Of a DNA stretch of 64,000 nt, positions 1-64,000 are shown in pieces. This DNA is from Belliella buryatensis (GTDB taxonomy: Bacteria; Bacteroidota; Bacteroidia; Cytophagales; Cyclobacteriaceae): positions 186,001 through 250,000 of the forward strand of contig NZ_FZOK01000004.1 of NCBI RefSeq assembly GCF_900188245.1. Direction: 5' to 3'. The notes beneath the pieces are model-generated. The model saw only the letters and a list, made by a program, of their open reading frames with translations, was not told where the DNA came from and made no database searches. The position numbers and the translations under genes are program-made. The first letter of the stretch is position 1. Each line of letters begins with the position of its first letter.

Positions 1-1
1 A

Positions 2-331
2 TTAGGCCAGTTGATAGATGTATTTGTTTTTCAGAAGCTACGGGCCATCACAGGAGCCAAAATGATCTGGCTTCGGGCCACAGGATCCACTTTGGTTTCT
101 CAGTTTATCGATTCGTTCGTTGTGCTAGGTATTGCCTTCTACATTTTTGGCAATTGGAGTTGGGAACAAGTGGTATCTGTGGGAATCATTAATTATATAT
201 ACAAATTTTCCGTAGCGATTCTTTTGACACCCCTACTCTATCTGGGACATCATTTGATTGATAATTACCTAGGCAAAGAAGTGGCAGAAAGGATGACAGA
301 GGAAGCTATGGAAGATACTTCCTTTTTGTGA
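2..331 (+). CDS. Queuosine precursor transporter, C-terminal part (cut by window start)
   Basis: The reading frame is open from the first bases, so this is the last 109 or so residues of a longer gene. The visible part starts with a helix and the segment FQKLRAITGAKMIWLRAT, followed by two hydrophobic helices and a short charged tail. This is the C-terminal half of the YhhQ/QPTR family (formerly DUF165), inner-membrane proteins of about 220-230 residues that import queuosine precursors for tRNA modification. The charged loop with LRATGSTLVSQFIDS is typical of the family. The function comes from family resemblance. The N-terminal half lies outside the window, so completeness cannot be judged. 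Confidence 0.8.
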   Translation, partial: LGQLIDVFVFQKLRAITGAKMIWLRATGSTLVSQFIDSFVVLGIAFYIFGNWSWEQVVSVGIINYIYKFSVAILLTPLLYLGHHLIDNYLGKEVAERMTEEAMEDTSFL

Positions 332-382
332 TGCAAAACCTATAAATACAAACCTGATGAATCATGTTTGAGTAATTAATGC

Positions 383-685
383 TTAATCTTTATGAATTAG
401 CCTATTGCCGAGAATTATAATCAGCACTGCTCCAAACATCGTAACCAATAGACCAACCCCTTGCCCCAAATTAGGCATATCAAGCAAGACTCCTGCAAGA
501 TGTCCTAATATGGTCAATACACCCATCAAAATAAACATCCAGCTAATATAAACGGGCGCACCATTTTTAACAGCCTTTTCCTTTTCACGCTGAGACAAAC
601 TACCGTAGCCCGCTAGCAAATTCGGGAATTTCCTTACCAATGCACCGAGGCCAAGAAATAATAAAGCGATATAAACTCCTTCCAT
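383..685 (-). CDS. Small three-helix membrane protein, DUF3784-like
   Basis: A 100-residue protein with a hydrophobic N-terminal helix, a short cytoplasmic loop (GYGSLSQREKEKAVKNG) and two further hydrophobic helices near residues 48-68 and 74-95. The GY-x-x-LS-x-x-E-K loop between helix 1 and helix 2 resembles the DUF3784 family of small membrane proteins, whose function is unknown. No enzyme motif is present. It follows a 20-codon reading frame whose stop lies three bases before this ATG, so the two may be translationally coupled. It is convergent with the transporter gene to its left. Confidence 0.6.
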   Translation of the reverse strand: MEGVYIALLFLGLGALVRKFPNLLAGYGSLSQREKEKAVKNGAPVYISWMFILMGVLTILGHLAGVLLDMPNLGQGVGLLVTMFGAVLIIILGNRLIHKD

Positions 686-688
686 ATT

Positions 689-751
689 TTAATCCTGATC
701 TATAATTTCTTCGTGATCCACATGTTTCTTGATGTATTCAGTTGGACTCAT
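689..751 (-). CDS. Possible 20-residue peptide upstream of the DUF3784-like gene
   Basis: An ATG-started frame of 20 codons encoding MSPTEYIKKHVDHEEIIDQD, ending TAA. The next gene's ATG starts three bases after that stop. It is very charged and could be a leader peptide for the downstream membrane protein or a tiny protein in its own right. There is no independent evidence beyond the spacing and the protein-like composition. Confidence 0.3.
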   Translation of the reverse strand: MSPTEYIKKHVDHEEIIDQD

Positions 752-866
752 GTTAAACTAAAAATATACAGAAAGTTACCAAAAGACAATAAAAGAAGCC
801 GATCAATTTTTACAATCCTTCGGTTGGTTGTCATAGAAATAGGGTAAAAAAACCAGCTGATAGTTA

Positions 867-908
867 AAATCAAAAGCCTGATCATTTTGAAGATCAGGCT
901 TTTGATTT
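867..908 (-). terminator. Rho-independent terminator after the SDR gene
   Basis: A 17-bp near-perfect hairpin (arms 867-883 and 892-908, 8-base loop) with A/T-rich flanks on both sides. It lies seven bases past the SDR stop codon and can work in either direction. Confidence 0.8.
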
Positions 909-914
909 TTACGC

Positions 915-1634
915 TTAAGCACCAGGAGGCATTGTCGGTCTAACTTCAATTTTACTTGGAAGTGTACGAGGATGCATTTGCATCAGATCTACCACCATCT
1001 GCCCTAGATCTTCGATCTGGATTTTCCAAGCATCCGCATCATTAGGCTGATGGTTGTTGAAATAGGTAGCCACAGACCCAGGCATGACCGTGGTCACTCG
1101 AATATTATGCTTTCTCAGATCCAGCATAGCGGCTTGAGAGAAACCTGTCACCCCAAACTTGCTGGCATTATACGCAGATCCGTTAGCAAAGAAGTTGGTA
1201 CCTGCTAAGCTTGAAATTGTAATAAAGTAACCCTTAGATTGCTTCAACCCATCCAATCCAGCCTTGATACTATAAAACACCCCAGTAAGATTGGTATCAA
1301 TAGTCTCATGCCACTGCTCCATGGTCATGTCTTCCACAGAAGCAAAGTGGCCAATTCCAGCATTTGCCACCAGTAGATCCAATTGACCCCACTTATCAAG
1401 CACTTGGTTTACTGCATTTTGCTGAGAGTCAAAGTTCCTCACGTCTGCTGCAATACCTATAATTTCTCCTTTTCCTATTTTGGCCAGTTCAGAGGCAGCT
1501 TCATCCGCCGCTTTTTGAGATCGACTAGTGATTGCCACCTTCATTCCTTCAGCAAGCAAAGCGGCTGCTATCCCATAGCCTATCCCCTTACTTCCCCCTG
1601 TGATTAATGCTGTTTTGTTGGTTAAGTTTTGCAT
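915..1634 (-). CDS. Short-chain dehydrogenase/reductase (SDR)
   Basis: A 239-residue classical SDR, a soluble NAD(P)-dependent oxidoreductase. The nucleotide-binding motif TGGSKGIG is near residue 13, NAG near residue 91, the catalytic Ser in ISSLAG near residue 143, and YNASK near residues 155-159. The usual PG motif follows (VMPGSVAT). The substrate cannot be read from the sequence. It starts 38 bases after the stop of the DeoR-type regulator gene on the same strand and ends in a strong terminator, so the two probably form an operon. If so, it may act on a hexosamine or sugar-derived substrate of the neighbouring GalNAc locus, which is inference. It could also be an unrelated carbonyl reductase. 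Confidence 0.85.
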   Translation of the reverse strand: MQNLTNKTALITGGSKGIGYGIAAALLAEGMKVAITSRSQKAADEAASELAKIGKGEIIGIAADVRNFDSQQNAVNQVLDKWGQLDLLVANAGIGHFASVEDMTMEQWHETIDTNLTGVFYSIKAGLDGLKQSKGYFITISSLAGTNFFANGSAYNASKFGVTGFSQAAMLDLRKHNIRVTTVMPGSVATYFNNHQPNDADAWKIQIEDLGQMVVDLMQMHPRTLPSKIEVRPTMPPGA

Positions 1635-1672
1635 GATTTAGATTTAAAATTGAAAAGAATTAAAGGCACCTA

Positions 1673-2434
1673 TCAATTTGCAATAATTACTTCAACATTG
1701 TTTCTTTCAAGCATTTTGACATATTCTTGTTCAATATCATTATCGGTAATTACTTTATGAATTTTATTAAAACCAGCTATAAAAGCAAAACCGATTTTTT
1801 TGAACTTTGAAGAATCTGCTACTACAATTACCTCTTCTGCAATGTCAATCATCAATTGGTTAAGATAGGCTTCCTCCATGTGGTAGGTATACACTCCCAC
1901 ATCTGACTTAAAACCATCCACTCCTAAAAAAAGTTTGTTGCAATGCAATTGTTTGAAGTTTCTTTCCGCCATAGGACCTACAAGTGACATTGAAAATTCC
2001 TTCAAAAACCCACCAGGAACCATGACATCAAGATTATCGAAGTTTGCCAAATTATTAATGATATCTAAGGCATTACTGATAACAGAAAGTCTTTCGAATT
2101 TCCCAAGATTATTGGAGATTTCGAAAGTTGTGGTACCAGAATCTAAAATAATAGAATCATTCTCTTGGATCATTTTCGCTGCAGCTTTCCCAATAGCTTT
2201 CTTTGCATCCAAATTAATCTTCTTCTTTTCTGTGACTGGAATTGCATGCGTATTTGTTTTGAATGCACCACCATGCGCTCTGATTAGAAGCTTGTTTTTT
2301 TCTAAGTTGGCTAGATCATTTCTTATTGTTACTTCACTAACATCAAACTCTTTACTTAATTCACTAACATTAACTTGTCCAAAATTATCAAGAGCTTCCA
2401 GTATCCTAGAACGTCTTAAGGCTGTTTTTTTCAT
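1673..2434 (-). CDS. agaR: DeoR/GlpR-family transcriptional regulator, AgaR-like
   Basis: A 253-residue repressor of the DeoR family. The N-terminal winged helix-turn-helix spans about residues 5-60 (LSKEFDVSEVTIRNDLANLE, then the R-AHGGA hinge). The sugar-phosphate-binding DeoRC domain follows, with the typical DSGTTT-like segment (ILDSGTTTFE) near residue 98 and FLGVDGF near residue 168. DeoR proteins sense phosphorylated sugars and repress nearby catabolic genes. Here the gene is divergent from susC and sits at the edge of a GalNAc-type catabolic locus, so AgaR-like control is the likely role. TTTC-repeat sequences resembling AgaR operators occur upstream of it and upstream of the sulfatase. 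The gene symbol is by context and not proven. Confidence 0.8.
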   Translation of the reverse strand: MKKTALRRSRILEALDNFGQVNVSELSKEFDVSEVTIRNDLANLEKNKLLIRAHGGAFKTNTHAIPVTEKKKINLDAKKAIGKAAAKMIQENDSIILDSGTTTFEISNNLGKFERLSVISNALDIINNLANFDNLDVMVPGGFLKEFSMSLVGPMAERNFKQLHCNKLFLGVDGFKSDVGVYTYHMEEAYLNQLMIDIAEEVIVVADSSKFKKIGFAFIAGFNKIHKVITDNDIEQEYVKMLERNNVEVIIAN

Positions 2435-2628
2435 ATCTGAAGATGAATTTACTTTTGAAGGTACATTTGTGTGATTTTAGGCTTGAATATAAGAATAAAT
2501 CTTTCAAATCAGTAATAATCGAAAGGAGATATAAATATTATCTTGGCAGTTTTTTATATTTCTATACATTCTTATTTCATTCAATAGCGACATTTAAGAA
2601 AAATTTAAAGATTGATATCAATAAAATT

Positions 2629-2648
2629 ATTTCATTTCATTATTTTTC
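2629..2648. promoter_or_regulatory. Candidate AgaR/DeoR-type operator
   Basis: The sequence ATTTCATTTCATTATTTTTC repeats a TTTCA unit. It resembles the TTTCRTTTCRTTT repeats known for proteobacterial AgaR operators. A very similar string lies upstream of the sulfatase gene. Binding is inferred. Confidence 0.4.
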
Positions 2649-2679
2649 TATTATATAAATATTTCATTAAGTTTGTTTT

Positions 2680-2693
2680 GCATAAAATTATGC
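2680..2693. repeat. 14-bp palindrome GCATAA-AA-TTATGC
   Basis: Six-base arms around a two-base centre in the agaR/susC intergenic region. It could be a second operator for a dimeric regulator. Confidence 0.3.
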
Positions 2694-2727
2694 AGCCTCA
2701 AATTTTGATTATTGGGTTATTGATTCG

Positions 2728-2762
2728 AAAAACCGATTGGAATTATTCCTCTCGGTTTTTTT
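2728..2762 (+). terminator. Terminator-like hairpin upstream of susC
   Basis: A nine-base stem (AAAAACCGA with TCGGTTTTT), a 15-base loop and a T run of seven. No plus-strand gene ends before it, so it may insulate susC or attenuate a long leader. Confidence 0.4.
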
Positions 2763-2920
2763 ATTGACCGATTACAGTTTTTAAAAATACATTTACTCAC
2801 ATTTAATGTTTCGTATTATTCTTTTTTAAATAGATTAAATTCATGTAAAATATAATTTACAGCAAAATAATATTTTATCTTCAGAAAAATTTCCACAAAA
2901 CTTTCATATACTTTTTATTT

Positions 2921-2928
2921 TATTTTTG
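2921..2928 (+). promoter_or_regulatory. Candidate -7 box (TATTTTTG) for susC
   Basis: Matches the Bacteroidota TAnnTTTG consensus about 100 bases before the susC start. No clear TTTG -33 element is seen at the right distance, and the region is T-rich. Confidence 0.35.
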
Positions 2929-3027
2929 TTTTGTAATTCTAATTAATATATTTAAAAAATTATTTCCACTTCCTTATATATCTTAGATATATAGAAAAGT
3001 CAATTTAAAACCAAAACCTTAATAACT

Positions 3028-5952
3028 ATGAGAAAATGTTTATTATGTTTAATGGCTTTTGTTCTTTCAAGTATTCCTTGGGGAGTAATGGCACAAACAC
3101 AAGATTTGAAAGGAATTGTAAAAGATTCGAAAACATCTGAAACAATCCCAGGAGTCAATGTTCTTGTAAAGGGAACACGAAATGGTACCATTACAGATTT
3201 TGATGGTGAGTTTACAATTCCTGTTGAAAGAGGCAATACATTAGTATTTTCCTTTATTGGATTCACTACACAAGAAATTGTGTATACAGGACAATCTTCA
3301 CTTGAGGTTTCCTTGAATGCCGATACAAAAGACCTTCAAGAAGTAATTGTTACTGGATATGGAACGCAAAAAAGAGAGAATCTAACAGGATCAATTGCTA
3401 CAGTTAGTGGAGATAAATTGACTGATATCACTTCACCAAATATCGGAAATATGCTACAAGGTAAAGTAGCTGGTGTGGATGTAATCGCTTCTACGGGTGC
3501 ACCTGGTGCTATGCCTACCATAAGAATTAGAGGAAGAAGCTCCATTAGATCTTCTGTAACACCAATTTGGGTGGTAGATGGAGTAATATGGCATGATACC
3601 CCAATATTGAATCCTAATGATGTAGAGTCAATCTCAGTTCTTAAAGATGCTGCTGCAGCAGCCCTTTATGGATCAAGAGGTGCTAATGGTGTTATTGTCG
3701 TGACGACTAAGGGAGCAAAAGCAGGAGTAAATAAGCTTTCGCTAAATGTAAAAACTGGTGTCAGCGTGTTTAATCGAAGGGATTTCCAGGTAATGAATTC
3801 AGAAGAATTACATGATCTTTGGACTCAATTTCCAAATGCAAACAGCATTCCTGGGTGGTTTGATGAATCTTTGAAGCAAAGAGACACAGATTGGCTAGAT
3901 ATAGGAACCCAAACAGGACAAGTAAGAGATTACAACTTATCATATACAGGAACTTCAGAAAGAGCTAGGGTATTCACTGCGTTCAACTATTTTAATGAAA
4001 CAGGAACTGTTAGAGGTGATTCTTTTGAAAGACTTTCTGCTAGAATCAATTATGACTATGACATTAACTCTAAGTTGACTTTCAAACCAAAATTAGCTGC
4101 AACATACACATCTAATGAAAATGCAAGACACAGCATATACGATATGTATAGAAACCTTCCTTGGGACAATCCATTTGCTGCTGATGGATCACCAATAAAC
4201 ACCCTTACACCTGGGGCAAATTGGAGAGGTCGTGACAATAGAAACTACTTATACGATTTACAGTGGAATTTTGGTAATTCATCTGTATTCAATGTATTAA
4301 GTAATATTGATTTCCAATATGACTTTAACGAGTATTTATCTTTTATATCCACAAATAGCTTAACATTCTATACTGGGGATTCATTTAACTATACTGATCC
4401 AAGATCTAATTCTGGCTTAGCCGACAATGGGAGAATCTCTGCAGGACAAAACAAGCGAATTACAAGATTTACTAATCAAATGCTATCTTATACAAGAACA
4501 TTTGACAAGCATTTTGTCAATATCTTAGCTGGCTATGAATTCAATGATTATGTATTTAGTAATGTATCTGCACAAGGAAAAGGTATCCCTGCAGGAGCTC
4601 AAGTCATAAGCAATGCCTCCGAGCCCCAAGCTATTGGTGGTACTAAAAATGACTATGCATTTCAATCTTACTTGTTGAATGCAAACTACAGCTATGAAAA
4701 CAGATATAGTGCACAAGCTTCTTTTAGAAGAGATGGTGCATCAAGATTCGGTGCAAACAATAAGTATGGAAACTTCTTCTCTCTAAGTGGTGCTTGGAAC
4801 ATTCACAATGAATCTTTCTTTAACGTATCCTCTATTGATTACTTAAGAACAAAAGTGGCCTATGGACAAGTAGGAAATACACCTTCAAGCTTATATCCAC
4901 ATCTTGAATTGTTCTCACTAAATGCACAATACGATGGTAATCCTGCCGCGGTCGCAGCCTCTCTAGGCAACCCTAACCTTACTTGGGAAAAAACAGCTGC
5001 AAGCAACTTTGGAATAGAAATCGGCCTTTTCAATAGAATTGACTTAGCCGCTGAGTATTATATAAAAAATACGACAGACTTACTTCATTTTGTTCCATTA
5101 CCAAATATCTCTGGTTTTGATGGATATTTTGATAATATAGGAAGTGTATTGAACAAAGGGGTAGAAGTAACTTTAGGTTTAGATGTGTTAAAAGCCAATG
5201 ACTTAAACTGGAGATTGGACTTTAATATTGGATTAAACAGAAATGAAATCACTGAGCTATACGAAAATAGAAGACAAATCTCTGGGAACAGAATTGTTGA
5301 AGTAGGTGAAGATATTGATACTTGGTTTATGCGTAAATGGGCTGGTGTAAATCCTGAAGATGGAACTCCCCTCTGGGAAAGAGTAGACCCAAATACAGGT
5401 GAAATAACACTAACGGGAAGTTATGCTCAAGCATCTTTACAAAAAGTTGGCACTTCTACACCTCAGTTCTTTGGAGGTCTTACTTCTTCCTTTGATTTCA
5501 AAGGGTTTTACTTAAATGCAAATATGGCATTTTCTAAAGGTGCTTTGGTCTACCATAGCGCAAGAGAAACTTTTGATAGTGATGGCGCTTATCCTACTTA
5601 TAACTACATGAGATTGAGACCTGAATGGTCTAGATGGAGTCCAGAAAACCCTAATGCAACACATCCTCAACCTTTCTTTGGTGGTAATAATGATGCACAT
5701 AGACCTTCCTCTAGATTCCTTGAAGATGTGAGTTTCTTAAGAGTAAGGAACATTACAGCTGGATACAGGCTACCAGTGAGTTTTATACAAAAACTAAAGC
5801 TAACTGGCCTTGACGTTTTCGTATCAGCAGATAATTTGATCACTTTCACTTCATTTTCTGGACTTGATCCTGAAGCTGCTATTTTCGGAGATACCGGATC
5901 GCAATATCCACTTCCTAAGAGAATTAGCTTTGGCCTAAATGTGAACTTCTAA
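3028..5952 (+). CDS. susC: SusC/RagA-family TonB-dependent outer-membrane transporter
   Basis: A 974-residue outer-membrane beta-barrel that imports glycan fragments with its SusD partner. A signal peptide covers about residues 1-23 (ending GVMAQ). A carboxypeptidase-regulatory-like domain with PGVNVLVKGT and TDFDGEF follows to about residue 95. The TonB box region is LQEVIVTGYGTQKR, then the plug domain (IRGRSS, VDGV, ILKDAAAAALYGSRGANGVI-type motif) and a long barrel ending in RISFGLNVNF with a C-terminal aromatic residue. Length is typical of SusC proteins. The susD gene starts 12 bases downstream. The neighbouring enzymes suggest a GalNAc-containing, partly sulfated oligosaccharide as cargo (inference). 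Confidence 0.95.
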   Translation: MRKCLLCLMAFVLSSIPWGVMAQTQDLKGIVKDSKTSETIPGVNVLVKGTRNGTITDFDGEFTIPVERGNTLVFSFIGFTTQEIVYTGQSSLEVSLNADTKDLQEVIVTGYGTQKRENLTGSIATVSGDKLTDITSPNIGNMLQGKVAGVDVIASTGAPGAMPTIRIRGRSSIRSSVTPIWVVDGVIWHDTPILNPNDVESISVLKDAAAAALYGSRGANGVIVVTTKGAKAGVNKLSLNVKTGVSVFNRRDFQVMNSEELHDLWTQFPNANSIPGWFDESLKQRDTDWLDIGTQTGQVRDYNLSYTGTSERARVFTAFNYFNETGTVRGDSFERLSARINYDYDINSKLTFKPKLAATYTSNENARHSIYDMYRNLPWDNPFAADGSPINTLTPGANWRGRDNRNYLYDLQWNFGNSSVFNVLSNIDFQYDFNEYLSFISTNSLTFYTGDSFNYTDPRSNSGLADNGRISAGQNKRITRFTNQMLSYTRTFDKHFVNILAGYEFNDYVFSNVSAQGKGIPAGAQVISNASEPQAIGGTKNDYAFQSYLLNANYSYENRYSAQASFRRDGASRFGANNKYGNFFSLSGAWNIHNESFFNVSSIDYLRTKVAYGQVGNTPSSLYPHLELFSLNAQYDGNPAAVAASLGNPNLTWEKTAASNFGIEIGLFNRIDLAAEYYIKNTTDLLHFVPLPNISGFDGYFDNIGSVLNKGVEVTLGLDVLKANDLNWRLDFNIGLNRNEITELYENRRQISGNRIVEVGEDIDTWFMRKWAGVNPEDGTPLWERVDPNTGEITLTGSYAQASLQKVGTSTPQFFGGLTSSFDFKGFYLNANMAFSKGALVYHSARETFDSDGAYPTYNYMRLRPEWSRWSPENPNATHPQPFFGGNNDAHRPSSRFLEDVSFLRVRNITAGYRLPVSFIQKLKLTGLDVFVSADNLITFTSFSGLDPEAAIFGDTGSQYPLPKRISFGLNVNF

Positions 5953-5964
5953 TCTGACTTTATC

Positions 5965-7602
5965 ATGAAAAAATTATCATTTATAATTACATTATCATTG
6001 GGAGTTATGACATTCTTCTCCTGTGATATAGACAGGACTCCTTTTGATTCCATTACATCAGAGGATTTAGCAAATTCCGAAACGAGTGCTTTCAATGTGA
6101 CACTTGGGACATATAGCAGAATGCGTGCTTGGACTGAAAATTGGCATAGGTTATTTGAATATCCAGGTGATAATGTCGCTTTAAGTGGCACTACTTCTGA
6201 CCCTTTATTCTTCACTTACAATTTCAATCGAATTCCAAATTCAAGTAGAACAGCAGGGTTCTGGAGAAGTAGTTACCAAATTGTAGTAGCTACCAATCAG
6301 GTGATTGGAAATGTTCCAGAAGGAAGTTCTCCTAGTAACAACCAAATCTTAGCGGAAAACTACTACATTAGAGCATTGATGCACTTCAGTCTTGTTAACA
6401 TTTTTGGCAAGCCTTACAATCAAGGTGTTAATAATCCTGGTATTCCACTCAAACTCGATGCAGAGCCCCTCAACCATCCAATCAGATCTTCTGTAGGAGA
6501 TGTATACGGTCAAGTTGAAGCAGATTTATTAAAGGCCGTTTCATTGTTTTCTGAAAATAAGACGAATGTATATGCTTCTAAAGAAGCTGCTTGGGCATTG
6601 CTTTCGAGACTCTACTTATACAAAGAAGATAATCAAAAATCAGCTGAATATGCTGACCTTGTGATCAATTCAGGAAGATTCTCACTTTTACAGACAAACA
6701 GACTTGCTGATTATCCTAAATTGGCTCCTGAAAGTAATTCTGAGACTATTTTTGCTATTAAATTTGTAAAAGATGTAGATTATGAATCAAATGGTTGGTT
6801 TACCATTGGATCATTATATGCAAATGTACAAGGCTCAGGTTGGGGAGAAATGTATGCCTCAAGACCGTATCTGGAACTAGTAAGAGAGTTCCCCGAAGAT
6901 CAGAGAAATAAATTCATTCAACCAGTAGTTGTAGACCAAAATGTGACTTGGGGATTATTTGTAAGAAACAACCTAACTTATGGTTGGACTGTATTGACCC
7001 CTCAAGGAGAAGACTTTGCATATACTCACGGTGGAACCACCAAATTGGTGGAAAAGGAATTTAATGAAAGAGGCGGCATAAGCTACCATATTGACACAGA
7101 TGAGGGTAAAAAGCAAATCTTAATCGACAAGAGACTTGACCTGAGAAATAACTTCCCTAAATACTTCATCTTGAAATGTTCTGGCCAAGAAGATCAAGCT
7201 CACTTATGGTCTCCTGTGGTATCGAGACTAGCAGAAATGTACCTCAATAAAGCAGAAGCACTTGCAAAACAAGGACAAAATGCTGAAGCTCTAGAACTTG
7301 TTAATGTGATTAGATCTAGAGCAGGTATTCCTCAAAATGGACTTTACAACCTAGGAAATCTAGGTGGGAAAACTGTTCTTGACGTCGTATTGGAAGAAAG
7401 ACAACTAGAGCTTTCTTGGGAAGGCCATAGAAAAATGGATGTTTTCAGAAATGGTAGAATGATGGATAGACGCTATCCTGGAACCCATTTGGCTGGAAAC
7501 AACCCAAGACAAACAATTCTTGCGAATGAGAATGCTATCATAGAGTTTATACCAGAAGCTCAACTCCTTGTTCATGAAGGATTGACGCAAAATCCTGAGT
7601 AA
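5965..7602 (+). CDS. susD: SusD/RagB-family surface glycan-binding lipoprotein
   Basis: A 545-residue lipoprotein with an N-terminal signal and lipobox ending FFSC at about residue 20. SusD proteins sit on the outer membrane as a lid over SusC and bind the glycan. The TPR-like helical pattern is visible (AENYYIRALMHFSLVNIFG, AWALLSRLYLYKED, AEMYLNKAEALAKQG) and the C-terminal segment LEERQLELSWEGHRKMDVFR is diagnostic of the RagB/SusD domain. It lies 12 bases after susC. A strong terminator follows 10 bases after its stop codon, which likely sets expression of susCD above that of the next gene. Confidence 0.95.
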   Translation: MKKLSFIITLSLGVMTFFSCDIDRTPFDSITSEDLANSETSAFNVTLGTYSRMRAWTENWHRLFEYPGDNVALSGTTSDPLFFTYNFNRIPNSSRTAGFWRSSYQIVVATNQVIGNVPEGSSPSNNQILAENYYIRALMHFSLVNIFGKPYNQGVNNPGIPLKLDAEPLNHPIRSSVGDVYGQVEADLLKAVSLFSENKTNVYASKEAAWALLSRLYLYKEDNQKSAEYADLVINSGRFSLLQTNRLADYPKLAPESNSETIFAIKFVKDVDYESNGWFTIGSLYANVQGSGWGEMYASRPYLELVREFPEDQRNKFIQPVVVDQNVTWGLFVRNNLTYGWTVLTPQGEDFAYTHGGTTKLVEKEFNERGGISYHIDTDEGKKQILIDKRLDLRNNFPKYFILKCSGQEDQAHLWSPVVSRLAEMYLNKAEALAKQGQNAEALELVNVIRSRAGIPQNGLYNLGNLGGKTVLDVVLEERQLELSWEGHRKMDVFRNGRMMDRRYPGTHLAGNNPRQTILANENAIIEFIPEAQLLVHEGLTQNPE

Positions 7603-7612
7603 TTTAACAGTT

Positions 7613-7647
7613 AACAATGCCTGATTATATCAGGCATTGTTTTTTTA
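7613..7647 (+). terminator. Intercistronic terminator between susD and the DUF3472 gene
   Basis: A perfect 12-bp stem (AACAATGCCTGA, five-base loop, complement) followed by seven T residues. The next gene begins only 20 bases later with no clear promoter of its own, so partial read-through is likely. Confidence 0.85.
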
Positions 7648-7666
7648 TCTTTAAATACTTCATCAA

Positions 7667-9436
7667 ATGAAACAAATGATAAAACTATTGATTTTAGGAT
7701 TACTATCCTTTATTGGGTGCGCTGAACCTGAGACACCTCTTGATAATGATCAAACATCTTATGCTGAAGCTTTCATAATTCCACTGGGCGGAAACACTTA
7801 TCAAATAGCTGGTGAAGAGAATACAGAAATAACTCAAGATGGAATCAGGTCTTGGACCTCCCCTGCTACTGTATTTGGTGTGTTCTTTAAATCATCTGGT
7901 TCCCCTGAAGTAAGGCTCAATATTGACATAGAATCTCAGGAGGGTGAATCGGAAATTGAAATTAAAATCAATGATACTTCAAAAAAAATAACACTACAAA
8001 ATGGCAAATCAGGTATAGTTAAAGTCGGTGATTTCAAGTTGGAAGCTGGATATACTAAAATTGAGATCCAAGGTATTTCAAAAGGAGGAAGTAACTTCTC
8101 CAAAATTAAAGCAATCAAAATTGAGCATAATAACGACCTCTCCCCTTCCTTTGTAAAAGATAATCAAGACAATAATTTTTATTGGGGAAGACGTGGACCA
8201 TCAGTTCATTTAGGGTATCAGGTTCCTGATGGCATCAATTACAAATGGTTTTATAATGAAATGACTATCCCAGAAGGACAAGATCCAATTGGTTCATATT
8301 TCATGGCCAATGGATTTGCAGAAGGTTACTTTGGAATCCAAGTCAACTCACCCAACGAAAGAAGAGTACTCTTTTCGGTGTGGAGTCCGTTTGTTACAGA
8401 TAATCCTAATGAAATACCCGAAGACGAAAGGATTATAGTGCTCAAAAAAGGTCAAGACGTGTATACAGGTGAATTTGGTAATGAAGGCTCTGGTGGACAA
8501 AGTTACCTCAGATTCAATTGGGTAGCTGGAAATACTTACAAATTCATCAACTCCGTAGAGCCTGATGGAAACGGTAATACCATTTATACAGGATATTTCT
8601 TTGCTCCTGAAGTTGGAGAATGGCAAATCATTGCAAGCTTCAAGAGACCAAAAACCAATACTTGGTACAAAAGACCACATTCGTTTTTAGAGAATTTCAA
8701 TCCAAACTATGGTCATCAAGGGAGAAAAGTGCATTATGATAATCAATGGATTAGATCTACTTCTGGAAATTGGACTGAGCTCACCGAAGCTAGATTCACT
8801 GGGGACGCCATTGCTACCCTTGGCTTTAGAATGGACTATGCCGGTGGTTTTGATAATGGAAAATTCTACCTTCAAAACTGTGGGTTCTTTGACCAAAATA
8901 CTACATTGAACAGTATGCACAGCAGGTCTTCAAACAATCAGACACCACAGATTGATTTTGAATTTTTGGAAACATTAGGAGTAGCAATCACTACTCCTGA
9001 ACAAGTTCAAGAAATGGATAAATCCGAATGGGAAATCATATCTTTCAGTTCAGAAGAGACTTCTGGTGAGGGAGCTACTGGACGTGCAAAAGATGTGATT
9101 GACGGTGATGTAAATACCTATTGGCATAGCAGGTGGTCATCTGATGTAGCATCATATCCGCATCATTTTACAGTGGATATGTCAGAAAGCAGGGAAGTTG
9201 AAGGATTTTTGATCTCTCAAAGAAATGGATCCAGGAAAATCAAAGATTTCAAAATCTATGTAAGCCAAGACAATGAAGATTGGACTGTTTTAAAAGAGGG
9301 AAATCTTCAAAATAATGCTTCCAAACAAAATATAGTACTGACTGAAAAAACAACTTTTAGATACTTCAAATTTGAAGGTTTAAATGCACATGATGGACAG
9401 CAATTTGGCGCTCTTGCAGAGATAGGTGTATATTAA
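7667..9436 (+). CDS. Surface lipoprotein with DUF5077, DUF3472 and F5/8 type C (discoidin) domains
   Basis: A 589-residue lipoprotein (lipobox ending FIGC at about residue 18). Residues 30-150 look like DUF5077, a beta-sandwich. Residues 165-430 look like DUF3472 (FYWGRRGPSVHLGYQVPDG, then HQGRKVHYDNQW). Residues about 450-589 form a discoidin/F5-8C carbohydrate-binding module with the DGDVNTYWHSRW motif. No catalytic residues are evident. Lipid anchoring, the binding module and its place after susCD make it a probable surface glycan-binding protein (SusE/F-like role) for this locus. That role is inferred; DUF3472 has no known activity. Confidence 0.8.
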   Translation: MKQMIKLLILGLLSFIGCAEPETPLDNDQTSYAEAFIIPLGGNTYQIAGEENTEITQDGIRSWTSPATVFGVFFKSSGSPEVRLNIDIESQEGESEIEIKINDTSKKITLQNGKSGIVKVGDFKLEAGYTKIEIQGISKGGSNFSKIKAIKIEHNNDLSPSFVKDNQDNNFYWGRRGPSVHLGYQVPDGINYKWFYNEMTIPEGQDPIGSYFMANGFAEGYFGIQVNSPNERRVLFSVWSPFVTDNPNEIPEDERIIVLKKGQDVYTGEFGNEGSGGQSYLRFNWVAGNTYKFINSVEPDGNGNTIYTGYFFAPEVGEWQIIASFKRPKTNTWYKRPHSFLENFNPNYGHQGRKVHYDNQWIRSTSGNWTELTEARFTGDAIATLGFRMDYAGGFDNGKFYLQNCGFFDQNTTLNSMHSRSSNNQTPQIDFEFLETLGVAITTPEQVQEMDKSEWEIISFSSEETSGEGATGRAKDVIDGDVNTYWHSRWSSDVASYPHHFTVDMSESREVEGFLISQRNGSRKIKDFKIYVSQDNEDWTVLKEGNLQNNASKQNIVLTEKTTFRYFKFEGLNAHDGQQFGALAEIGVY

Positions 9437-9454
9437 TTTTACCTAATTGCTATA

Positions 9455-9498
9455 AAACAAGGCCGTCAAGTTAATTTTGACAGCCTTGTTTATTTTTC
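9455..9498. terminator. Bidirectional terminator between convergent genes
   Basis: The stem is AAACAAGGC plus GTCAA on the left arm (9455-9469) and its complement on the right (9477-9491) with one mismatch. T runs follow on both strands. It overlaps the stop codon of the FG-GAP lipoprotein gene. Confidence 0.8.
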
Positions 9499-12400
9499 AA
9501 TACCCAAGATCTTAAGGGGACCATTGTTCTGGATAATTAGAAACATTTCGTTTCCATCCTTTCTTTTCAACCTTTTGATATCTCTTACATCACCACGTAT
9601 ATCAAGGTTACAAATAGGTGTAGGCACATGTGACAATTTTCCCTTTTCTTGTCTTAAAAGCAATCCAGTACCACTATTCATCGCGCCCAAATCCACCATA
9701 AAAGGATACAAATTCCCTACAAGCAAAAACTCAGGATTATCAGTTCCAATTTGTAGTCCCCCTGTAATTGGCGCAATTTGAGCTTCAAGCGGCAATATTA
9801 TTTCTTGATAACCTTGGACAGAGCTTATCAAAGAAGTAGACTTCAATGATTCTAGGATTTTAAATTCCGCATGATCTATTTGAGGCCCCAAAATATCGCA
9901 TATTCCGGCTTCTGCATAATCCACATATTTGACGAATTTTTTCTTTAAATTATTAATTTGACTAAGCATTATATCTCTAGAGTAAATTGGAAATAGCTCT
10001 CCTTGAATATTATTTGTCATCAAGGAAAGTATATTGCCTGAATTATTAAAGTCACCAATAAATAACTTTATAGGCTTATCCACGTCAGCTTTTAGTTGAC
10101 TATTTTCCCCAAGATTCCCCAATAATAAATCAGGCTTACCGTCTTGATTGATATCTGAAATCATCAAACTTTGCCAAAAACCTTTTTTTACGTTTAAACC
10201 CAGGTCATTACTGATTTCCCTTGACTGATCAAGACTAATCTTCCATACCTGTACCCCCATAAACTCTCCAGTCAAAACCAGTTCTTTGCGACCATCACCA
10301 TCCATGTCATGCCACTCCCCTGATGTAATCATTCCTGCATTTCTAAGTTTACTGGGGGTTACATCCCTAAATATTAAATCATTTTGAGTACTCTCGTTTC
10401 TCAATAAAAAACTCCAGGGACTTACTCCGTATTGATCTGGAACAGACCTCCCTGCAATGAATAAATCAACTTTCCCATCTCCATCGAAATCATGTGCCAA
10501 TACCAACCCATTATTCCCTGTCAAATCAGGTAAAACATTTTCAGCTTTTTCAAAATTTCCATTCCCTTTGTTAATATATAGCCTATCCTGAAGGGTAGGA
10601 AAATACAAGCTAAACTCTGTTCCTCCACTGCTTACATATAAATCAAGAAGTCCATTCCCATTAGCATCGAAAAATACAGCTCCAGCATCCTTAAAATCAG
10701 CATCTAAAGTCCATGGCCCATGCTTGATTTCATCAAATCTCCCATCAGTATTACTTAAATATAAAGCTCCTGATTGTCCTATGGCACCCCCGATAAAAAA
10801 ATCATCATTCCCATCTCCATTTACATCACCAACAGCAGCTGCAGGGCTGACTTTGGAATGTTGGAAAAATGATAAAGGGTTGACTTTAAAATCTGTAAAA
10901 CTATTTTCCTGATGATAAAAAGACACACCTAAAGAAGTGGTATAGTCTTTAAAATTAAAATCTTGATTTTGAATCTTACTTTCTATCAAGAAATCTTTAT
11001 CAGAATCCGACTGATCTAAAACGTGAGTCTGATTAATGTGAATATTGAAAATCTCTGTTGTCTGTCGATCAGGCCAAATGATTTCGGCTTTTATTACTTC
11101 TTTATTTTTTCCAATCCCAAAATGAAGTACTGGATCTACTGAAGATTGATAACCTCTTACGGGATACAACTCCTTCACTTGAATAGATTTATCAGATAAA
11201 GTTATTTTGATCTTAGTTCCAATTGCTTGGCTATTTAAACCTACTCCTGAAAGTTTAAACATTACAAAGTTATTTCCAGTTTTTTCCTTTGCTTTATTAC
11301 GGAAAACTGTTGCAGGCTCATTGATGTTATTGATCACTAAATCCATACTCCCATCCCCATCTAAATCGGCATAAACCATCCCATTAGAAATTCTTGGAGT
11401 ATCGAAACCAAACTTCTTGGACTCGTTTGAAAATGTCAAATCACCTTTATTCATAAAAAGATAATTCCCAACTTTAGTACTAGGAATTCTCTTCACTAAC
11501 GCTAATAAATCGGGTTCCTGACCTTTTAATCTAGCTTCTTTTGCTGCATCCGCATAGGTATAATTCAAAAAATCCTTGTTGGTAAAGTCTCTTAAAAAGC
11601 CATTGGTGATGACCAAATCCTTTAAACCATCATTATCCATATCTACAAACAGTCCAGACCAACTCCAGTCAGTATTGGAAACGCCTGATAGCTGACCTAT
11701 TTCTTGGAATACCAAATCTCCGTTTTGATCAAGTCCTCTATTCAACTGAAGCATATTCCTCATGTATTGGTGATGGTAACCACTATCAACTAGTGCTTGA
11801 TAAAAATCAAATTCATCTCCTCCTTTTAGCAATTTTTGCCTTCTGTTATCTTCAGGAAGCATGTCTAGAGTAAATAGGTCTATTAGGCCATCATTATTGA
11901 AATCTGCTAGATCTCCACCCATAGAAAACTTGGATTGATGAGTCATAGCTGTTTTTGAAACTTCCTTAAATGTACCATCTGCATTATTGAGGTATAAAAA
12001 ATCTTGTTCATTGTAATCATTGGTAACAAAAATGTCAGGCCAGCCATCATTATTGATATCAGAAACCAAAACAGCAAGCCCGAAATTTAACCCATTGCCA
12101 ATAATCCCCGCTTCTTCACTGACATCAACAAACTTTCCATTATCATTTCTGAATAATTGATTCCCATAATATGGGTGTCTAAAAGCTCTGAGTTTTGATG
12201 TTTGACTTAATGGATTGTAAAAAGTCTTACCATGATTTAACAAAAACATATCAAGATCCCCGTCTCCGTCATAATCAAAAAATGCAGCCATAGTGCTATA
12301 TGTTCCTATAGCATCAAGTCCGTATTCCTTAGCGCTCTCGGTAAAAGTCAAGTCTCCATTATTGATATAAAGCTCATTTCTTCTGGAATATTCATCTCCT

Positions 12401-12813
12401 GGACCTGAATAACACAGATAAATGTCCAAAAACCCATCTCCATTTATATCTACCAAACTCACACCTGTAGCAAAATCTCTTCTGCCTTGAAGTCCAGATT
12501 GATTTGTTATGTCCTCAAACTTGAAATCCCCTTTATTAAGGTAAACCTTATTTTCTACCAAGTTCCCTATGAAAATCAAATCTGGTAAACCATTATTATT
12601 GAGGTCACCTGCTGCAACTCCACCTCCATTATATAAGTACTCATATGAAAGAATATTCAAACTATCATTTTCTATTATAGTGTTTTGAAAATGAATTCCT
12701 GAAAATTTCGGCTCAACAATTTCCAAATATTCATTGGAAACATCATCCTGCAAAGTGCAGGAGTTAAGCAAAAAAAGAAAAATCAATAGAGTGGGTACCT
12801 TTTTTGTATTCAT
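9490..12813 (-). CDS. FG-GAP/VCBS-repeat lipoprotein with ASPIC/UnbV domain
   Basis: A 1,107-residue predicted lipoprotein (signal ending LLNSC, about residue 19). It carries many calcium-binding FG-GAP/VCBS repeats of the form D-N-G-D or D-x-D-G-D (GDLNNNGLPDL, DINGDGFLDIYL, DYDGDGDLDMFL, DINNDGWPDIF and more), which fold as beta-propellers. An ASPIC/UnbV-like section lies around residues 515-590 (AIGTKIKIT, YPVRGYQSS, FGIGK). Such CRTAC1-like proteins are frequent partners of SusCD loci in Bacteroidota. They are thought to be surface binding or scaffold proteins, with no established enzyme activity. It is transcribed toward the susCD operon and appears monocistronic, because a terminator stands between it and the GH109 operon upstream. 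Confidence 0.85.
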   Translation of the reverse strand: MNTKKVPTLLIFLFLLNSCTLQDDVSNEYLEIVEPKFSGIHFQNTIIENDSLNILSYEYLYNGGGVAAGDLNNNGLPDLIFIGNLVENKVYLNKGDFKFEDITNQSGLQGRRDFATGVSLVDINGDGFLDIYLCYSGPGDEYSRRNELYINNGDLTFTESAKEYGLDAIGTYSTMAAFFDYDGDGDLDMFLLNHGKTFYNPLSQTSKLRAFRHPYYGNQLFRNDNGKFVDVSEEAGIIGNGLNFGLAVLVSDINNDGWPDIFVTNDYNEQDFLYLNNADGTFKEVSKTAMTHQSKFSMGGDLADFNNDGLIDLFTLDMLPEDNRRQKLLKGGDEFDFYQALVDSGYHHQYMRNMLQLNRGLDQNGDLVFQEIGQLSGVSNTDWSWSGLFVDMDNDGLKDLVITNGFLRDFTNKDFLNYTYADAAKEARLKGQEPDLLALVKRIPSTKVGNYLFMNKGDLTFSNESKKFGFDTPRISNGMVYADLDGDGSMDLVINNINEPATVFRNKAKEKTGNNFVMFKLSGVGLNSQAIGTKIKITLSDKSIQVKELYPVRGYQSSVDPVLHFGIGKNKEVIKAEIIWPDRQTTEIFNIHINQTHVLDQSDSDKDFLIESKIQNQDFNFKDYTTSLGVSFYHQENSFTDFKVNPLSFFQHSKVSPAAAVGDVNGDGNDDFFIGGAIGQSGALYLSNTDGRFDEIKHGPWTLDADFKDAGAVFFDANGNGLLDLYVSSGGTEFSLYFPTLQDRLYINKGNGNFEKAENVLPDLTGNNGLVLAHDFDGDGKVDLFIAGRSVPDQYGVSPWSFLLRNESTQNDLIFRDVTPSKLRNAGMITSGEWHDMDGDGRKELVLTGEFMGVQVWKISLDQSREISNDLGLNVKKGFWQSLMISDINQDGKPDLLLGNLGENSQLKADVDKPIKLFIGDFNNSGNILSLMTNNIQGELFPIYSRDIMLSQINNLKKKFVKYVDYAEAGICDILGPQIDHAEFKILESLKSTSLISSVQGYQEIILPLEAQIAPITGGLQIGTDNPEFLLVGNLYPFMVDLGAMNSGTGLLLRQEKGKLSHVPTPICNLDIRGDVRDIKRLKRKDGNEMFLIIQNNGPLKILGIEK

Positions 12814-12954
12814 TTGTTTTGATCATTATTGTTCAAACACATCATTCAAGTTCTGAGAAATTAATAGATAGTTATCTGAGATATTTAAAAAATGAATAGC
12901 AGGAAGGGGAAGCATTTCTAATTGAAAGATTCTTCAAAAGAGAGGCAAAAACTA

Positions 12955-12982
12955 TATAAAAACACCGAAGATACCTTCGGTG
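12955..12982 (-). terminator. Terminator of the GalNAc catabolic operon
   Basis: An eight-base stem CACCGAAG/CTTCGGTG with a four-base loop. On the minus strand it is followed by a T-rich tract. It sits about 45 bases after the GH109 stop codon. Confidence 0.8.
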
Positions 12983-13025
12983 CCTTTATCAACTAAACTA
13001 ATTAACCCTATAAATAAATTTTCTG

Positions 13026-14435
13026 TTAAATAACAACCTTTGTATTCCCTCCACCATTTAAGGTAATGTCTACTGGCTTATTGGTTTTCCAAGAGCCACC
13101 TGTAAAGTCAGGCACATCAATAGAATTAGACCTATGAGCCACCGACCATTCACTCAGTGGTGAAATGGCTGACCAGAGTGCCGCATCATAGACGTCTTGA
13201 TCCAATGGAAGACCGTTTCTCAAACAATCTACCAATCTCCACTCCATCATAAAATCCATTCCTCCATGACCTCCAATAGTCTTGGCCAACTCACCTACTT
13301 TTTTCACGATTTCTGGCGTATATTTTTCCTGAAGAACTTTCATTTCATCATCCTTGATCCATCCATGACCACTAGATACACGCTGCACTGGGTATTTTTG
13401 AGCAAATGCTTTGGTACCACTTAGGGCATGTAGCCTAGAATACGGTCTTGGAGATGTCACGTCATGCTGAACCATCATCGACTTGCCACGCTTAGTCCTG
13501 ATAATCGTTGTGTTCATATTACCTCCATACTGCTTTTCTACAAATGATGCGTAGAAATTATCCTGCTCTGCCAATTCTCTAGCCTTGTTCGCCATATGGA
13601 AATCTGCAGAAGATAAAGAGGTCAAGTAATCCATTTGATCTCCTCTATTGATATCCATCAACTGTGCAATAGGCCCTAATCCATGTGTAGCATAGAGGTT
13701 GCCATCTCTGTAGTTTTCTTTCAGCCTCCACATATCTTCATAGGCATTTTTGGCAAAGTTCAAATCCAAAAGATCATGAATATAAGCCCCTTCGGCATGT
13801 AGAATATCTCCAAAAAACCCATCTCTTGCCATATTGAGGGTCATCAATTCAAAAAAGTCATAACAACAGTTCTCAAGCATCATGCAATGCTTCTGAGTGC
13901 GTTCAGAGGTCTCTACCAATTGCCAGCACTCTTCAAGGGTCTTCGCAGCTGGCACCTCTACTGCTGCATGTTTTCCTGCTTCCATGGCATAGACAGCCAT
14001 TGGGACATGCCAATCCCAAGGTGTTGCAATATAGATCAAGTCTATATCATCTCTATCCACCATCTTCTTCCAAGCATAAGCATTGCCAGAGTATTTTGAA
14101 GGTTTATGCTTTGTCTTTTCCAGAGATTTAGTGACTTTATCTACTTTCTCCGATACAAGGTCACAAATTGCCACAATCTCCACCCCTTCTATTTTACTCA
14201 TTCTACTCACAGCTCCTGGCCCCCTCATACCCAATCCTATAAAACCAACTCTAACCTTATCTAGCTTGGGTGCAGCAAAACCAGACATGTTAAAATGTTG
14301 AAGTCTTTTTCTCTTAATCAATTCAGGTATGCGTTCCATCTCTTCAGCAGAACTGAAATTACTCATACCTGTACCAAATAGTCCAAGTCCTGCCAGACCC
14401 GAAATCTTTAGAAACTCTCTTCTTTTGTTGCTCAT
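13026..14435 (-). CDS. GH109-type NAD-dependent alpha-N-acetylgalactosaminidase
   Basis: A 469-residue protein with a twin-arginine export signal (NKRREFLK near residue 3, then a hydrophobic stretch). The Rossmann domain of the Gfo/Idh fold has VGFIGLGMRGPGAVSRM near residue 62. Family-typical segments are MMLENCCYD near 187, HAEGAYIHDL near 213 and THGLGPIAQL near 250. GH109 enzymes use tightly bound NAD+ to remove terminal alpha-GalNAc by an oxidation-elimination mechanism. This is the last gene of the seven-gene operon that also encodes GalNAc catabolism, which fits the assignment closely. Periplasmic action is expected from the Tat signal. A different Gfo/Idh glycoside oxidoreductase is the main alternative. 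Confidence 0.85.
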   Translation of the reverse strand: MSNKRREFLKISGLAGLGLFGTGMSNFSSAEEMERIPELIKRKRLQHFNMSGFAAPKLDKVRVGFIGLGMRGPGAVSRMSKIEGVEIVAICDLVSEKVDKVTKSLEKTKHKPSKYSGNAYAWKKMVDRDDIDLIYIATPWDWHVPMAVYAMEAGKHAAVEVPAAKTLEECWQLVETSERTQKHCMMLENCCYDFFELMTLNMARDGFFGDILHAEGAYIHDLLDLNFAKNAYEDMWRLKENYRDGNLYATHGLGPIAQLMDINRGDQMDYLTSLSSADFHMANKARELAEQDNFYASFVEKQYGGNMNTTIIRTKRGKSMMVQHDVTSPRPYSRLHALSGTKAFAQKYPVQRVSSGHGWIKDDEMKVLQEKYTPEIVKKVGELAKTIGGHGGMDFMMEWRLVDCLRNGLPLDQDVYDAALWSAISPLSEWSVAHRSNSIDVPDFTGGSWKTNKPVDITLNGGGNTKVVI

Positions 14436-14452
14436 GGTTATTATGTTAATTA

Positions 14453-15433
14453 TTAATTTTTAAATCCGTAAATCTTTGCTGCATTAATCACAAATAGCTT
14501 TTCTAATACTTCAGTTGGTAGTCCTAGACCTTGAAACTCTCCTTCAAACTCCTCAGCTTCCATAAAATCTTCTGAAGAAAAATACTGCCAATGATAGGTC
14601 CATAATGCATCAAACCTAGCCGCTGCTTGATCCTCATGATCAAAGAATGAATCGATCACATCAGAGCCATATATGATCCGATCTTGATATCTAATAAAAA
14701 AGTCTCTAACCAATTCCCTATGCTCAATTCCCTGCAATTGAACATGACAGATTCTCTCTGCCATATCTACATGGAAGTTTGGATAAAGGTCAAGTCGCTT
14801 TCCTATTTCTGTAAGATCCCATTCCATACTCCCAAAATGCGCCCCAATAAATACTAAATCCGGATGCTTCTCAAGCACTTTGTCCCTTGCTGCTATTTGA
14901 GCCAAATAATCTGGGAACTCCTTATGCAAATACATGTGATATTCTGGATGCTTGGCAAAGTAGTTTCTATCTGAATCTACTGTCATTTGCTCCAATGGAA
15001 GCCAACAATTCCTAGGTTCACCAATATGAGCGATCAAAGGAATTTTGTTCATAGAAAGAAAGTCAAATACAGGGTCCAACCTATCGTCACTGACCATTAC
15101 AAATTGTCCCGACTTATCTCTTAATTCCATTCCGAAGTTTTTCCAAATCTTGATCCCCGATGCACCATTATCTACTGTCTTTTTGATTTGATCAATAGTG
15201 TTGGGTAACCAAGAGCTGTTTCCAAAACCTGCTGATGAAAATGTTCCCATATACCTTACCTGTTCTGGGAAATCCCGCTTCAAGTCTAGGACTACAGCCT
15301 CTTGTTCTCCAATAGGATCAAAAAATGGAATATCTGTATTGATAGACAAAAATGAAGCACCACGCTCCAAAGCAAGTTTCATCTTTGCTTTGGAACGGGT
15401 ATTCAAATGGCAATGAGCATCGATCAAATTCAT
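14453..15433 (-). CDS. Amidohydrolase-family (Amidohydro_2) metal hydrolase; candidate hexosamine-phosphate deacetylase
   Basis: A 326-residue cytoplasmic TIM-barrel hydrolase without a signal peptide. Metal-binding features are the N-terminal HxH in DAHCHLN, a His in PLIAHIGEP near residue 136, a His in FIGAHFGSMEW near 198 and the Asp in YGSDVID near 255. The ending NAAKIYGF is typical of amidohydrolase_2 proteins. It begins one base after the aldolase gene and ends 17 bases before the GH109 gene, so it belongs to the GalNAc operon. The pathway needs a GalNAc-6-phosphate deacetylase and no NagA/AgaA homologue is seen nearby. This protein is therefore the best local candidate, although its subfamily differs from NagA. 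A lactonase or sugar-acid hydrolase role is also possible. Confidence 0.7.
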   Translation of the reverse strand: MNLIDAHCHLNTRSKAKMKLALERGASFLSINTDIPFFDPIGEQEAVVLDLKRDFPEQVRYMGTFSSAGFGNSSWLPNTIDQIKKTVDNGASGIKIWKNFGMELRDKSGQFVMVSDDRLDPVFDFLSMNKIPLIAHIGEPRNCWLPLEQMTVDSDRNYFAKHPEYHMYLHKEFPDYLAQIAARDKVLEKHPDLVFIGAHFGSMEWDLTEIGKRLDLYPNFHVDMAERICHVQLQGIEHRELVRDFFIRYQDRIIYGSDVIDSFFDHEDQAAARFDALWTYHWQYFSSEDFMEAEEFEGEFQGLGLPTEVLEKLFVINAAKIYGFKN

Positions 15434-15434
15434 T

Positions 15435-16259
15435 TTATCTATTGTTTACAATATCTAACTTTCCTTTGACTAGCTCAGTGACTGCATTTGTTGCTTTAGG
15501 AAATACTTTTCTCAAATCTATCTCCTCGTTTTGGGTCAATATATCCTGAAGGGTCTTCATAAAGATATTCTTAATCTCCGTAGCCAAATTGACTTTGCAG
15601 ATTCCATTTTGAATTGCAGCCCGAAGCTGAGATTCAGGCACACCCGAACTGCCATGCAGTACAAATGTGGCATCCTGTACCTCTGCTACAATCGCTTGAA
15701 GTAAATCTATCTGTAATTTTGGTTCTTCTTTATAAAACCCATGAGCTGTGCCTATGGATATAGCCAATGCATCTACACCTGTCTCCTCTACAAACTGTCT
15801 AGCTTCATGTGGCTGGGTAAATCCACTATGTGCGTGAGATTGACCCAATTTTGCAACAAAACCTAGCTCTGCCTCTACATGCGCTCCATAAGATGCTGCC
15901 CTTTTGACTACTTCTTGAGTGAGTTTCATATTCTCTCCAAATGGTAACTCAGAGCCATCTATCATCACAGAATCAAAACCTGCATCTAAACAGCGCTGTG
16001 CTAATTCTACCGAACTTCCATGATCTAAATGTATCCATCCTTCCACACCAAATTGCTTGAGACCTTCCCTACCCAATGCCACAGCAGAATCCAACCCCAT
16101 ATAGTCGATTGAGCTTTGTGTCAATTGCAAAATTATTGGATCTCCCGAATGCTGCGCTGCGCCAAGCACACCATGTAGAGTTTCTAAGTTATAGTAGTTC
16201 GTAGCCAATAATCCGATTTTCTTATCTGTAAGGCTGCTTAATTTTTCTTTTAACTTCAT
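15435..16259 (-). CDS. kbaY: Class II tagatose-1,6-bisphosphate aldolase
   Basis: A 274-residue class II (zinc) aldolase of the KbaY/GatY/AgaY group. Visible motifs are HLDHGSSVELAQ near residue 77 (catalytic Asp and zinc His), VEAELGFV near 132, ISIGTAHGFYK near 171 (zinc His) and VLHGSSGVPE near 202 (zinc His and phosphate binding). Length fits the short KbaY type and not the longer FbaA type. It cleaves tagatose-1,6-bisphosphate to dihydroxyacetone phosphate and glyceraldehyde-3-phosphate, the last step of the galactosamine route. It overlaps the kinase gene before it by four bases. Fructose-bisphosphate aldolase activity cannot be excluded, but the operon favours tagatose. Confidence 0.85.
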   Translation of the reverse strand: MKLKEKLSSLTDKKIGLLATNYYNLETLHGVLGAAQHSGDPIILQLTQSSIDYMGLDSAVALGREGLKQFGVEGWIHLDHGSSVELAQRCLDAGFDSVMIDGSELPFGENMKLTQEVVKRAASYGAHVEAELGFVAKLGQSHAHSGFTQPHEARQFVEETGVDALAISIGTAHGFYKEEPKLQIDLLQAIVAEVQDATFVLHGSSGVPESQLRAAIQNGICKVNLATEIKNIFMKTLQDILTQNEEIDLRKVFPKATNAVTELVKGKLDIVNNR

Positions 16260-17209
16260 AAGTTGGCTGTATTTACATTGAATAGCTTTTTTGTTGTTTC
16301 CTGAAAAGCCGCTAGACTTTCAAATGCTGTCGTCCCTCCAGCTGCTGTAGTATTGACAGCACCTGTAAGGTTTGCAAATCGTAAACAAGTGCTCCAAGGT
16401 TTGCCTGCAAGGAAATGGTGAATAAAACCTGCATTGAAACTATCACCAGCACCAATAGCATCTACAAAATGGTCATGAACAAATCCTTCTTCATGAATTA
16501 TTGTTCCTTGATGGAATAGCATACTTCCTTTTTGCCCCATCTTTACTGCGACTACATTGGCAAAAGGACTCAATTCCTCTAGCGCATCCTCCACACTGCT
16601 CTTTCCTGTAAGCCCTTTAATTTCTGCTTCATTGGGCAAAAAAACATCTACATAAGGCAGGCAGGCTCGATAATCAAAGTCAAAATCACCGTCAGGGTCA
16701 GTCTGCAAATCTAAAGAAGTCGTCAAACCTGCAGCTTTGGCCTTTTGAAATAGTTGCTTAATCTCTTTTCTGATTTTTGGTTGAAGAAAAAGGTTTGAAA
16801 AATGCAGATGATCAAACTGACTTATATTGCCCCATGGGATATCATCTATTCCGAGATGTTCCATCGCACCGCAATAGGTCACATTTGCTCTGTCTTGATC
16901 GTAATTAAGCACAATGGTCAACCCAGTTTGGTAAATTTCATCTTGGATCAAATAATCAGTATGCACACCCTTCTCTTTAAACTTTTCCTTAACGAAATCA
17001 CCAAAATCATCCTTCCCAATTTTGCCACAGAAACTAGTTGGCACTCCCAATGCAGCTATATTAGAAGCAAAGATCGCAGAACTACTTCCTAAAGTAAGAT
17101 TCATCTGAGACGCTATGATTTCAGTACCTACTTTGGGGAAACCTTTGATGTCATTAAGAATCAAATCTACATTCAACTCACCAACTACTAGCAATTTTTT
17201 ATTGTGCAT
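16256..17209 (-). CDS. PfkB/ribokinase-family sugar kinase, candidate GalNAc kinase
   Basis: A 317-residue PfkB kinase. The N-terminal substrate-binding part is VVGELNVDLIL, and GSSSAIFASNIAALG (GG-x-N-A-like) lies near residue 42. The C-terminal signature DAIGAGDSFNAGF near residue 250 has the catalytic Asp and anion hole. It is closer to ribokinase/KdgK-type kinases than to 1-phosphofructokinase, unlike the next kinase upstream. In proteobacterial systems lacking a PTS, an AgaK kinase makes GalNAc-6-phosphate. This gene is the natural candidate here, since the operon already has a separate LacC-like kinase. It overlaps both neighbours (4 bases with the aldolase, 11 with the other kinase), indicating co-translation. 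Substrate assignment is by context. Confidence 0.8.
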   Translation of the reverse strand: MHNKKLLVVGELNVDLILNDIKGFPKVGTEIIASQMNLTLGSSSAIFASNIAALGVPTSFCGKIGKDDFGDFVKEKFKEKGVHTDYLIQDEIYQTGLTIVLNYDQDRANVTYCGAMEHLGIDDIPWGNISQFDHLHFSNLFLQPKIRKEIKQLFQKAKAAGLTTSLDLQTDPDGDFDFDYRACLPYVDVFLPNEAEIKGLTGKSSVEDALEELSPFANVVAVKMGQKGSMLFHQGTIIHEEGFVHDHFVDAIGAGDSFNAGFIHHFLAGKPWSTCLRFANLTGAVNTTAAGGTTAFESLAAFQETTKKLFNVNTANL

Positions 17210-18107
17210 ACTTCTTCTCCTTTATTTCAATAATAGGCAACAATCTTTCTACATCCTCCCTGTAAAGCATCCCAAGCTCTGCTCTAAGACAATTTGCTGC
17301 TCCAAAAGCAACAGCATATCTTGCATGATCTTGCAATGCTTTATTATGGATTAAACTAAAACCTAACCCTGCTGTCAGACAGTCCCCACTGCCCACTGTA
17401 CTGATTACTTTGCTTAGCACAACTTTACCCTCAATTATACCTTCATTGGAAATCAAATTCAAGCCATCTTTTCCCTTGGTCAAGGCTAGCATGGACACTG
17501 ACTTCAGTTCATTAGGCATCATATTATTAGTCTCTTTATATTCAATTTCATTGAGATGCAATGCTGTAATGTTCTCTTGTAAAGCATTCTGAAGCTGAAC
17601 TCCCGTACAATCCAAGATTACATCAACTTGATTTTGATTACAAAGCTTGACCAACTCTTGGCAAGAAATCTCTGCACTATCCATAGGCCAAGAACCAGAG
17701 ATGATCACAAGCTGTGCCTGCTTAACCCTTTTAGCAAATAGCTTCTTAAAGGACTCAAAACTTTGAATATCCATCTGTGGACCTGGCTCTAAGAGTTCAG
17801 TATGATCCAATCGCTTATCAGCAGATTGAATAGTATAGCATTTCCTAGTATTTCCTGATAAGCTAATTCCTCCAACATCAATCCCATGATCCCTACACTG
17901 AGATTTGACCCACTCCCCATTTGGTCCAGCCCAAAAGCCTAATAAGGACACTTTAGAACCCATCTCTTGTAGGGCCAATGCCACATGAACTCCCTTTCCA
18001 CCAGGAAACTCTTGGATATTGGTAAGTCTATTGGGCTCACCAAATTTCAAGCATTCCAACTGAGCGTAAGTATCAATAGAAGGGTTGGGACAGACTACAA
18101 GTATCAT
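17199..18107 (-). CDS. 1-phosphofructokinase/tagatose-6-phosphate kinase family protein
   Basis: A 302-residue kinase of the LacC/FruK branch of PfkB. Landmarks are PNPSIDTYAQL near residue 7, FPGGKGVHVALALQEMG near residue 34 (normally GGKGINVA) and the C-terminal STVGSGDCLTAGL near residue 236, with the catalytic Asp in GSGD in place of the usual GAGD. It most likely phosphorylates tagatose-6-phosphate to the 1,6-bisphosphate, feeding the aldolase two genes downstream. It sits between agaS (4-base overlap) and the second kinase (11-base overlap). Fructose-1-phosphate kinase is the alternative from family alone, but the AgaS and KbaY neighbours favour tagatose-6-phosphate. Confidence 0.85.
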   Translation of the reverse strand: MILVVCPNPSIDTYAQLECLKFGEPNRLTNIQEFPGGKGVHVALALQEMGSKVSLLGFWAGPNGEWVKSQCRDHGIDVGGISLSGNTRKCYTIQSADKRLDHTELLEPGPQMDIQSFESFKKLFAKRVKQAQLVIISGSWPMDSAEISCQELVKLCNQNQVDVILDCTGVQLQNALQENITALHLNEIEYKETNNMMPNELKSVSMLALTKGKDGLNLISNEGIIEGKVVLSKVISTVGSGDCLTAGLGFSLIHNKALQDHARYAVAFGAANCLRAELGMLYREDVERLLPIIEIKEKKYAQ

Positions 18108-19282
18108 TTTTCTTTGCGATAAATATTTACACCTTGTACAACCCTAGATATTGCACCACTTATTGAAGGATTGTCAGGTTTCAATCCCAAATTGAGACAC
18201 TTATAAAACCCTAACAACTGTCCAATGAGTGTAGCTGATAGAATTCTAAAATCCCCTGCTGTGCAGCTACTACTTCTTGGCGCTAAATTTATGATTGACT
18301 TGAAGTCATCTGAATACCAAGCACCATAGGTGATGATTGGTAGGCTTCTTGAGTCTTGAGCTAAACTAGCCGCCAGGTCTCTTTCATATTGATAAACATG
18401 TGGATCATTTGAAAAAAGAAAAACAAGCAAGGATTTTTCATTGACAACAGCCCTAGGACCATGTCTAAATCCAAGGAATGAATCATGCTTACAAACTACC
18501 TGACCGTCCGTCAATTCTTGAAGTTTCAAATGACACTCTCTTGCCACTCCCAACATGGGGCCAGACCCTAAAAAAACCACTCTATCAAATTGACTACTAG
18601 CGATTTCCATAAAATCCCCTAAATGTTCTGCAAATATTTCATCCGCATGCTCTGATACAGCTATCACTTTTTCACCGACATTGCCTAGATTTTTTAATTG
18701 TGCAATCACCAAGATTGACAGCAACATAGATGTAAAGCTACCTGTCATCGCTAAACTTTTGTCATTAGCCTCCTCAGGAAGTAATAGACAATAACTATTG
18801 CCTTTATGATTTTTGACATACTCAGCCAACTCCCCCTCACGATTGCAGGTGATAACTAGGTGATAGATATGATCTACATATTCATCTGCCAAATGAACCG
18901 TTTCAACACTTTCTGGACTATTGCCAGACCGAGCAAAAGAAACCAAAAGTGTCGGTATTTCCTTGTTAAAAGCTAATTCAGGATGCGTAACAATATCTGT
19001 AGTCGGTATAGCTTGAGTAATCACTCCTGTATTGGATTGAACCAAACCAGCCGCTGCCTCTCCAATAAAAGCAGAAGAACCGGCACCTGTAAGTATGATT
19101 CTTAAATTAGGAAGACTATAAAGTGGGCTCAAAAACGATTCTAATTCGATTTTTTGAGAAGCAATCAGTGCCAACACATCCAGCCACAACTGAGGTTGCT
19201 GCATGATTTCTCTTGCGGTATGCTCTGCGCCGATTTTGACAGCAGACTGCTTCTCTAGGTTCAAATAGGTTGTTGATATCAT
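18104..19282 (-). CDS. agaS: AgaS-type galactosamine-6-phosphate deaminase/isomerase (SIS domains)
   Basis: A 392-residue protein with two sugar-isomerase (SIS) domains. The first has LTGAGSSAFIGEAAAG near residue 63 and SFARSGNSPESVET near 113. The second has VFLGSGPMLGVARECHLKLQE near 236 and the conserved CKHDSFLGFRHGPRAVV near 262. Length and order match AgaS, which converts galactosamine-6-phosphate to tagatose-6-phosphate and ammonia. It starts six bases after the symporter gene and overlaps the next kinase gene by four bases. The GlmS isomerase half is a more remote relative, but no glutaminase domain is present. Context makes AgaS the strong choice. Confidence 0.9.
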   Translation of the reverse strand: MISTTYLNLEKQSAVKIGAEHTAREIMQQPQLWLDVLALIASQKIELESFLSPLYSLPNLRIILTGAGSSAFIGEAAAGLVQSNTGVITQAIPTTDIVTHPELAFNKEIPTLLVSFARSGNSPESVETVHLADEYVDHIYHLVITCNREGELAEYVKNHKGNSYCLLLPEEANDKSLAMTGSFTSMLLSILVIAQLKNLGNVGEKVIAVSEHADEIFAEHLGDFMEIASSQFDRVVFLGSGPMLGVARECHLKLQELTDGQVVCKHDSFLGFRHGPRAVVNEKSLLVFLFSNDPHVYQYERDLAASLAQDSRSLPIITYGAWYSDDFKSIINLAPRSSSCTAGDFRILSATLIGQLLGFYKCLNLGLKPDNPSISGAISRVVQGVNIYRKEK

Positions 19283-19288
19283 ATTTTC

Positions 19289-21067
19289 TTATTCTTTTTT
19301 ATCTATCAATCTATATACAAGCGCAAACGCAACAATAGCTAGCATAAATAGCCCTGCGCCAGACGTATAACTTTTCAATACTACTTTCCCAATAGCTATA
19401 AGTAATGCATAAATAGCAATCACTCCGATGGCAAAAGAGAACAAGGCTTTTTGAAATCCAAACAAGGTTGGATCTGCATCAGCGGCTTCTTGTGAAGTCA
19501 TTTGAGACCTAATCTTCGCCCATCCCCTTCCAGGCACTTTAGTGATTTTCAAAAAATTAATCAATACTGATTTACTTGTAGGAGAACTCAAGTAAGCCAC
19601 CATTACCCATGAAAATGTAGTAATTGCAACCCCAACTATCAACTCAATATGGGTTTCTACAGACTCAAAATAATACTGATGAACAAATGCAAAATATAAA
19701 GCTACCATAAATGACACTACCATGGCTGTCAGCTCACTAGCTGCATTGATTCTCCACCAATACCATCTGAGGATATAAAGCAATCCTGTACCTGCTCCGA
19801 TCTGTAAGAGAATACTGAAGCTTTGAAGTGCATTCTCCAACTGCAGAGCCATATACCCACCGAGTAACATGATCAGAACTGTTGCAATTCTTCCAACATT
19901 GACCAATGTCTTTTGAGAACTTTTAGGGTTGATAAATCTTTTATAGAAATCATTTACCACATAGGAAGCTCCCCAGTTCAGATGCGTAGAAAGTGTAGAC
20001 ATATATGCCGCTACCAATGAGGTAACCACCAAGCCCATCAAACCCACAGGTAAAAAAGATAACATAGCTGGATAAGCGATGTCGTCTTTGATGATCTGAG
20101 CAGAAGCGTTTGGAAATGCCGTCTGAATATCGTCCAAAGAAGGGAAAACGATGATGGAAGCTAATGCCACAATGATCCATGGCCAAGGTCTAATGGCATA
20201 ATGAACAATATTGAAAAGCAAAACTGATGAAAAGGCATGCTTTTCATTTTTGGCGGCTAGCATCCTTTGGACAACATACCCCCCTCCTCCCGGCTCTGCA
20301 CCAGGGTACCATACAGACCACCATTGGACAAAAAGCGGGATAAAAAATATCACAACCGCTATTTCCATATTTCCAAAATCAGGAAGTATATGAAGCTTAC
20401 TACTTACATCAGGGTGATTGATCAAATTATCCATACCACCTACCGCTGGATGAGAAACTGCAATGTAAGCAGCAGCTATTGCTCCGCCTAAGGAGAGCCC
20501 AAACTGTAAGAAATCTGTCAAGACCACACCCCGCAAGCCTCCAAGGGAACTATAAATCACGGTGACGATGCCAGCTATCAACAATGTCTGCAACGGACTA
20601 ATTCCTAGCAAAATTCCTCCAATTTTGATAGCTGCAAGTGAGACAGAGGCAATAATCACCACATTAAAAAATATCCCCAAATAAATGGCTCTAAATCCTC
20701 TCAAAAATGCTGCAAGCTTACCACTATACCTCAATTCATAGAATTCTATATCAGTCAAAACTCCCGATCGCTTCCAAAGCTTAGCAAAGAAAAAGACTGT
20801 TAGCATACCAGTAAGTAAAAAACTCCACCATACCCAATTACCAGCCACTCCATTTGTCCTGACTATATCTGTTACTAAGTTGGGGGTATCTGTAGAGAAA
20901 GTCGTAGCAACCATGGATATCCCAAGTAACCACCAGGACATGTTACCTCCAGCATTAAAATATTCTTCTTGACTCTTAGATGCCTTTTTAGCTGTATATA
21001 ACCCTATCCCTAGTGATACTGCAAAAAAGCCAATAAGTATGATCCAGTCAATCCCTTGTAACAGCAT
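19289..21067 (-). CDS. Sodium:solute symporter (SSS family), probable GalNAc transporter
   Basis: A 592-residue inner-membrane protein with about 13-14 hydrophobic helices. Family features are the N-terminal IGLYTAKKASKSQEEYFNAGG near residue 22, the GGNMSWWLLGISMVATTFS helix near 40 and the SSLGGLRGVVLTDFLQF signature near residue 175. SSS members co-transport sugars, amino acids or other solutes with sodium. As the first gene of the operon encoding two kinases, AgaS and the aldolase, it most likely brings free GalNAc into the cytoplasm. That would explain why a dedicated GalNAc kinase is needed. Substrate is inferred from position only. Confidence 0.85.
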   Translation of the reverse strand: MLLQGIDWIILIGFFAVSLGIGLYTAKKASKSQEEYFNAGGNMSWWLLGISMVATTFSTDTPNLVTDIVRTNGVAGNWVWWSFLLTGMLTVFFFAKLWKRSGVLTDIEFYELRYSGKLAAFLRGFRAIYLGIFFNVVIIASVSLAAIKIGGILLGISPLQTLLIAGIVTVIYSSLGGLRGVVLTDFLQFGLSLGGAIAAAYIAVSHPAVGGMDNLINHPDVSSKLHILPDFGNMEIAVVIFFIPLFVQWWSVWYPGAEPGGGGYVVQRMLAAKNEKHAFSSVLLFNIVHYAIRPWPWIIVALASIIVFPSLDDIQTAFPNASAQIIKDDIAYPAMLSFLPVGLMGLVVTSLVAAYMSTLSTHLNWGASYVVNDFYKRFINPKSSQKTLVNVGRIATVLIMLLGGYMALQLENALQSFSILLQIGAGTGLLYILRWYWWRINAASELTAMVVSFMVALYFAFVHQYYFESVETHIELIVGVAITTFSWVMVAYLSSPTSKSVLINFLKITKVPGRGWAKIRSQMTSQEAADADPTLFGFQKALFSFAIGVIAIYALLIAIGKVVLKSYTSGAGLFMLAIVAFALVYRLIDKKE

Positions 21068-21334
21068 GCTATATAGAAAATTTTACTTCAAATACTTTGT
21101 TCATAATTTCTCAAACTCAATTGATAAATCATTAAAATCTAATTTTTCGTTTTCTTGACTTCTTAATCACTATCTTAAATCACCTTAATCCCAACCTATA
21201 ATTAATAAGCTATCGGAATATTTCGAAATATAAAAACTTTCATTATTATATAAAACGAAAATAAATTAATTTTCATTTTATTTTCACATTTCAAATGAAA
21301 TCAAAATGTTATCTTTCGAGTTACCAGATAAAAA
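21068..21334. other. Intergenic control region of the symporter operon
   Basis: No gene is seen between the symporter start and the GH20 terminator. The right half (about 21230-21310) is rich in TTTCATTT-, ACGAAAAT- and TTTCGA-like strings on both strands. These resemble the half-sites suspected upstream of agaR and the sulfatase, so this may be another operator region. Together with the adjacent terminator it explains the gap up to the GH20 gene. Confidence 0.4.
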
Positions 21335-21368
21335 AATACCATGAAAAACATTGGTTTTCCATGGTATT
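21335..21368 (-). terminator. Terminator after the GH20 gene
   Basis: A hairpin of AATACCATG and CATGGTATT arms extended by AAAAC/GTTTT with a short loop. On the minus strand a seven-base T run follows. Confidence 0.8.
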
Positions 21369-21389
21369 CATAGTCAATACATATTCATG

Positions 21390-23297
21390 CTATTCAATCT
21401 CTACGGTGTATATACCACTTTCTCTGTTAGATGGAGTTACAATGATATATTTCAATTTCAATGGCTCTTGCCCTTCCCCATGAACAGGCATCAAGAAAGG
21501 ACCTCTATATAGATGAGCTGTTCTATCTGCCTTGTGACCATCAAACGAATAATATATTTTGCTACCGGCTACACTACTTGTCAATATCACTTCCTTTTTA
21601 CCATCTTTTTGACTAACAGCTACTACCGCTTCAGGTATTCTGAAATTAACTTTTTGATAATCAAGTTCAGCCAAGTGTTTAGGCATTCGAACCTTTGCAA
21701 AGGAGTTATAATCCTTTTTATCTTTCGCCATCCAAGCCACTTCTGACAGCGCTAGCAATCTTGGGAAAACCATATATTGCATCTTTTCAAACGACGGAAC
21801 ATATTCCGTCCACATGTTAGCCTGTACTCCTAGGATATGCTTTTGTTGCTCAGAAGTAAGATCTTCTGGCCTTGGATGATAGCTGTAGACCTTCTCCAAC
21901 GGCAAGTAGCAACAAATAAAGAGTGGCTCATCAGCCTGCTTGCCTTGACCATGATCTATATACATATGACTATTAGGTGTCATGATGACATCATGCCCCA
22001 TCTTGGCAGCTGCAATTCCCCCGGCCTCACCCCTCCAACTCATCACTGTTGCATTGGGAGCCAAGCCTCCTTCGAGGATTTCATCCCAACCAATCAAGTT
22101 TCTACCGTTTTTATTTAGAAACTTTTCAATTCTCTTGATAAAATAACTTTGAAGTTCATGTTCATCTTTGAGCTTATTTTTTTTGATAACCTTTTGAGCA
22201 ATCTCAGAAGTTTTCCAGTGATCCTTAGGCACCTCATCACCTCCTATATGAATATATTTACTTGGAAAAATAGCCATCACCTCTGTCAAGACATCTTCTA
22301 GGAACTTAAAGGTCTCTTCTTTTGGACCGAAAATATTATAATGAATCCCCCAATATCCTGGTACATAGGGTAAAATTTCATTGTTATAAGACTGACCATT
22401 CTCTCGCTTAGCAGCAATATTTCCTTTTGAAACTACACCATTGACCACATCAAAACTTCCAAATTCAGGGTAAGCAGCAAGTACAGCAGAACTATGTCCT
22501 GGAAGTTCGATCTCAGGAATAACAGTTATTTTTCTTTCAGTAGCATAGCGTACCAATTCTCTTGCTTCATCTTGGGTATAAAAGCCACCATGTCTTACCC
22601 CATCATATATAAATGGCTTGAAATTGCCGTATTGCCCAATAATCGTTGAGTCTCTCCAAGCCGCTATTTGTGTTAGCTTGGGGTATTTTTTGATTTCCAA
22701 CCTCCAGCCTTGATCATCAGTCAAGTGCCAATGCAGCCTATTCAATTTAAAATGGGACATCAAATCCACAATTTGTTTCATCTCATCTAAGGTTCTAAAA
22801 TGACGACTCACATCGATCATCAATCCCCTATAACCATACTCAGGCTGATCCTTGATCTGGACTAATGGAATATGTAATTCATTGCCTCTTTGTTCAATCA
22901 ATTGAATGAGCGTTTGAAATGCATAAAAAATACCCGCATCACCTCCTTTAACCTCAATCTCATTAGCTTTAACTAAGAGGCTGTAAGCTTCATTCTCCAT
23001 GTTTGAATCATGACTCACTTTGATTTTGGTGTGAACCTGTGCTTGAGAAGATATACTCGTACTTACCCCAAACCTTTTATTGATATAAGTGTTGAATAGC
23101 ATCGCTGAACCTCTCTGAGCATCATTTTCAGCATACAATTGAGTTTTGTCTTTTAATACAAATGTCCCTTCTCCAATTGTCACCTCCGAAGGATAAGGAA
23201 CTAAAGCCAATTCATGCTTACTTTGAGCATTTATCAATTGACTGAAAATGAGACCAAAGGTAAGGAAGCAAAGTTTTTTAAAATTTATTAGATTCAT
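21390..23297 (-). CDS. Beta-N-acetylhexosaminidase, GH20
   Basis: A 635-residue exported enzyme with a signal peptide (residues 1-24, ending LINAQS). The chitobiase-like N-terminal domain covers about residues 25-150. The GH20 barrel has GLMIDVSRHFRT near 155, LNRLHWHLTDDQGWRLEI near 185, and the catalytic Asp-Glu pair in HIGGDEVPKDHW near residue 347. A C-terminal beta-domain ends the protein. GH20 enzymes remove terminal beta-GlcNAc or beta-GalNAc by substrate-assisted catalysis. It is the last gene of the operon that also carries the SUMF1-like, Gfo/Idh and TIM-barrel genes. In this GalNAc locus it probably releases beta-linked GalNAc in the periplasm. Confidence 0.92.
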   Translation of the reverse strand: MNLINFKKLCFLTFGLIFSQLINAQSKHELALVPYPSEVTIGEGTFVLKDKTQLYAENDAQRGSAMLFNTYINKRFGVSTSISSQAQVHTKIKVSHDSNMENEAYSLLVKANEIEVKGGDAGIFYAFQTLIQLIEQRGNELHIPLVQIKDQPEYGYRGLMIDVSRHFRTLDEMKQIVDLMSHFKLNRLHWHLTDDQGWRLEIKKYPKLTQIAAWRDSTIIGQYGNFKPFIYDGVRHGGFYTQDEARELVRYATERKITVIPEIELPGHSSAVLAAYPEFGSFDVVNGVVSKGNIAAKRENGQSYNNEILPYVPGYWGIHYNIFGPKEETFKFLEDVLTEVMAIFPSKYIHIGGDEVPKDHWKTSEIAQKVIKKNKLKDEHELQSYFIKRIEKFLNKNGRNLIGWDEILEGGLAPNATVMSWRGEAGGIAAAKMGHDVIMTPNSHMYIDHGQGKQADEPLFICCYLPLEKVYSYHPRPEDLTSEQQKHILGVQANMWTEYVPSFEKMQYMVFPRLLALSEVAWMAKDKKDYNSFAKVRMPKHLAELDYQKVNFRIPEAVVAVSQKDGKKEVILTSSVAGSKIYYSFDGHKADRTAHLYRGPFLMPVHGEGQEPLKLKYIIVTPSNRESGIYTVEIE

Positions 23298-23312
23298 AGT
23301 TTTTTGGGATTA

Positions 23313-24221
23313 TTAATTAAATTTATCTGAGTCCTTATAAGCTTGAATAAGCTTTTTTTCTCCTGCTTCTCCATCTACCGAAAGCCCATGCTCCATACCG
23401 ATAATTCCACGGTAGCCTTTGCTATATAGATGTTTGAATAAATTTAGGTAATTGATTTCTCCAGTGCCTGGCTCTTTTCTACCCGGGTTATCCCCTACTT
23501 GTATATAAGCAATTTCAGTCCAGCATTTGTCTATGTTTGCTAATAAATCACCTTCATTTCTTTGCATGTGGTACGCATCGTACAGGATTTTACAAGCAGG
23601 ACTTCCCACTGCCTTACATATCGAATAAGTCTGATCCGAATATCTTAAAAATAATTCTGGAGTATCACTCAATGGCTCTAATACCATAGTAAGACCATGG
23701 GGTTCAAATATATCAGAAGCCTTTTTGAGAACTTCAATCACATGAGCAGTTTGAATACCGATTGGAAGATTCCTTTCGTAAAACCCAGGAACCACCGTCA
23801 TCCATTTAGCTCCAGTTCTTTTGGCAACCTCTACAGCTTTTTTACAAGTAGCTAAAAAATTATCCGAAAACTCCTGCTTCCCTGTTGTCAATGATTTCTT
23901 CCAATTGTCCCCTCCATCGATCACAAAAACCCCCATCTTCATATCTCGTCGCTCTAAGGCTTTGGCAATTTTGTTTTGATCTTCTATTGATCTTCCCATC
24001 ATGCCATTATCTTCTAGAGCCCTGAAACCATGCTCAGCCATGAAATCAATCTGAGCTATCAGATCACCGCCCGCAGTATGACGGAACATCCCAAAATGTG
24101 GCGCATAAATATGATTAAATTTATGCTCTGAATTAGCTCCATACACATTGCTTCCAAAAGGATATATGGCTGTGAGAGCAGTCGCTAAACTCGCCCTTTC
24201 AATAAACTTTCTTCTTTCCAT
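23313..24221 (-). CDS. Exported sugar isomerase-like TIM-barrel protein (hydroxypyruvate isomerase family)
   Basis: A 302-residue protein with a twin-arginine-like start (MERRKFIERASLATALTAIYP) and an AP-endonuclease-2/xylose-isomerase-type barrel. Metal-site residues are suggested by MVLEPLSDT near residue 180 (Glu), ILYDAYHMQRNEGD near 210 (Asp, His), YIQVGDNPGRKEPGTGEI near 240 and the terminal IGMEHGLS (Glu). The pattern matches Hyi-like hydroxypyruvate isomerase proteins. Export and pairing with a Gfo/Idh protein four bases away suggest that it acts on an oxidised sugar or glycoside in the periplasm. True hydroxypyruvate isomerase activity seems less likely. The substrate is unknown. Confidence 0.75.
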   Translation of the reverse strand: MERRKFIERASLATALTAIYPFGSNVYGANSEHKFNHIYAPHFGMFRHTAGGDLIAQIDFMAEHGFRALEDNGMMGRSIEDQNKIAKALERRDMKMGVFVIDGGDNWKKSLTTGKQEFSDNFLATCKKAVEVAKRTGAKWMTVVPGFYERNLPIGIQTAHVIEVLKKASDIFEPHGLTMVLEPLSDTPELFLRYSDQTYSICKAVGSPACKILYDAYHMQRNEGDLLANIDKCWTEIAYIQVGDNPGRKEPGTGEINYLNLFKHLYSKGYRGIIGMEHGLSVDGEAGEKKLIQAYKDSDKFN

Positions 24222-24224
24222 AGT

Positions 24225-25529
24225 TTATATCACTTTGGTTTTCCCTGGTAAAGCAAATGGATAATATCCTGCATCATCTGGCAGAACTTGAGGATTGGAT
24301 TTCCAATCAAGCCTTGCTGGCATAAGGCTTATCTCTGACTGCAAAGCCTCATCCCATTGTACTACCTTACCAGAATATGTAGCATTCCTCCCCAATATTG
24401 CTGTCATAGTACTCTTAGCTGCATGTTCTGCATCTTGGTATTTAAACTCCCCATCCACAATGGCTTTGAATAACATATCATGCTCTTTTTGGTAAGGATT
24501 TTTATTACCTTTCCCGTCATGATTGTAAAGCACATTTCCATTTCTATCCCATAGCTGACCCTTATTTCCAGCATTTAAATAAGCCCTACCATTAGTTCCT
24601 TGAAAAGTTTCGTCTACTCTATTGTGGGCACCTGGAAAATGTCTACACTCACCCAAAATAACTGTTCCGTCCTCGTAAGTATAAGTCACTGAATGGTGAT
24701 CAAATATTTCTCCGTGCTCCTTCCCATTCCTAATAAATCGACCTCCAGTACCTTCAGCTTTAATGGGATAAGCACCTTTTATCCAGTTGACCACATCTAA
24801 ATTATGGACATGCTGCTCTACAATATGATCTCCACAAAGCCAATTGAAATAGTACCAATTTCTCATTTGGTACTCCATTTCTGTCATCCCAGCTTCTCTT
24901 TGCTTGACCCAAACACCCGCATCATTCCAATAAACTTGCCCTGAAACGATATCACCAATGGCTCCATCGTGAATTCGCTTGATGGTTTCTACATAGCTAT
25001 CTTGATATCTTCTTTGGAGCCCTACGACTACATTTAGCTTTTTCTCACTTGCTTCTTTTGCTGCATCTAGGACTTTCCTGATTCCCACTGCATCCGTGGC
25101 TACAGGCTTTTCCATAAATACTTGTTTATTTTGCCGAATAGCTTCCTGAAAATGATCAGGTCTAAAGCCAGGAGGCGCTGCCAAGATGACCACATCTGCT
25201 TCTTTAATGGCATCTTTGTAGGCATCGAAGCCTACGAATTTTTTATCCTCAGGAACTTCAACTTTATCCTTCCCATATTTATCAAATATAGGTTTGTAGC
25301 TTCCTTCCAACCTGTCACGAAAAGCATCTGCCATTGCTACTAATTTGATATTGTAGCCAGTCTCGAATGCTTGAAAAACAGCTCCTGTTCCCCTGCCCCC
25401 GCAACCTATCAATGCTATTTTAATCGCATCATCTCCTGATGCAAAAGCTTTTGGTAAGGAAAAAGGACTAATCATGGCGCCTCCTGCAATCAATGCAGAG
25501 GTCTTGATAAAGTTTCTTCTATGGTTCAT
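24225..25529 (-). CDS. Exported Gfo/Idh-family NAD(P)-dependent oxidoreductase
   Basis: A 434-residue protein with a Tat-like signal (NHRRNFIKTSALIAGGAM). The Rossmann fold has IALIGCGGRGTGAVFQAFE near residue 38, and the EKPVATD motif (MEKPVATDAVGIRKVLDA) with the catalytic Lys lies near residue 137. A second domain contains DHIVEQHVHNLDVVNWI near 222. It lacks the GH109-specific strings of the other Gfo/Idh gene in this locus. Proteins of this type oxidise sugars or glycosides, and some make 3-keto-glycosides for later cleavage. It lies in the operon between the SUMF1-like gene and the TIM-barrel gene. The substrate cannot be named. Confidence 0.8.
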   Translation of the reverse strand: MNHRRNFIKTSALIAGGAMISPFSLPKAFASGDDAIKIALIGCGGRGTGAVFQAFETGYNIKLVAMADAFRDRLEGSYKPIFDKYGKDKVEVPEDKKFVGFDAYKDAIKEADVVILAAPPGFRPDHFQEAIRQNKQVFMEKPVATDAVGIRKVLDAAKEASEKKLNVVVGLQRRYQDSYVETIKRIHDGAIGDIVSGQVYWNDAGVWVKQREAGMTEMEYQMRNWYYFNWLCGDHIVEQHVHNLDVVNWIKGAYPIKAEGTGGRFIRNGKEHGEIFDHHSVTYTYEDGTVILGECRHFPGAHNRVDETFQGTNGRAYLNAGNKGQLWDRNGNVLYNHDGKGNKNPYQKEHDMLFKAIVDGEFKYQDAEHAAKSTMTAILGRNATYSGKVVQWDEALQSEISLMPARLDWKSNPQVLPDDAGYYPFALPGKTKVI

Positions 25530-25560
25530 TATTAGTGTATTATTGGCTTATAAATATTTT

Positions 25561-26550
25561 TTAATAATCTGCGATTGGCTCTTGGTTGTAATAGGTATGT
25601 ATTTCTTCTTCAGTGGGAGGTATTAGTGGTCTTACTACTCGCATCCCTACGAATGGAGCTTCTGGAAACCACCATTGACTTTTAGGAATTTGAGGATCTA
25701 ATTGCTTCCATACAGGATCTGAAGCAAAGCGCTTTCCTGATCTCAGTTCACTGGCATCACTTTCATAATGACCACCCCTCAATACTTGTGGGTATAGTTC
25801 CTGCGACCTTTCAACTGGATTTTTTAATATTCTTTGAGATTCCTTATAGGGGGCATAATGATCATATGTCCACTCCATGACATTACCGAGCATGTCATAA
25901 AGCCCCCATGGGTTTGGTTTTTTTGAGCCAACTGGCTTTGTTTCTTCTTGGCTATTTGATTCATACACTGCATACTCGGTAAGCTCTTCTGGGTCATTTC
26001 CGAAAAAGTAAGCACTCTGCGAGCCAGCACGTGCCGCATATTCCCACTCTGCTTCAGTAGGTAGTCTGTAGAAAATTCCTGTTTTCAGATATAGCCACTT
26101 ACAAAACTGAATCGCTCCATATTGGGTCATGGCTAAAGCAGGCTTATTTTCTTTTCCCATCCCGAATGTCATGTCCAAATAAGGCATACTTGGTCTACTG
26201 AGTCCATCTACTTGTTGGGCTATTGCTTTGGTACTGACAGCTTTTTCATAATCCTTATCTAAAAAAAGCTCAAAAAGATCCCAAGTTACTTCATGCGCAC
26301 CCATCCAAAAAGCATCTATTGAAACCCTTCTTTGTGGAGATTCATCTTCCACGTGACCAGATTCATCAGCTGATGTCCCCATCAAAAACTCTCCAGCAGG
26401 AATTGGTACCATTTCAAAAGACAAGCTTGTATGTGGTATTTCTTGTTGATAAGGTTCAAAGGATTGATTTTGAGTTTTTGAATCAATCTGAACGATCAAA
26501 AAAAGAACAAGTATTGTTAATGCAATCTTATATTTATTTAATATTTTCAT
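25561..26550 (-). CDS. SUMF1/FGE-domain protein lacking the FGE cysteines
   Basis: The start is placed at the ATG of MKILNKYKIALTILV, which begins a clear signal peptide. A longer frame begins with TTG at 26598 and adds 16 residues before it. The mature part is a formylglycine-generating-enzyme (SUMF1) fold: MVPIPAGEFLMGT, DEVT-like HEVTWDLFELFL, RLPTEAEWEYAARAG, WGLYDMLGNVMEWTYD and VLRGGHYESDASELRSGKRF. In working aerobic FGEs, the region after RGG holds two cysteines (C-x4-C) that bind copper. Here both are absent. It is therefore probably not a sulfatase activator, despite the sulfatase next door. Many such proteins are periplasmic with other or unknown roles. Confidence 0.8.
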   Translation of the reverse strand: MKILNKYKIALTILVLFLIVQIDSKTQNQSFEPYQQEIPHTSLSFEMVPIPAGEFLMGTSADESGHVEDESPQRRVSIDAFWMGAHEVTWDLFELFLDKDYEKAVSTKAIAQQVDGLSRPSMPYLDMTFGMGKENKPALAMTQYGAIQFCKWLYLKTGIFYRLPTEAEWEYAARAGSQSAYFFGNDPEELTEYAVYESNSQEETKPVGSKKPNPWGLYDMLGNVMEWTYDHYAPYKESQRILKNPVERSQELYPQVLRGGHYESDASELRSGKRFASDPVWKQLDPQIPKSQWWFPEAPFVGMRVVRPLIPPTEEEIHTYYNQEPIADY

Positions 26551-26865
26551 ATTTTCTCTGATTGGAGATTTATAATTTGAGCTTAATTTATAAATCAATT
26601 ATCCCTTAGCCCAATTTTTTTGTAAACTTCCCCAAATAAACAATGAATAAGGTAGTTTATAGTCCATAAAAAGGGGTAAGATCATCCGTAATAATGAAAA
26701 CATACTTCTTTTTTCATATATCCACTTTGATACTGATAGCCAATCAAAATACTGTTGTTTGAATCAATAATAGCACGGATAACTACTCGACTAATAACAA
26801 ATAGTGACTATCCGCAAGAATATATGTGCTAAATATGCATACTGTTTTCACTTCGGATATACATT
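26551..26865. other. Intergenic region between the SUMF1-like and sulfatase genes
   Basis: No gene seen on either strand. It probably holds the promoter of the SUMF1-like operon and the 3' end of the sulfatase transcript. I could not pick a convincing promoter box. A partial inverted repeat (GGATAACTACT against AGTGACTATCC, about 26777-26813) is too imperfect to call a terminator. Confidence 0.4.
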
Positions 26866-28281
26866 TTATTTATTACCAAAATTGAATAAGCTACTAGAAG
26901 TTCTTACTTTATCCATCAATCTAGTTAAACCTGCCGCTTTTTTTGTGAATTTATCAGCTAGATCAATTTGCTCAGAAGGGTCATTTTTCACATTGTATAA
27001 TTCGACTTTATTAGTAGGGTTTTTACCAACTTCTAATCTTACGACCTTCCAGTCACCTTTTAATAAAGCTTGTTTGCCACCAAATTCATGAAACTCCCAA
27101 TACAAATATTTATGTTTCCTTTGCTTACTTTTCCCAAGCAAAGTTGGCAAGAAAGAAATACCATCTCTTGTATCATCTTTATTTCCAACCACATCTCCTA
27201 GCGTATTATAAACATCCCAAAATGAAGCTCTATGATCCGTAGTACTATTTTGCTCTATTTTATTAGGCCATCTCATGATTAAGGGGACTTTGATTCCTCC
27301 ATCATAAAGATCGCGTTTCACCCCCCGATATTGACCACTACTCTGAAAATAATCCACATCCTCCATTCTTCTTCCACCTTCTATATGTGTTCCGTTATCA
27401 GAAGTGAATATCAAAATAGTGTTATCAGCTATTCCTTTACTTTCTAGTGCCCCCATAACTTGACCTACATAATCATCTAGACTTTTAACCAAAGCTGCAT
27501 ATGCAGCTTTGGGGTATTCTTGCTGACCATAATGTTTACCATCAGGCCAGGCTATTTCATTTGGGAAAACACTTTGACCATTTTCATTCACAAAATCTTT
27601 AAAATAACGATCAGGAACCAAAAGCTCTGCATGCGGAATTGTATAAGACAAATAAATAAAAAATGGCTCTTCATTACTTGATGTTTCAATGTAATTGATT
27701 GCTCCTTCTGTAAACCAATCATTTGCATAAATACCTTCAGGAACTTTCACCCTATCCAAAGTATTATTTAAAAAGAGGTCAAGAGAATCGGGCTTTTGAA
27801 AATGAGCAGAAATATGATGCAAATGACCTAAAAAATAATCCCAGCCTCTTTTTTCTGGACTACCTTCTGTTCCTTTCAAGCCTAAACCCCACTTCCCAAA
27901 CATTAAATTCCTATATCCATTTTCTTTAAGCATTTCAGGAAGAATCTTCAAGTCAGATTCTAAAGGAAACTCACCATTTCCTCTAACCCTAGTATTTCCA
28001 GTGTGTTGACCTGTCATTAAGCTAGCTCTTGAAGGAGCACAAACTGTACTACCGGCATAAAAATCATTAAATACCATGCCTTGCTTAGCTAGATTAGACA
28101 AGTTTGGAGTTTGAATAATGGCCTGACCATACGGCCCTATATCACCAATTCCCAGATCATCAGCCATAATCAGGATAATATTAGGCTTTTCATTCTGTCC
28201 ATAGACTTTGGGTTCTTGAAATACTAGAACCAAAACAAAAAAGATAAATGTGAAATGAATTGTTATTATTTCTCTCTTCAT
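26866..28281 (-). CDS. Exported S1-family sulfatase (Cys-type)
   Basis: The start is set at the ATG of MKREIITIHFTFIFF, giving a normal signal peptide (471 residues). A frame from 28329 adds 16 residues and would begin almost inside a candidate operator. The alkaline-phosphatase-fold sulfatase shows ILIMADDLGIGDIGPYG near residue 37 (metal Asp pair), the maturation motif STVCAPSRASLMTG near residue 77 with the Cys converted to formylglycine, GKWGLG near 127, and TSDNGTH near 294. It removes sulfate esters from glycans in the periplasm, so the locus probably acts on sulfated GalNAc glycans. The maturase must be encoded elsewhere, because the adjacent SUMF1-like protein lacks its cysteines. Confidence 0.9.
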   Translation of the reverse strand: MKREIITIHFTFIFFVLVLVFQEPKVYGQNEKPNIILIMADDLGIGDIGPYGQAIIQTPNLSNLAKQGMVFNDFYAGSTVCAPSRASLMTGQHTGNTRVRGNGEFPLESDLKILPEMLKENGYRNLMFGKWGLGLKGTEGSPEKRGWDYFLGHLHHISAHFQKPDSLDLFLNNTLDRVKVPEGIYANDWFTEGAINYIETSSNEEPFFIYLSYTIPHAELLVPDRYFKDFVNENGQSVFPNEIAWPDGKHYGQQEYPKAAYAALVKSLDDYVGQVMGALESKGIADNTILIFTSDNGTHIEGGRRMEDVDYFQSSGQYRGVKRDLYDGGIKVPLIMRWPNKIEQNSTTDHRASFWDVYNTLGDVVGNKDDTRDGISFLPTLLGKSKQRKHKYLYWEFHEFGGKQALLKGDWKVVRLEVGKNPTNKVELYNVKNDPSEQIDLADKFTKKAAGLTRLMDKVRTSSSLFNFGNK

Positions 28282-28335
28282 AATTAATATTCTACTAAAA
28301 TTAGATAGCAATATAAAAAACCTCATCACTATTAT

Positions 28336-28385
28336 GAAACGAAATGAAATTATTTTTAATATTTTAAAAAGAAATCGAAATTATT
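28336..28385. promoter_or_regulatory. Candidate AgaR/DeoR operator pair upstream of the sulfatase
   Basis: GAAACGAAATGAAAT (28336-28350) and GAAATCGAAATTATT (28371-28385) on the plus strand. The first is the complement of ATTTCATTTCGTTTC, close to the AgaR-type TTTCRTTTCRTTT repeat and to the string at 2629-2648. It lies 55 bases before the preferred sulfatase start. Confidence 0.45.
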
Positions 28386-28486
28386 AAAACTAAAATTATT
28401 GAAAAATCTAATCAACTCTTAATCTCTATAAAAACCACAATCACTCAATCGGCACTGTCTTTGAATAAATCATCTAAAAAACTACC

Positions 28487-28843
28487 ATGCAGAAATTTTT
28501 CATTTCAACTCTATTTTCATTAATAATTTTTGTAGTAAGCTGTAGCCCAAAAGTCACCCAGACTGGCAAAGCCTCCTACTACCATGACAAATTTCATGGC
28601 AGGACTACAGCAAATGGGGAAATTTACAGAAAAGGCAAACTGACAGCAGCACATAGAACACTACCATTTGGCACCAAAGTAAAAGTGATCAATCAAACTA
28701 ATGGAAAAAGGGTAAAGGTTAGAATCAATGATCGAGGCCCATTCGCGGGAGGAAGAATCATCGACCTATCTAAGAAGGCCGCAAAGAGGATAAATATGAT
28801 GGATGCAGGAGTCACAGATGTGAAAATCAAATACAAAAAATAA
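28487..28843 (+). CDS. RlpA-like septal/cell-wall lipoprotein (double-psi beta-barrel)
   Basis: A 118-residue lipoprotein with a lipobox ending VVSC at about residue 19. It is followed directly by a double-psi beta-barrel of the RlpA type: [56 protein letters not shown]. The Asp and His in these segments match the lytic-transglycosylase site. RlpA proteins cut or bind denuded peptidoglycan. This is a minimal form without a SPOR domain, which is common in Bacteroidota. It is 28 bases upstream of the helicase gene. Confidence 0.9.
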
Positions 28844-28859
28844 AGCTGAAAGAATCCTT

Positions 28860-28867
28860 TAACTTTG
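28860..28867 (+). promoter_or_regulatory. Candidate -7 box (TAACTTTG) just before the helicase start
   Basis: An exact TAnnTTTG match ending four bases before the helicase ATG. If used, the mRNA would be leaderless or nearly so. No good -33 element is visible. Confidence 0.3.
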
Positions 28868-28871
28868 TAAA

Positions 28872-30194
28872 ATGAACGATAGCAAAAAAATCATCAAAAC
28901 TGTTTTAGAGCAATTGGGCTTCGATGCACTCAAGGAAATCCAGACGCAAACCATCAGTACTTTTCAAAATCACAAAGACCTCCTGCTACTCGCACCAACA
29001 GGCTCAGGGAAAACACTCGCATTTTTGATCCCTTTTCTTCAAATAATAGACACACAAAAAGAAGGTATACAAGGCCTTATCATTGTCCCGACTAGAGAAC
29101 TCGCTTTGCAAATCGAGCAGGTGTTCAAATCCCTTAAGAGCCCATTCAAAGTAACTACTTGCTACGGAGGACATGAAATGCGCATAGAACGCAACTCCCT
29201 CAAAACTACGCCTAGCTTGGTGATCGGAACACCCGGAAGATTGATAGATCATATCGCACAAGGAAATATGGATTTGAAAGGTTGTGAGTTGGTCATCCTC
29301 GACGAGTTTGACAAATCTCTAGAACTAGGTTTTGAAGATCAGATCAGAAAAATCTTCTATGCCTTATCCAAGCATCAAAGACATATCTTGACCTCTGCCA
29401 CCAACTTGGACAGACTTCCTGACTTCCTCCCTTTTGAGCAGCCAGTATCATTGAATTATATAGGCGAAACTGAAAAGAACCTTCTGAAACAAAAGGTGGT
29501 CAAAACAACCACTAAAGAAAAAACAGAGACACTGTTAAGCTTGGTGTCTACATTTGAAGGAGAGCCTTGTATTGTTTTTTGCAATCACCGTGAGGCTGTC
29601 AATAGGCTGAGTATCTTTTTCAAGGATTTTGATTTTCCACATGCTATCCTTCATGGTGGCATAGATCAAATCGACAGAGAAATCAATCTGATCAAATTCA
29701 GAACAGGTTCTGCTAATATTCTTCTAGCCACAGACCTCGCTTCACGAGGCTTAGACATTCCTGAGATCAAACATGTCATCCATTATCAATTGCCACAGCA
29801 AGAGGATGCCTATATTCATCGAAATGGCAGAACTGCTCGAATGAATGCTTCTGGAGTAAGTTACCTCATGATGACAGATGATGAATATCTACCAAAATAC
29901 ATCTCAGAAAAGGTAGAAGAGGTCATTCCACCACTTGAAGCTTTGCCTCCGGTTCAGCCTGTTTATGAATGCCTTTTTATCAGTGCAGGAAAAAGAGAGA
30001 AAATCAGCAAGGGGGATATCGTAGGGCTCTTGACCAAAAAAGGAAAAATCAAAGGTGATGATATCGGCCAAATATTCGTGCTAGACAAAGCCTCCTATGT
30101 GGCCGTCAAAAGACCATGCATCAAATCATTACTTTCTAAAGTAAGCCAAGAAAAGCTCAAAAAAGTTAAGGTTCGGATAGCAGTGGCAAATTAG
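28872..30194 (+). CDS. DEAD-box-family RNA helicase with DbpA-like C-terminal domain
   Basis: A 440-residue ATP-dependent RNA helicase. Motifs in order are the Q-motif region (FDALKEIQTQTI), Walker A APTGSGKT near residue 40, PTRELALQ near 75, GTPGRLIDH near 120, DEFD (variant of DEAD) near residue 148, SAT near 179, the second RecA domain with VFCNHREAV near 238 and HRNGRTAR near 322. The last 75 residues (ISKGDIVGLLTKKGKIKGDD) resemble the DbpA RNA-binding domain, which directs helicases to 23S rRNA. A role in large-subunit ribosome assembly is plausible. The DEFD variant is conserved in form and keeps both catalytic acidic residues. Confidence 0.88.
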   Translation: MNDSKKIIKTVLEQLGFDALKEIQTQTISTFQNHKDLLLLAPTGSGKTLAFLIPFLQIIDTQKEGIQGLIIVPTRELALQIEQVFKSLKSPFKVTTCYGGHEMRIERNSLKTTPSLVIGTPGRLIDHIAQGNMDLKGCELVILDEFDKSLELGFEDQIRKIFYALSKHQRHILTSATNLDRLPDFLPFEQPVSLNYIGETEKNLLKQKVVKTTTKEKTETLLSLVSTFEGEPCIVFCNHREAVNRLSIFFKDFDFPHAILHGGIDQIDREINLIKFRTGSANILLATDLASRGLDIPEIKHVIHYQLPQQEDAYIHRNGRTARMNASGVSYLMMTDDEYLPKYISEKVEEVIPPLEALPPVQPVYECLFISAGKREKISKGDIVGLLTKKGKIKGDDIGQIFVLDKASYVAVKRPCIKSLLSKVSQEKLKKVKVRIAVAN

Positions 30195-30274
30195 TATGCC
30201 TCTATGTAACCTTTCTCACAGGCTATTGACTGATGATTATTTAAATTACCACTATTAAAATAAACCATGAAACC

Positions 30275-30664
30275 ATGAAATACTATAATTCAAAATCAGT
30301 CAATGCATCCAATATTATAGAAGTTAGAACCCAAGTAGAGTCTGCTTTAAAAGAGGAAGGTTTCGGTATTCTTACTGAAATTGACATTCAAGCCACCATG
30401 AAGAAAAAGCTAGATAAAGCTTACCCTCCATATTTGATTCTTGGTGCATGCAATCCAGTTTTTGCAGATAAGGTGCTACAAGCTGAGCCACACATTGGGG
30501 TTTTATTACCCTGTAATGTAATCATTCGGGAAGTAGGTGCCCAAAAATTCGAAGTATCAGCCATGGACCCTGCTGCTGCTATGGTAGCTGTTGAAAATGC
30601 AGCCATCGAACCATTGGCTTCAGAGGTTAGACAGAGGTTAGAAAATGTCCTGAATAGTCTCTAG
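30275..30664 (+). CDS. DUF302-domain protein
   Basis: A 129-residue cytoplasmic protein with the DUF302 pattern: EGFGILTEIDIQATMKKKLD near residue 28, YLILGACNPVFADKVLQAEP near residue 50, GVLLPCNVIIRE near 73, then MDPAAAM. Structures in this family are small alpha/beta dimers, and the function is unknown. The conserved Cys residues in GACNP and LPCN may bind a ligand. The second of two nearby ATGs is used, because the first is followed by a stop after three codons. A strong terminator follows. Confidence 0.85.
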   Translation: MKYYNSKSVNASNIIEVRTQVESALKEEGFGILTEIDIQATMKKKLDKAYPPYLILGACNPVFADKVLQAEPHIGVLLPCNVIIREVGAQKFEVSAMDPAAAMVAVENAAIEPLASEVRQRLENVLNSL

Positions 30665-30690
30665 GGCAAAGTCTTAATCGTTCAAGTAAA

Positions 30691-30730
30691 ATAATAAAAG
30701 CTAGATGATTTTTCATCTAGCTTTTATTAT
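30691..30730 (+). terminator. Terminator after the DUF302 gene
   Basis: A perfect 18-bp stem with a TTTT loop. A-rich and T-rich arms make it effective in both directions. Confidence 0.85.
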
Positions 30731-30872
30731 AATATGATTGTTATCCACTTTCATACCAGTGGAACATTCAGTGTGGTTTAAAACCTATGTTTTCAAGCCA
30801 ATCCCAATAAACCGGGGCAAGTTATTCATTGATATCCTAATATTCACAGGCTAAGATTGAAAATTATCACGT

Positions 30873-32144
30873 TCAATTTGCTGGCAATACTTTTGCACTG
30901 ACTTCGCCAAAACCTACACGAATACCATCTTTCTCACTGTAGCCCTTCATGATGACAGTATCTCCATCTTCAATAAACTTCCGCTCCTCTCCTCCTGCAA
31001 GCTGAACAGGTTTGGTACCTTTCCAGGCAAGTTCCAACATAGAGCCATAGCTATCTTCTGTAGGACCTGAGATAGTTCCAGAAGCATACATATCCCCTAC
31101 ATTGATATTACATCCATTCACTGTATGATGTGCCAATTGCTGAGCAATATTCCAATACATGTGTTTGTAATTGGAAGTACATACCTTCGTAGCCTCTTTT
31201 TCTTCTGGCTGTATATATACTTCCAAGTTGATATCAAAAGCATGTTCCTTTTCACATTTCAAATAAGGAAGTACTTCGGGATCTTGTTTGGGACCAGCCA
31301 ATCTCACAAAGTCTAATGCCTCTAATGTCACTATCCACGGAGAAATGCTTGAAGCAAAGTTTTTACCCAAAAATGGTCCCAAAGGAACATATTCCCATGC
31401 CTGGATATCACGAGCTGACCAATCATTGAATAAAACAAAACCAAAAATATAATCTTCCGCTTCTTCGGTATTGATATTTTCTCCCATCTTGGTTGGCTTT
31501 CCTGTGATGAAGGCCAACTCCAATTCAAAGTCTAGTCTTCTTGTGGGGCCAAATGCTGGGCTTTCCATATCTGGATCTTTGAATTGACCTTTAGGTCTTG
31601 TAATAGGGATACCTGAGGGAATGATTGAAGATGCCCTTCCATGATAGCCAACTGGCAAATGCTTCCAATTTGGGAGAAGTGCATTGTTAGGATCTCTAAA
31701 CATGGTTCCCACGTTGGTCGCATGCTCCATGCTACTATAAAAATCTGTATAATCTCCAATTTTCACAGGAAGAAGCATTGTGGCTTCTTTTCTGCTTACC
31801 ATAGCTTTTCCTCTACATTGATGCTCTCGGAGATCTTCTTTTTCTTCTAGCAACAACTCTTGAACTCTTTCTCTAACCTTTCTTGTGACTGGTTTTCCCA
31901 AAGCAATGAAATCATTAAGAGAGTTCCTAAGAAAGATATCATTAGGTAATTGTGTGATGTCAGAGAAAAATCCTTCATCATGTAAAACTGAAAGATCAAC
32001 GATCTTATCACCAATAGCAATACCTGCTCTAGCTGAGATTCTCTTGGTTTCAAAAACTCCAAAAGGAAGGTTGTAAATTGTAAAATCTGAATTTTTGGGT
32101 ACTTGAACCCAGGTAGTCATGGGTTTATGATTCTGATTACTCAT
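30873..32144 (-). CDS. fahA: Fumarylacetoacetase
   Basis: A 423-residue enzyme that hydrolyses fumarylacetoacetate to fumarate and acetoacetate, the last step of tyrosine breakdown. The N-terminal domain has WVQVPKNSDFTIYNLPFGVF. The catalytic C-terminal domain has DFYSSMEHATNVGTMFR near residue 132 (metal Asp and catalytic His), LPVGYHGRASS near 160, LDFELELAFITG near 202 and VLFNDWSARDIQAWEY near residue 236. The start is the ATG of MSNQNHKP. A TTG eight codons further upstream overlaps a promoter-like TAACTTTG and is unlikely. No other tyrosine genes are adjacent. Confidence 0.92.
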   Translation of the reverse strand: MSNQNHKPMTTWVQVPKNSDFTIYNLPFGVFETKRISARAGIAIGDKIVDLSVLHDEGFFSDITQLPNDIFLRNSLNDFIALGKPVTRKVRERVQELLLEEKEDLREHQCRGKAMVSRKEATMLLPVKIGDYTDFYSSMEHATNVGTMFRDPNNALLPNWKHLPVGYHGRASSIIPSGIPITRPKGQFKDPDMESPAFGPTRRLDFELELAFITGKPTKMGENINTEEAEDYIFGFVLFNDWSARDIQAWEYVPLGPFLGKNFASSISPWIVTLEALDFVRLAGPKQDPEVLPYLKCEKEHAFDINLEVYIQPEEKEATKVCTSNYKHMYWNIAQQLAHHTVNGCNINVGDMYASGTISGPTEDSYGSMLELAWKGTKPVQLAGGEERKFIEDGDTVIMKGYSEKDGIRVGFGEVSAKVLPAN

Positions 32145-32165
32145 CTTCAAAAGTTTATTGATGCG

Positions 32166-32173
32166 CAAAGTTA
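32166..32173 (-). promoter_or_regulatory. Candidate -7 box (TAACTTTG) for fahA
   Basis: An exact TAnnTTTG match on the minus strand, 22 bases before the fahA ATG chosen here. It supports the shorter start. Confidence 0.45.
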
Positions 32174-32273
32174 AGATTTAATACCATAAGTTAAAAAGCT
32201 GTTCTCCTTCTTATTCCACTTTGTCAGAAAATGACTAAAAAAAACCTCTATCTGACTTCATCAATAGAACATG

Positions 32274-32414
32274 TCAACTAATTTTTGATCTGTTTCCTTG
32301 ACAGCGTTTTGAGCAGTACTTCACCTCATCCCAATTTTTTTCCCACTTTTTCCTCCATGTAAAAGGACGCTGACACACTGGGCAGGTTTTTGTAGGTAAA
32401 TGACTCTTTTTCAT
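32274..32414 (-). CDS. DUF2256 zinc-ribbon-like small protein
   Basis: A 46-residue protein, [18 protein letters not shown] and onward. It has four cysteines in two CxxC/CxxxC-type pairs (CPVC near residue 11, YCSKRC near residue 33) and the conserved [12 protein letters not shown] between them. This is the DUF2256 family, very small basic proteins that probably bind zinc. Their function is unknown, though they often occur near photolyase or redox genes. The start is the only in-frame ATG. Confidence 0.85.
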
Positions 32415-32606
32415 GTAATTTCAACTATGTAAATAAAAAAGAGTTTTATGAATTTATTCTATATGGTTATCTAGTTTCACACAAGTACTATAAAAAATAC
32501 TATATAAAGTTTATTTTAATCATCTGTGCTGTGATTACTGTTAACGATCATCCGCCTAGTAATACTAAAGATATTCACGTATAAGTATAAATACGGACTA
32601 TTATAT

Positions 32607-32948
32607 TTACTTAAGCTTCTCGTTATTTTTGTGTCGATCTTTATCTCTAATGTTCTTTTTCTCAAAGTTTTTTTCCAAAGCCTTTGTCAAATCAATTCCT
32701 GTTTGATTGGCTAAGCAGATCAAAACCCATAGGACATCAGCCATCTCATCTGCCAAATCCTTCCCTTCATCAGAGTCTTTAAATGATTGTTCCCCATATT
32801 TTCTAGCCATGATTCTAGCTAACTCTCCTACCTCTTCCATCAATATGGCCGTATTGGTCAATTCATTAAAATACCTCACACCAACAGTCTTGATCCACTG
32901 ATCCACTGCTTCTTGTGCCTCTGCAATAGTAATTTGATTTTCCATCAT
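32607..32948 (-). CDS. MazG-like nucleotide pyrophosphohydrolase
   Basis: A 113-residue all-alpha NTP-pyrophosphatase. The metal-binding motifs are EEVGELARIM near residue 38 (ExxE) and DEMADVLWVLICLANQTG near residue 67 (ExxD), with the typical helix EAQEAVDQWIKTVG before them. Such enzymes hydrolyse non-canonical or surplus NTPs to NMPs. The start overlaps the end of dtd by four bases, so it is translated with it, and both remove faulty precursors. The terminal lysine-rich tail is normal for the Bacteroidota form. Confidence 0.88.
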   Translation of the reverse strand: MMENQITIAEAQEAVDQWIKTVGVRYFNELTNTAILMEEVGELARIMARKYGEQSFKDSDEGKDLADEMADVLWVLICLANQTGIDLTKALEKNFEKKNIRDKDRHKNNEKLK

Positions 32949-33397
32949 ACTCTGTTCTTAGTATCTATTTGTATCGTCACTGGCCCATCATTGATCAGCG
33001 ATACTTTCATATCCGCTCCAAACTCACCTGTTTGAATGGGTTTGCCAAGCAGAGATGTTAAAGCTGCAATAACCTTTTCATAAAGTGGAATAGCGATATC
33101 AGGCTTAGCAGCTTTGATATAAGAAGGTCTATTTCCTTTTTTAGTACTGGCATGGAGGGTAAATTGAGAAATCAATAAAATATCTCCCTCACAATCTAGC
33201 AGACTTTTATTCATTACTCCATCTTCATCTGGAAATATTCTGAGATTGACAATCTTATGACTTAACCATTCGATATCTTCTTGGCCATCTGCATCTTCTA
33301 TACCCAGCAAAACCATAAGGCCTTGTCCAATTTCACTTTTTATCTTACCATTTATCTTAACTGATGATTCTGAAACTCTCTGAATAACTGCAATCAT
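32945..33397 (-). CDS. dtd: D-aminoacyl-tRNA deacylase
   Basis: A 150-residue enzyme that hydrolyses D-aminoacyl-tRNA and Gly-tRNA(Ala). Diagnostic motifs are IQRVSESSV at the start, LLISQFTLHAST near residue 76 (catalytic SQFTL) and NDGPVTI near 138 (the Gly-cisPro-type motif, here GPVT). Length is normal. It lies nine bases after the NAD-binding protein gene and overlaps the MazG-like gene, forming a small operon of maintenance genes. Confidence 0.93.
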   Translation of the reverse strand: MIAVIQRVSESSVKINGKIKSEIGQGLMVLLGIEDADGQEDIEWLSHKIVNLRIFPDEDGVMNKSLLDCEGDILLISQFTLHASTKKGNRPSYIKAAKPDIAIPLYEKVIAALTSLLGKPIQTGEFGADMKVSLINDGPVTIQIDTKNRV

Positions 33398-33406
33398 AAT
33401 ATAGCT

Positions 33407-34123
33407 TTAAAAGTCTTGTATTTCTGAAGATGGGACAACTTGAACTTTAACTTGCTTTGGTTCATTAGCATGATGAATCATTGCTTTTGCTACCTGATAG
33501 TCACGTATAGGTCGATACTTCTTGAGTAACTTGAACCAAACCAATGGCTTCATTAGTATTTTAGCAACTTCCTCTCCAAACCTAAATTCCGACCTTGTTC
33601 CAAGCAAAATGGAAGGTTGAATAATCCCTAAATAATCAAACGAAAATACCTTTAAATCTTCCTCTGTCTCACCTTTGACTTTGCTATAGAAAACATTTGA
33701 CATAGGATCTGCTCCCAAAGAACTGACATAAATCAATTTAGTTGCTCCTAGCTTTTTTACCCAGTTAGCAAAACTAATAACTAAATCATGGTCAACTTGA
33801 TAAAATTTCTCTTTAGAGCCGGCAGCCTTAATAGTTGTGCCTAGGGAGCAAAAAGCATGAATCTCTACGACTCTTTCATTGATTGCTGCTACTAGAGGGA
33901 AATAAATACCTCCAATATCCTCCTCCCTTAATTTGTCCTCAATGACCCAGTTTTTCAAACCTGCTAAATCTCCAGAAATCTGAACCAATTTTTCATGTTT
34001 CAATGCCAACTTTCGTCTCGCTACTGAAATAATGTAATCGTATTGATCTCCTTTAATCAATTGATGCAGAAGTTGCATCCCGATCAAGCCTGATGTTCCT
34101 GAAATAATGGCTATTTTTTTCAT
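33407..34123 (-). CDS. Atypical SDR / NAD(P)-binding protein
   Basis: A 238-residue protein with an N-terminal Rossmann motif (ISGTSGLIGMQLLHQL near residue 8), a mid segment LIYVSSLGADPMSNVFYSKVKGETEE near residues 137-163 with the S-Y-K-like YSKVKGE, and ILLGTRSEFRFGEEVA near 188. It resembles TIP30/YbjT-type atypical SDRs, which bind NAD(P)H. Substrates are unknown. It sits between the YkvA-like gene and dtd with 9-12 base gaps. Confidence 0.75.
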   Translation of the reverse strand: MKKIAIISGTSGLIGMQLLHQLIKGDQYDYIISVARRKLALKHEKLVQISGDLAGLKNWVIEDKLREEDIGGIYFPLVAAINERVVEIHAFCSLGTTIKAAGSKEKFYQVDHDLVISFANWVKKLGATKLIYVSSLGADPMSNVFYSKVKGETEEDLKVFSFDYLGIIQPSILLGTRSEFRFGEEVAKILMKPLVWFKLLKKYRPIRDYQVAKAMIHHANEPKQVKVQVVPSSEIQDF

Positions 34124-34135
34124 TTATCTTGAAAT

Positions 34136-34558
34136 TCAAATTCCTCTCTTTTGCGAGCTCTCCCACTCCAAAAACTCTTCAATTTCTGTCTTTAGTGTAT
34201 TGAAGATAGCAATCACAACAGAAACATCATCCGCATATCCTATCAATGGAAGAAAATCAGGGATAATATCAAGAGGAGTAACAAAGTAAAGAATTCCTAA
34301 GACTAACAAACCAAGTGTTTTCATTGATAATTTATGTGCACCTGACTTATGTGCATAGATCATTCTTTTGAAAATCATAATGGGTTCGACCGCTTGTTTT
34401 ACTCTAGGATGTGTCTTGAAAGTCTGAATCCTCTGATTTGCTTTTTGAAGTAGATTTTTAATTCTCCCTTTATCACCTGCAATGGCATTGGCCTTTTCAA
34501 AGTAAAGCTGTTTGGCTCTCTCATAATAAAACTGTGACCTATCGCGGAGTACTCCCAT
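34136..34558 (-). CDS. YkvA/DUF1232 family membrane-associated protein
   Basis: A 140-residue protein. The hallmark is the DUF1232 core near residues 86-118: LGILYFVTPLDIIPDFLPLI followed by GYADDVSVV, which forms one or two hydrophobic helices. The rest is a basic helical region. The function is unknown. It starts three bases after the stop of the preceding hypothetical membrane gene, so co-expression is likely. Confidence 0.85.
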   Translation of the reverse strand: MGVLRDRSQFYYERAKQLYFEKANAIAGDKGRIKNLLQKANQRIQTFKTHPRVKQAVEPIMIFKRMIYAHKSGAHKLSMKTLGLLVLGILYFVTPLDIIPDFLPLIGYADDVSVVIAIFNTLKTEIEEFLEWESSQKRGI

Positions 34559-34561
34559 AGT

Positions 34562-35083
34562 TTAGAAATAAATTCTGATTTCAGACTTTACTTGAGTTAA
34601 CGCATTCTGTATACTATCGTTCTTTTGATCTAAAGATTTTTGGAAGATTCGTTTAGCTAGGTCAATTCCTCTAGCTTCTTCATTCATGTCTTGGAGCGCA
34701 GAGTTGATCATTGTAACTACCGATTCCACAGCTCTTTTAATAGCCTCCCAAGTTTCATCAGAAAAATAAACTTGCTGAGATAGGTTATGATTGAATTCTT
34801 CCCTCACCTCATGTAAAAGTTGAGCATGTAGGTCTTTGGCGGAAAACTCAGGTTGATTGACTCTTCTAACAAGGTTGTTTGGAGTGATTCTCTCTAGAAG
34901 AAGACAAAGCCGCTCTCCAGCCTGTAATCTGATTGGTAGAATGGTTTGATTATTTTGTGTTTTAATTTCCACAAGCAATTTTTCCCTTTCCTTATTGAGA
35001 AAGGAGACAATTGTCAAGTACATTCCGTAAATGACTAAACCAGCAGGTAGGATGATCTTTAAGATATCAGCTATAAAATCCAT
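34562..35083 (-). CDS. Hypothetical membrane-anchored helical protein
   Basis: A 173-residue protein with one N-terminal transmembrane helix (about residues 8-28) and a charged, mostly helical cytoplasmic part (LPIRLQAGERLCLLLERI, EFSAKDLHAQLLHEVREEFNHN, then a helix ending KSEIRIYF). I recognise it as a conserved Bacteroidota protein of unknown function but cannot name a family with certainty. It is the first gene of the operon running down to the MazG-like gene. Confidence 0.7.
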   Translation of the reverse strand: MDFIADILKIILPAGLVIYGMYLTIVSFLNKEREKLLVEIKTQNNQTILPIRLQAGERLCLLLERITPNNLVRRVNQPEFSAKDLHAQLLHEVREEFNHNLSQQVYFSDETWEAIKRAVESVVTMINSALQDMNEEARGIDLAKRIFQKSLDQKNDSIQNALTQVKSEIRIYF

Positions 35084-35139
35084 AATAGAAAATATGATTG
35101 AAGTGTGAAGATGCTAAATATTTGGAGATTAAAAATAAA

Positions 35140-35169
35140 AAAAGACCATGAATAGAACCATGGTCTTTT
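35140..35169 (-). terminator. Terminator after the 92-residue protein gene
   Basis: An 11-bp stem (AAAAGACCATG / CATGGTCTTTT) with an 8-base loop, between the two minus-strand genes. It separates the 92-residue gene from the next operon. Confidence 0.75.
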
Positions 35170-35192
35170 GAATTAAAATATGAGGATAGCGC

Positions 35193-35471
35193 TTAAGCGA
35201 AGATTCTATCTGAAGATAAATCTATTTCTGAGAGATACTTATCAAAATCCGCATAATTAATTTCCTTGATAAGCATAATCATGGTGTGTGCAAACTCTTG
35301 TTTACACATTTTCACATGATACTCAAACCCATCTGCGCTACTTTTAAGAATTCTCTTTTCATCGAAAATTCGCATGAGTTCTTCTTTTTTCTTTGCCCTA
35401 ACCAAAAGTTGGTCTTGGTCTTTTTCATTGATCACGATAGAAAAAATACCGTGCAGAGAAGTAATTACCAT
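35193..35471 (-). CDS. Small hypothetical protein
   Basis: A 92-residue, mostly helical soluble protein (MVITSLHGIFSIVINEKDQD start; AKKKEELMRIFDEKRI; a C-terminal acidic helix). It has no motif that I recognise, no signal peptide and no membrane segment. It is followed by a clear terminator and has a normal amino-acid mix, which supports it being a real gene of unknown function. Confidence 0.6.
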   Translation of the reverse strand: MVITSLHGIFSIVINEKDQDQLLVRAKKKEELMRIFDEKRILKSSADGFEYHVKMCKQEFAHTMIMLIKEINYADFDKYLSEIDLSSDRIFA

Positions 35472-35624
35472 AAGTGTAAAGTTGTTCCAGTCAGATTCCC
35501 TAGTTTTTAATTTTCAATTTCATATGCTTTCAATCACTTGGGAACGACCTATGACAACTGGCAACTCCCATGTGCACCCTATTACCTGCATTACTTCTGG
35601 TAAAAGTAGGAACCATATCCTCTA

Positions 35625-35653
35625 TAAAAAATACCCTGTTCAGGGTATTTTTT
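35625..35653. terminator. Orphan terminator hairpin
   Basis: A perfect 13-bp stem (AAAAAATACCCTG and complement) with a two-base loop and T runs in both orientations. No annotated gene ends at it. Confidence 0.7.
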
Positions 35654-35966
35654 AGAAACCAAATCCCTAAAAACTACCTATCGTAATGACTCAAAAGGAA
35701 TCAAATATAAAAACATCTTATTAAAAACCAGCTCATTAAAAAAATATTTCATCAGTAATTAATACTATTTTATGGTTTTTATAGCCCATAATTTTGATAA
35801 TTGAGAAGGATAAATTTAGAAAATTGTAGCTCATCACAGAGAGAGGCATGTTCATAACAAATTCAGAAAATTAAAAAATGATCAAAATTTTTTTCCTTTG
35901 ATAAACAGTGAATTACTTCTCAACTATTAAAATTTATATTTTCAAACTGTTTTAATCGCTCTTTGA

Positions 35967-36000
35967 TTTTGCTTATATGGAGATTATTCTTTTATATTTG
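35967..36000 (+). promoter_or_regulatory. Promoter of the tRNA-Ser/tRNA-Pro unit
   Basis: TTTTG at 35967-35971 and an exact -7 box TATATTTG at 35993-36000, spaced 21 bases. The predicted transcription start is near 36007, about 28 bases before tRNA-Ser. Confidence 0.55.
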
Positions 36001-36034
36001 CATCGCTTTAGGAATAAAGATTTCTATTGCTTTT

Positions 36035-36123
36035 AGAGAGTTGGGTGAGTGGCTTAAACCAGCAGTTTGCTAAACTGTCGTACGGGTAATTCCGTACCGG
36101 GGGTTCGAATCCCCCACTCTCTG
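36035..36123 (+). tRNA. tRNA-Ser(GCU)
   Basis: An 89-nt cloverleaf. The acceptor is AGAGAGT paired with ACTCTCT (36116-36122), the anticodon stem-loop is GCAGT-TTGCTAA-ACTGT with anticodon GCT, and there is a long class II variable arm (about 36078-36099) and a T-arm GGGGG-TTCGAAT-CCCCC. The CCA is not encoded. It reads AGY serine codons. Confidence 0.95.
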
Positions 36124-36134
36124 CAAAAATTGTT

Positions 36135-36208
36135 CGGGGTGTAGCGTAGCCCGGTATCGCGCCACATTTGGGATGTGGAGGTCGTAGGTTCGAATCCTGC
36201 CACCCCGA
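36135..36208 (+). tRNA. tRNA-Pro(UGG)
   Basis: A 74-nt cloverleaf. The acceptor is CGGGGTG paired with CACCCCG, the anticodon stem-loop is CCACA-TTTGGGA-TGTGG with anticodon TGG, and the T-loop is TTCGAAT. It lies 11 bases after tRNA-Ser. Its 3' end is the attachment site of the element that follows, and the gene is intact after integration. Confidence 0.95.
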
Positions 36209-36212
36209 CTTT
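36197..36212 (+). repeat. attL core (3' end of tRNA-Pro)
   Basis: CTGCCACCCCGACTTT, repeated exactly at 40571-40586. Twelve bases lie inside tRNA-Pro. The preceding AAT is also shared, with one mismatch between. Confidence 0.9.
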
Positions 36213-36230
36213 TATGCCTATTAAGTATCT

Positions 36231-36264
36231 GAAAACCAACATTTTATATGTTGGTTTTCTTTTT
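36231..36264 (+). terminator. Terminator between tRNA-Pro and the integrase, inside the element
   Basis: A perfect 12-bp stem (GAAAACCAACAT and complement, five-base loop) followed by TTTTT. It lies just inside the left end. It ends the tRNA transcript and shields the integrase gene from it. Confidence 0.8.
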
Positions 36265-36284
36265 AGTCCCCATATAAGTCCCCA
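36265..36284. repeat. Left pair of AGTCCCCA repeats (candidate integrase arm sites)
   Basis: AGTCCCCA at 36265-36272 and 36277-36284, a 12-base spacing. The same octamer recurs three times at the right end of the element. Confidence 0.55.
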
Positions 36285-36337
36285 AATTTAAAGATTCAAC
36301 CTATCTATTTTTTCAGGTTTTCATTTTATATTGGGGT

Positions 36338-37813
36338 ATGAATCTTTCTTTCAAACTCAAAACACAGGATAAAAATAGTAAAGGGGAATCTCCAATTTAT
36401 CTCCGTATGAGATATTCGGATTCCAATGGAAGAACTACGGAATCTTCTATCTTTTCCGGAGTTGATGTCCTACCTCAACATTTTAAGAATGGAGATATAA
36501 TCGTTAAAACTCCAAACTATTCCTCCAAAAGAATAAAACTGGATTCAATCATATCCGATGTTGAGAAAATCATTTCTGAACTTTATAGTGATGGTCTAAT
36601 CCCTTATCCAAAAGTGGTGAAGGAGAGATATACCGATATGAAAAAGGTGAAGGAAATGAGTTCTCCTAAATCAATCACCTTTTGGGGAGGATATAAAGAG
36701 TTTTTTGAAACAAAAAAACATAAATCCAGAGGTTATACCAAAACTTTTATCTCCCTCAAAAACCGTTTGGAGGATTTTGAAAAGTATAAAAGGATAAAGT
36801 TGAGTTTTGATTATGTGGTTGGAAATTCATTTCAATTTCAAAATCAATTCCAAAACTTCTTATGGGAAGAAAAGAAACTCTCCAATGGTTATATCAATAA
36901 ACTTTTTGAGAACCTTTCCAACTACTTATTCTTTTGTTTCAATTCTAATTATATCTCCAAAAAACCTTCCTTTAAGAAGAATGATACGGTAGAGAATTTG
37001 GAGAAAATCTATCTGTATGAAGATGAGGTATTGAAACTTTCCCAATCCAAACTATGGGATTATGTGGAGGGTAAGGATTATTCAAAAAATCCACATATCT
37101 ATTTTATTGAGGATGAGTTGTTGGGGACGAAGGGTGAGAAGTATGGAGAGGTAAGGAAAATAACCAATTGGGAGTTGGTGAAAGATGTTTTCCTCTTTCA
37201 GTGTTCCATTGGGTGTAGGTATAGTGATATATTGGAGTTTAAGGTCAATCATTTTGATTTTGGAGGAGATAAGGGAACATTCAGTTGGGTTCAACAAAAA
37301 ACGGATAAAAGGGTAAGTGTTCCCATCAATCCCATCAGTAGTGAGATATATAAGAAGTATTCTCGGGGTAAATCTCTCTCCCAAAACCTATTTCCAAAAC
37401 TCTCCAATCAAAAATTCAATAAATCCCTCAAACTCCTTTTGAAGGATTTGAAGTTTAATAGGTTGGTTTCCAAACCCAAAAAAATTGGTTCGAAGGTGGT
37501 TGATGAAGATAATAAGTTTCTTTGGGAGATGATTTCCTCCCATAGTGGTAGAAAAACCTTCATCAAAAATATGATAGATTTGGGGAGTATGGATTATATG
37601 ACGATAATGTCAATGACTGGACACAAAACTATCAGAGAGTTCCAAAAGTATGTTTCCGTTTCTCCTCACGATTTGGATAAAGGAAGGAAACTCTACAAAA
37701 AACTTCAATCCGAAGGGGGTGATGAGAATGAAGAACTTATTAAACTCTTTGAATCTTTGGAGGATGATAAAAAAAGTTTGGTCTTTTCTCTGATTCGTTC
37801 TTTTGTAAAATAA
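36338..37813 (+). CDS. int: Tyrosine recombinase/integrase of the element, alanine-free
   Basis: A 491-residue phage-type integrase of the large Bacteroidota form. An Arm-binding-like N-terminus (SFKLKTQDKNSKGESPIYLR) and a SAM-like core domain precede the catalytic domain. Catalytic residues are R294 (CSIGCRYSD), H402 and R405 (SSHSGRKTF), H429 (MTGHKT) and nucleophile Y438 (FQKYVSVS). It lies directly inside attL, as expected for a tRNA-targeting integrase, and should act at the tRNA-Pro 3' end. The gene contains no GC dinucleotide in 1,476 bases and the protein no alanine. Cys is always TGT and Ser never AGC. CpG, in contrast, occurs roughly 18-20 times. A terminator and AGTCCCCA repeats lie in front of it. 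Confidence 0.93.
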   Translation: MNLSFKLKTQDKNSKGESPIYLRMRYSDSNGRTTESSIFSGVDVLPQHFKNGDIIVKTPNYSSKRIKLDSIISDVEKIISELYSDGLIPYPKVVKERYTDMKKVKEMSSPKSITFWGGYKEFFETKKHKSRGYTKTFISLKNRLEDFEKYKRIKLSFDYVVGNSFQFQNQFQNFLWEEKKLSNGYINKLFENLSNYLFFCFNSNYISKKPSFKKNDTVENLEKIYLYEDEVLKLSQSKLWDYVEGKDYSKNPHIYFIEDELLGTKGEKYGEVRKITNWELVKDVFLFQCSIGCRYSDILEFKVNHFDFGGDKGTFSWVQQKTDKRVSVPINPISSEIYKKYSRGKSLSQNLFPKLSNQKFNKSLKLLLKDLKFNRLVSKPKKIGSKVVDEDNKFLWEMISSHSGRKTFIKNMIDLGSMDYMTIMSMTGHKTIREFQKYVSVSPHDLDKGRKLYKKLQSEGGDENEELIKLFESLEDDKKSLVFSLIRSFVK

Positions 37814-37913
37814 AACTTCCTGTTGGGGTAAAATTTATCTCCGGTATAAAAACCACCCCCTCTCAAATATCCTAAATTCAGATTCTTTCAATTACAAAAA
37901 ACCAAAAAAGGGA

Positions 37914-37942
37914 AGAAGGAAAAATCACCCACTTTTCCTTCT
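37914..37942. terminator. Hairpin downstream of the integrase gene
   Basis: AGAAGGAAAA and TTTTCCTTCT form a 10-bp stem with a nine-base loop about 100 bases after int. There is no strong plus-strand T run, so termination is tentative. Confidence 0.4.
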
Positions 37943-37959
37943 TTCAAAAATCCCGTGAG

Positions 37960-37977
37960 ATAGATAAAATTATCTAT
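37960..37977. repeat. 18-bp palindrome ATAGATAA-AA-TTATCTAT
   Basis: Perfect eight-base arms with a two-base centre, upstream of the serine recombinase gene. A candidate operator or half of a recombination site. Confidence 0.4.
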
Positions 37978-38066
37978 ATCCAAAAGTCAATTATTTTTGA
38001 AATAGTTGAAATAAGAATCGTGTTTATCGTGTATTATCGGAATGATACATATTGACACATATTTTT

Positions 38067-38100
38067 TGTTATCATTTAATTTACAAATTAAATCATTACA
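38067..38100. repeat. 34-bp palindrome with 2-bp centre, candidate serine-recombinase crossover site
   Basis: The left half TGTTATCATTTAATTT and the right half, read on the other strand, TGTAATGATTTAATTT match at 14 of 16 positions. They flank a central AC. A symmetric site with a 2-bp centre is the form used by resolvase/invertase enzymes. It lies 73 bases before the recombinase gene. An operator for the same gene is the alternative. Confidence 0.45.
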
Positions 38101-38173
38101 GCTAACCTGAGAATATAGTTGGAAATACCATAGATTTATTCTATTTTTAATCTGAAAGAAAAACAGAAACACT

Positions 38174-38791
38174 ATGGGTATGAAAATAAAGTATAACAGA
38201 ACCTCCACCATCAACCAAACTGGTGAAAGATATAAGTTGGATAAAGAGGTTTATGATTTAACACTTTTTGATAAAGGGGTGAGTGGTAAAATTCCATTTA
38301 AGGAAAGAGAGAAGGGGAAGGTATTGGTGGAACTCATCCAAAAAGGTGAAGTAGAAACTTTGGTAGTGGAAGAATTATCCCGTTTGGGTAGGAATACCGT
38401 TGATGTTCTCACCACTCTCCAATGGTTGGAAGAAAAGGGAGTGAATGTGGTTGTGAGAGGTATGGGTAATCTTCAATCCCATATTGATGGAAAAAAGAAT
38501 CCAATTTGGAATTTGATTACTTCTGTGATGAGTAGTATTTACCAACTCGAACGGGAACAGATTTTGGAACGGACTGAAAGTGGAAGAAGGATGTATGTAA
38601 TCAATGGGGGTAAATTGGGTAGAAAAGTTGGGAGTAATGAGAACCTCCAAACCTTCCTTCAAAAACCGAAAGTTAAACAAATCCAATCCCTTTTGGAAAA
38701 GGGTAAATCGGTGAGGGATATTTGTGGTAGGTTGGAAGTCTCCCCCACCACCGTAATAAAAGTGAAAAAATCCCTCTCCCTTACTGTTTGA
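38174..38791 (+). CDS. Serine recombinase (resolvase/invertase family), alanine-free
   Basis: A 205-residue protein of the small resolvase/invertase type. The nucleophile is S11 in YNRTSTINQ, the conserved arginines are in EELSRLGRN (R70, R73), a long E helix follows (YQLEREQILERTESGRR), and a C-terminal helix-turn-helix of about 45 residues contains VRDICGRLEVSPTTVIKVKK. Such proteins resolve multimers or invert segments between short symmetric sites. A fitting 34-bp palindrome lies just upstream. It has no alanine and its gene has no GpC. Having both tyrosine and serine recombinases in a 4.4-kb element is unusual; the serine enzyme may resolve dimers made during replication. Confidence 0.9.
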   Translation: MGMKIKYNRTSTINQTGERYKLDKEVYDLTLFDKGVSGKIPFKEREKGKVLVELIQKGEVETLVVEELSRLGRNTVDVLTTLQWLEEKGVNVVVRGMGNLQSHIDGKKNPIWNLITSVMSSIYQLEREQILERTESGRRMYVINGGKLGRKVGSNENLQTFLQKPKVKQIQSLLEKGKSVRDICGRLEVSPTTVIKVKKSLSLTV

Positions 38792-38963
38792 TTTTTACAG
38801 AGGGTAGGGATTTCCAATATCCATTTGATTCTGGGGAAGTGAGACCACCGATGAGGTGGTAATCCCCCAAATGGAGGTTGGGTTCAACCAAACCCTTTTC
38901 CTCCAACTCTTTGAGGGTGATTCCCCCCAATGATTTTTTGAGAGTTTTATTTTCCTTATTCAT
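38781..38963 (-). CDS. Small unknown protein of the element
   Basis: A 60-residue frame convergent with the recombinase gene, overlapping its last 11 bases. The product (MNKENKTLKKSLGGITLKEL start, then LVEPNLHLGDYHLIGGLTSP) has a protein-like composition, begins with ATG and, like all genes here, lacks alanine. It contains no motif that I know. A regulatory or accessory role is possible, and a chance frame cannot be fully excluded. Confidence 0.5.
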   Translation of the reverse strand: MNKENKTLKKSLGGITLKELEEKGLVEPNLHLGDYHLIGGLTSPESNGYWKSLPSVKIKQ

Positions 38964-39092
38964 ATACTCCTAATTTACGGAGAATTTTGGAATGATGGTG
39001 GGATAGCAGAAGTAATTAGTTTATACTATATTGATAGTCAATCTATTCTTCAAACAATGGGTATAAGTATAACCTATCAATATGTGTTCTGA

Positions 39093-39113
39093 AAAGTATA
39101 TTTGATATACTTT
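39093..39113 (-). terminator. Terminator-like hairpin after the excisionase-like gene
   Basis: AAAGTATA and TATACTTT with a five-base loop. On the minus strand a short T tract follows. Confidence 0.4.
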
Positions 39114-39119
39114 GGTTTT

Positions 39120-39326
39120 TTATACCCCTAACTCTCTGAATATTCTTTGATGAATCAATCCTTCCTCCCAATCAATCAAATCACTCTTTCTTACATATTT
39201 GGAATGGGTGGATATTTCTATCACGGGTAATCCCCTTTCTTTTACCCATAGTTCAAAAGTTGTTCTATCAATTCCATACATTTTCAGTATTTCTTTTTTT
39301 GGTATTCTTTCATCTACTTCTTTCAT
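39120..39326 (-). CDS. Excisionase-like HTH (MerR/AlpA-type) protein
   Basis: A 68-residue DNA-binding protein. The winged-helix core is IPKKEILKMYGIDRTTFELW (helix-turn-helix near residues 8-27), then VKERGLPVIEISTHSKYVRK, the wing typical of excisionase/AlpA proteins, and DLIDWEEG. In integrative elements such proteins direct excision by the tyrosine integrase or regulate its gene. It lacks alanine. It is the last gene of a leftward series starting with the HUH protein. Confidence 0.8.
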   Translation of the reverse strand: MKEVDERIPKKEILKMYGIDRTTFELWVKERGLPVIEISTHSKYVRKSDLIDWEEGLIHQRIFRELGV

Positions 39327-39428
39327 AAATTATAGTCTTAGTCAATTTCTTATTTTAATCGTTTTTAAGGAGTTCTATTTATTGGGTATGGATTTGTATT
39401 CCCAACAAAAGGTCTCTTCTCTATGGGG

Positions 39429-39659
39429 TTATTTTACCCCTCCTTTTTGATTTTTAATCCTTATCTGGTTCAGTATTTCCATCACCTTTATTATTCTATC
39501 TTCTTTGGTGGGTAGTGAATCCAATTCATCTTTTCTTCTATTGATTTGGTAATCCAATTCCAGTAGTTCATCGGTTAAACTTCTAATGAATTTTTCCGGA
39601 TTATCTTTAATCAATTTATTAAACTCTCTTTTCTTCATTTGGAGTGATTTTCTATTCAT
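39429..39659 (-). CDS. Small helical protein of the element, unknown
   Basis: A 76-residue, highly charged protein that looks like one long helix or coiled coil (FNKLIKDNPEKFIRSLTDEL, then YQINRRKDELDSLP and IIKVMEILNQIRIK). No known family is recognised. It is 78 bases after the HUH gene and probably in the same transcript. It has no alanine, in line with the element. It may be a replication accessory or regulator (inference). Confidence 0.6.
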   Translation of the reverse strand: MNRKSLQMKKREFNKLIKDNPEKFIRSLTDELLELDYQINRRKDELDSLPTKEDRIIKVMEILNQIRIKNQKGGVK

Positions 39660-39737
39660 CTGATGTAATTGTATGGTTTCTGTATTTTCTCTTTATTATG
39701 GGGTTGTTTTCTACCTCCTTTCTGATTTTACATATCT

Positions 39738-40133
39738 TCAAATCAGTGTAGTGGATTGTTCCTTTTTATTGATGTATCCTCTGTATTTCCATTCATCTTC
39801 TATGGGTTCTGTATGAATGAGACCGTATTTACCATTACATTCATCAAATACATTCAATCCCATTTCCCTTTTCTTCCATTCTCCGTTTCCAATGAATCGG
39901 GATAGGTGTTGGTATAGGTTCTCTTTATCTGTGTAGTGAAGTAGAAGATGGATGTGGTTTTTGTTTCCGTCTCTGTCTTTTTCAATTGAGTATTCTGTCC
40001 ATATCTTATCTTTCTTTTTCAGTTTTCTGTGAAGTGTCAGTATCTGTCTTTTCAGATTCTTCTTTGATGGGTTGATGTGTTTTCCATTCTCTGTGTAATC
40101 CCATTTTCTAATCATTATTCCAATCTTTTCCAT
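39738..40133 (-). CDS. HUH-type Rep-like nuclease of the element
   Basis: A 131-residue protein. The metal-binding HUH motif is H60-I-H62 in KNHIHLLLHYTD. Candidate nucleophile tyrosines are Y117 and Y120 in WKYRGYINKK. The N-terminal part TEYSIEKDRDGNKNH carries the acidic residue expected before HUH. Size and layout fit small rolling-circle replication initiators or Y1 transposases, and the Y-x-x-Y-I-x-K ending favours a Rep. It could nick one strand to start replication of the excised circle or transfer. No helicase domain is present. No alanine in the protein and no GpC in the gene. Confidence 0.6.
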   Translation of the reverse strand: MEKIGIMIRKWDYTENGKHINPSKKNLKRQILTLHRKLKKKDKIWTEYSIEKDRDGNKNHIHLLLHYTDKENLYQHLSRFIGNGEWKKREMGLNVFDECNGKYGLIHTEPIEDEWKYRGYINKKEQSTTLI

Positions 40134-40369
40134 AGGTGTAGATAATAGATAGGTATTATGGGGTGAATCAACCTCTCCCCATTCCTATAATTTTCATAAA
40201 CTCTCCGATTCATACCCTATAATAGTTCTCACTATACCGAATGAAGGATTTTTCATTTCTTACATCAAATCGGATTCTCTTTGGATATAAGTATGGTGTA
40301 ATGAGGGAAAACGATAAAAAAATAGGTGAATATTGAGGTGTTAAAATTTATCTCATTGATTATCAGTTT

Positions 40370-40397
40370 AGAAATTTTCAATACGATTAAAATTTCT
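40370..40397. repeat. Inverted repeat AGAAATTTT / AAAATTTCT
   Basis: Perfect nine-base arms around a 10-base spacer, in the noncoding region upstream of the HUH gene. A possible replication-origin hairpin or operator. Confidence 0.4.
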
Positions 40398-40403
40398 AAC
40401 AAC

Positions 40404-40435
40404 TTTTGTCTGTAAAATAAATTTGACTAAATTTG
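40404..40435 (+). promoter_or_regulatory. Consensus Bacteroidota promoter pointing across attR
   Basis: TTTTG (40404-40408), exactly 19 bases, then TAAATTTG (40428-40435). This is the best promoter match in the window. Transcription would start near 40442 and run over the AGTCCCCA repeats and attR, where the host terminator at 40587 follows. In the excised circle it would point toward int. Confidence 0.65.
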
Positions 40436-40480
40436 CACTTCCAAATCATCAAAGGATGTTTGATTAAAGGGTAAAACCTT

Positions 40481-40519
40481 TGGGGACTAACAGTCCCCAA
40501 ATTCAGGATTTAGTCCCCA
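40481..40519. repeat. Right-end AGTCCCCA repeats (one inverted, two direct)
   Basis: TGGGGACT at 40481-40488 and AGTCCCCA at 40492-40499 and 40512-40519. The first two form a perfect hairpin. Together with two copies at the left end they look like arm-type integrase sites. Confidence 0.55.
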
Positions 40520-40570
40520 AAAAATCTCAAAAACCCTTTAAAACACGAAATTTGAGGGGTAGTTATAATA

Positions 40571-40586
40571 CTGCCACCCCGACTTT
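40571..40586 (+). repeat. attR core
   Basis: CTGCCACCCCGACTTT, an exact copy of the attL core, with no tRNA upstream. It marks the right end of the element. Confidence 0.9.
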
Positions 40587-40618
40587 AGAGCTTCTTCTTT
40601 ACTGAATGAGCTCTTTTT
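40587..40618 (+). terminator. Displaced terminator of the tRNA-Pro transcript
   Basis: AGAGCT and AGCTCT arms followed by TTTTT, directly after attR. It was probably the original tRNA terminator before the element inserted. Confidence 0.6.
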
Positions 40619-40737
40619 GTTTTGTAGCCCGCGAGATAGAATTAAAAGGTTTTAGACCACTTTTTGAATAGTGCGTTTCACATCATCACACTTCAATTTT
40701 AGAGTTTCTTCTTTCTTGAAAGAGCTTTTTTATAAAA

Positions 40738-40767
40738 AAAAGACCAGCCAAAATTGACTGGTCTTTT
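40738..40767 (-). terminator. Terminator after the DUF4394 gene
   Basis: A 10-bp stem AAAAGACCAG / CTGGTCTTTT with a 10-base loop, 22 bases past the stop codon, with a T run on the minus strand. Confidence 0.8.
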
Positions 40768-40789
40768 CAAAAATTAATCCCAAGAAATA

Positions 40790-42313
40790 TTAGAACCCTA
40801 ACCCAACTGCCATTGCAGTAGCATTAATATTAAAATCTGCAACTTTGGTGGCAGCACCACTCTCAAGATTGATACTATACACACCAGTCATTCCTGCTAC
40901 TTCTAGTAGTGCAAATGCCATATTGGATTTTCCTCCAATATCAAAGCCATTATCAGAAGTGAAATCCACTCCTAAACTTCCGATCGATACCAGACCTCCA
41001 TCATTTGGCGGATCCTGTCTGTAAAGCATGTTTGTTTCGCTATCTATTACAAAAAGCACAGTACTCGTGGCTGTTGCGGTATTGTTAGTATAGGCAGCTC
41101 CATTGATGAAAGGAGTACCTGGGTTCAATTCACCATCTACTGCCACTACTGTTCCAAGATCTGGATGAAGCCTTAGATTTTGACCTAAATTACTTACCAG
41201 CCTAATTCTATCCACAGTAGGATTAAAATCAAAACCAAAACTACCGCCAAGCAAAAGGGGATTCAAAGGAGAACCTACCACTGTCAATTGACCATTTGCA
41301 GTATTTACTGTCATAATTCTACTCAAGTTTGTAATAGCATACAGCTGACCATTAGCAGGTCTAAAATCCAAACCAACTACAGTCTCTGTAGCTAACAAAC
41401 CTTGGAATGCAACGCCATTCATTTCGGGGTTCATAGGATTGAATCTGTATAGCATATTATCCTCTGATGCAGCATAAGCAACTGCCTCTGTCTTGAAAGA
41501 AATGCCAATCACTGGTAAGTTGAAAGTGCCCACCCATTGGGCACGTCCGTTAGAAAGGTTTATCGTGAAAAGTCTAGATTCATTTTCGCTTCTGGTCACC
41601 GCCAATGCAATACTATTGTCTGGTGTAATGTCGAAATTACCCATACCCCTAAAATCCACACCTAAGTCACCTATTTCTCTCAATCCTCCATCATTTGGCG
41701 GATCTTGCACAAACAGTTTATTTGCTTCAAAATCAATATCAAAAAGCTCTGTAGAACTGGCTCCAGCCCTACTATTGGTATAGGCTACAGCACCAATTCT
41801 AGGATTCATACCTCCAGATATATTTCCATCAGTTGCCACCACTGTTCCTAATTCAGGATGTAACCTCAAGTTCTGTCCTGATTCTGTGACCAATCTGATT
41901 CTATCCACTGTAGGGTTGAAATCTATAGAAGCATTGGCACCTGAAATTGCTGGCGAGAAAGATGCTTCGCCAAGTGCTGTAGCTTCTCCTGTATTTTCAT
42001 TGATGATGTAAAGCCTACTGCTAGTACCCAAGGCATACAATTGACCTGTTGCTGGTCTGTAGTCTATACTGATCAAATTATCACCAGAAACAAGCCCCGT
42101 AATTTCTTTGATGTCCATTCCCGCGTTCAATTCTCTAGCTTCAAATTGTGCAATCCTATTTCCTTCAATCAAAGCAGTAAAGGAAACCTCAGGGGCAAGG
42201 CCTGGTAAATCTACACCTGGCAATTGTTCTTCATCATTACAGCTAAATACAAACAAGGCTGCTGTCAAAATCATCAGGGTACGTAACCCATAGGTAAAAC
42301 TGTTTTTGTTCAT
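40790..42313 (-). CDS. DUF4394 lipoprotein with two tandem domains
   Basis: A 507-residue lipoprotein (lipobox ending FVFSC near residue 25). The rest is two copies of a DUF4394-type domain of about 220 residues. Each has LISIDYRPATGQLYAL/VVGLDFRPANGQLYAI, FNPTVDRIRLV, QNLRLHPxLGTVVA and QDPPNDGGL followed by GxLGVDF. These repeats look like beta-propeller blades. The function is unknown. The copies differ by scattered substitutions, so the duplication is old. It has its own terminator and is divergent from mnmA. Confidence 0.85.
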   Translation of the reverse strand: MNKNSFTYGLRTLMILTAALFVFSCNDEEQLPGVDLPGLAPEVSFTALIEGNRIAQFEARELNAGMDIKEITGLVSGDNLISIDYRPATGQLYALGTSSRLYIINENTGEATALGEASFSPAISGANASIDFNPTVDRIRLVTESGQNLRLHPELGTVVATDGNISGGMNPRIGAVAYTNSRAGASSTELFDIDFEANKLFVQDPPNDGGLREIGDLGVDFRGMGNFDITPDNSIALAVTRSENESRLFTINLSNGRAQWVGTFNLPVIGISFKTEAVAYAASEDNMLYRFNPMNPEMNGVAFQGLLATETVVGLDFRPANGQLYAITNLSRIMTVNTANGQLTVVGSPLNPLLLGGSFGFDFNPTVDRIRLVSNLGQNLRLHPDLGTVVAVDGELNPGTPFINGAAYTNNTATATSTVLFVIDSETNMLYRQDPPNDGGLVSIGSLGVDFTSDNGFDIGGKSNMAFALLEVAGMTGVYSINLESGAATKVADFNINATAMAVGLGF

Positions 42314-42450
42314 GATACGATATAAGTTGGTTTAATGGCAGCATATACGAAGTAGAAAAAGGGATTGGATTTATGGGGAAAGAAAAAAAATCATCAAACA
42401 CAATCTCAAAGCTTTAATACATCAAAAGAATCTTTCCTTCTAAAATCCCT

Positions 42451-42458
42451 TAACTTTG
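42451..42458 (+). promoter_or_regulatory. Candidate -7 box (TAACTTTG) for mnmA
   Basis: An exact TAnnTTTG match 79 bases before the mnmA start; a weak -33 region. Confidence 0.4.
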
Positions 42459-42537
42459 CTGAACCATTCGCAACATGGGTAATGTTGTGCATGCAAATAA
42501 ATCCTCATGGACCTTGAACCCATGAAAATTTAGAAAA

Positions 42538-43749
42538 ATGAACCAAAGAAAAAGAGTAGTAGTCGGTCTATCCGGCGGAGTAGATAGCTCAGTAGCGGCT
42601 TATTTACTTAAAGAACAAGGTTACGAAGTGATCGGCATGTTCATGAAAAACTGGCATGATGAATCTGTAACCATCTCCAACGAGTGCCCCTGGATGGAAG
42701 ACAGTACCGATGCCATGCTGGTTGCAGAAAAATTGGGCATCCCTTTTCAAGCTATTGACTTAAGTGAAGAATATAGAGAACGAATTGTAGACTACATGTT
42801 TGCAGAATATGAAGCTGGAAGAACACCAAATCCAGATATTCTTTGCAATAGAGAAATTAAGTTTGACATATTTCTTAAAGCAGCTCAGAAGCTAAAAGCA
42901 GATTATGTAGCAACTGGACATTATTGTCAGAAGGCTGAGGTTGAAATCGATGGCAAGCCAGTTTACCAACTATTAGCAGGGGCTGATCCAAACAAAGATC
43001 AAAGTTACTTTCTATGTCAGTTGAATCAGGATCAGTTATCAAAAGCCTTGTTCCCGATCGGGCACCTTCAAAAGCCAGAAGTAAGAAAAATAGCCAAAGA
43101 ACAGGATCTGATCACCGCAGACAAAAAAGATAGCCAAGGACTTTGTTTCATAGGTAAAGTACGACTGCCTGATTTCCTCCAGCAACAGCTAAAACCCAAA
43201 AAAGGAGATATTCTAGTAATTCCTGATGATTTGGCAATTTATGATAAAAAGAAAATTCCAGCAGGAATACCTTTGGAAGATTTAGAAGAAGACGTTTTGG
43301 ATGGAATTTGTTTACCTGAGCAGTATATTGCTACTCAAGGACAAAAACTAGGCGAGCACAATGGCGCCCATTATTTTACAGTGGGACAAAGAAAAGGTTT
43401 ACAGGTTGGTGGCACAGGCAAACCGCTTTTTGTCATTGCAACAGACACAAAGGAAAACATTATTTATACCGGATTGGGGGAGACTCATCCAGGATTATTG
43501 AGAAATGGGCTTTTCGTTCCTAAAAAGGATATTCATTGGATTCGAGAAGATCTCAGACTGAATATGGGAAAGTCCGCCAGGTATTTAGCTAGAATCAGGT
43601 ACCGACAAGCGTTGAGTCCTGCTACTTTGATCATGAAAGCACATGGACTCTATGTAATCTTTGATACTCCTCAAAAAGGCATTGCATCAGGTCAATTTGT
43701 AGCCTGGTATGATGGAAATGAAAGCATAGGCTCAGGAACAATTTTCTGA
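42538..43749 (+). CDS. mnmA: tRNA-specific 2-thiouridylase MnmA
   Basis: A 403-residue enzyme that thiolates U34 of tRNA-Lys, -Glu and -Gln. The PP-loop is [18 protein letters not shown] at the N-terminus. The catalytic nucleophile Cys lies in [14 protein letters not shown] near residue 102, and the persulfide Cys in [11 protein letters not shown] near residue 201. The C-terminal domain has [18 protein letters not shown]. The full normal length and all key residues are present. A pseudouridine synthase gene begins one base after its stop codon, so two tRNA-modification genes are co-expressed. Confidence 0.96.
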
Positions 43750-43750
43750 T

Positions 43751-44455
43751 ATGCTATTAGAAATAATCTTTGAAGATGCTGACTACATAGCTATCAATAA
43801 GCCTGCAGGTCTCTTGGTCCATAAAACCAAACTAGCAAAAGATGAAGAACCAATTTTTGCCATGCAGCTTTTGCGTGATCAGATTGGTCAGTGGGTCTAT
43901 CCATTACATAGAATAGATAGACCCACTTCAGGGGTCTTACTTTTTTCCAAATCACCTGAAGCAGCGGCACTTTTACAACCCAAATTCGCTACAACTGAAA
44001 TCAGGAAGGCATACCTGACCATAGTACGTGGTATTCCTAAAGAAGATCATTTTCTAATTGATCATCCATTAAAAAAGGAATTGGATGGTGAATTGCAGGA
44101 GTGTAAGACTGAGTTTTGGAAATTGTCAGAAACTGAAATCCCATTTGCTTCTACGCCACGCTATCCTACAAGTCGCTATGCTCTGCTCAAAGCCTACCCA
44201 CATACTGGTCGGATGCATCAGATCAGGCGACACCTAGCACATGCTAGACACTACATCATTGGAGACAGCACGCATGGGGAAAATAAGCAGAACAGATTTT
44301 TTAGAGAAACTTTCGGGTCATACAATCTCCTGCTCCATGCAGCGAGTTTAGAGTTTGATCACCCTATAACAAACGAGGTGGTTTCTATCAAAGCAGAATT
44401 GCCAGAACATTTTAAGAAAATTATTGAATATCTGAAGTTAGATTATTTTAATTGA
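43751..44455 (+). CDS. truC: RluA-family pseudouridine synthase, TruC-like
   Basis: A 234-residue RluA-type synthase. The catalytic Asp is in YPLHRIDRPTSGVLLFSK near residue 56, followed by KAYLTIVRG near 92 and PHTGRMHQIRRHLAHARHYIIGD near residue 142. Lack of an S4 domain and short length fit TruC, which modifies U65 of tRNA, over RluC/D. It starts one base after mnmA. Its 3' end overlaps the next, convergent gene by eight bases. Confidence 0.85.
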   Translation: MLLEIIFEDADYIAINKPAGLLVHKTKLAKDEEPIFAMQLLRDQIGQWVYPLHRIDRPTSGVLLFSKSPEAAALLQPKFATTEIRKAYLTIVRGIPKEDHFLIDHPLKKELDGELQECKTEFWKLSETEIPFASTPRYPTSRYALLKAYPHTGRMHQIRRHLAHARHYIIGDSTHGENKQNRFFRETFGSYNLLLHAASLEFDHPITNEVVSIKAELPEHFKKIIEYLKLDYFN

Positions 44456-45158
44456 TATTGATCCCAATCACTAAACCTAGCCAAGGTTTTCTTTGGTAAA
44501 TCCAAACACTAGAATTTTTATCAAGTAGTCTATCCCATCCTACAGCAAGGCCAAGGTTGAGGTAATCTATGCCCAAACTTACAGCTAAACCATTTGACCA
44601 GACCAATCCGTCATACTCCTCGGTAATTTGATCATTTGTAAACCAGGGCGTCACAGGTGAAGATCCAAAACCTGAAAATGCCCCAAAAGAAAGTCCATAA
44701 TGTTTAGATTGTCTAATGTATTGCCCAAGCTTATTCCTTTTGTATTTAAGACCATAAAAATCAGTCCTGTAGCCAACATAGAGAGAGGCATTGAGGTTGG
44801 TCGAAAGCTGCTGTGGCTGTGCAAACACTGGGAATCTGTACTTAAATGGAATTGTAATCACATCAACATCAAATCCATGGGTGGTAAAGGCTACCGATTC
44901 TAAAGGATAATTTGAAAGCTTTTGCGGAAATATATATGATTCTCTCTCTAAAGTATCTACTTCATATAGATCCCCCACTTTCTTTAATGGAAACACATAT
45001 AAATAGTCTAATTCATTATCTAAATAAATGGTCTCTTTTTCTCCCGAAATTTTTGATTGATAGAAACCATCTTCCAATTCAAACTTGATCGACTGTTTTG
45101 AAGAAAGGCATGAACTTAAAACCAATAAGAAAAACAAAAGTGGATATAACTTGAACAT
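44448..45158 (-). CDS. Hypothetical lipoprotein
   Basis: A 236-residue protein with a lipobox ending LSSC near residue 17. The rest is rich in beta-strand and aromatic residues (ASLYVGYRTDFYGLKYKRN, HYGLSFGAFSGFGSSPVTPW, SLGIDYLNLGLAVGWDRLL), ending in an amphipathic strand. It may be a small outer-membrane-associated beta-barrel-like protein. I know no named family. Convergent overlap of eight bases with truC. Confidence 0.65.
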   Translation of the reverse strand: MFKLYPLLFFLLVLSSCLSSKQSIKFELEDGFYQSKISGEKETIYLDNELDYLYVFPLKKVGDLYEVDTLERESYIFPQKLSNYPLESVAFTTHGFDVDVITIPFKYRFPVFAQPQQLSTNLNASLYVGYRTDFYGLKYKRNKLGQYIRQSKHYGLSFGAFSGFGSSPVTPWFTNDQITEEYDGLVWSNGLAVSLGIDYLNLGLAVGWDRLLDKNSSVWIYQRKPWLGLVIGININ

Positions 45159-45287
45159 TAAATTTATTTTTTCTTTAAAGTTATCAATAATAATTTATCC
45201 GAATTCGTACAATTTTAGTAGATCAGGTAAAAGTTCTTGGTGTCCCTAGGCTAAATTTCTATCTTCATAGCAGAAACAACAATACTT

Positions 45288-46769
45288 ATGAAGAGAACAT
45301 ATTTAGCGCTTAGCTTAGGCTTGATATTATCATCAAGCAGCTTATTTGCCCAAGGAGGAAAAACTGCCATAGAGGCAAATTTCCACGAAAGGGAATCCAT
45401 ATCACATTTTCGATACCTAGCATCTGATGAATTGATGGGAAGAGATCCTATCAGACCAGAAATTGACGCTGCTGCCAGATACATAGCCGAACAATTTTGG
45501 AAATATGGCGCCCAAGAAATATCAGGAGCCAATGGCTATTATCAACATATCCCATTCAGGCTTTCTGCCCCTCCTACCAAAGGCGAAGTTAGGTTGGGTA
45601 GCAATATGTTTTCCCAAGGAGACAACTTATTAGTCTTAGATGGCCCTTCGATTAATGGAGAATATGAATTGATCGTAATGGGATATGGACTAGAAGCAGA
45701 TTATGTAGGAAAGGACGTCAAAGGTAAAATCGTAGTGACCAATGTAGGAGCACCTGACAGATTGACTCCAAGTGATCTTTTTGCAGCAGGCCGAGAAAAA
45801 TTGAGCTTAGCGCAATCCAAAGGAGCTGTGGCATTGATAGAAATGTATAATATTCCTTCGCCATGGAATTTTGCAGCACGAACACTAAATAGGACTCAGC
45901 TTACGGTAGACAATACTGGAGGAAAAGCTAGTATACCATACATCTGGCTGAGTGATACAAAAAATGAATCCATCAATGCCATAGGGAAAGGTGAAATCAA
46001 AAGTGCCAATGTAGAAGTCATTGGTAAAATCAATCGAGACATTGTGGGTAAAAACGTCGTAGCAGTAATCGAAGGTACAGACCCAAAACTCAAAAATGAA
46101 TACATCATGCTCTCTGCTCACTACGATCACATAGGTGTAGGTAGACCAGATGCCAATGGAGACTCTATCTACAATGGCGCTAGAGACAATGCTGTAGGAA
46201 CTGTGGCAGTTATCAATGCTGCGAGATATTTTGCAGAAAACCCTCCCAAAAGATCTATTTTACTATGTGCATGGACAGCAGAAGAAAAAGGTTTATTGGG
46301 AAGTAGGTATTTCGCAGACAATCCATTGATACCATTAGATCAAATCATATATAATCTCAATATAGACAATGGAGGATACAATGATACTTCCATCATCACT
46401 GTGATAGGATTTGGAAGAACTTCTGTTGATCCGCTGATTGCGGAAGCCACAGCTCAGTTTGGACTAGAAACAATTGCTGACCCTTCACCAGAACAAGGAC
46501 TCTACGATCGATCTGACAATGTCAACTTTGCCAGAAAAGGCATCCCCTCTCCTACTTTTTCTTTAGGTTTCAGAGCATTCGATGACGAGATCAATAAATA
46601 CTACCATCAGCCTGGTGATCAAGTAGACAACTTTGATTTGGATTATGCAGTCAAGTATTGGAAGTCATATATACTTACAGCAGAAAAGATTGCTAACAAT
46701 CCTGCACGTCCTCAATGGAAAGCTGGTGACAAATATGAAGAAGCTGCAAAGATTTTATATGGCAATTAA
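45288..46769 (+). CDS. Exported M28-family metallopeptidase
   Basis: A 493-residue zinc aminopeptidase with a signal peptide ending SLFAQ near residue 22. A PA domain is inserted around residues 110-240. The di-zinc catalytic domain has LSAHYDHIGVG near residue 280, GARDNAVGT near 300, AWTAEEKGLLGS near 329 (catalytic and metal Glu) and YYHQPGDQVDN near 448. M28 enzymes remove N-terminal residues from peptides in the periplasm. It is a single gene. Confidence 0.92.
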   Translation: MKRTYLALSLGLILSSSSLFAQGGKTAIEANFHERESISHFRYLASDELMGRDPIRPEIDAAARYIAEQFWKYGAQEISGANGYYQHIPFRLSAPPTKGEVRLGSNMFSQGDNLLVLDGPSINGEYELIVMGYGLEADYVGKDVKGKIVVTNVGAPDRLTPSDLFAAGREKLSLAQSKGAVALIEMYNIPSPWNFAARTLNRTQLTVDNTGGKASIPYIWLSDTKNESINAIGKGEIKSANVEVIGKINRDIVGKNVVAVIEGTDPKLKNEYIMLSAHYDHIGVGRPDANGDSIYNGARDNAVGTVAVINAARYFAENPPKRSILLCAWTAEEKGLLGSRYFADNPLIPLDQIIYNLNIDNGGYNDTSIITVIGFGRTSVDPLIAEATAQFGLETIADPSPEQGLYDRSDNVNFARKGIPSPTFSLGFRAFDDEINKYYHQPGDQVDNFDLDYAVKYWKSYILTAEKIANNPARPQWKAGDKYEEAAKILYGN

Positions 46770-46816
46770 GCAAAGCCTGATGATTTCTTTCTAAATTTCG
46801 AAGGTATTAGATTAAA

Positions 46817-46884
46817 CTTTGTGCCTTGGCGCCTTTGTGGTATTGACAATTTATTGAACCCCACGAAGACACTAAGGCACAAAG
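46817..46884. repeat. Imperfect inverted repeat of a dispersed type
   Basis: The left arm 46817-46840 (CTTTGTGCCTTGGCGCCTTT then GTGG) and the right arm 46861-46884 pair at 20 of 24 positions around a 20-base spacer. Strings of the CTTTGTG/CACAAAG type recur in many bacterial genomes as intergenic repeats. Confidence 0.5.
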
Positions 46885-46932
46885 AATTTTAACTTAAAAA
46901 AAGACCTTTTTAGCTTAGGAATAAACCACAGC

Positions 46933-47799
46933 TCAGGCATCTGCTTTTTGCTTTTTATTGGCCATGAAAATAATAAAGCCAGCAGTAAAAAACATGATCA
47001 AACTATAAATCGCGATGGGAACAGTCATCTCAGAATTCCTCAATAGGGTAGCTGCGATCATGATACCCAAAGTTCCATTTTGAATTCCTGATTCTATGGC
47101 AATGGTCATTTGTTGATTTTTTGGAAGTAAGCTTATTCTAGCCAATATATACCCCAATAGCAAAGTTCCTAGATTCAAAATCAAGGTAACTGGTCCCGCT
47201 GCAATGAAAAATTCTACCAAAGAAGCTCTTTCCTTTAAAATTGCAGCTAAAATTATCAAAACAAAAAAGACCGCTGAAGCGATTCTAACTGGCCGATCTG
47301 CTTTTATAGATAATACTGGAAACCTTTTTTTCAAAATCATTCCTATCGAAACTGGAATGATCGTCACACCCATAATCTGAATAATCGTCTCTCCCAAAGG
47401 TAAAGTCACACTTCCTTCCTCCCCAAAATAAGCAATGGCAAAATTTACAATCAAAGGAATGGTAGCTACTGTCAGAAATGATGTCACTGCTGTCAAACTA
47501 ATAGAAAGAGCTGTATCACCTCTAGAGAGGTGAGTGATCAAATTAGAAGTAGCTCCCCCTGGACAAGCAGCCAATATCATTATGCCCACAGCCATGGTTC
47601 CTGATAGGCCAAAAGCGGAAATCAAACCAAATGCAATCAAGGGCAAAAGGATCATCTGATTTAACAAACCTAAAAATACAGCCTTTGGATAGATTAAGAT
47701 ATTCCTGAAATCCTTCACTGAAAGAGATAGCCCCATCCCTAACATAATGAATGCCAAGGCTAATGGAAGAAATACAGCAGTTAAAATACTTTCTTGCAT
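46933..47799 (-). CDS. Bile acid:sodium symporter (BASS) family transporter
   Basis: A 288-residue inner-membrane protein with nine or ten helices. BASS features are MLGMGLSLSVKDFRNIL near residue 20, the ILAACPGGATSNLITHLSRG crossover near residue 75 and IESGIQNGTLGIMIA near 233. The substrate of bacterial members is usually unknown (organic acids, pantoate or bile acids in others). Monocistronic. Confidence 0.88.
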   Translation of the reverse strand: MQESILTAVFLPLALAFIMLGMGLSLSVKDFRNILIYPKAVFLGLLNQMILLPLIAFGLISAFGLSGTMAVGIMILAACPGGATSNLITHLSRGDTALSISLTAVTSFLTVATIPLIVNFAIAYFGEEGSVTLPLGETIIQIMGVTIIPVSIGMILKKRFPVLSIKADRPVRIASAVFFVLIILAAILKERASLVEFFIAAGPVTLILNLGTLLLGYILARISLLPKNQQMTIAIESGIQNGTLGIMIAATLLRNSEMTVPIAIYSLIMFFTAGFIIFMANKKQKADA

Positions 47800-47876
47800 A
47801 TTTTGATTAATTTAGGTGACAATATAAAACCAATCGATAAAGTCTACATTTTTTGAATAAAAACAAAGTTTTAAAG

Positions 47877-48335
47877 ATGGATACAGCAGAATTTGAACAA
47901 CGAATCTTAAGCTATAGACAGCTTATTGAAGAAAAGGAAAAAAGATATCGGGAGAATCAACTTCGTCAATATGAATTGGGAATACTTAAAAGACTTCCTG
48001 ATAAATTTGGTAATATAATACAATCTCACGAGCAGGATTACTGGATGGGTAAGTTTGAAGAAGTAGTCAAAGAACTTCCAGAACCGAGTAAAAATGGAGC
48101 TCCTTTCGTGAAGGCTAAAAACCAATTGCTCAGAGACCTCAATAAAAAATATAAACTACAGCGAAAAGGTCAATGGGTATCGATCTTTATGCCTGTATTT
48201 ATGGTTTCTATTGGTGTTTCCATAGGTACTGCAACTGATAATCTCGCATTATGGATACCAATAGGGATGGTGTTAGGGTTTGGTGTTGGTTATCTTATAG
48301 AAAATCAAGCGAAAAAGAAAGATCTGATTCTCTGA
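47877..48335 (+). CDS. Hypothetical protein with C-terminal membrane helices
   Basis: The start is the ATG of MDTAEFEQRILSYRQLIEEK; a TTG eight codons earlier is less likely. The 152-residue product has a charged helical N-terminal half (coiled-coil-like) and two hydrophobic segments at the end (about residues 100-145, rich in Gly: VSIGVSIGTATD and GMVLGFGVGYLI) followed by a lysine tail. No known family recognised. Convergent with the AsmA-like gene. Confidence 0.65.
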   Translation: MDTAEFEQRILSYRQLIEEKEKRYRENQLRQYELGILKRLPDKFGNIIQSHEQDYWMGKFEEVVKELPEPSKNGAPFVKAKNQLLRDLNKKYKLQRKGQWVSIFMPVFMVSIGVSIGTATDNLALWIPIGMVLGFGVGYLIENQAKKKDLIL

Positions 48336-48340
48336 TCTTT
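48318..48340. terminator. Weak hairpin at the convergent gene ends
   Basis: AAAGATC / GATCTTT with a nine-base loop and T-rich tail, overlapping the stop codon of the preceding gene. Confidence 0.4.
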
Positions 48341-48345
48341 ATCTT

Positions 48346-51300
48346 TTATCTATCCCTCCTAAGCGCAATTTTATAATCATCAGGAGTTCCTTTCATATTG
48401 ATATTGACAAATCGTACTCTACGGTCCTGATCTCTGTAGACGATGGCATCCTCTTGATCAGGATCAACTTCATTTTTGTTTTTCCCTCCAAACAAAGCCC
48501 TAAAACCTACCTGCGTTACCATCGCTAAAGGCACGCGAATAAAATAGTCCATGTTCAAATCTAAACTTTGCTTACCTGACAATTCTATAAAACCAAGACT
48601 AGAATTGATATTCATTTTTGGAATATTGAGTACACCTCCTTTTAGTTCAAAGGTATTGCTTAGGGTATCAAAACGGACATTCCTGAGATTTCTGTCACCA
48701 AAATAACTAGCCATGGCATCCAATGGAGCGAAATTCACCAGACTACCTTGGTAAACAGTCAAATCCATCAATGCCTCAGATTTATCAATTATCGGAGTCA
48801 AATCTGGATAGACAAGAAATTTACTTTTTATAGTGCCACTCACTAGTCCATGAAGATTTTCATTGATCAAATAATCTTGTCCAAAATTTTCAAACTTAAA
48901 TAAAAGCTTATCCAAGTCTAACTTATCTGCTTTCATCTCGCTATGGAAGTAAATCTTCTCTGGATTAGAACCATTGAAGTATCCTTGAATGCCCAAGGTT
49001 CCATTTGCAGCTCTCAAGCCAAGCGTATCTACATACAATAAATGGTTTTCGGTTGTTCTAGCATTTGCTTTCACATCTTCGAGCCAGAAAGTATGGTAAT
49101 TGACCCTCCCTAAATCTGCGCTAAAGTCCATTTCCGAAAATGGCAATTGGAAAATATTAAAAGAATCCTGATGATTGGTCTCTTTGTCTAAGCCCTCAAA
49201 CCCCATCAATGCATCCAAGTCCAAGACTTTACTTCTGAGTCTGAAATAATTCCTTTTTTTATTTTGAACAGTTAAAGAATCCTTTATTCCGGTAAAATAA
49301 CCAAGATCAATAGCAAAATCGGAAATCCCCATTTTACCACCAAAATTATCCATGGTCAGAAAGTTATTTTCATAATGTATCCTCCCCTTGAAATCCTGGA
49401 GTTTCAGTGGGTGGATTTTCATTTTTCCATCCAAATCTTCTAAATAAAAATCTGCTGACTGAAACACATCCTGATAATGCAAATCCAATTTACCTTTCAG
49501 ATTCAGGTCAGTAATCACCTCTCTACTGTAGTCCTCTGGAAGATAGTTCACTCCTTGATAAGTTAAGAGGTCATTTAATTGCAATTGTCTTGATACAAAA
49601 TCAAATTCAAAGCTTGAGTCTCCATGTTTGACTTCTTCAAACCATTTTCTGTAGTTCTGGACTTTCCCAGTAAATAAGAAATCTGAGTCATCTATTTCAC
49701 CTTTAAAATCAATAATTTCTAGGTGATTTTCATGGATGAAGATATCCGCGTGAAAATCATGAAAACTATGCGGGTAGTGTTTTAGCCTGGCATAAAAATC
49801 ATCCACAAAAAATTCTCCTTTAGGAAGGTATTCAAAATTCATCAGCTCTTTGCCCGTTGTTTCAAAAGCCATTTTTACCTGAAAATCAGATATTTCTTCC
49901 TGCTTTGTTAAACTATCACTTGGTGTAGGAATCAATTCTGCTAAAAAGATTTTTTTTGATTTGGATTCAAAATTGACTTTTAAAGGTGAATTTGTCTGAT
50001 GAAGAACCGTACTTATATCATTCAAGTCTCCAGCAAAAAAGAAATCAGAATTCCCTATCTTAAAGGATAAATTATCCAAAACAACTTTGCCTTTACGCAT
50101 ATAGGCATAAGCATTCGCGTTCTTGACTGGTAAATCATAACCAGGGATATCTAAAGATAGGTTTTTTAAGAATAGCTCACTTTGCAAAGTACTTTCAACT
50201 CCTGAAATAGAAGTTGGTGGCAAGTCCAAGTCTATCAATTCATCAAAATCCATATCTAATACCACTTGGCCTTGTATCCCTCTCAGCCCCTCAATTTCAA
50301 AAAAGTCTCCCAAAAACTCAAGATCCAAATCTGCATTAAGGTTGATTTTTATATAAGGATCTTCAAAATTCTTAATAGTCATCCTCCCTTGAAAAATACC
50401 CTCGTCAGGCCTTGCGTGAAAATGTTGTAATTGTATTTCTGAAGTTTTTAAACTCCTTTCCGGTCCATTGGTGAAAAATCCAGAAAATCTCAATTCATCC
50501 ACTTTTTTCTGAATAGTTGGATTCAAAAAATAAGCATTGTCAGCTCCAAATTCCACTGCAATAGCTGGGGTTTCTCCTGCTCCTGCTATTCCTTTAATAG
50601 AACCAATGAAGAATACTTCTCCTTCATTTTTGTATCGCTTCAATGCATCTCCTGCTTCACTAGGTAAAAAAGCTGCGAAAATATTGAAGTCTGGTTTTTC
50701 TCCATTGAACTTGATATCCATATCCAAACCCTCTTCCAATATTAAAACATCACCTGAGACAGCTAGAAGCGCCTCTTCAAGTTTAACTTTAGATGGGGAT
50801 ATTTTCAGGTTTTGCTGATTTTTCAAATAATCTAAGTTCAAGTCTAGTGCCAGGTGCTTATTGACAAAAAATGTGTTCTCACCATCTTGATCCAAATCAA
50901 ATACCAAATCTGAAATCAAATTTAGTAAGATATGATCATCATCTATCTTAAGTGATGTATTGAGATTAGCAATGTTAAAAACCAAATCCTGACCATTACT
51001 CAAATTTGAAAACTTGATATCGAAGTTTATCAGTTCAACGCCAGCCAATTCAAAAGCAAAGCTTTCATCTTCCTCAGTTTCCTTTTCTTCATTACCGATT
51101 CCCTTGGCCAACAATAAGTTGATTTGTCCATCTTCATACTGAACTACATCAAGGTGGCCATTTGATATCTTGAGCTTCTTGACCGAATACCTGCCATTCA
51201 AAATATCCCAAAGGCTGAACCCCAAATAAAAATCATTGGCCTCATAAATAGGCTTTGTATCCATTGCTTTGGTTTCGAAAAACTTGACTCCTTGCAAATC

Positions 51301-51504
51301 AATAGAGATATAAGGAAAATTGGCAAATGGAGAAATATGAGAGTCTTCAATTGTCAATACCCCCACAAACTCCTCGTTAATTTTTGCTATTGCACTTTGA
51401 GTTAGTTCTTTTTGTTTGCTGTAAACTACCCAAATAGAACTCGCGAAAATTAAAATAGGAATTAATAAAAACAGGGATATATACAGTAATCTTTTATTCT
51501 TCAT
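48346..51504 (-). CDS. Large AsmA-like protein
   Basis: A 1,052-residue protein with one N-terminal membrane helix (residues 7-27) and a long beta-rich periplasmic part. The N-terminal AsmA region shows ISIDLQGVKFF and YSVKKLKISNGHLDVVQYEDG. The C-terminal AsmA-2-like region shows YLIRVPL-like DYFIRVPLAMVTQVGFRALFG near residue 1000. AsmA-like/TamB-like proteins bridge the inner and outer membrane and are thought to move lipids. Length is normal for the Bacteroidota form. It appears monocistronic. Confidence 0.85.
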   Translation of the reverse strand: MKNKRLLYISLFLLIPILIFASSIWVVYSKQKELTQSAIAKINEEFVGVLTIEDSHISPFANFPYISIDLQGVKFFETKAMDTKPIYEANDFYLGFSLWDILNGRYSVKKLKISNGHLDVVQYEDGQINLLLAKGIGNEEKETEEDESFAFELAGVELINFDIKFSNLSNGQDLVFNIANLNTSLKIDDDHILLNLISDLVFDLDQDGENTFFVNKHLALDLNLDYLKNQQNLKISPSKVKLEEALLAVSGDVLILEEGLDMDIKFNGEKPDFNIFAAFLPSEAGDALKRYKNEGEVFFIGSIKGIAGAGETPAIAVEFGADNAYFLNPTIQKKVDELRFSGFFTNGPERSLKTSEIQLQHFHARPDEGIFQGRMTIKNFEDPYIKINLNADLDLEFLGDFFEIEGLRGIQGQVVLDMDFDELIDLDLPPTSISGVESTLQSELFLKNLSLDIPGYDLPVKNANAYAYMRKGKVVLDNLSFKIGNSDFFFAGDLNDISTVLHQTNSPLKVNFESKSKKIFLAELIPTPSDSLTKQEEISDFQVKMAFETTGKELMNFEYLPKGEFFVDDFYARLKHYPHSFHDFHADIFIHENHLEIIDFKGEIDDSDFLFTGKVQNYRKWFEEVKHGDSSFEFDFVSRQLQLNDLLTYQGVNYLPEDYSREVITDLNLKGKLDLHYQDVFQSADFYLEDLDGKMKIHPLKLQDFKGRIHYENNFLTMDNFGGKMGISDFAIDLGYFTGIKDSLTVQNKKRNYFRLRSKVLDLDALMGFEGLDKETNHQDSFNIFQLPFSEMDFSADLGRVNYHTFWLEDVKANARTTENHLLYVDTLGLRAANGTLGIQGYFNGSNPEKIYFHSEMKADKLDLDKLLFKFENFGQDYLINENLHGLVSGTIKSKFLVYPDLTPIIDKSEALMDLTVYQGSLVNFAPLDAMASYFGDRNLRNVRFDTLSNTFELKGGVLNIPKMNINSSLGFIELSGKQSLDLNMDYFIRVPLAMVTQVGFRALFGGKNKNEVDPDQEDAIVYRDQDRRVRFVNINMKGTPDDYKIALRRDR

Positions 51505-51566
51505 TGATAGTAGCTTTAAAGCTTTGATCTACAAAATTAATTTATTTGAAAAACTTATGTCAATGA

Positions 51567-51665
51567 TTATGCCTCAATATTCATTTCTTTCATCTTTTGT
51601 CTTGACTCTAGGACCTTTTGCCTAAAGTCTAGTATCTCAAAACTTATTTCCAACACACCACTCAA
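51567..51665 (-). CDS. Possible 32-residue peptide overlapping the pfkA stop codon
   Basis: A frame starting with TTG inside the pfkA stop (TTGA overlap) and running 32 codons. The product ends RQKMKEMNIEA and looks like an amphipathic helix. Only the overlap and the composition support it, and TTG is a weak start. Confidence 0.2.
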   Translation of the reverse strand: MSGVLEISFEILDFRQKVLESRQKMKEMNIEA

Positions 51666-52753
51666 TCCCCAAAAGACATCCCCATGGCTTTAGCTGCTTT
51701 GACCAAGAAGCCATTTGGGTCTACAAAATTATAATCCTTTACCGCTTCCTCTAAGCTGACAGCTGTATAGTCATTGTTTTTAAATGAAACCATCTGTCCA
51801 AACCTCTGCTCTTGAACTAATTCAAAAGCCTTCACTCCAAACATCGTAGCCAATACTCGATCATAAGCCATCGGTGTCCCTCCTCTTTGAATATGTCCCA
51901 AAACTGTCTCTCTAATTTCAGGCTTGCAACCTGCTGCCTTGAGTTCATGTGAAAGCTGAAATGCTACTCCTCCTAGCCTCAAATGCTCGGAAACAGTTTC
52001 TCGTGCAGAGCCTACTACTTCACCTCCTCTAGACTTGGCTCCTTCTGCAATGACAATATTGACAAAACCTCTCCCCTTTTCATATCGACTGTCTATTTTA
52101 GCTTTGACCTTGTTGATATCATAAGGGATCTCAGGTATTAGGCAAACTTCAGCACCTCCTGCTATAGCAGTATGTAACGCAATCCAGCCAGCATCTCTGC
52201 CCATCACCTCCATGATCATCACGCGATGATGACTTTCTGCGGTGGTGACCAACTTATCAAAACTATCTGTAGCGATCTGAACGGCTGTCTGAAAACCAAA
52301 AGTCGTATCTGTCGCCGAGAGATCATTATCTATGGTCTTTGGTAAGCCAATGATTGGTACACCAAGTTTAAAAAGTGCATTCGAGATTTTTTGAGAGCCA
52401 TCTCCACCAATATTGATCACTGCATCAAAGCCTAATGATTTGATTTTTTCAGCAAGGGCCTCGGTACGGTCTTCAAATACTATATCCCCATTTTCATCTT
52501 GAACCGGGAATTGCAATGGGTTTCCCTTATTGGTTGTCTTTAGAATAGTTCCACCTTTTACATGAATACCTCCAACATTGGATTTCTTTAACTTGATTAT
52601 AAAAGGTGGTTCGGCCATCACACCATTAAATGCCTCAATACTTCCATATACTTCCCATTCTTTAGTTTTTTTTGCAGCTTTGAAGATTCCTCTGATGACA
52701 GCATTAAGCCCCGGACAATCTCCTCCTCCAGTGCAAACAAGTAATTTTTTCAT
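51662..52753 (-). CDS. pfkA: 6-phosphofructokinase
   Basis: A 363-residue phosphofructokinase. Motifs are CTGGGDCPGLNAVIRG near residue 7 (PfkA: GGDAPGMN), NIGGDGSQKISNAL near residue 113 with Gly at the position that selects ATP, LPKTIDNDLSATD near residue 138 with catalytic Asp and a Lys as in pyrophosphate enzymes, MGRDAGWIALHTAIAGG near 184 and LGHIQRGGTP near 285. Gly suggests ATP as donor, while Lys places it in the mixed-lineage group of bacterial PFKs. It commits fructose-6-phosphate to glycolysis. Confidence 0.93.
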   Translation of the reverse strand: MKKLLVCTGGGDCPGLNAVIRGIFKAAKKTKEWEVYGSIEAFNGVMAEPPFIIKLKKSNVGGIHVKGGTILKTTNKGNPLQFPVQDENGDIVFEDRTEALAEKIKSLGFDAVINIGGDGSQKISNALFKLGVPIIGLPKTIDNDLSATDTTFGFQTAVQIATDSFDKLVTTAESHHRVMIMEVMGRDAGWIALHTAIAGGAEVCLIPEIPYDINKVKAKIDSRYEKGRGFVNIVIAEGAKSRGGEVVGSARETVSEHLRLGGVAFQLSHELKAAGCKPEIRETVLGHIQRGGTPMAYDRVLATMFGVKAFELVQEQRFGQMVSFKNNDYTAVSLEEAVKDYNFVDPNGFLVKAAKAMGMSFGD

Positions 52754-52847
52754 TTCCCCAAAATTTAATTTCTCCGATTAAAGAATAATTGCTTTAATAT
52801 AAAGATAGCTTGGATATATTTGTTTTCAGACGATCAATTAAAATTTT

Positions 52848-54947
52848 ATGAAGATTCATCGATTAATCATCCCAATTCTTGGCCTATTTCTATACCAAAC
52901 CACAGTCGCTCAGCGGCTAGATGGTTTCCAATCTAATGCAATCAATAAGCAATTAGAATTAGAAAAAACTTTCTTGGATAAAGTTGATTTTGGAAGGTTC
53001 AAGACGCATTTGACAGCGATCACATCAGAGCCTCATCCAGCAGGTTCTGAGGCAAACGAAAGAGTCAAAGACTATTTGGTCAAAATCATGCAGCAAGGAG
53101 GCTGGGAGGTTAAGGTTCACCCCTATGATGTTTATCTTTCTAAAGAACCAGGGGAATCACTCGTAGAAATCGTAAGGCCATTTAGAATGCCTCTCAATCA
53201 ACAGGAAAATTTTGTTGCAGAGGATCCATATGCTGATCATCCAGCGCTATGGAAAGGTTGGAACGCTTTCTCTGGCAGTGGGGATGTCACCGCAGAAATC
53301 GTCTACGCCAACTACGGCACCAAAGCTGATTTTGACAAACTCAATGAATTGGGTATTGATGTAAAGGGAAAAATAGTCCTTGCAAGATATGGAGGAAACT
53401 TCAGAGGTTTCAAGGCCAAATTCGCAGAAGCGGCAGGTGCTGCTGGACTTTTGATCTATACAGACCCAGGAGATTCAGGCTATATGCGTGGATTGACCTA
53501 TCCTGATGGCATTTTTTACAATGAGACCTCCATTCAAAGAGGGTCTTTACTCACCGTCGATTGGACAGGAGATGCCTTGACACCATTTGAACCAGCATTG
53601 CCTTTGGATAGCAAGGAGAAAATCAAAAGACTCAACCCAGAGGAAGTAGGCTTACATACCATTCCAGTGACCCCTATTCCTTATGGTTCGGCCAAGGAAA
53701 TCATGTCTCTAATGAAAGGTCAAGCCGTGCCTACTGGCTGGCAAGGAGGCCTTCCATTCACTTATAGGCTAGAAGGTGGAAAGGAGCTAAAAGTCCGCGT
53801 TAAGGTTGATCAAAAACGAGAGTTTGTCCGTGCTAATAATGTAGTAGGTACACTTAAAGGAAGTAGTAAGCCTGACGAATGGGTCATCTTGGGTTGTCAT
53901 TATGATGCTTGGTCTTTTGGCTCTACCGATCCAAACAGTGGTACGTCCATGCTACTGGCATTGAGTGAAACATTGGGTAAATTAGCCAAAGAAGGTCAAC
54001 GGCCTGAAAGATCCATTTTGATTGCACATTGGGATGCGGAAGAGCATGGAGTCATTGGATCTACAGAATGGGTGGAGCAATTCAGAGAAGAACTTGGAGC
54101 AAAAGCAGTCGCTTACATCAACTTAGACGCAGCAGTGTCAGGCCGAAACTTCGGTGCTTCCTCATCCCCTACTTTAAAAAAGATCATCATGGAATCGGCT
54201 AAGGCAGTTAGTTTCCCTGATTCTTCCAAAACAGTCTTTGAAGTTTGGGCCAGAAACCAATCAGAGCCTAGCATAGGTAATCTAGGTGGAGGCTCTGACC
54301 ATATCGCTTTCTATATGCATGCTGGTATTCCTTCGATGAGTGGTGGTGCAAGTGGTCCTACACTTTATCATACCAATTATGACAACCTGCATTTTTACGA
54401 AAAATTTGCAGATCCAAGCTTCAAAATGGGTGGAGCAGTAGAACAGCTTGTGGGTATAATCAGTCTGCGATTGGCCAATGCTGACATTATTCCATATCAA
54501 GTCAGTCGCTATGCAAAAGACCTTGAGGGACATTTCAGTGGGGCTGTCAATCAAATCAGAAGATTTGAAAAAGATTTTGGGGGATTTATGAAATCCCTTG
54601 AAGCAATCAGCAGCCTAAAAGAAAGTGCTGAAAATTTTGACAAGCAGCTGGCGGAGAAACTAGAAAGTGGAACATTCGATTCAAAAAAAGCTAAAGCTAT
54701 CAATCAAGATCTATTATCATTGGAAAAATCTTTTATCGACCCAAAGGGCATGTATTTTGGAAATTGGTACAGGTCACTTTACGCTTCAAATGATCCTTTT
54801 AGTGGCTATGCATCTTGGATTCTACCAGGCATACAATACGAAATCGAGCTTAAATCTACAACAAGGTTACAAGAATGGGACGATCGTTATGCTGAAGCTA
54901 TCAACGATTTGAAAAAGAAGGTTGATATTTTGATAGAGAAATTTTGA
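52848..54947 (+). CDS. Exported M28 peptidase, glutamate-carboxypeptidase-II-like
   Basis: A 699-residue exported protein (signal ending TTVAQ near residue 21). Layout resembles the GCPII/transferrin-receptor group: a PA domain at about residues 130-260 (GKIVLARYGGNFRGFKAKFA), the zinc-peptidase domain with LGCHYDAWSFGSTDPNSGTS near residue 348, HWDAEEHGVIGSTEW near 397 and GGSDHIAFYMHAGIPS near 480, and a C-terminal helical dimerisation domain. Metal ligands are all visible. It likely degrades peptides in the periplasm. No link with neighbours is clear, and a strong terminator follows. Confidence 0.9.
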   Translation: MKIHRLIIPILGLFLYQTTVAQRLDGFQSNAINKQLELEKTFLDKVDFGRFKTHLTAITSEPHPAGSEANERVKDYLVKIMQQGGWEVKVHPYDVYLSKEPGESLVEIVRPFRMPLNQQENFVAEDPYADHPALWKGWNAFSGSGDVTAEIVYANYGTKADFDKLNELGIDVKGKIVLARYGGNFRGFKAKFAEAAGAAGLLIYTDPGDSGYMRGLTYPDGIFYNETSIQRGSLLTVDWTGDALTPFEPALPLDSKEKIKRLNPEEVGLHTIPVTPIPYGSAKEIMSLMKGQAVPTGWQGGLPFTYRLEGGKELKVRVKVDQKREFVRANNVVGTLKGSSKPDEWVILGCHYDAWSFGSTDPNSGTSMLLALSETLGKLAKEGQRPERSILIAHWDAEEHGVIGSTEWVEQFREELGAKAVAYINLDAAVSGRNFGASSSPTLKKIIMESAKAVSFPDSSKTVFEVWARNQSEPSIGNLGGGSDHIAFYMHAGIPSMSGGASGPTLYHTNYDNLHFYEKFADPSFKMGGAVEQLVGIISLRLANADIIPYQVSRYAKDLEGHFSGAVNQIRRFEKDFGGFMKSLEAISSLKESAENFDKQLAEKLESGTFDSKKAKAINQDLLSLEKSFIDPKGMYFGNWYRSLYASNDPFSGYASWILPGIQYEIELKSTTRLQEWDDRYAEAINDLKKKVDILIEKF

Positions 54948-54950
54948 TAT

Positions 54951-54981
54951 AAAAAGGCGTTGATTTTTTCAACGCCTTTTT
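54951..54981. terminator. Terminator after the M28 gene
   Basis: A perfect 13-bp stem AAAAAGGCGTTGA and complement, a five-base loop and T runs in both directions. Confidence 0.85.
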
Positions 54982-55040
54982 ACTTTGGTAAAGTAAAATA
55001 GAAGGTACTTCCTTTTCCTACTTCTGATTCCAGCCAGATC

Positions 55041-56087
55041 CTAATTCAAAGGAAATTCAACTTCAAATAGGGCTCCTTGATCCTTACCATCACTATGCGC
55101 TTTTATTTTAGCTCGATGACGTTCTGCAATTTTTCGACTGATGTAGAGTCCAAGACCAGTGGATTTTTCACCTTGAGTACCCGCTTGACGATATGTGGTG
55201 AATTTTTGGAAAAATTGATCCTTAAACTTAGGATCAAAACCTATTCCATCATCTTTTACCTGTAATGAAAAACTATCATTTTTCACCACTCCCTTAATAC
55301 TGATGACTCCATCCTTTCTGCTAAATTTGACGGCATTAGAAAGAAGATTGAAGATCAACTGTCTGATTAAATCTCTCTCTATTGGAACTAAACTTCCCTC
55401 TTGGATATCAAGTTTAATTTGCAAAGACTTCTCAACAGATTTTTCTTGCAGATCACTAATGATCCCTTTAATCAATCCTTCCATATCAGTTGAATTTAAT
55501 TTAGGAGGTAACTCTGGAGAGCGCTCTTGCAGCAAGACCAAAAGGCTTTCCATCAAGCCTAGTTGATCCTCCATTTCCAATGCAAGTTTAGCTGCTAATT
55601 CTATTGCAATTTCGTGACCAGACTGCTCCCTCATAAGTTCAAAAACACCTTTGGCTTTGATCAAAGGTGCTCTAAAGTCATGGGATAAAAGATAAATCAA
55701 ATCATCTTTTTGCTCTATCAATTCCTCTGTTTTTTGAATTGTCTTTTCCATGCTATTTAATAATCTGACTAGCTCATCATCTCCTTCTATGCTTATTTTG
55801 GGCACTTCTCGGTCTTGGATATATTGTAACAATGCTCGATCTGCCTGCTGAATGGGTTTGATCAAGTAATTCAAAATGAAAAGAGTAACAACGGTACCAA
55901 TTAATGTGAAGCCTAATACTATCCAAAATATAGTCAAGTTGTCAAGTTGATTTGGTAAGACCAAAAGAAATATGGATAAGCCGATCAATGGTATATGAAT
56001 GCCCAAAAATGTGATCACAAAAAACTTCAATGCATAGCTTTTTTTCACCCCCGGTAAACTGTAGAATTTTTTTAATACCTGATTCAT
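55041..56087 (-). CDS. Membrane sensor histidine kinase
   Basis: A 348-residue kinase. Two membrane helices (about residues 20-42 and 50-72) with almost no periplasmic loop are followed by a HAMP-like linker. The HisKA domain has YLLSHDFRAPLIKAKG with the phospho-accepting His near residue 134. The HATPase domain has LIFNLLSNAVKFSRKDG near 243, VKDDGIGFD near 277 and GEKSTGLGLYISRKIAE near 304. No response regulator is adjacent. It lies next to nrfHA but points away from it. The signal is unknown; a short-loop sensor may read membrane or cytoplasmic state. Confidence 0.9.
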   Translation of the reverse strand: MNQVLKKFYSLPGVKKSYALKFFVITFLGIHIPLIGLSIFLLVLPNQLDNLTIFWIVLGFTLIGTVVTLFILNYLIKPIQQADRALLQYIQDREVPKISIEGDDELVRLLNSMEKTIQKTEELIEQKDDLIYLLSHDFRAPLIKAKGVFELMREQSGHEIAIELAAKLALEMEDQLGLMESLLVLLQERSPELPPKLNSTDMEGLIKGIISDLQEKSVEKSLQIKLDIQEGSLVPIERDLIRQLIFNLLSNAVKFSRKDGVISIKGVVKNDSFSLQVKDDGIGFDPKFKDQFFQKFTTYRQAGTQGEKSTGLGLYISRKIAERHRAKIKAHSDGKDQGALFEVEFPLN

Positions 56088-56203
56088 ATGTGTTGGTTTT
56101 TATTTTAATTCAACAACAACTTACAACTCTTTTCTCTATTTTTTTTGAAATTACCCAAACTAAATTCTAACTATTCAGAACTTTCTTCATTTATTTTATT
56201 TTT

Positions 56204-56219
56204 TGTAACTTTAGTCACA
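56204..56219. promoter_or_regulatory. Crp/Fnr-family binding site upstream of nrfH
   Basis: TGTAACTTTAGTCACA fits the TGTRA-N6-TYACA type of palindrome. Its centre is about 60 bases before the start of transcription predicted from the -7 box below, a standard class I activator position. Confidence 0.55.
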
Positions 56220-56258
56220 TTCCTGATTTTCATCATATTTTAATTAGGAATGTCCATA

Positions 56259-56266
56259 TAACTTTG
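56259..56266 (+). promoter_or_regulatory. nrfHA -7 box (TAACTTTG)
   Basis: An exact TAnnTTTG match 22 bases before the nrfH ATG. No TTTG -33 box is seen, as expected for an activator-dependent promoter. Confidence 0.55.
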
Positions 56267-56288
56267 AACAACAAACTCAGCCAACACT

Positions 56289-56927
56289 ATGTCGAAATTT
56301 CAAAGTTTCAAAAGGTTTCTTTTTAAGTATAGCTTAGTCCCTCCTAAAAAATGGAGACCATATGCAATTGTTCTTGTAGCTACTTTTTTCGGTCTTGGTA
56401 TTTATGTTTTTAAGCTAAGCAATGCAGTTTCTTACTTATCAGATGACCCTCAGGCATGTGTCAATTGCCATATCATGACGCCACAATATATCACGTGGAC
56501 ACATAGCTCCCACAGAGAAGTTGCCCATTGCAATGATTGCCATGTGCCTCATGACAATGTCTTTAATAAATACTTTTTTAAGGCTAAAGATGGTTTATAT
56601 CATGCATCCATATTTACAATTAGAGCAGAACCTGAAGTAATTAAGGCATTAGCCCCATCGATCGCAGTCATACAAAGCAATTGCATCAGATGCCATGAAC
56701 CACAAGTGACAGATGCTAAAATGGCCTCCTTTGTAGAAGATCATTATGCAAAGCGCACAGACAGGATATGCTGGGAATGCCATCGAGAGGTACCACATGG
56801 TCGAACCAAAAGCCTCTCTGCCGTTGGCCATCAAATAGAACCCATTAAAGCACACGCTCCTACTGACCTCAGCATCGTTCCAAAATGGTTGAAAGAATCA
56901 ATGGACGCCAAAGAAGATAAAAAGTGA
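56289..56927 (+). CDS. nrfH: Cytochrome c nitrite reductase small subunit NrfH
   Basis: A 212-residue NapC/NirT-type tetraheme cytochrome. One membrane anchor lies at about residues 22-44. The four heme sites are CVNCH near residue 58, CNDCH near 81, CIRCH near 137 and CWECH near 161. It takes electrons from menaquinol and passes them to NrfA. It lies 19 bases before nrfA in the same operon. The length is a little above the typical NrfH because of the C-terminal tail (AHAPTDLSIVPKWL). Confidence 0.95.
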   Translation: MSKFQSFKRFLFKYSLVPPKKWRPYAIVLVATFFGLGIYVFKLSNAVSYLSDDPQACVNCHIMTPQYITWTHSSHREVAHCNDCHVPHDNVFNKYFFKAKDGLYHASIFTIRAEPEVIKALAPSIAVIQSNCIRCHEPQVTDAKMASFVEDHYAKRTDRICWECHREVPHGRTKSLSAVGHQIEPIKAHAPTDLSIVPKWLKESMDAKEDKK

Positions 56928-56946
56928 AATAATAAATACTAAACTT

Positions 56947-58437
56947 ATGAAAAACTGGATCCTTTTTGGCCTCACAGCCATCGCCGTATTTTTATTAGCC
57001 ATGTTGGCTTATACCATTATGGATAGGAAAACCGAAGCGAGATTTGCTTATCAAACTAAGGTGAGTTTGGAAGGTATTGAGCCGAGAGATTCCATCTGGG
57101 GACTCAATTATCCTAGGCAATACCAATCCTACATGAAAACGCAAGACACCACATTCAGTAGCTTGTATAATACTTCGGCATTGAGAAGTGTCTTGGATGA
57201 TCAGCCTGAACTGGTGATCTTATGGGCTGGATACGCTTTTAGTAAGGATTACAATCAACCTCGAGGACATGCTTACGCTGTCACTGATGTTCAAAATACA
57301 CTAAGAATTGGGTCTCCCATGCAAGCAGGTGATGGTGTAATGCCTAGTACTTGCTGGACTTGTAAGAGTCCCGATGTACCAAGATTGATGAGTGAGCTTG
57401 GCGTCACTGAGTACTACAGTCAGAAGCTATCCGATTTTGGATCAGAAGTAATCAACCCCATAGGCTGTGCGGATTGCCACAATCCTGAAACAATGAACCT
57501 AACCATTACTAGACCCGCCTTGATAGAAGCATTCGAAGCGATGGGCAAAGACATCAACCAAGCTTCTCATCAAGAAATGCGCTCCCTGGTCTGTGCGCAG
57601 TGTCATGTGGAATATTATTTTGACAAAACAAAGGCTGGAAAAGAGAATGCACAATACCTGACTTTTCCATGGAAAGATGGCATGGATGTAGAATCTGTTG
57701 AGGCTTACTTTGATAATATTGATTTTGCCGATTGGATACACCCGCTCTCCAAAGCCAGAATGCTCAAAGCACAGCATCCAGATTATGAACTTTTTACACT
57801 TGGTGTTCACGCAAAGAGAGGAGTATCATGTGCTGACTGTCATATGCCGTACAAAACAGAAGGTGGACAGAAATTTACAGACCACCACATTGGCTCTCCT
57901 TTGAGCAATGTTGAAAACTCCTGTTTTGTATGTCACAGAGAAAAAGAATCAGATTTGTTGACTGATGTCTATGACAGACAGAGAAAGATCAAAGAAGGTA
58001 CTTCTAAACTCCAGAAACTGCTGGCAATGGCACATATAGAAACAGCAAAAGCTTGGGAATTAGGGGCTACAGAAGCACAAATGAAAGATATTTTAATGGG
58101 AATACGCCATTCGCAATGGCGTTGGGATTATGCAGTAGCATCACATGGCGCTGCATTCCATGCACCACTAGAAACTAGCAGAATCGTCACCTCTGCTACT
58201 GGTATTGCTCAAGAGACTAGAATAAAGCTCGCTAGATTACTAGCAGACCTTGGTCACAACAAACCTGTCGATATGCCTGCTTTCGACAAAAAGACACTTC
58301 AAACCTACATAGGTTTAGATATCCCAGCAGAAAAAGCCGCAAAAGAAACATTTCTTGACCAAGTAGTACCTCAATGGATCAAGGATGGAAAAGCCAGAGA
58401 ATCAAAAAAAGAAGTAAACATTATCAGTAGCAGATAA
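56947..58437 (+). CDS. nrfA: Ammonia-forming cytochrome c nitrite reductase NrfA
   Basis: A 496-residue periplasmic pentaheme enzyme that reduces nitrite to ammonium with six electrons. An N-terminal hydrophobic segment (residues 4-24) acts as signal or anchor. The catalytic heme has the special CWTCK motif near residue 137 with Lys as ligand. Four CxxCH sites follow: CADCH near 176, CAQCH near 217, CADCH near 295 and CFVCH near 329. The His ligands and HGAAFHAP near 395 are normal. With NrfH it gives nitrite ammonification, a respiration route in low oxygen and a detoxification route. Confidence 0.96.
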   Translation: MKNWILFGLTAIAVFLLAMLAYTIMDRKTEARFAYQTKVSLEGIEPRDSIWGLNYPRQYQSYMKTQDTTFSSLYNTSALRSVLDDQPELVILWAGYAFSKDYNQPRGHAYAVTDVQNTLRIGSPMQAGDGVMPSTCWTCKSPDVPRLMSELGVTEYYSQKLSDFGSEVINPIGCADCHNPETMNLTITRPALIEAFEAMGKDINQASHQEMRSLVCAQCHVEYYFDKTKAGKENAQYLTFPWKDGMDVESVEAYFDNIDFADWIHPLSKARMLKAQHPDYELFTLGVHAKRGVSCADCHMPYKTEGGQKFTDHHIGSPLSNVENSCFVCHREKESDLLTDVYDRQRKIKEGTSKLQKLLAMAHIETAKAWELGATEAQMKDILMGIRHSQWRWDYAVASHGAAFHAPLETSRIVTSATGIAQETRIKLARLLADLGHNKPVDMPAFDKKTLQTYIGLDIPAEKAAKETFLDQVVPQWIKDGKARESKKEVNIISSR

Positions 58438-58456
58438 AAGCTCAATTCCCAGCATT

Positions 58457-59776
58457 ATGAACAAGTTGTTGATTTTTGGATGGGCCATTTTTGTGGCCCT
58501 TTCTTTTAAACCGGTACATGCACAATTCAACCTAGATGGACAGCTGCTACAAAGAGCCGAATTCAGGAATGGGTTCAATAGGCCTATACTTGAATCTGAA
58601 GTTCCAGCCAAATTTATAGCACACCGAGCTAGGCTTCAAGCCAGCTATAAAATGGAGAATATTTCCTTTTATATGTCTATTCAAGACATCAGAACATGGG
58701 GAAATACACCTCAAATCAAAGCAACTGATAATTTCTTGTCAGTTCACGAAGCTTGGTTAGAAACAAGGATTGCCGAAAACTGGCTGATCAAACTAGGTAG
58801 GCAAGAACTGAACTACGATAATTTCAGATTTCTTGGTAACCTTGACTGGGCACTTCAGGCTAGAGCGCACGATTTTGCACTTGTCAAACACGAGAAAAAT
58901 GACATGAAATTACATTTTGGGGGTGGCTATAATCAGAGTGAGCAAAGATTGGCTGGCGTATTCTACGACATGAACAACAATTACAAAGCAGCCCAGATGA
59001 TCCGCTATGAAAATAAATTAGGTCAATTTAATTTTTCATTGCTCTTCTGGAATGACGGACGTCAATTTGTTGTGAGAAATTCTGCTGGTACGATCATCAG
59101 CGAAGGTATCAATTACAGACAAACAATAGGTCTTCCAACAATCAAGTATCAAACAGGCAATACAACAGTCAACGGTTTTTATTATCACCAAATAGGTATA
59201 GATAATTTTGGAAGAAATGTCAATGCTTTTGACCTGTCTGCACAAATCACCCAACAAATAAATATTGATCAGGTTGCTGGCAAAAAACTACGACTGGTAG
59301 CTGGCTTTGAAATACTCAGTGGCACGCCCAATAATGTCAATACAGAAAATAGTTCCTTCTCCCCACTCTATGGCACCAATCACCTTTTTAATGGATACAT
59401 GGATTTGTTCTATGTGGGAGGAGCACATGAAAATAATGTTGGCTTACAGGATTATTACCTTAAAGGAAGGTATGATTTCAATCCCAAATTCTTTATCCAA
59501 GCTGATGTACATCAATTCTTATCGCAAGCTGAAGTATTTGATCAAGATGGATTGAATACTTTAGATCAGAACTTAGGAACCGAACTTGATTTCTCTTTTG
59601 GTTATATCTTCAATTCAGCAATTTCGCTTCAGGGAGGATATTCACAGTTATTTTACAGCGATACTTTTGCAAGCTTACAAAACAGGGGCAATTTGAAAGA
59701 CACTCAAAACTGGGCTTATTTGATGTTGATTTTTAGGCCAACAATGAAAAATCGATTTATTGGAATTTTACTCTAA
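58457..59776 (+). CDS. Alginate-export-type outer-membrane porin
   Basis: A 439-residue beta-barrel with a signal peptide (residues 1-23, ending PVHAQ). The pattern HRARLQASYKMENISFYMSI and ETRIAENWLIKLGRQELNYD matches the alginate_exp (AlgE-like) domain. Many alternating amphipathic strands end in FRPTMKNRFIGILL. It is transcribed between nrfA and the cytochrome c maturation gene, with 19- and 4-base gaps. A likely role is a channel for nitrite, nitrate or another anion to reach the periplasm. Alginate itself is unlikely given the neighbours. Confidence 0.8.
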   Translation: MNKLLIFGWAIFVALSFKPVHAQFNLDGQLLQRAEFRNGFNRPILESEVPAKFIAHRARLQASYKMENISFYMSIQDIRTWGNTPQIKATDNFLSVHEAWLETRIAENWLIKLGRQELNYDNFRFLGNLDWALQARAHDFALVKHEKNDMKLHFGGGYNQSEQRLAGVFYDMNNNYKAAQMIRYENKLGQFNFSLLFWNDGRQFVVRNSAGTIISEGINYRQTIGLPTIKYQTGNTTVNGFYYHQIGIDNFGRNVNAFDLSAQITQQINIDQVAGKKLRLVAGFEILSGTPNNVNTENSSFSPLYGTNHLFNGYMDLFYVGGAHENNVGLQDYYLKGRYDFNPKFFIQADVHQFLSQAEVFDQDGLNTLDQNLGTELDFSFGYIFNSAISLQGGYSQLFYSDTFASLQNRGNLKDTQNWAYLMLIFRPTMKNRFIGILL

Positions 59777-59780
59777 ATAT

Positions 59781-62390
59781 ATGAAATTTTTGAAAATTCT
59801 CTTTTCAACCAAAATTAGTTTAATTCTCTTATTAGCTTTTGCCATTTCCATGGCTGTGGCTACATTCATAGAAAATGACCATGGGATTCCTGTTGCTTGG
59901 AAGTTGGTCTATGATGCTTGGTGGTTTGAGGTCATTATGATATGGTTAGCTTTCAATTTTATAGCCCACATTGGAAAATACAAACTATTACATGCCAATC
60001 GGTGGCCTGTAGGGCTGTTTCACCTAGCTTTTGTGATCATTTTGCTAGGGGCTGGAGTGACTAGGTATTTGAGTGTAGATGGAGTGATGCATATCAGACA
60101 AGGTGCATCCGAATATTCATTTTATACTAGCACAGACTATTTACAAGTTCGGCAAACCCAAACCAATCAGGGGCTCAAATTTGAAAAACCTGTCAGTATC
60201 ATCCCACATCAATTCAAGCCAGAAACCCATTGGGTAGATTTTGGTCAAGACCGCTTTCAGATCAATATCAAAGAGTACATCAAAGCTGGTGTAGAGTCTT
60301 ATGTAGATGGAACAGAGACATTCATCGACATAGCTGTTGCCATGGGTGCAGGCAGAGAGGATTTTATTTTGAGTGAAGGCAATGAAGTAGCATTAGGAGA
60401 GCTAGTTTTGGGAACTTCTAAAAATTCATCAAGTCCTATACGCATCTTCAAAGAGGATAGTCTCTGGATGATTCTTTCAGATGTGCATTTACAAATTATG
60501 GAAATGAGCACCCAAAAAATCGGGGTCATGCACGAGGGCGAAAGTAGTCAATTACAGCTTAGGTCTCTTTACCAATGGAATGGTGGAGCTTTTATGGTCA
60601 AATCTATCATCGAAGATGCTGCAATTGTCTATCAACCAGAAACTGACGAAAAACTCGCCAAAAACATGCTAGATGTCGTCAATATTGAGATTCTTGATGA
60701 AGCAGGAAAATTGGTCTCGCAAGCTTATATCAGAAATGTCAGTTTTAACCCTAAATGGCACCCATTTACACATAATGGACAAAATTACACGCTTACTTTT
60801 GGTCCAAAGAATATCAAGCTCCCCTTCGAACTCTATTTGAATGCTTTTGAGCTGGAAAGGTACCCCGGTAGCCAAAGCCCTGCTTCTTACGCTAGTGAAG
60901 TCATGGTCAGGTCTGATGGTGAGGAGTTCCCCTATAGGATATTTATGAACAATGTACTAGATCACAAAGGCTTCAGATTCTATCAATCCTCCTATGACAA
61001 TGATGAAAGGGGTACTATCCTTTCGGTCAATCAAGATCGCCCTGGAACATACATCACCTACTTAGGCTATACTTTATTGAGTATAGGTATGCTTTTAACA
61101 CTTTTTGCCAAAGGCAGTAGATTTCAGCTTTTGAACAAAAAATTAGGTAGCTTACGTAGGAAAGCTGCAGCTACAGCTACCGTCTTTTTGTTGTTTTTAT
61201 CGGGATTATTTGCGCAGGAAGTGCCTATGCTAGATCCTAGGCAATCTTTGGTTCCTAAGGAAATTGCTGATGACTATGGGAAGCTGATTGTCCAAGACCT
61301 AGATGGAAGGATGAAGCCTCTCAACACCCTAGCAAATGAAATCATCCGTAAACTCAGTGGTAAATCAAAAATTGAAGTTCCAAGCCCTGACGGAGCAATT
61401 AACTTTTCTTCTGAGCAGTTTGTATTAGCCATTCAATTAGATCCAGTGACTTTTAGTCATCTGCCTTTAATCAAAATTGATCAGAAAAAATCAAAATTAG
61501 CTTTTCAAGCACTTGGGATAGAACCTACCGATCAGTTGAGCTTCAGAGAGTTTTTAGATGAAGATGGTAACTACTTACTCCAAGAATTGGTAGAAGCTAG
61601 CAATAGATTGAAGCCTGCGGAAAGAAATGAAGCGGACAAGGAACTTCTCAAAACAGACGAAAGATTCAATATTTTCTATGCATTATTGACGGGAGATTTT
61701 CTGAGATTATTCCCAAATAAACTAGACCGAAACAACACGTGGTTTACAAGTCAACAATGGACCCAGGGCTTCGATGAAGATGATGCTGTATTTGTCAAAA
61801 ATATCACTACACTCTACTTAGCGGCATTGGAAAAGGGTATCCAAACGGGCAATTGGGAAGATGCTAATGAAACACTCTCTTACATTCACCTCTACCAGCA
61901 AAAAGCAGGAAGCGAGGTCTATCCAAACAAAAATGAAATCAAAGGAGAATTACTTTACAATAAGCTAAATCTAGGCACGAAACTCTTTGGTCCCTTTTGG
62001 CTTCTGGGTATATTGATGCTAGTTTTAGGTATTCTGATGCTCTTCAAATCCAGTCAATGGATTGATAGACTTTGGAATTTGGGTAAAGTATTGACTTGGA
62101 TTGGCTTTTTATTATTCACCTTCCATCTAGCCCTTCGCTGGTATATAGCCAAACACCCACCATGGTCTGATGGATTCGAAATGATGGTTTTCGTCGCATG
62201 GGGAGTTCTCCTATTTGGGATGATATTCTCGAGCAAATCTCAATTCACCATCCCCCTTTCACTACTTTTTTCAGGTACATTGCTTTTTGTAGGTTTTCTT
62301 GATTGGCTGAATCCTGAGATTACCAACTTGATGCCTGTTCTCCACTCTTATTGGCTCAAAATACACGTCGCGATCATTGTCAGTGGCTAA
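59781..62390 (+). CDS. ccsBA: ResB-CcsA cytochrome c maturation fusion, N-terminal part ending at an in-frame TAA
   Basis: The start is the ATG of MKFLKILFSTKISLI, four bases after the porin stop; an ATG seven codons earlier would overlap the porin. Residues 1-110 form the ResB-type membrane part (WPVGLFHLAFVIILLGAGVTRY), followed by a large periplasmic region, a helix near residue 425 and a second periplasmic domain. The first CcsA-type helices start near residue 742. The frame stops at TAA (62388-62390) after IVSG, and the same frame continues open for 175 codons with the rest of CcsA. System II CcsBA exports heme and attaches it to CxxCH motifs, as NrfH and NrfA need. As written, this part lacks the heme-binding WWD motif. 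Confidence 0.8.
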   Translation: MKFLKILFSTKISLILLLAFAISMAVATFIENDHGIPVAWKLVYDAWWFEVIMIWLAFNFIAHIGKYKLLHANRWPVGLFHLAFVIILLGAGVTRYLSVDGVMHIRQGASEYSFYTSTDYLQVRQTQTNQGLKFEKPVSIIPHQFKPETHWVDFGQDRFQINIKEYIKAGVESYVDGTETFIDIAVAMGAGREDFILSEGNEVALGELVLGTSKNSSSPIRIFKEDSLWMILSDVHLQIMEMSTQKIGVMHEGESSQLQLRSLYQWNGGAFMVKSIIEDAAIVYQPETDEKLAKNMLDVVNIEILDEAGKLVSQAYIRNVSFNPKWHPFTHNGQNYTLTFGPKNIKLPFELYLNAFELERYPGSQSPASYASEVMVRSDGEEFPYRIFMNNVLDHKGFRFYQSSYDNDERGTILSVNQDRPGTYITYLGYTLLSIGMLLTLFAKGSRFQLLNKKLGSLRRKAAATATVFLLFLSGLFAQEVPMLDPRQSLVPKEIADDYGKLIVQDLDGRMKPLNTLANEIIRKLSGKSKIEVPSPDGAINFSSEQFVLAIQLDPVTFSHLPLIKIDQKKSKLAFQALGIEPTDQLSFREFLDEDGNYLLQELVEASNRLKPAERNEADKELLKTDERFNIFYALLTGDFLRLFPNKLDRNNTWFTSQQWTQGFDEDDAVFVKNITTLYLAALEKGIQTGNWEDANETLSYIHLYQQKAGSEVYPNKNEIKGELLYNKLNLGTKLFGPFWLLGILMLVLGILMLFKSSQWIDRLWNLGKVLTWIGFLLFTFHLALRWYIAKHPPWSDGFEMMVFVAWGVLLFGMIFSSKSQFTIPLSLLFSGTLLFVGFLDWLNPEITNLMPVLHSYWLKIHVAIIVSG

Positions 62391-62915
62391 GCGCCACTTG
62401 CTTTGTCAGCTATCATTGCCTTGCTTAGCTTACTTTTGATCATCTTCAAGCCAGCAAACCCCAAAGCAAAATGGTGGTTGAGCCTTCAAGAATTGAACAT
62501 TGTGAATGAAATGTCCATCACTATAGGCTTGTTTCTCCTCACCGTGGGAACTTTCTTAGGTGGGGTCTGGGCAAATGAAAGTTGGGGTCGCTACTGGGCT
62601 TGGGACCCCAAGGAAACTTGGGCCTTGATCTCAGTGATTGTCTATGCCATAGTCCTCCACTTGAGGTTAATACCTTCCATGAAGAAGAGCTTAATTTATA
62701 ATCTAGCCAGCCTATGGGCCTTCAGTTCGATTATCATGACCTCCTTTGGGGTGAATTATTACCTCTCTGGACTTCACTCCTATGCTGCAGGTGATCCTGT
62801 CCCTATACCTATCTGGGTGTATTGGGCTGTGGCTTTGCTTTTATTCATTTCCACCATTGCGATATGGCGCTATCAAAAAATGGATCAAACCCAATTGAAA
62901 AAATTGATGGTTTAA
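62391..62915 (+). pseudogene. ccsBA: CcsA C-terminal part, in frame after the TAA of the ccsBA gene
   Basis: In frame with the preceding segment (no frameshift), 174 residues beginning APLALSAI. It contains the WWD heme-handling motif WGRYWAWDPKETW and the last CcsA helices, including NYYLSGLHSY. Restoring one base (for example TAC in place of TAA, giving SGYAPLALSA, typical for this family) would yield a full CcsBA of about 1,044 residues. Without it no good start codon is present; the first candidate is a TTG at 62403. It may be a real inactivating mutation, a sequence error or a recoded stop. Confidence 0.8.
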
Positions 62916-62918
62916 AAA

Positions 62919-62957
62919 AAAAGACCTGGCAGGTTTTCGAAACCTGCCAGGTCTTTT
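62919..62957. terminator. Strong bidirectional terminator
   Basis: A perfect 18-bp stem (AAAAGACCTGGCAGGTTT and complement) with a TCG loop, between convergent genes. The core AACCTGCCAGGT may also be a dispersed palindromic repeat. Confidence 0.85.
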
Positions 62958-63018
62958 ATTGTCAAATTCATGCTTTTCAATATTTTTAATTTCTGCCCTA
63001 GATAAGAATTTCGATCAA

Positions 63019-63999
63019 TCAAGAGTAAGCTGGAACTGCCAATTCTTCCAACTCTCGGAGCGCCTTTTGAAACTGGCTATGCATCTTCGAGACCATTTCA
63101 TCCGCATCTAATGATATCTCTTCCAATTGATTTATATAGTAGCCAATTCCTTGTCTTAGGTTTTCCTTAAACTTGCTGACATAATTTTCAAATTTGGTAG
63201 GCTTTTCAAGCAGTGAATTTTCTAATTCTTCTTTGAGGTAATCTATGTAAAGTTGCAATTCCTTGACAAACATATGCGGGCGATGTGAGTCATGCATGAT
63301 GGTAAGTTTACCATAGATATGACCAATCATTTCTTTCAAGCTAAAAACTCCTGAGAAATATGCCAAATTAGGCCCTGGGCAAATGGTCGTCGCTGTCAGG
63401 TTTCTCGCAGGAGTGACCCCATTGGTCATTAAAGCTGGCGCACCCAAACCTTCACAAAGACAATCTTTAGCCAATACATTCTCAGCCTGTTTATCAAATT
63501 CCTGTGGATCTGAAAATCGGTCTTTCATAGCCTTGATTTTCAAATTCAAATACTGCCTTGATGCTGTACATATGGGTTTTTCGGTGAATTCTGTATTGAA
63601 AGAAAGAAACTTCTTGTAGCAAGGACTGCCCGCTCTATCTTTCTCTATGCGCTTTTTTCTCTGATTTTCAGAGCTACTCGTTCTCAGATTATTAAATCTG
63701 ACTCCCAGTGGGGAGGCATGACTTAAATAGTAATCTGATTTCTTAGCCTGAATCAATTTTTGTAGGGTGTCTTCGTCTACATTGGTGGCTTCTGGAACCA
63801 TCAAGAATGGACTCCCCCAGCCTGTGCCGTCTAACTGGTAATGTTGCCTCAGAAACTTATCTTCCTGCGCCGTTCCTATCCCTCCCTGCACAGTGATCAA
63901 AAGCTTTTCATCTGAAAGTAAAAGTGGTTTACCCTTTGCCAAAAGCGCTTGGTTGCATGCCTCTAGCAAGGTTTGTTGAAGTGTTTTCCTGTTTTGTTT
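63019..63999 (-). CDS. Conserved protein of unknown function, cut by the window end
   Basis: The frame is open to the last base, so the start lies outside the window and about 326 C-terminal residues are visible. Features are LLITVQGGIGTAQEDKFL and LDGTGWGSPFLMVPEATNVD, which look like a glycine-rich phosphate- or FMN-binding loop of a TIM-barrel enzyme (similar to nitronate monooxygenase or 2-nitropropane dioxygenase). Cysteine-containing segments follow (GSPCYKKFL, PICTAS, DCLCEGLGAPAL, ICPGPNLAYF) and then a long charged helical tail. I recognise the conserved style of a Bacteroidota protein but cannot assign it safely. Confidence 0.55.
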   Translation of the reverse strand, partial: KQNRKTLQQTLLEACNQALLAKGKPLLLSDEKLLITVQGGIGTAQEDKFLRQHYQLDGTGWGSPFLMVPEATNVDEDTLQKLIQAKKSDYYLSHASPLGVRFNNLRTSSSENQRKKRIEKDRAGSPCYKKFLSFNTEFTEKPICTASRQYLNLKIKAMKDRFSDPQEFDKQAENVLAKDCLCEGLGAPALMTNGVTPARNLTATTICPGPNLAYFSGVFSLKEMIGHIYGKLTIMHDSHRPHMFVKELQLYIDYLKEELENSLLEKPTKFENYVSKFKENLRQGIGYYINQLEEISLDADEMVSKMHSQFQKALRELEELAVPAYS

Positions 64000-64000
64000 G

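Follow-up and report, generated by a model that had tools for sequence, protein, structure and literature searches.

A tRNA-targeted integrative element of Belliella buryatensis and its relatives across Bacteroidota are almost free of the dinucleotide GpC

Results

Location, ends and genes of the element

The window analysed here is a stretch of 64,000 nucleotides of the Belliella buryatensis genome, and on GpC count it holds a GpC-free integrative element of 4.4 kb at positions 36213..40570 (4,358 bases, no strand assigned); GpC-based segmentation placed it at 36225-40562, with three GC and a ratio of 0.025. The mobile element bounded by att repeats that a first-pass annotation had described was found again: the 16-bp direct repeat CTGCCACCCCGACTTT lies on the plus strand at 36197..36212 (attL), overlapping the 3' end of the tRNA-Pro(TGG) gene at 36135-36209, and recurs on the plus strand at 40571..40586 (attR). 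The same-genus relative G398 represents the empty site, being contiguous across the insertion point with 100% identity to the flank on the tRNA side and 97% on the right side, and there the matches to the tRNA and to the right flank overlap in one 16-bp stretch, the repeat being single-copy. Putative arm-site repeats of the integrase (GTCCCCA type, 36266..36289, plus strand) have partner repeats near the right end of the element (~40492-40523), with the 12-mer AGTCCCCAAATT present at both 36277 and 40492; a repeat pair resembling these occurs in locus L084. The site-specific integrase encoded next to the tRNA gene, the att repeats and the unoccupied site in G398 mark this as a mobile element integrated at a tRNA gene, and its excision and transfer are predicted.

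Six likely genes were recognised. Two are on the plus strand: a tyrosine integrase of 491 aa (36338..37813; PF00589, E 2e-8; PF17293 Arm-DNA-bind_5, E 1e-5; further supported by a PHROG integrase match and the family profile A2) and a small serine recombinase of the resolvase/invertase type of 205 aa (38174..38791; PF00239, E 1e-20), neither of which contains a single alanine; copies of the resolvase 69-80% identical are present in other GpC-free elements. The other four are on the minus strand. The 60-aa protein of group K4 (38781..38963), defined by comparison of mechanical ORFs, some of them spurious, was found in 4 of 17 GpC-free loci and in 0 of 36 normal loci compared. It is followed by an HTH_17 (excisionase/AlpA-like) protein of 68 aa (39120..39326; PF12728 at E 2e-4, below the curated cut-off, and PHROG excisionase at E 0.003) and by a 76-aa protein (39429..39659) for which mechanical ORFs revealed a homologous protein in L080, the element of Draconibacterium (cluster C12).

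The last is a 131-aa HUH-type candidate (39738..40133), with an H-I-H motif seen by eye and 59% identity to a protein of L080, and on this sequence evidence it is possibly a replication or nicking protein. Pfam gave nothing below E 0.1 for it, while its L080 homologue had a match to PF23343 REP_ORF2-G2P (E 0.005) that falls short of the cut-off. Its structure model is of low confidence (pLDDT 69), and the fold search with this model gave no match at E 0.001, only weak matches to AAV and geminivirus Rep domains amid many unrelated folds. A search with the protein in 395 genomes of the class and in plasmid and phage collections returned the window copy alone, and searches of viral contigs with the HUH protein, the integrase, the resolvase and their alignments returned one locus only, of normal GpC (1.03). 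A first scan of genome contigs with the integrase alone was fruitless. Neither packaging nor capsid-hijacking genes, as expected of a PICI-like phage satellite, were found among the six window proteins with Pfam and PHROGs; the HUH candidate aside, Pfam detected no relaxase or T4SS gene in the window element.

Loss of GpC and alanine in the window copy

Between 36213 and 40570 GpC occurs four times against 121.8 expected from base composition (ratio 0.03), as compared to ratios of 1.12 and 1.14 in the left and right flanks. The first-pass annotation had given four positions, all outside genes, and an expectation of roughly 120, and our recount found GC at exactly these positions, the four residual GpC all lying outside the six likely genes. 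The element contains GpC-free gaps of 1885, 1429 and 905 bp, and in the rest of the window no such gap exceeds 243 bp. CpG is kept, with 47 occurrences and a ratio of 0.39 versus 0.43 and 0.46 in the flanks, and the integrase gene, already singled out for retaining CpG without GpC, counts 18 CpG and 0 GpC; simple AT-richness was rejected as a cause because CpG is kept. Codon bias was rejected by a synonymous redraw at host codon usage with the six proteins fixed, which gave a mean of 43.9 GpC (27-64, 2000 draws) against 0 observed. Alanine is missing from all 1,031 codons of the six proteins, where 71 would be expected at the host's 6.9%. The earlier proposal that the loss operates on nucleic acid and extends to intergenic DNA and to the junctions between codons is supported.

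A family of purged elements across Bacteroidota

Fifteen distinct elements, 102,674 bp in total, contain 58 GpC against 2,573.6 expected, with a highest single ratio of 0.102; these islands were delimited by GpC-based segmentation, their ends thus being partly chosen by the trait, and 7 of the 15 reach the end of their contig or locus, several being truncated by a contig end. They come from at least six named Bacteroidota families, with several tRNA genes as sites, and include elements of Lentiprolixibacter aurantiacus (15.0 kb, 3 GC), of a Flavobacteriaceae MAG (8.8 kb, 0 GC) and of Draconibacterium sediminis (6.5 kb, 0 GC). The trait belongs to the element family and is not a peculiarity of one copy. 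This spread of the lineage had been missed by the earlier reading, as had the other purged restriction-type words described below. In the window, L066 and L080 the GpC-free stretch starts and stops within ~40 bp of att-like repeats; these were the 3 of 8 inspected loci that had such a repeat at each end, L078, L084, L090, L092 and L095 having no such pair. That assembly or editing artefacts, or chance, produced the pattern is scarcely credible: no point in favour was found, independent projects yielded it in isolates as well as in MAGs, the GpC-free stretch stops at att-like repeats in three loci, the window reading frames are open and a relative has the empty site.

Coding, non-coding and cargo DNA of the family are all purged, and its proteins have lost nearly all alanine. 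Over the 15 islands, and by mechanical ORFs of which some are spurious, coding DNA has 43 GpC versus 1999 expected, non-coding DNA 18 versus 450 and divergent intergenic DNA 5 versus 84. Selection at the RNA level, by a ribonuclease toxin or a defence cutting GC in transcripts, would look alike on both strands because GC is its own complement, and it is favoured by the somewhat lower remainder in coding DNA (2.2% of expectation, versus 4.0% in non-coding and 6% in divergent intergenic DNA, again by mechanical ORFs, some spurious) and by the position of the window's residual GCs outside the six likely genes. However, divergent intergenic DNA, which is presumably partly untranscribed, is purged about 17-fold, and DNA-type palindromes (GATC, CATG and CTAG) are banned too in many elements, and we consider RNA-level selection quite improbable.

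Another reading places the cause inside the element, with its own recombinase, replication or chromatin-like protein misfiring at, or discriminating against, GpC. In its favour the trait tracks the integrase family: a profile search of 295 genomes found 28 places, of which the top three (window, G088 and G268) are GpC-free in the integrase gene, while the remaining 25 have whole-locus ratios of 0.54-1.27. Against it, some GpC-free elements carry a tyrosine integrase and others a large serine recombinase, the resolvase of the GpC-free L189 is only 34% identical to that of the window, and GpC is at a normal level in 39 of 59 resolvase rows. Loci retrieved with the resolvase query share the resolvase by construction, and besides it no gene (mechanical ORFs) was common to all 17 free loci within 5 kb. 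An element-internal cause thus seems unlikely. PADLOC recognised two of ten cargo proteins, both type I R-M proteins.

Normal GpC in relatives, which the first-pass annotation had named among the possible refutations, is not what the close relatives show. They are also purged, with the exception of L083; most of the more distant resolvase relatives (47-59% identity) are normal, five being GpC-free and three low. L083 lies inside the free resolvase clade with 69% resolvase identity, yet has eight GCs, seven of them with at least one relative reading GT or AC. Three Bacteroidota phages have normal GpC ratios (1.47, 1.32 and 0.92), as do three other resolvase-bearing records (range 0.92-1.47, phages included). 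With these phages and most distant resolvase relatives normal, a GpC pressure on all Bacteroidota mobile DNA was rejected.

Other avoided words and residual GpC contexts

Also absent from the window element are GATC, CATG, CTAG, GTAC, ACGT and CAAG/CTTG, together with CCNGG, GGNCC, GTNAC, GTNNAC, GAGTC and GGGTC, in a scan of 617 REBASE sites, uncorrected for the number of sites, in which the weaker absences may be due to chance (ACGT 3.1 and GAGTC 5.4 expected). Particular tetramers are strongly avoided in 13 of 16 elements, GATC in 11 of the 16, with CATG, CTAG, GTAC, CAAG, CGAC, TCGA, ACGT, GGAC or CCAG avoided in some; the remaining three (L075, L080 and L090) have no strongly avoided tetramer. 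This avoidance, in which known R-M target words are depleted below composition expectation, resembles a restriction history.

The residual GpC are unevenly distributed among contexts, with 13 RGCY where three null models expect 27.7-32.8 and 38 YGCR where they expect 18.8-22.5 (p 2e-7 to 9e-5), for 105 sites of which 61 come from the two leaky islands L078 and L082, and in classes formed post hoc after the counts were seen. YGCR sites are purged as well, being rare overall though enriched among the residual GCs, and ten intermediate relatives have no RGCY ranking (RGCY share 0.232 versus 0.236 in their flanks). Among residual sites of 11 islands the palindrome TGCA is enriched (27 versus 9.7 expected) and the asymmetric AGCC rare (3 versus 13.7), and palindrome-only R-M avoidance was rejected on this basis. 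GC is contained in 28% of 612 REBASE sites, below GA/TC, AG/CT, CC/GG, CA/TG and AC/GT, and on this count the idea that GpC would be the thriftiest word to lose in the face of the known R-M sites as a whole was rejected. That GC is not the cheapest word under generic restriction also weighs against the barrier model proposed below.

McrBC recognises RmC. If cytosine methyltransferases of one host mark GmC and the McrBC-type enzymes of the next host destroy the marked DNA, then only GpC-free DNA would survive serial transfer, and McrC (PF10117) was indeed found in four of seven carrier genomes, full-length in three and partial in the window host. C5-methyltransferases (PF00145), on the other hand, were not found in five of the seven, the window host included; the purging of all NGCN contexts would need many methyltransferases or a GpC one, and ApC is kept in the window element (145; ratio 0.66 versus ~0.74 in flanks). 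We judge such modification-dependent restriction to be unlikely as well.

What replaced GpC and alanine

In three related free copies of HsdM, compared with 17 of 20 fetched normal loci (L150, L158 and L159 left out), the 29 cells in conserved alanine columns read G 11, S 8, C 7, V 2, I 1 and T 0, that is Gly, Ser or Cys in 26. The 17 normal homologues depart from alanine alike (G 8, S 7, Q 7, C 6, V 3, P 3 and T 2; n = 36), and the free copies therefore resemble ordinary tolerated replacement. As conserved alanines mostly became Gly, Ser and Cys, the replacements point to selection and not to GpC deamination. A GpC-directed mutation, by a cytosine deaminase or by GpC methylation followed by deamination, would turn GC into GT/AC when the element is single-stranded; it would hit both strands and every region, four of the eight GCs of L083 are at positions where most free relatives read GT or AC, and AC/GT is raised in the islands (mean ratio 0.95 versus 0.81 in flanks, for the 11 of 15 islands with enough flank). 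Still, it predicts valine and threonine in the HsdM cells, the rises of CC/GG (1.13 to 1.47) and GA/TC (0.95 to 1.29) from flanks to the same 11 islands are larger, and the loss of GATC, CATG, CTAG and CAAG is left unexplained. The deaminase suggested by the first-pass annotation, turning GC into GT/AC, is not supported by the HsdM cells or by the window element's values relative to host level (GT/AC 1.02; GG/CC 1.21). Deamination was rejected on HsdM replacements and dinucleotide shifts, and we regard it as very improbable.

Discussion

Among the causes listed by the first-pass annotation, evasion of a nuclease sensing GpC fits best, and we give about an even chance to the explanation that a GpC-recognising nuclease barrier selects on the DNA of these elements, probably in their mobile phase. 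Such selection would keep small, mostly tRNA-targeted Bacteroidota elements GpC-free; the agent would be a nuclease barrier reading GpC itself with R-GC-Y preferred, met as the element enters or leaves cells, and its source could be either a restriction-type defence of the host or a phage, predatory or helper, with a nuclease of its own. Cleavage would become more likely with every GpC present, so that survivors converge on zero, and the element-specific avoided tetramers would reflect the same regime together with ordinary R-M systems. L083, a GC-containing copy within the free clade, is probably relaxed, in which case the pressure would have to be continuous. Given the normal GpC of three Bacteroidota phages, such a barrier must spare some mobile DNA.

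In a search of open-licence papers we found no earlier description of an element without a given dinucleotide from end to end, nor of a gene pool doing without a common amino acid. Somewhat short of even odds, in our estimate, is the wider proposal that an undescribed barrier in Bacteroidota or their phages reads bare GpC as non-self, and that one element family overcame it by recasting all of its genes, cargo as well, in an alanine-free dialect within which they are exchanged. If the cause is a GpC-reading barrier, a new defence system or a new phage nuclease is to be expected, and a ready selection assay is at hand. Bacteroidota may also take up GpC-free DNA more readily, to the benefit of genetics in laboratory strains. 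The elements further show how far a DNA constraint bends protein sequence, with type I methyltransferases, integrases and recombinases that have no or almost no alanine.

Integrative elements targeted to tRNA genes typically have att sites in the tRNA, a tyrosine integrase, an HTH protein and variable cargo including defence genes. The present elements share with them the att sites, the integrase, the excisionase-like HTH protein and the variable, defence-containing cargo, but differ in being GpC-free and alanine-free and in carrying a small serine recombinase inside, and the window copy has no recognised capsid, packaging or relaxase gene.

CviJI, a GpC nuclease with R-GC-Y preference, cuts RGCY and under relaxed conditions also PyGCPy and PuGCPu (PMC7019647, PMC3681635); for the relaxed activity the review lists PuGCPy, PyGCPy and PuGCPu, not PyGCPu (PMC7019647), and the other paper gives plain GC (PMC3681635). 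The residual GpC of the islands rank alike, the purge being hardest at RGCY as CviJI-like evasion would have it, in post hoc classes of 105 sites and with no such ranking in intermediate relatives. The relaxed specificity as given in PMC7019647 predicts that YGCR is tolerated; contrary to this prediction, YGCR is itself rare (38 residual sites over the islands). CviJI is known from chlorella viruses, which are algal (PMC3681635, PMC7019647). It is not known from Bacteroidota, which weighs against the barrier model. Plasmids offer a likeness in that they, too, are mobile DNA depleted of short R-M target words (Shaw et al., 2023; PMC10359461). There, however, the avoidance is partial and concerns k-mers of 4-6 bp, the word "dinucleotide" being absent from the main text of that paper, whereas the present elements, over as much as 15 kb, are essentially devoid of a bare dinucleotide, and alanine is lost with it.

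The GpC-purged element and its insertion site

Within the element at 36213-40570 the dinucleotide GC occurs four times (36216, 38101, 39006, and 40435) against 121.8 predicted from base composition, compared to 1.12 and 1.14 of expectation in the two flanks. This recount returned the same four positions as the first-pass annotation, which had placed them outside genes and reported an integrase gene devoid of GC; all six likely genes, integrase included, have a count of zero. CpG is near the host level (0.39 of expectation; flanks 0.43 and 0.46). Alanine is absent from the six proteins (71 residues expected over 1,031 codons), and a synonymous redraw with fixed proteins and host codons predicted 43.9 GpC (range 27-64, 2000 draws) for genes which have none. 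Besides a tyrosine integrase (36338..37813, +) and a small serine recombinase (38174..38791, +; the resolvase), the genes encode two proteins of 60 and 76 aa, an HTH_17 protein and a 131-aa HUH-type candidate, the last with a low-confidence structure model and weak fold matches only.

The element is bounded by 16-bp exact repeats, attL (36197-36212), which overlaps the 3' end of the tRNA-Pro(TGG) gene (36135-36209), and attR (40571-40586). In G398, a genome from the same genus, the matches to the tRNA (C25:68922-69100) and to the right flank (C25:67108-68937, 97% identical) share exactly 16 bp and the repeat is present once at the locus; this genome thus has the empty site. Three hosts, each from a different family, have a tRNA-Ser(GCT)/tRNA-Pro(TGG) pair next to GpC-free DNA (window 36035-36209; locus L084, 6255-6433; locus L095, 953-1138).

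Distribution of the family

The GpC purge is a real property and it is family-wide. The resolvase matched in 37 of 390 genomes of the order at E 1e-15 or better, and its closest relative, in Aquirufa rosea of another family (76% identical), belongs to a 6.1 kb element at tRNA-Phe with a GpC observed/expected ratio of 0.08. A resolvase-alignment scan with one genome per species gave 65 loci, 58 of which form, with the window, a tree of 59 rows (seven partial-match loci were excluded): 17 rows are free (at most one GC), 3 low and 39 normal. Twelve free rows are in one clade, whose lone GC-bearing member is L083 (8 GC), and five lie outside it (L090 and L092; L095, L105 and L115); strongly supported branches require at least four changes of GpC state. 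No gene besides the resolvase was common to the 17 free loci within 5 kb.

Islands, i.e., GpC-free stretches from GpC-based segmentation, of at least 2.6 kb and with a ratio of at most 0.102 were found in 15 distinct elements (window, L066, which is also the L076 record, L075, L077, L079, L080, L081, L082, L084, L090, L092, L105, L115, L130, and L189), which together hold 58 GC in 102,674 bp against 2,573.6 expected. A leaky relative, L078, has a ratio of 0.19 over 9.0 kb. The longest GpC-free runs in 998 kb of comparison DNA (other fetched loci without islands, some overlapping, L001-L065 omitted) were 721 bp (L083) and 549 bp. By label, the named carriers among the 15, several of them MAGs, are Flavobacteriaceae, Chitinophagaceae, Flectobacillaceae, Prolixibacteraceae, Roseivirgaceae, and Cyclobacteriaceae (the window host); a GpC-free contig end of 632 bp (L085) is labelled Crocinitomicaceae. 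Resolvase relatives with roughly normal GpC sit on contigs labelled Atribacteria (L118) and Ignavibacteriales (L088), reflecting either wider transfer or binning error. The window's own genome has two further tRNA-linked, partly GpC-poor regions, L071 (C25, about 1-9500) by tRNA-Asn and L069 (C13, about 8000-11000) by tRNA-Ala, with 1-kb ratios of 0.16-0.81 and 0.36-0.66.

A profile built from six GpC-free or leaky integrases found 28 places in 295 genomes. The top three, the window, G088 (E 5e-135) and G268 (E 1e-86), have 0, 0 and 1 GC in the integrase gene, and for the remaining 25, none stronger than E 2e-37, the ratio over the whole locus ranges from 0.54 to 1.27. The G088 element, at tRNA-Gln, has 0 GC over 5.7 kb and a resolvase 34% identical to that of the window. 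Islands are bordered by tRNA genes for Pro, Phe, Met, Asp, and Gln, and att-like repeats at both ends were present at three of eight loci examined (window, L066, and L080). In L092 the tyrosine integrase is replaced by a large serine recombinase (PF07508), and L077 and L082 have proteins that align with this recombinase (26-29% identical).

Cargo genes are also rewritten GpC-free. They include type I R-M genes (L130, L115, and clustered in L075), a ParB-like DNA methylase (L075), AbiH (L080), DUF3427-HNH and NUDIX proteins (L079), and a DUF285 repeat protein that also has a B-repeat domain (L130:3513-5216). Mechanical ORFs of 18 islands contain 72 alanines in 31,731 aa, 41 of them from the leaky islands L066, L071, L078, L082, and L126. 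In L082:1525-3354 alanines are bunched in some genes (6 and 5 in two ORFs) of an otherwise purged element, perhaps cargo partway through purging. In Chryseobacterium echinoideorum two GpC-poor blocks (L091:4388-5613 and 11264-13737; ratio 0.14) flank ordinary DNA, possibly a mosaic in which new cargo interrupts a purged backbone. A 514-aa protein (L066:6893-8437), which clusters with ORFs of L078 and L081, had no match in Pfam or PADLOC; its C-terminal sequence, judged by eye, suggests a nuclease-like domain.

Selection rather than deamination

Selection on the nucleic acid itself has good support. Across the 15 islands GC is lost from coding (43 against 1999 expected), non-coding (18 against 450) and divergent intergenic DNA (5 against 84), bearing out the first-pass annotation on intergenic loss. 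That annotation had also offered a deaminase turning GC into GT/AC. At HsdM columns where 60% or more of the 17 normal homologues have Ala, the 29 cells of three GpC-free copies hold G 11, S 8, C 7, V 2, I 1 and neither Ala nor Thr, compared to Ala in 141 of 177 in normal copies (leave-one-out; rest G 8, S 7, Q 7, C 6, V 3, P 3, T 2). The anticipated AC/GT excess does exist, the mean ratio rising from 0.81 to 0.95 in the 11 islands with enough flank, but is smaller than the rises of CC/GG (1.13 to 1.47) and GA/TC (0.95 to 1.29); CG falls from 0.86 to 0.57. With replacements mostly G, S or C, Thr absent, and AC/GT not the largest riser, deamination was rejected as the cause in favor of selection.

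The L083 resolvase (L083:8001-8591) is nested among GC-free resolvases, and four of its eight GCs are at positions where most of the compared free relatives show GT or AC. We read it, from this alignment, as a copy probably freed from the pressure, in which case the pressure elsewhere must be continuous; L083 could perhaps serve as a clock.

Candidate agent

Other words are missing too. Among 617 REBASE sites, scanned against the window element's own first-order chain with GpC loss already built in, those absent (expected) are GATC (20.8), CATG (12.5), CCNGG (8.5), CTAG (8.4), GTNNAC (8.0), GTNAC (7.6), GGGTC (7.4), GGNCC (7.2), GTAC (6.2), GAGTC (5.4), and ACGT (3.1). CAAG/CTTG is likewise absent (28.6 expected), and GANTC (20 against 22.2) and CCGG (3 against 4.4) are kept. 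The avoided words look like a restriction record. Which tetramers are strongly avoided (observed/expected ratio no higher than 0.15) varies among 16 elements: GATC in 11, and CATG, CTAG, GTAC, CAAG, CGAC, TCGA, ACGT, GGAC or CCAG in some; L075, L080, and L090 have none. What is constant is GpC, and the tetramers differ from element to element.

Every NGCN context is affected by the purge. Three nulls (transition, composition, and flank) were applied to 105 residual GCs, 61 of which come from L078 and L082. RGCY is rare (13 against 32.1, 32.8, and 27.7, in that order) and YGCR in excess (38 against 18.8, 20.4, and 22.5), these classes having been picked after the contexts were seen (chi-square p 2e-7, 1e-6, and 9e-5 for the contexts under the same nulls). 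This ranking was absent in ten intermediate relatives. The site preference of the algal-virus enzyme CviJI/CviJI*, as described in PMC7019647 and PMC3681635, ranks similarly, which hints at a nuclease reading GpC and does not identify the agent. We infer that the likeliest agent is a GpC-recognising nuclease barrier; it would recognise GpC, and elements without GpC would evade it. A model in which methylated GpC is destroyed by McrBC-type enzymes is possible but not general, since McrC is found in four of seven carrier genomes (a partial match in the window host) and C5-methyltransferases (PF00145) in just two. Three Bacteroidota phages have GpC ratios of 1.47, 1.32, and 0.92.

Comparison with known systems

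As far as our literature searches reach, the GpC-purged family is undescribed. The nearest published frame among the papers found (PMC10359461) is the avoidance of restriction targets by small broad-host plasmids. If a GpC-specific restriction system turns up, the GpC-free family would be its extreme case, still set apart by an element-wide dinucleotide ban and a near-absent amino acid.
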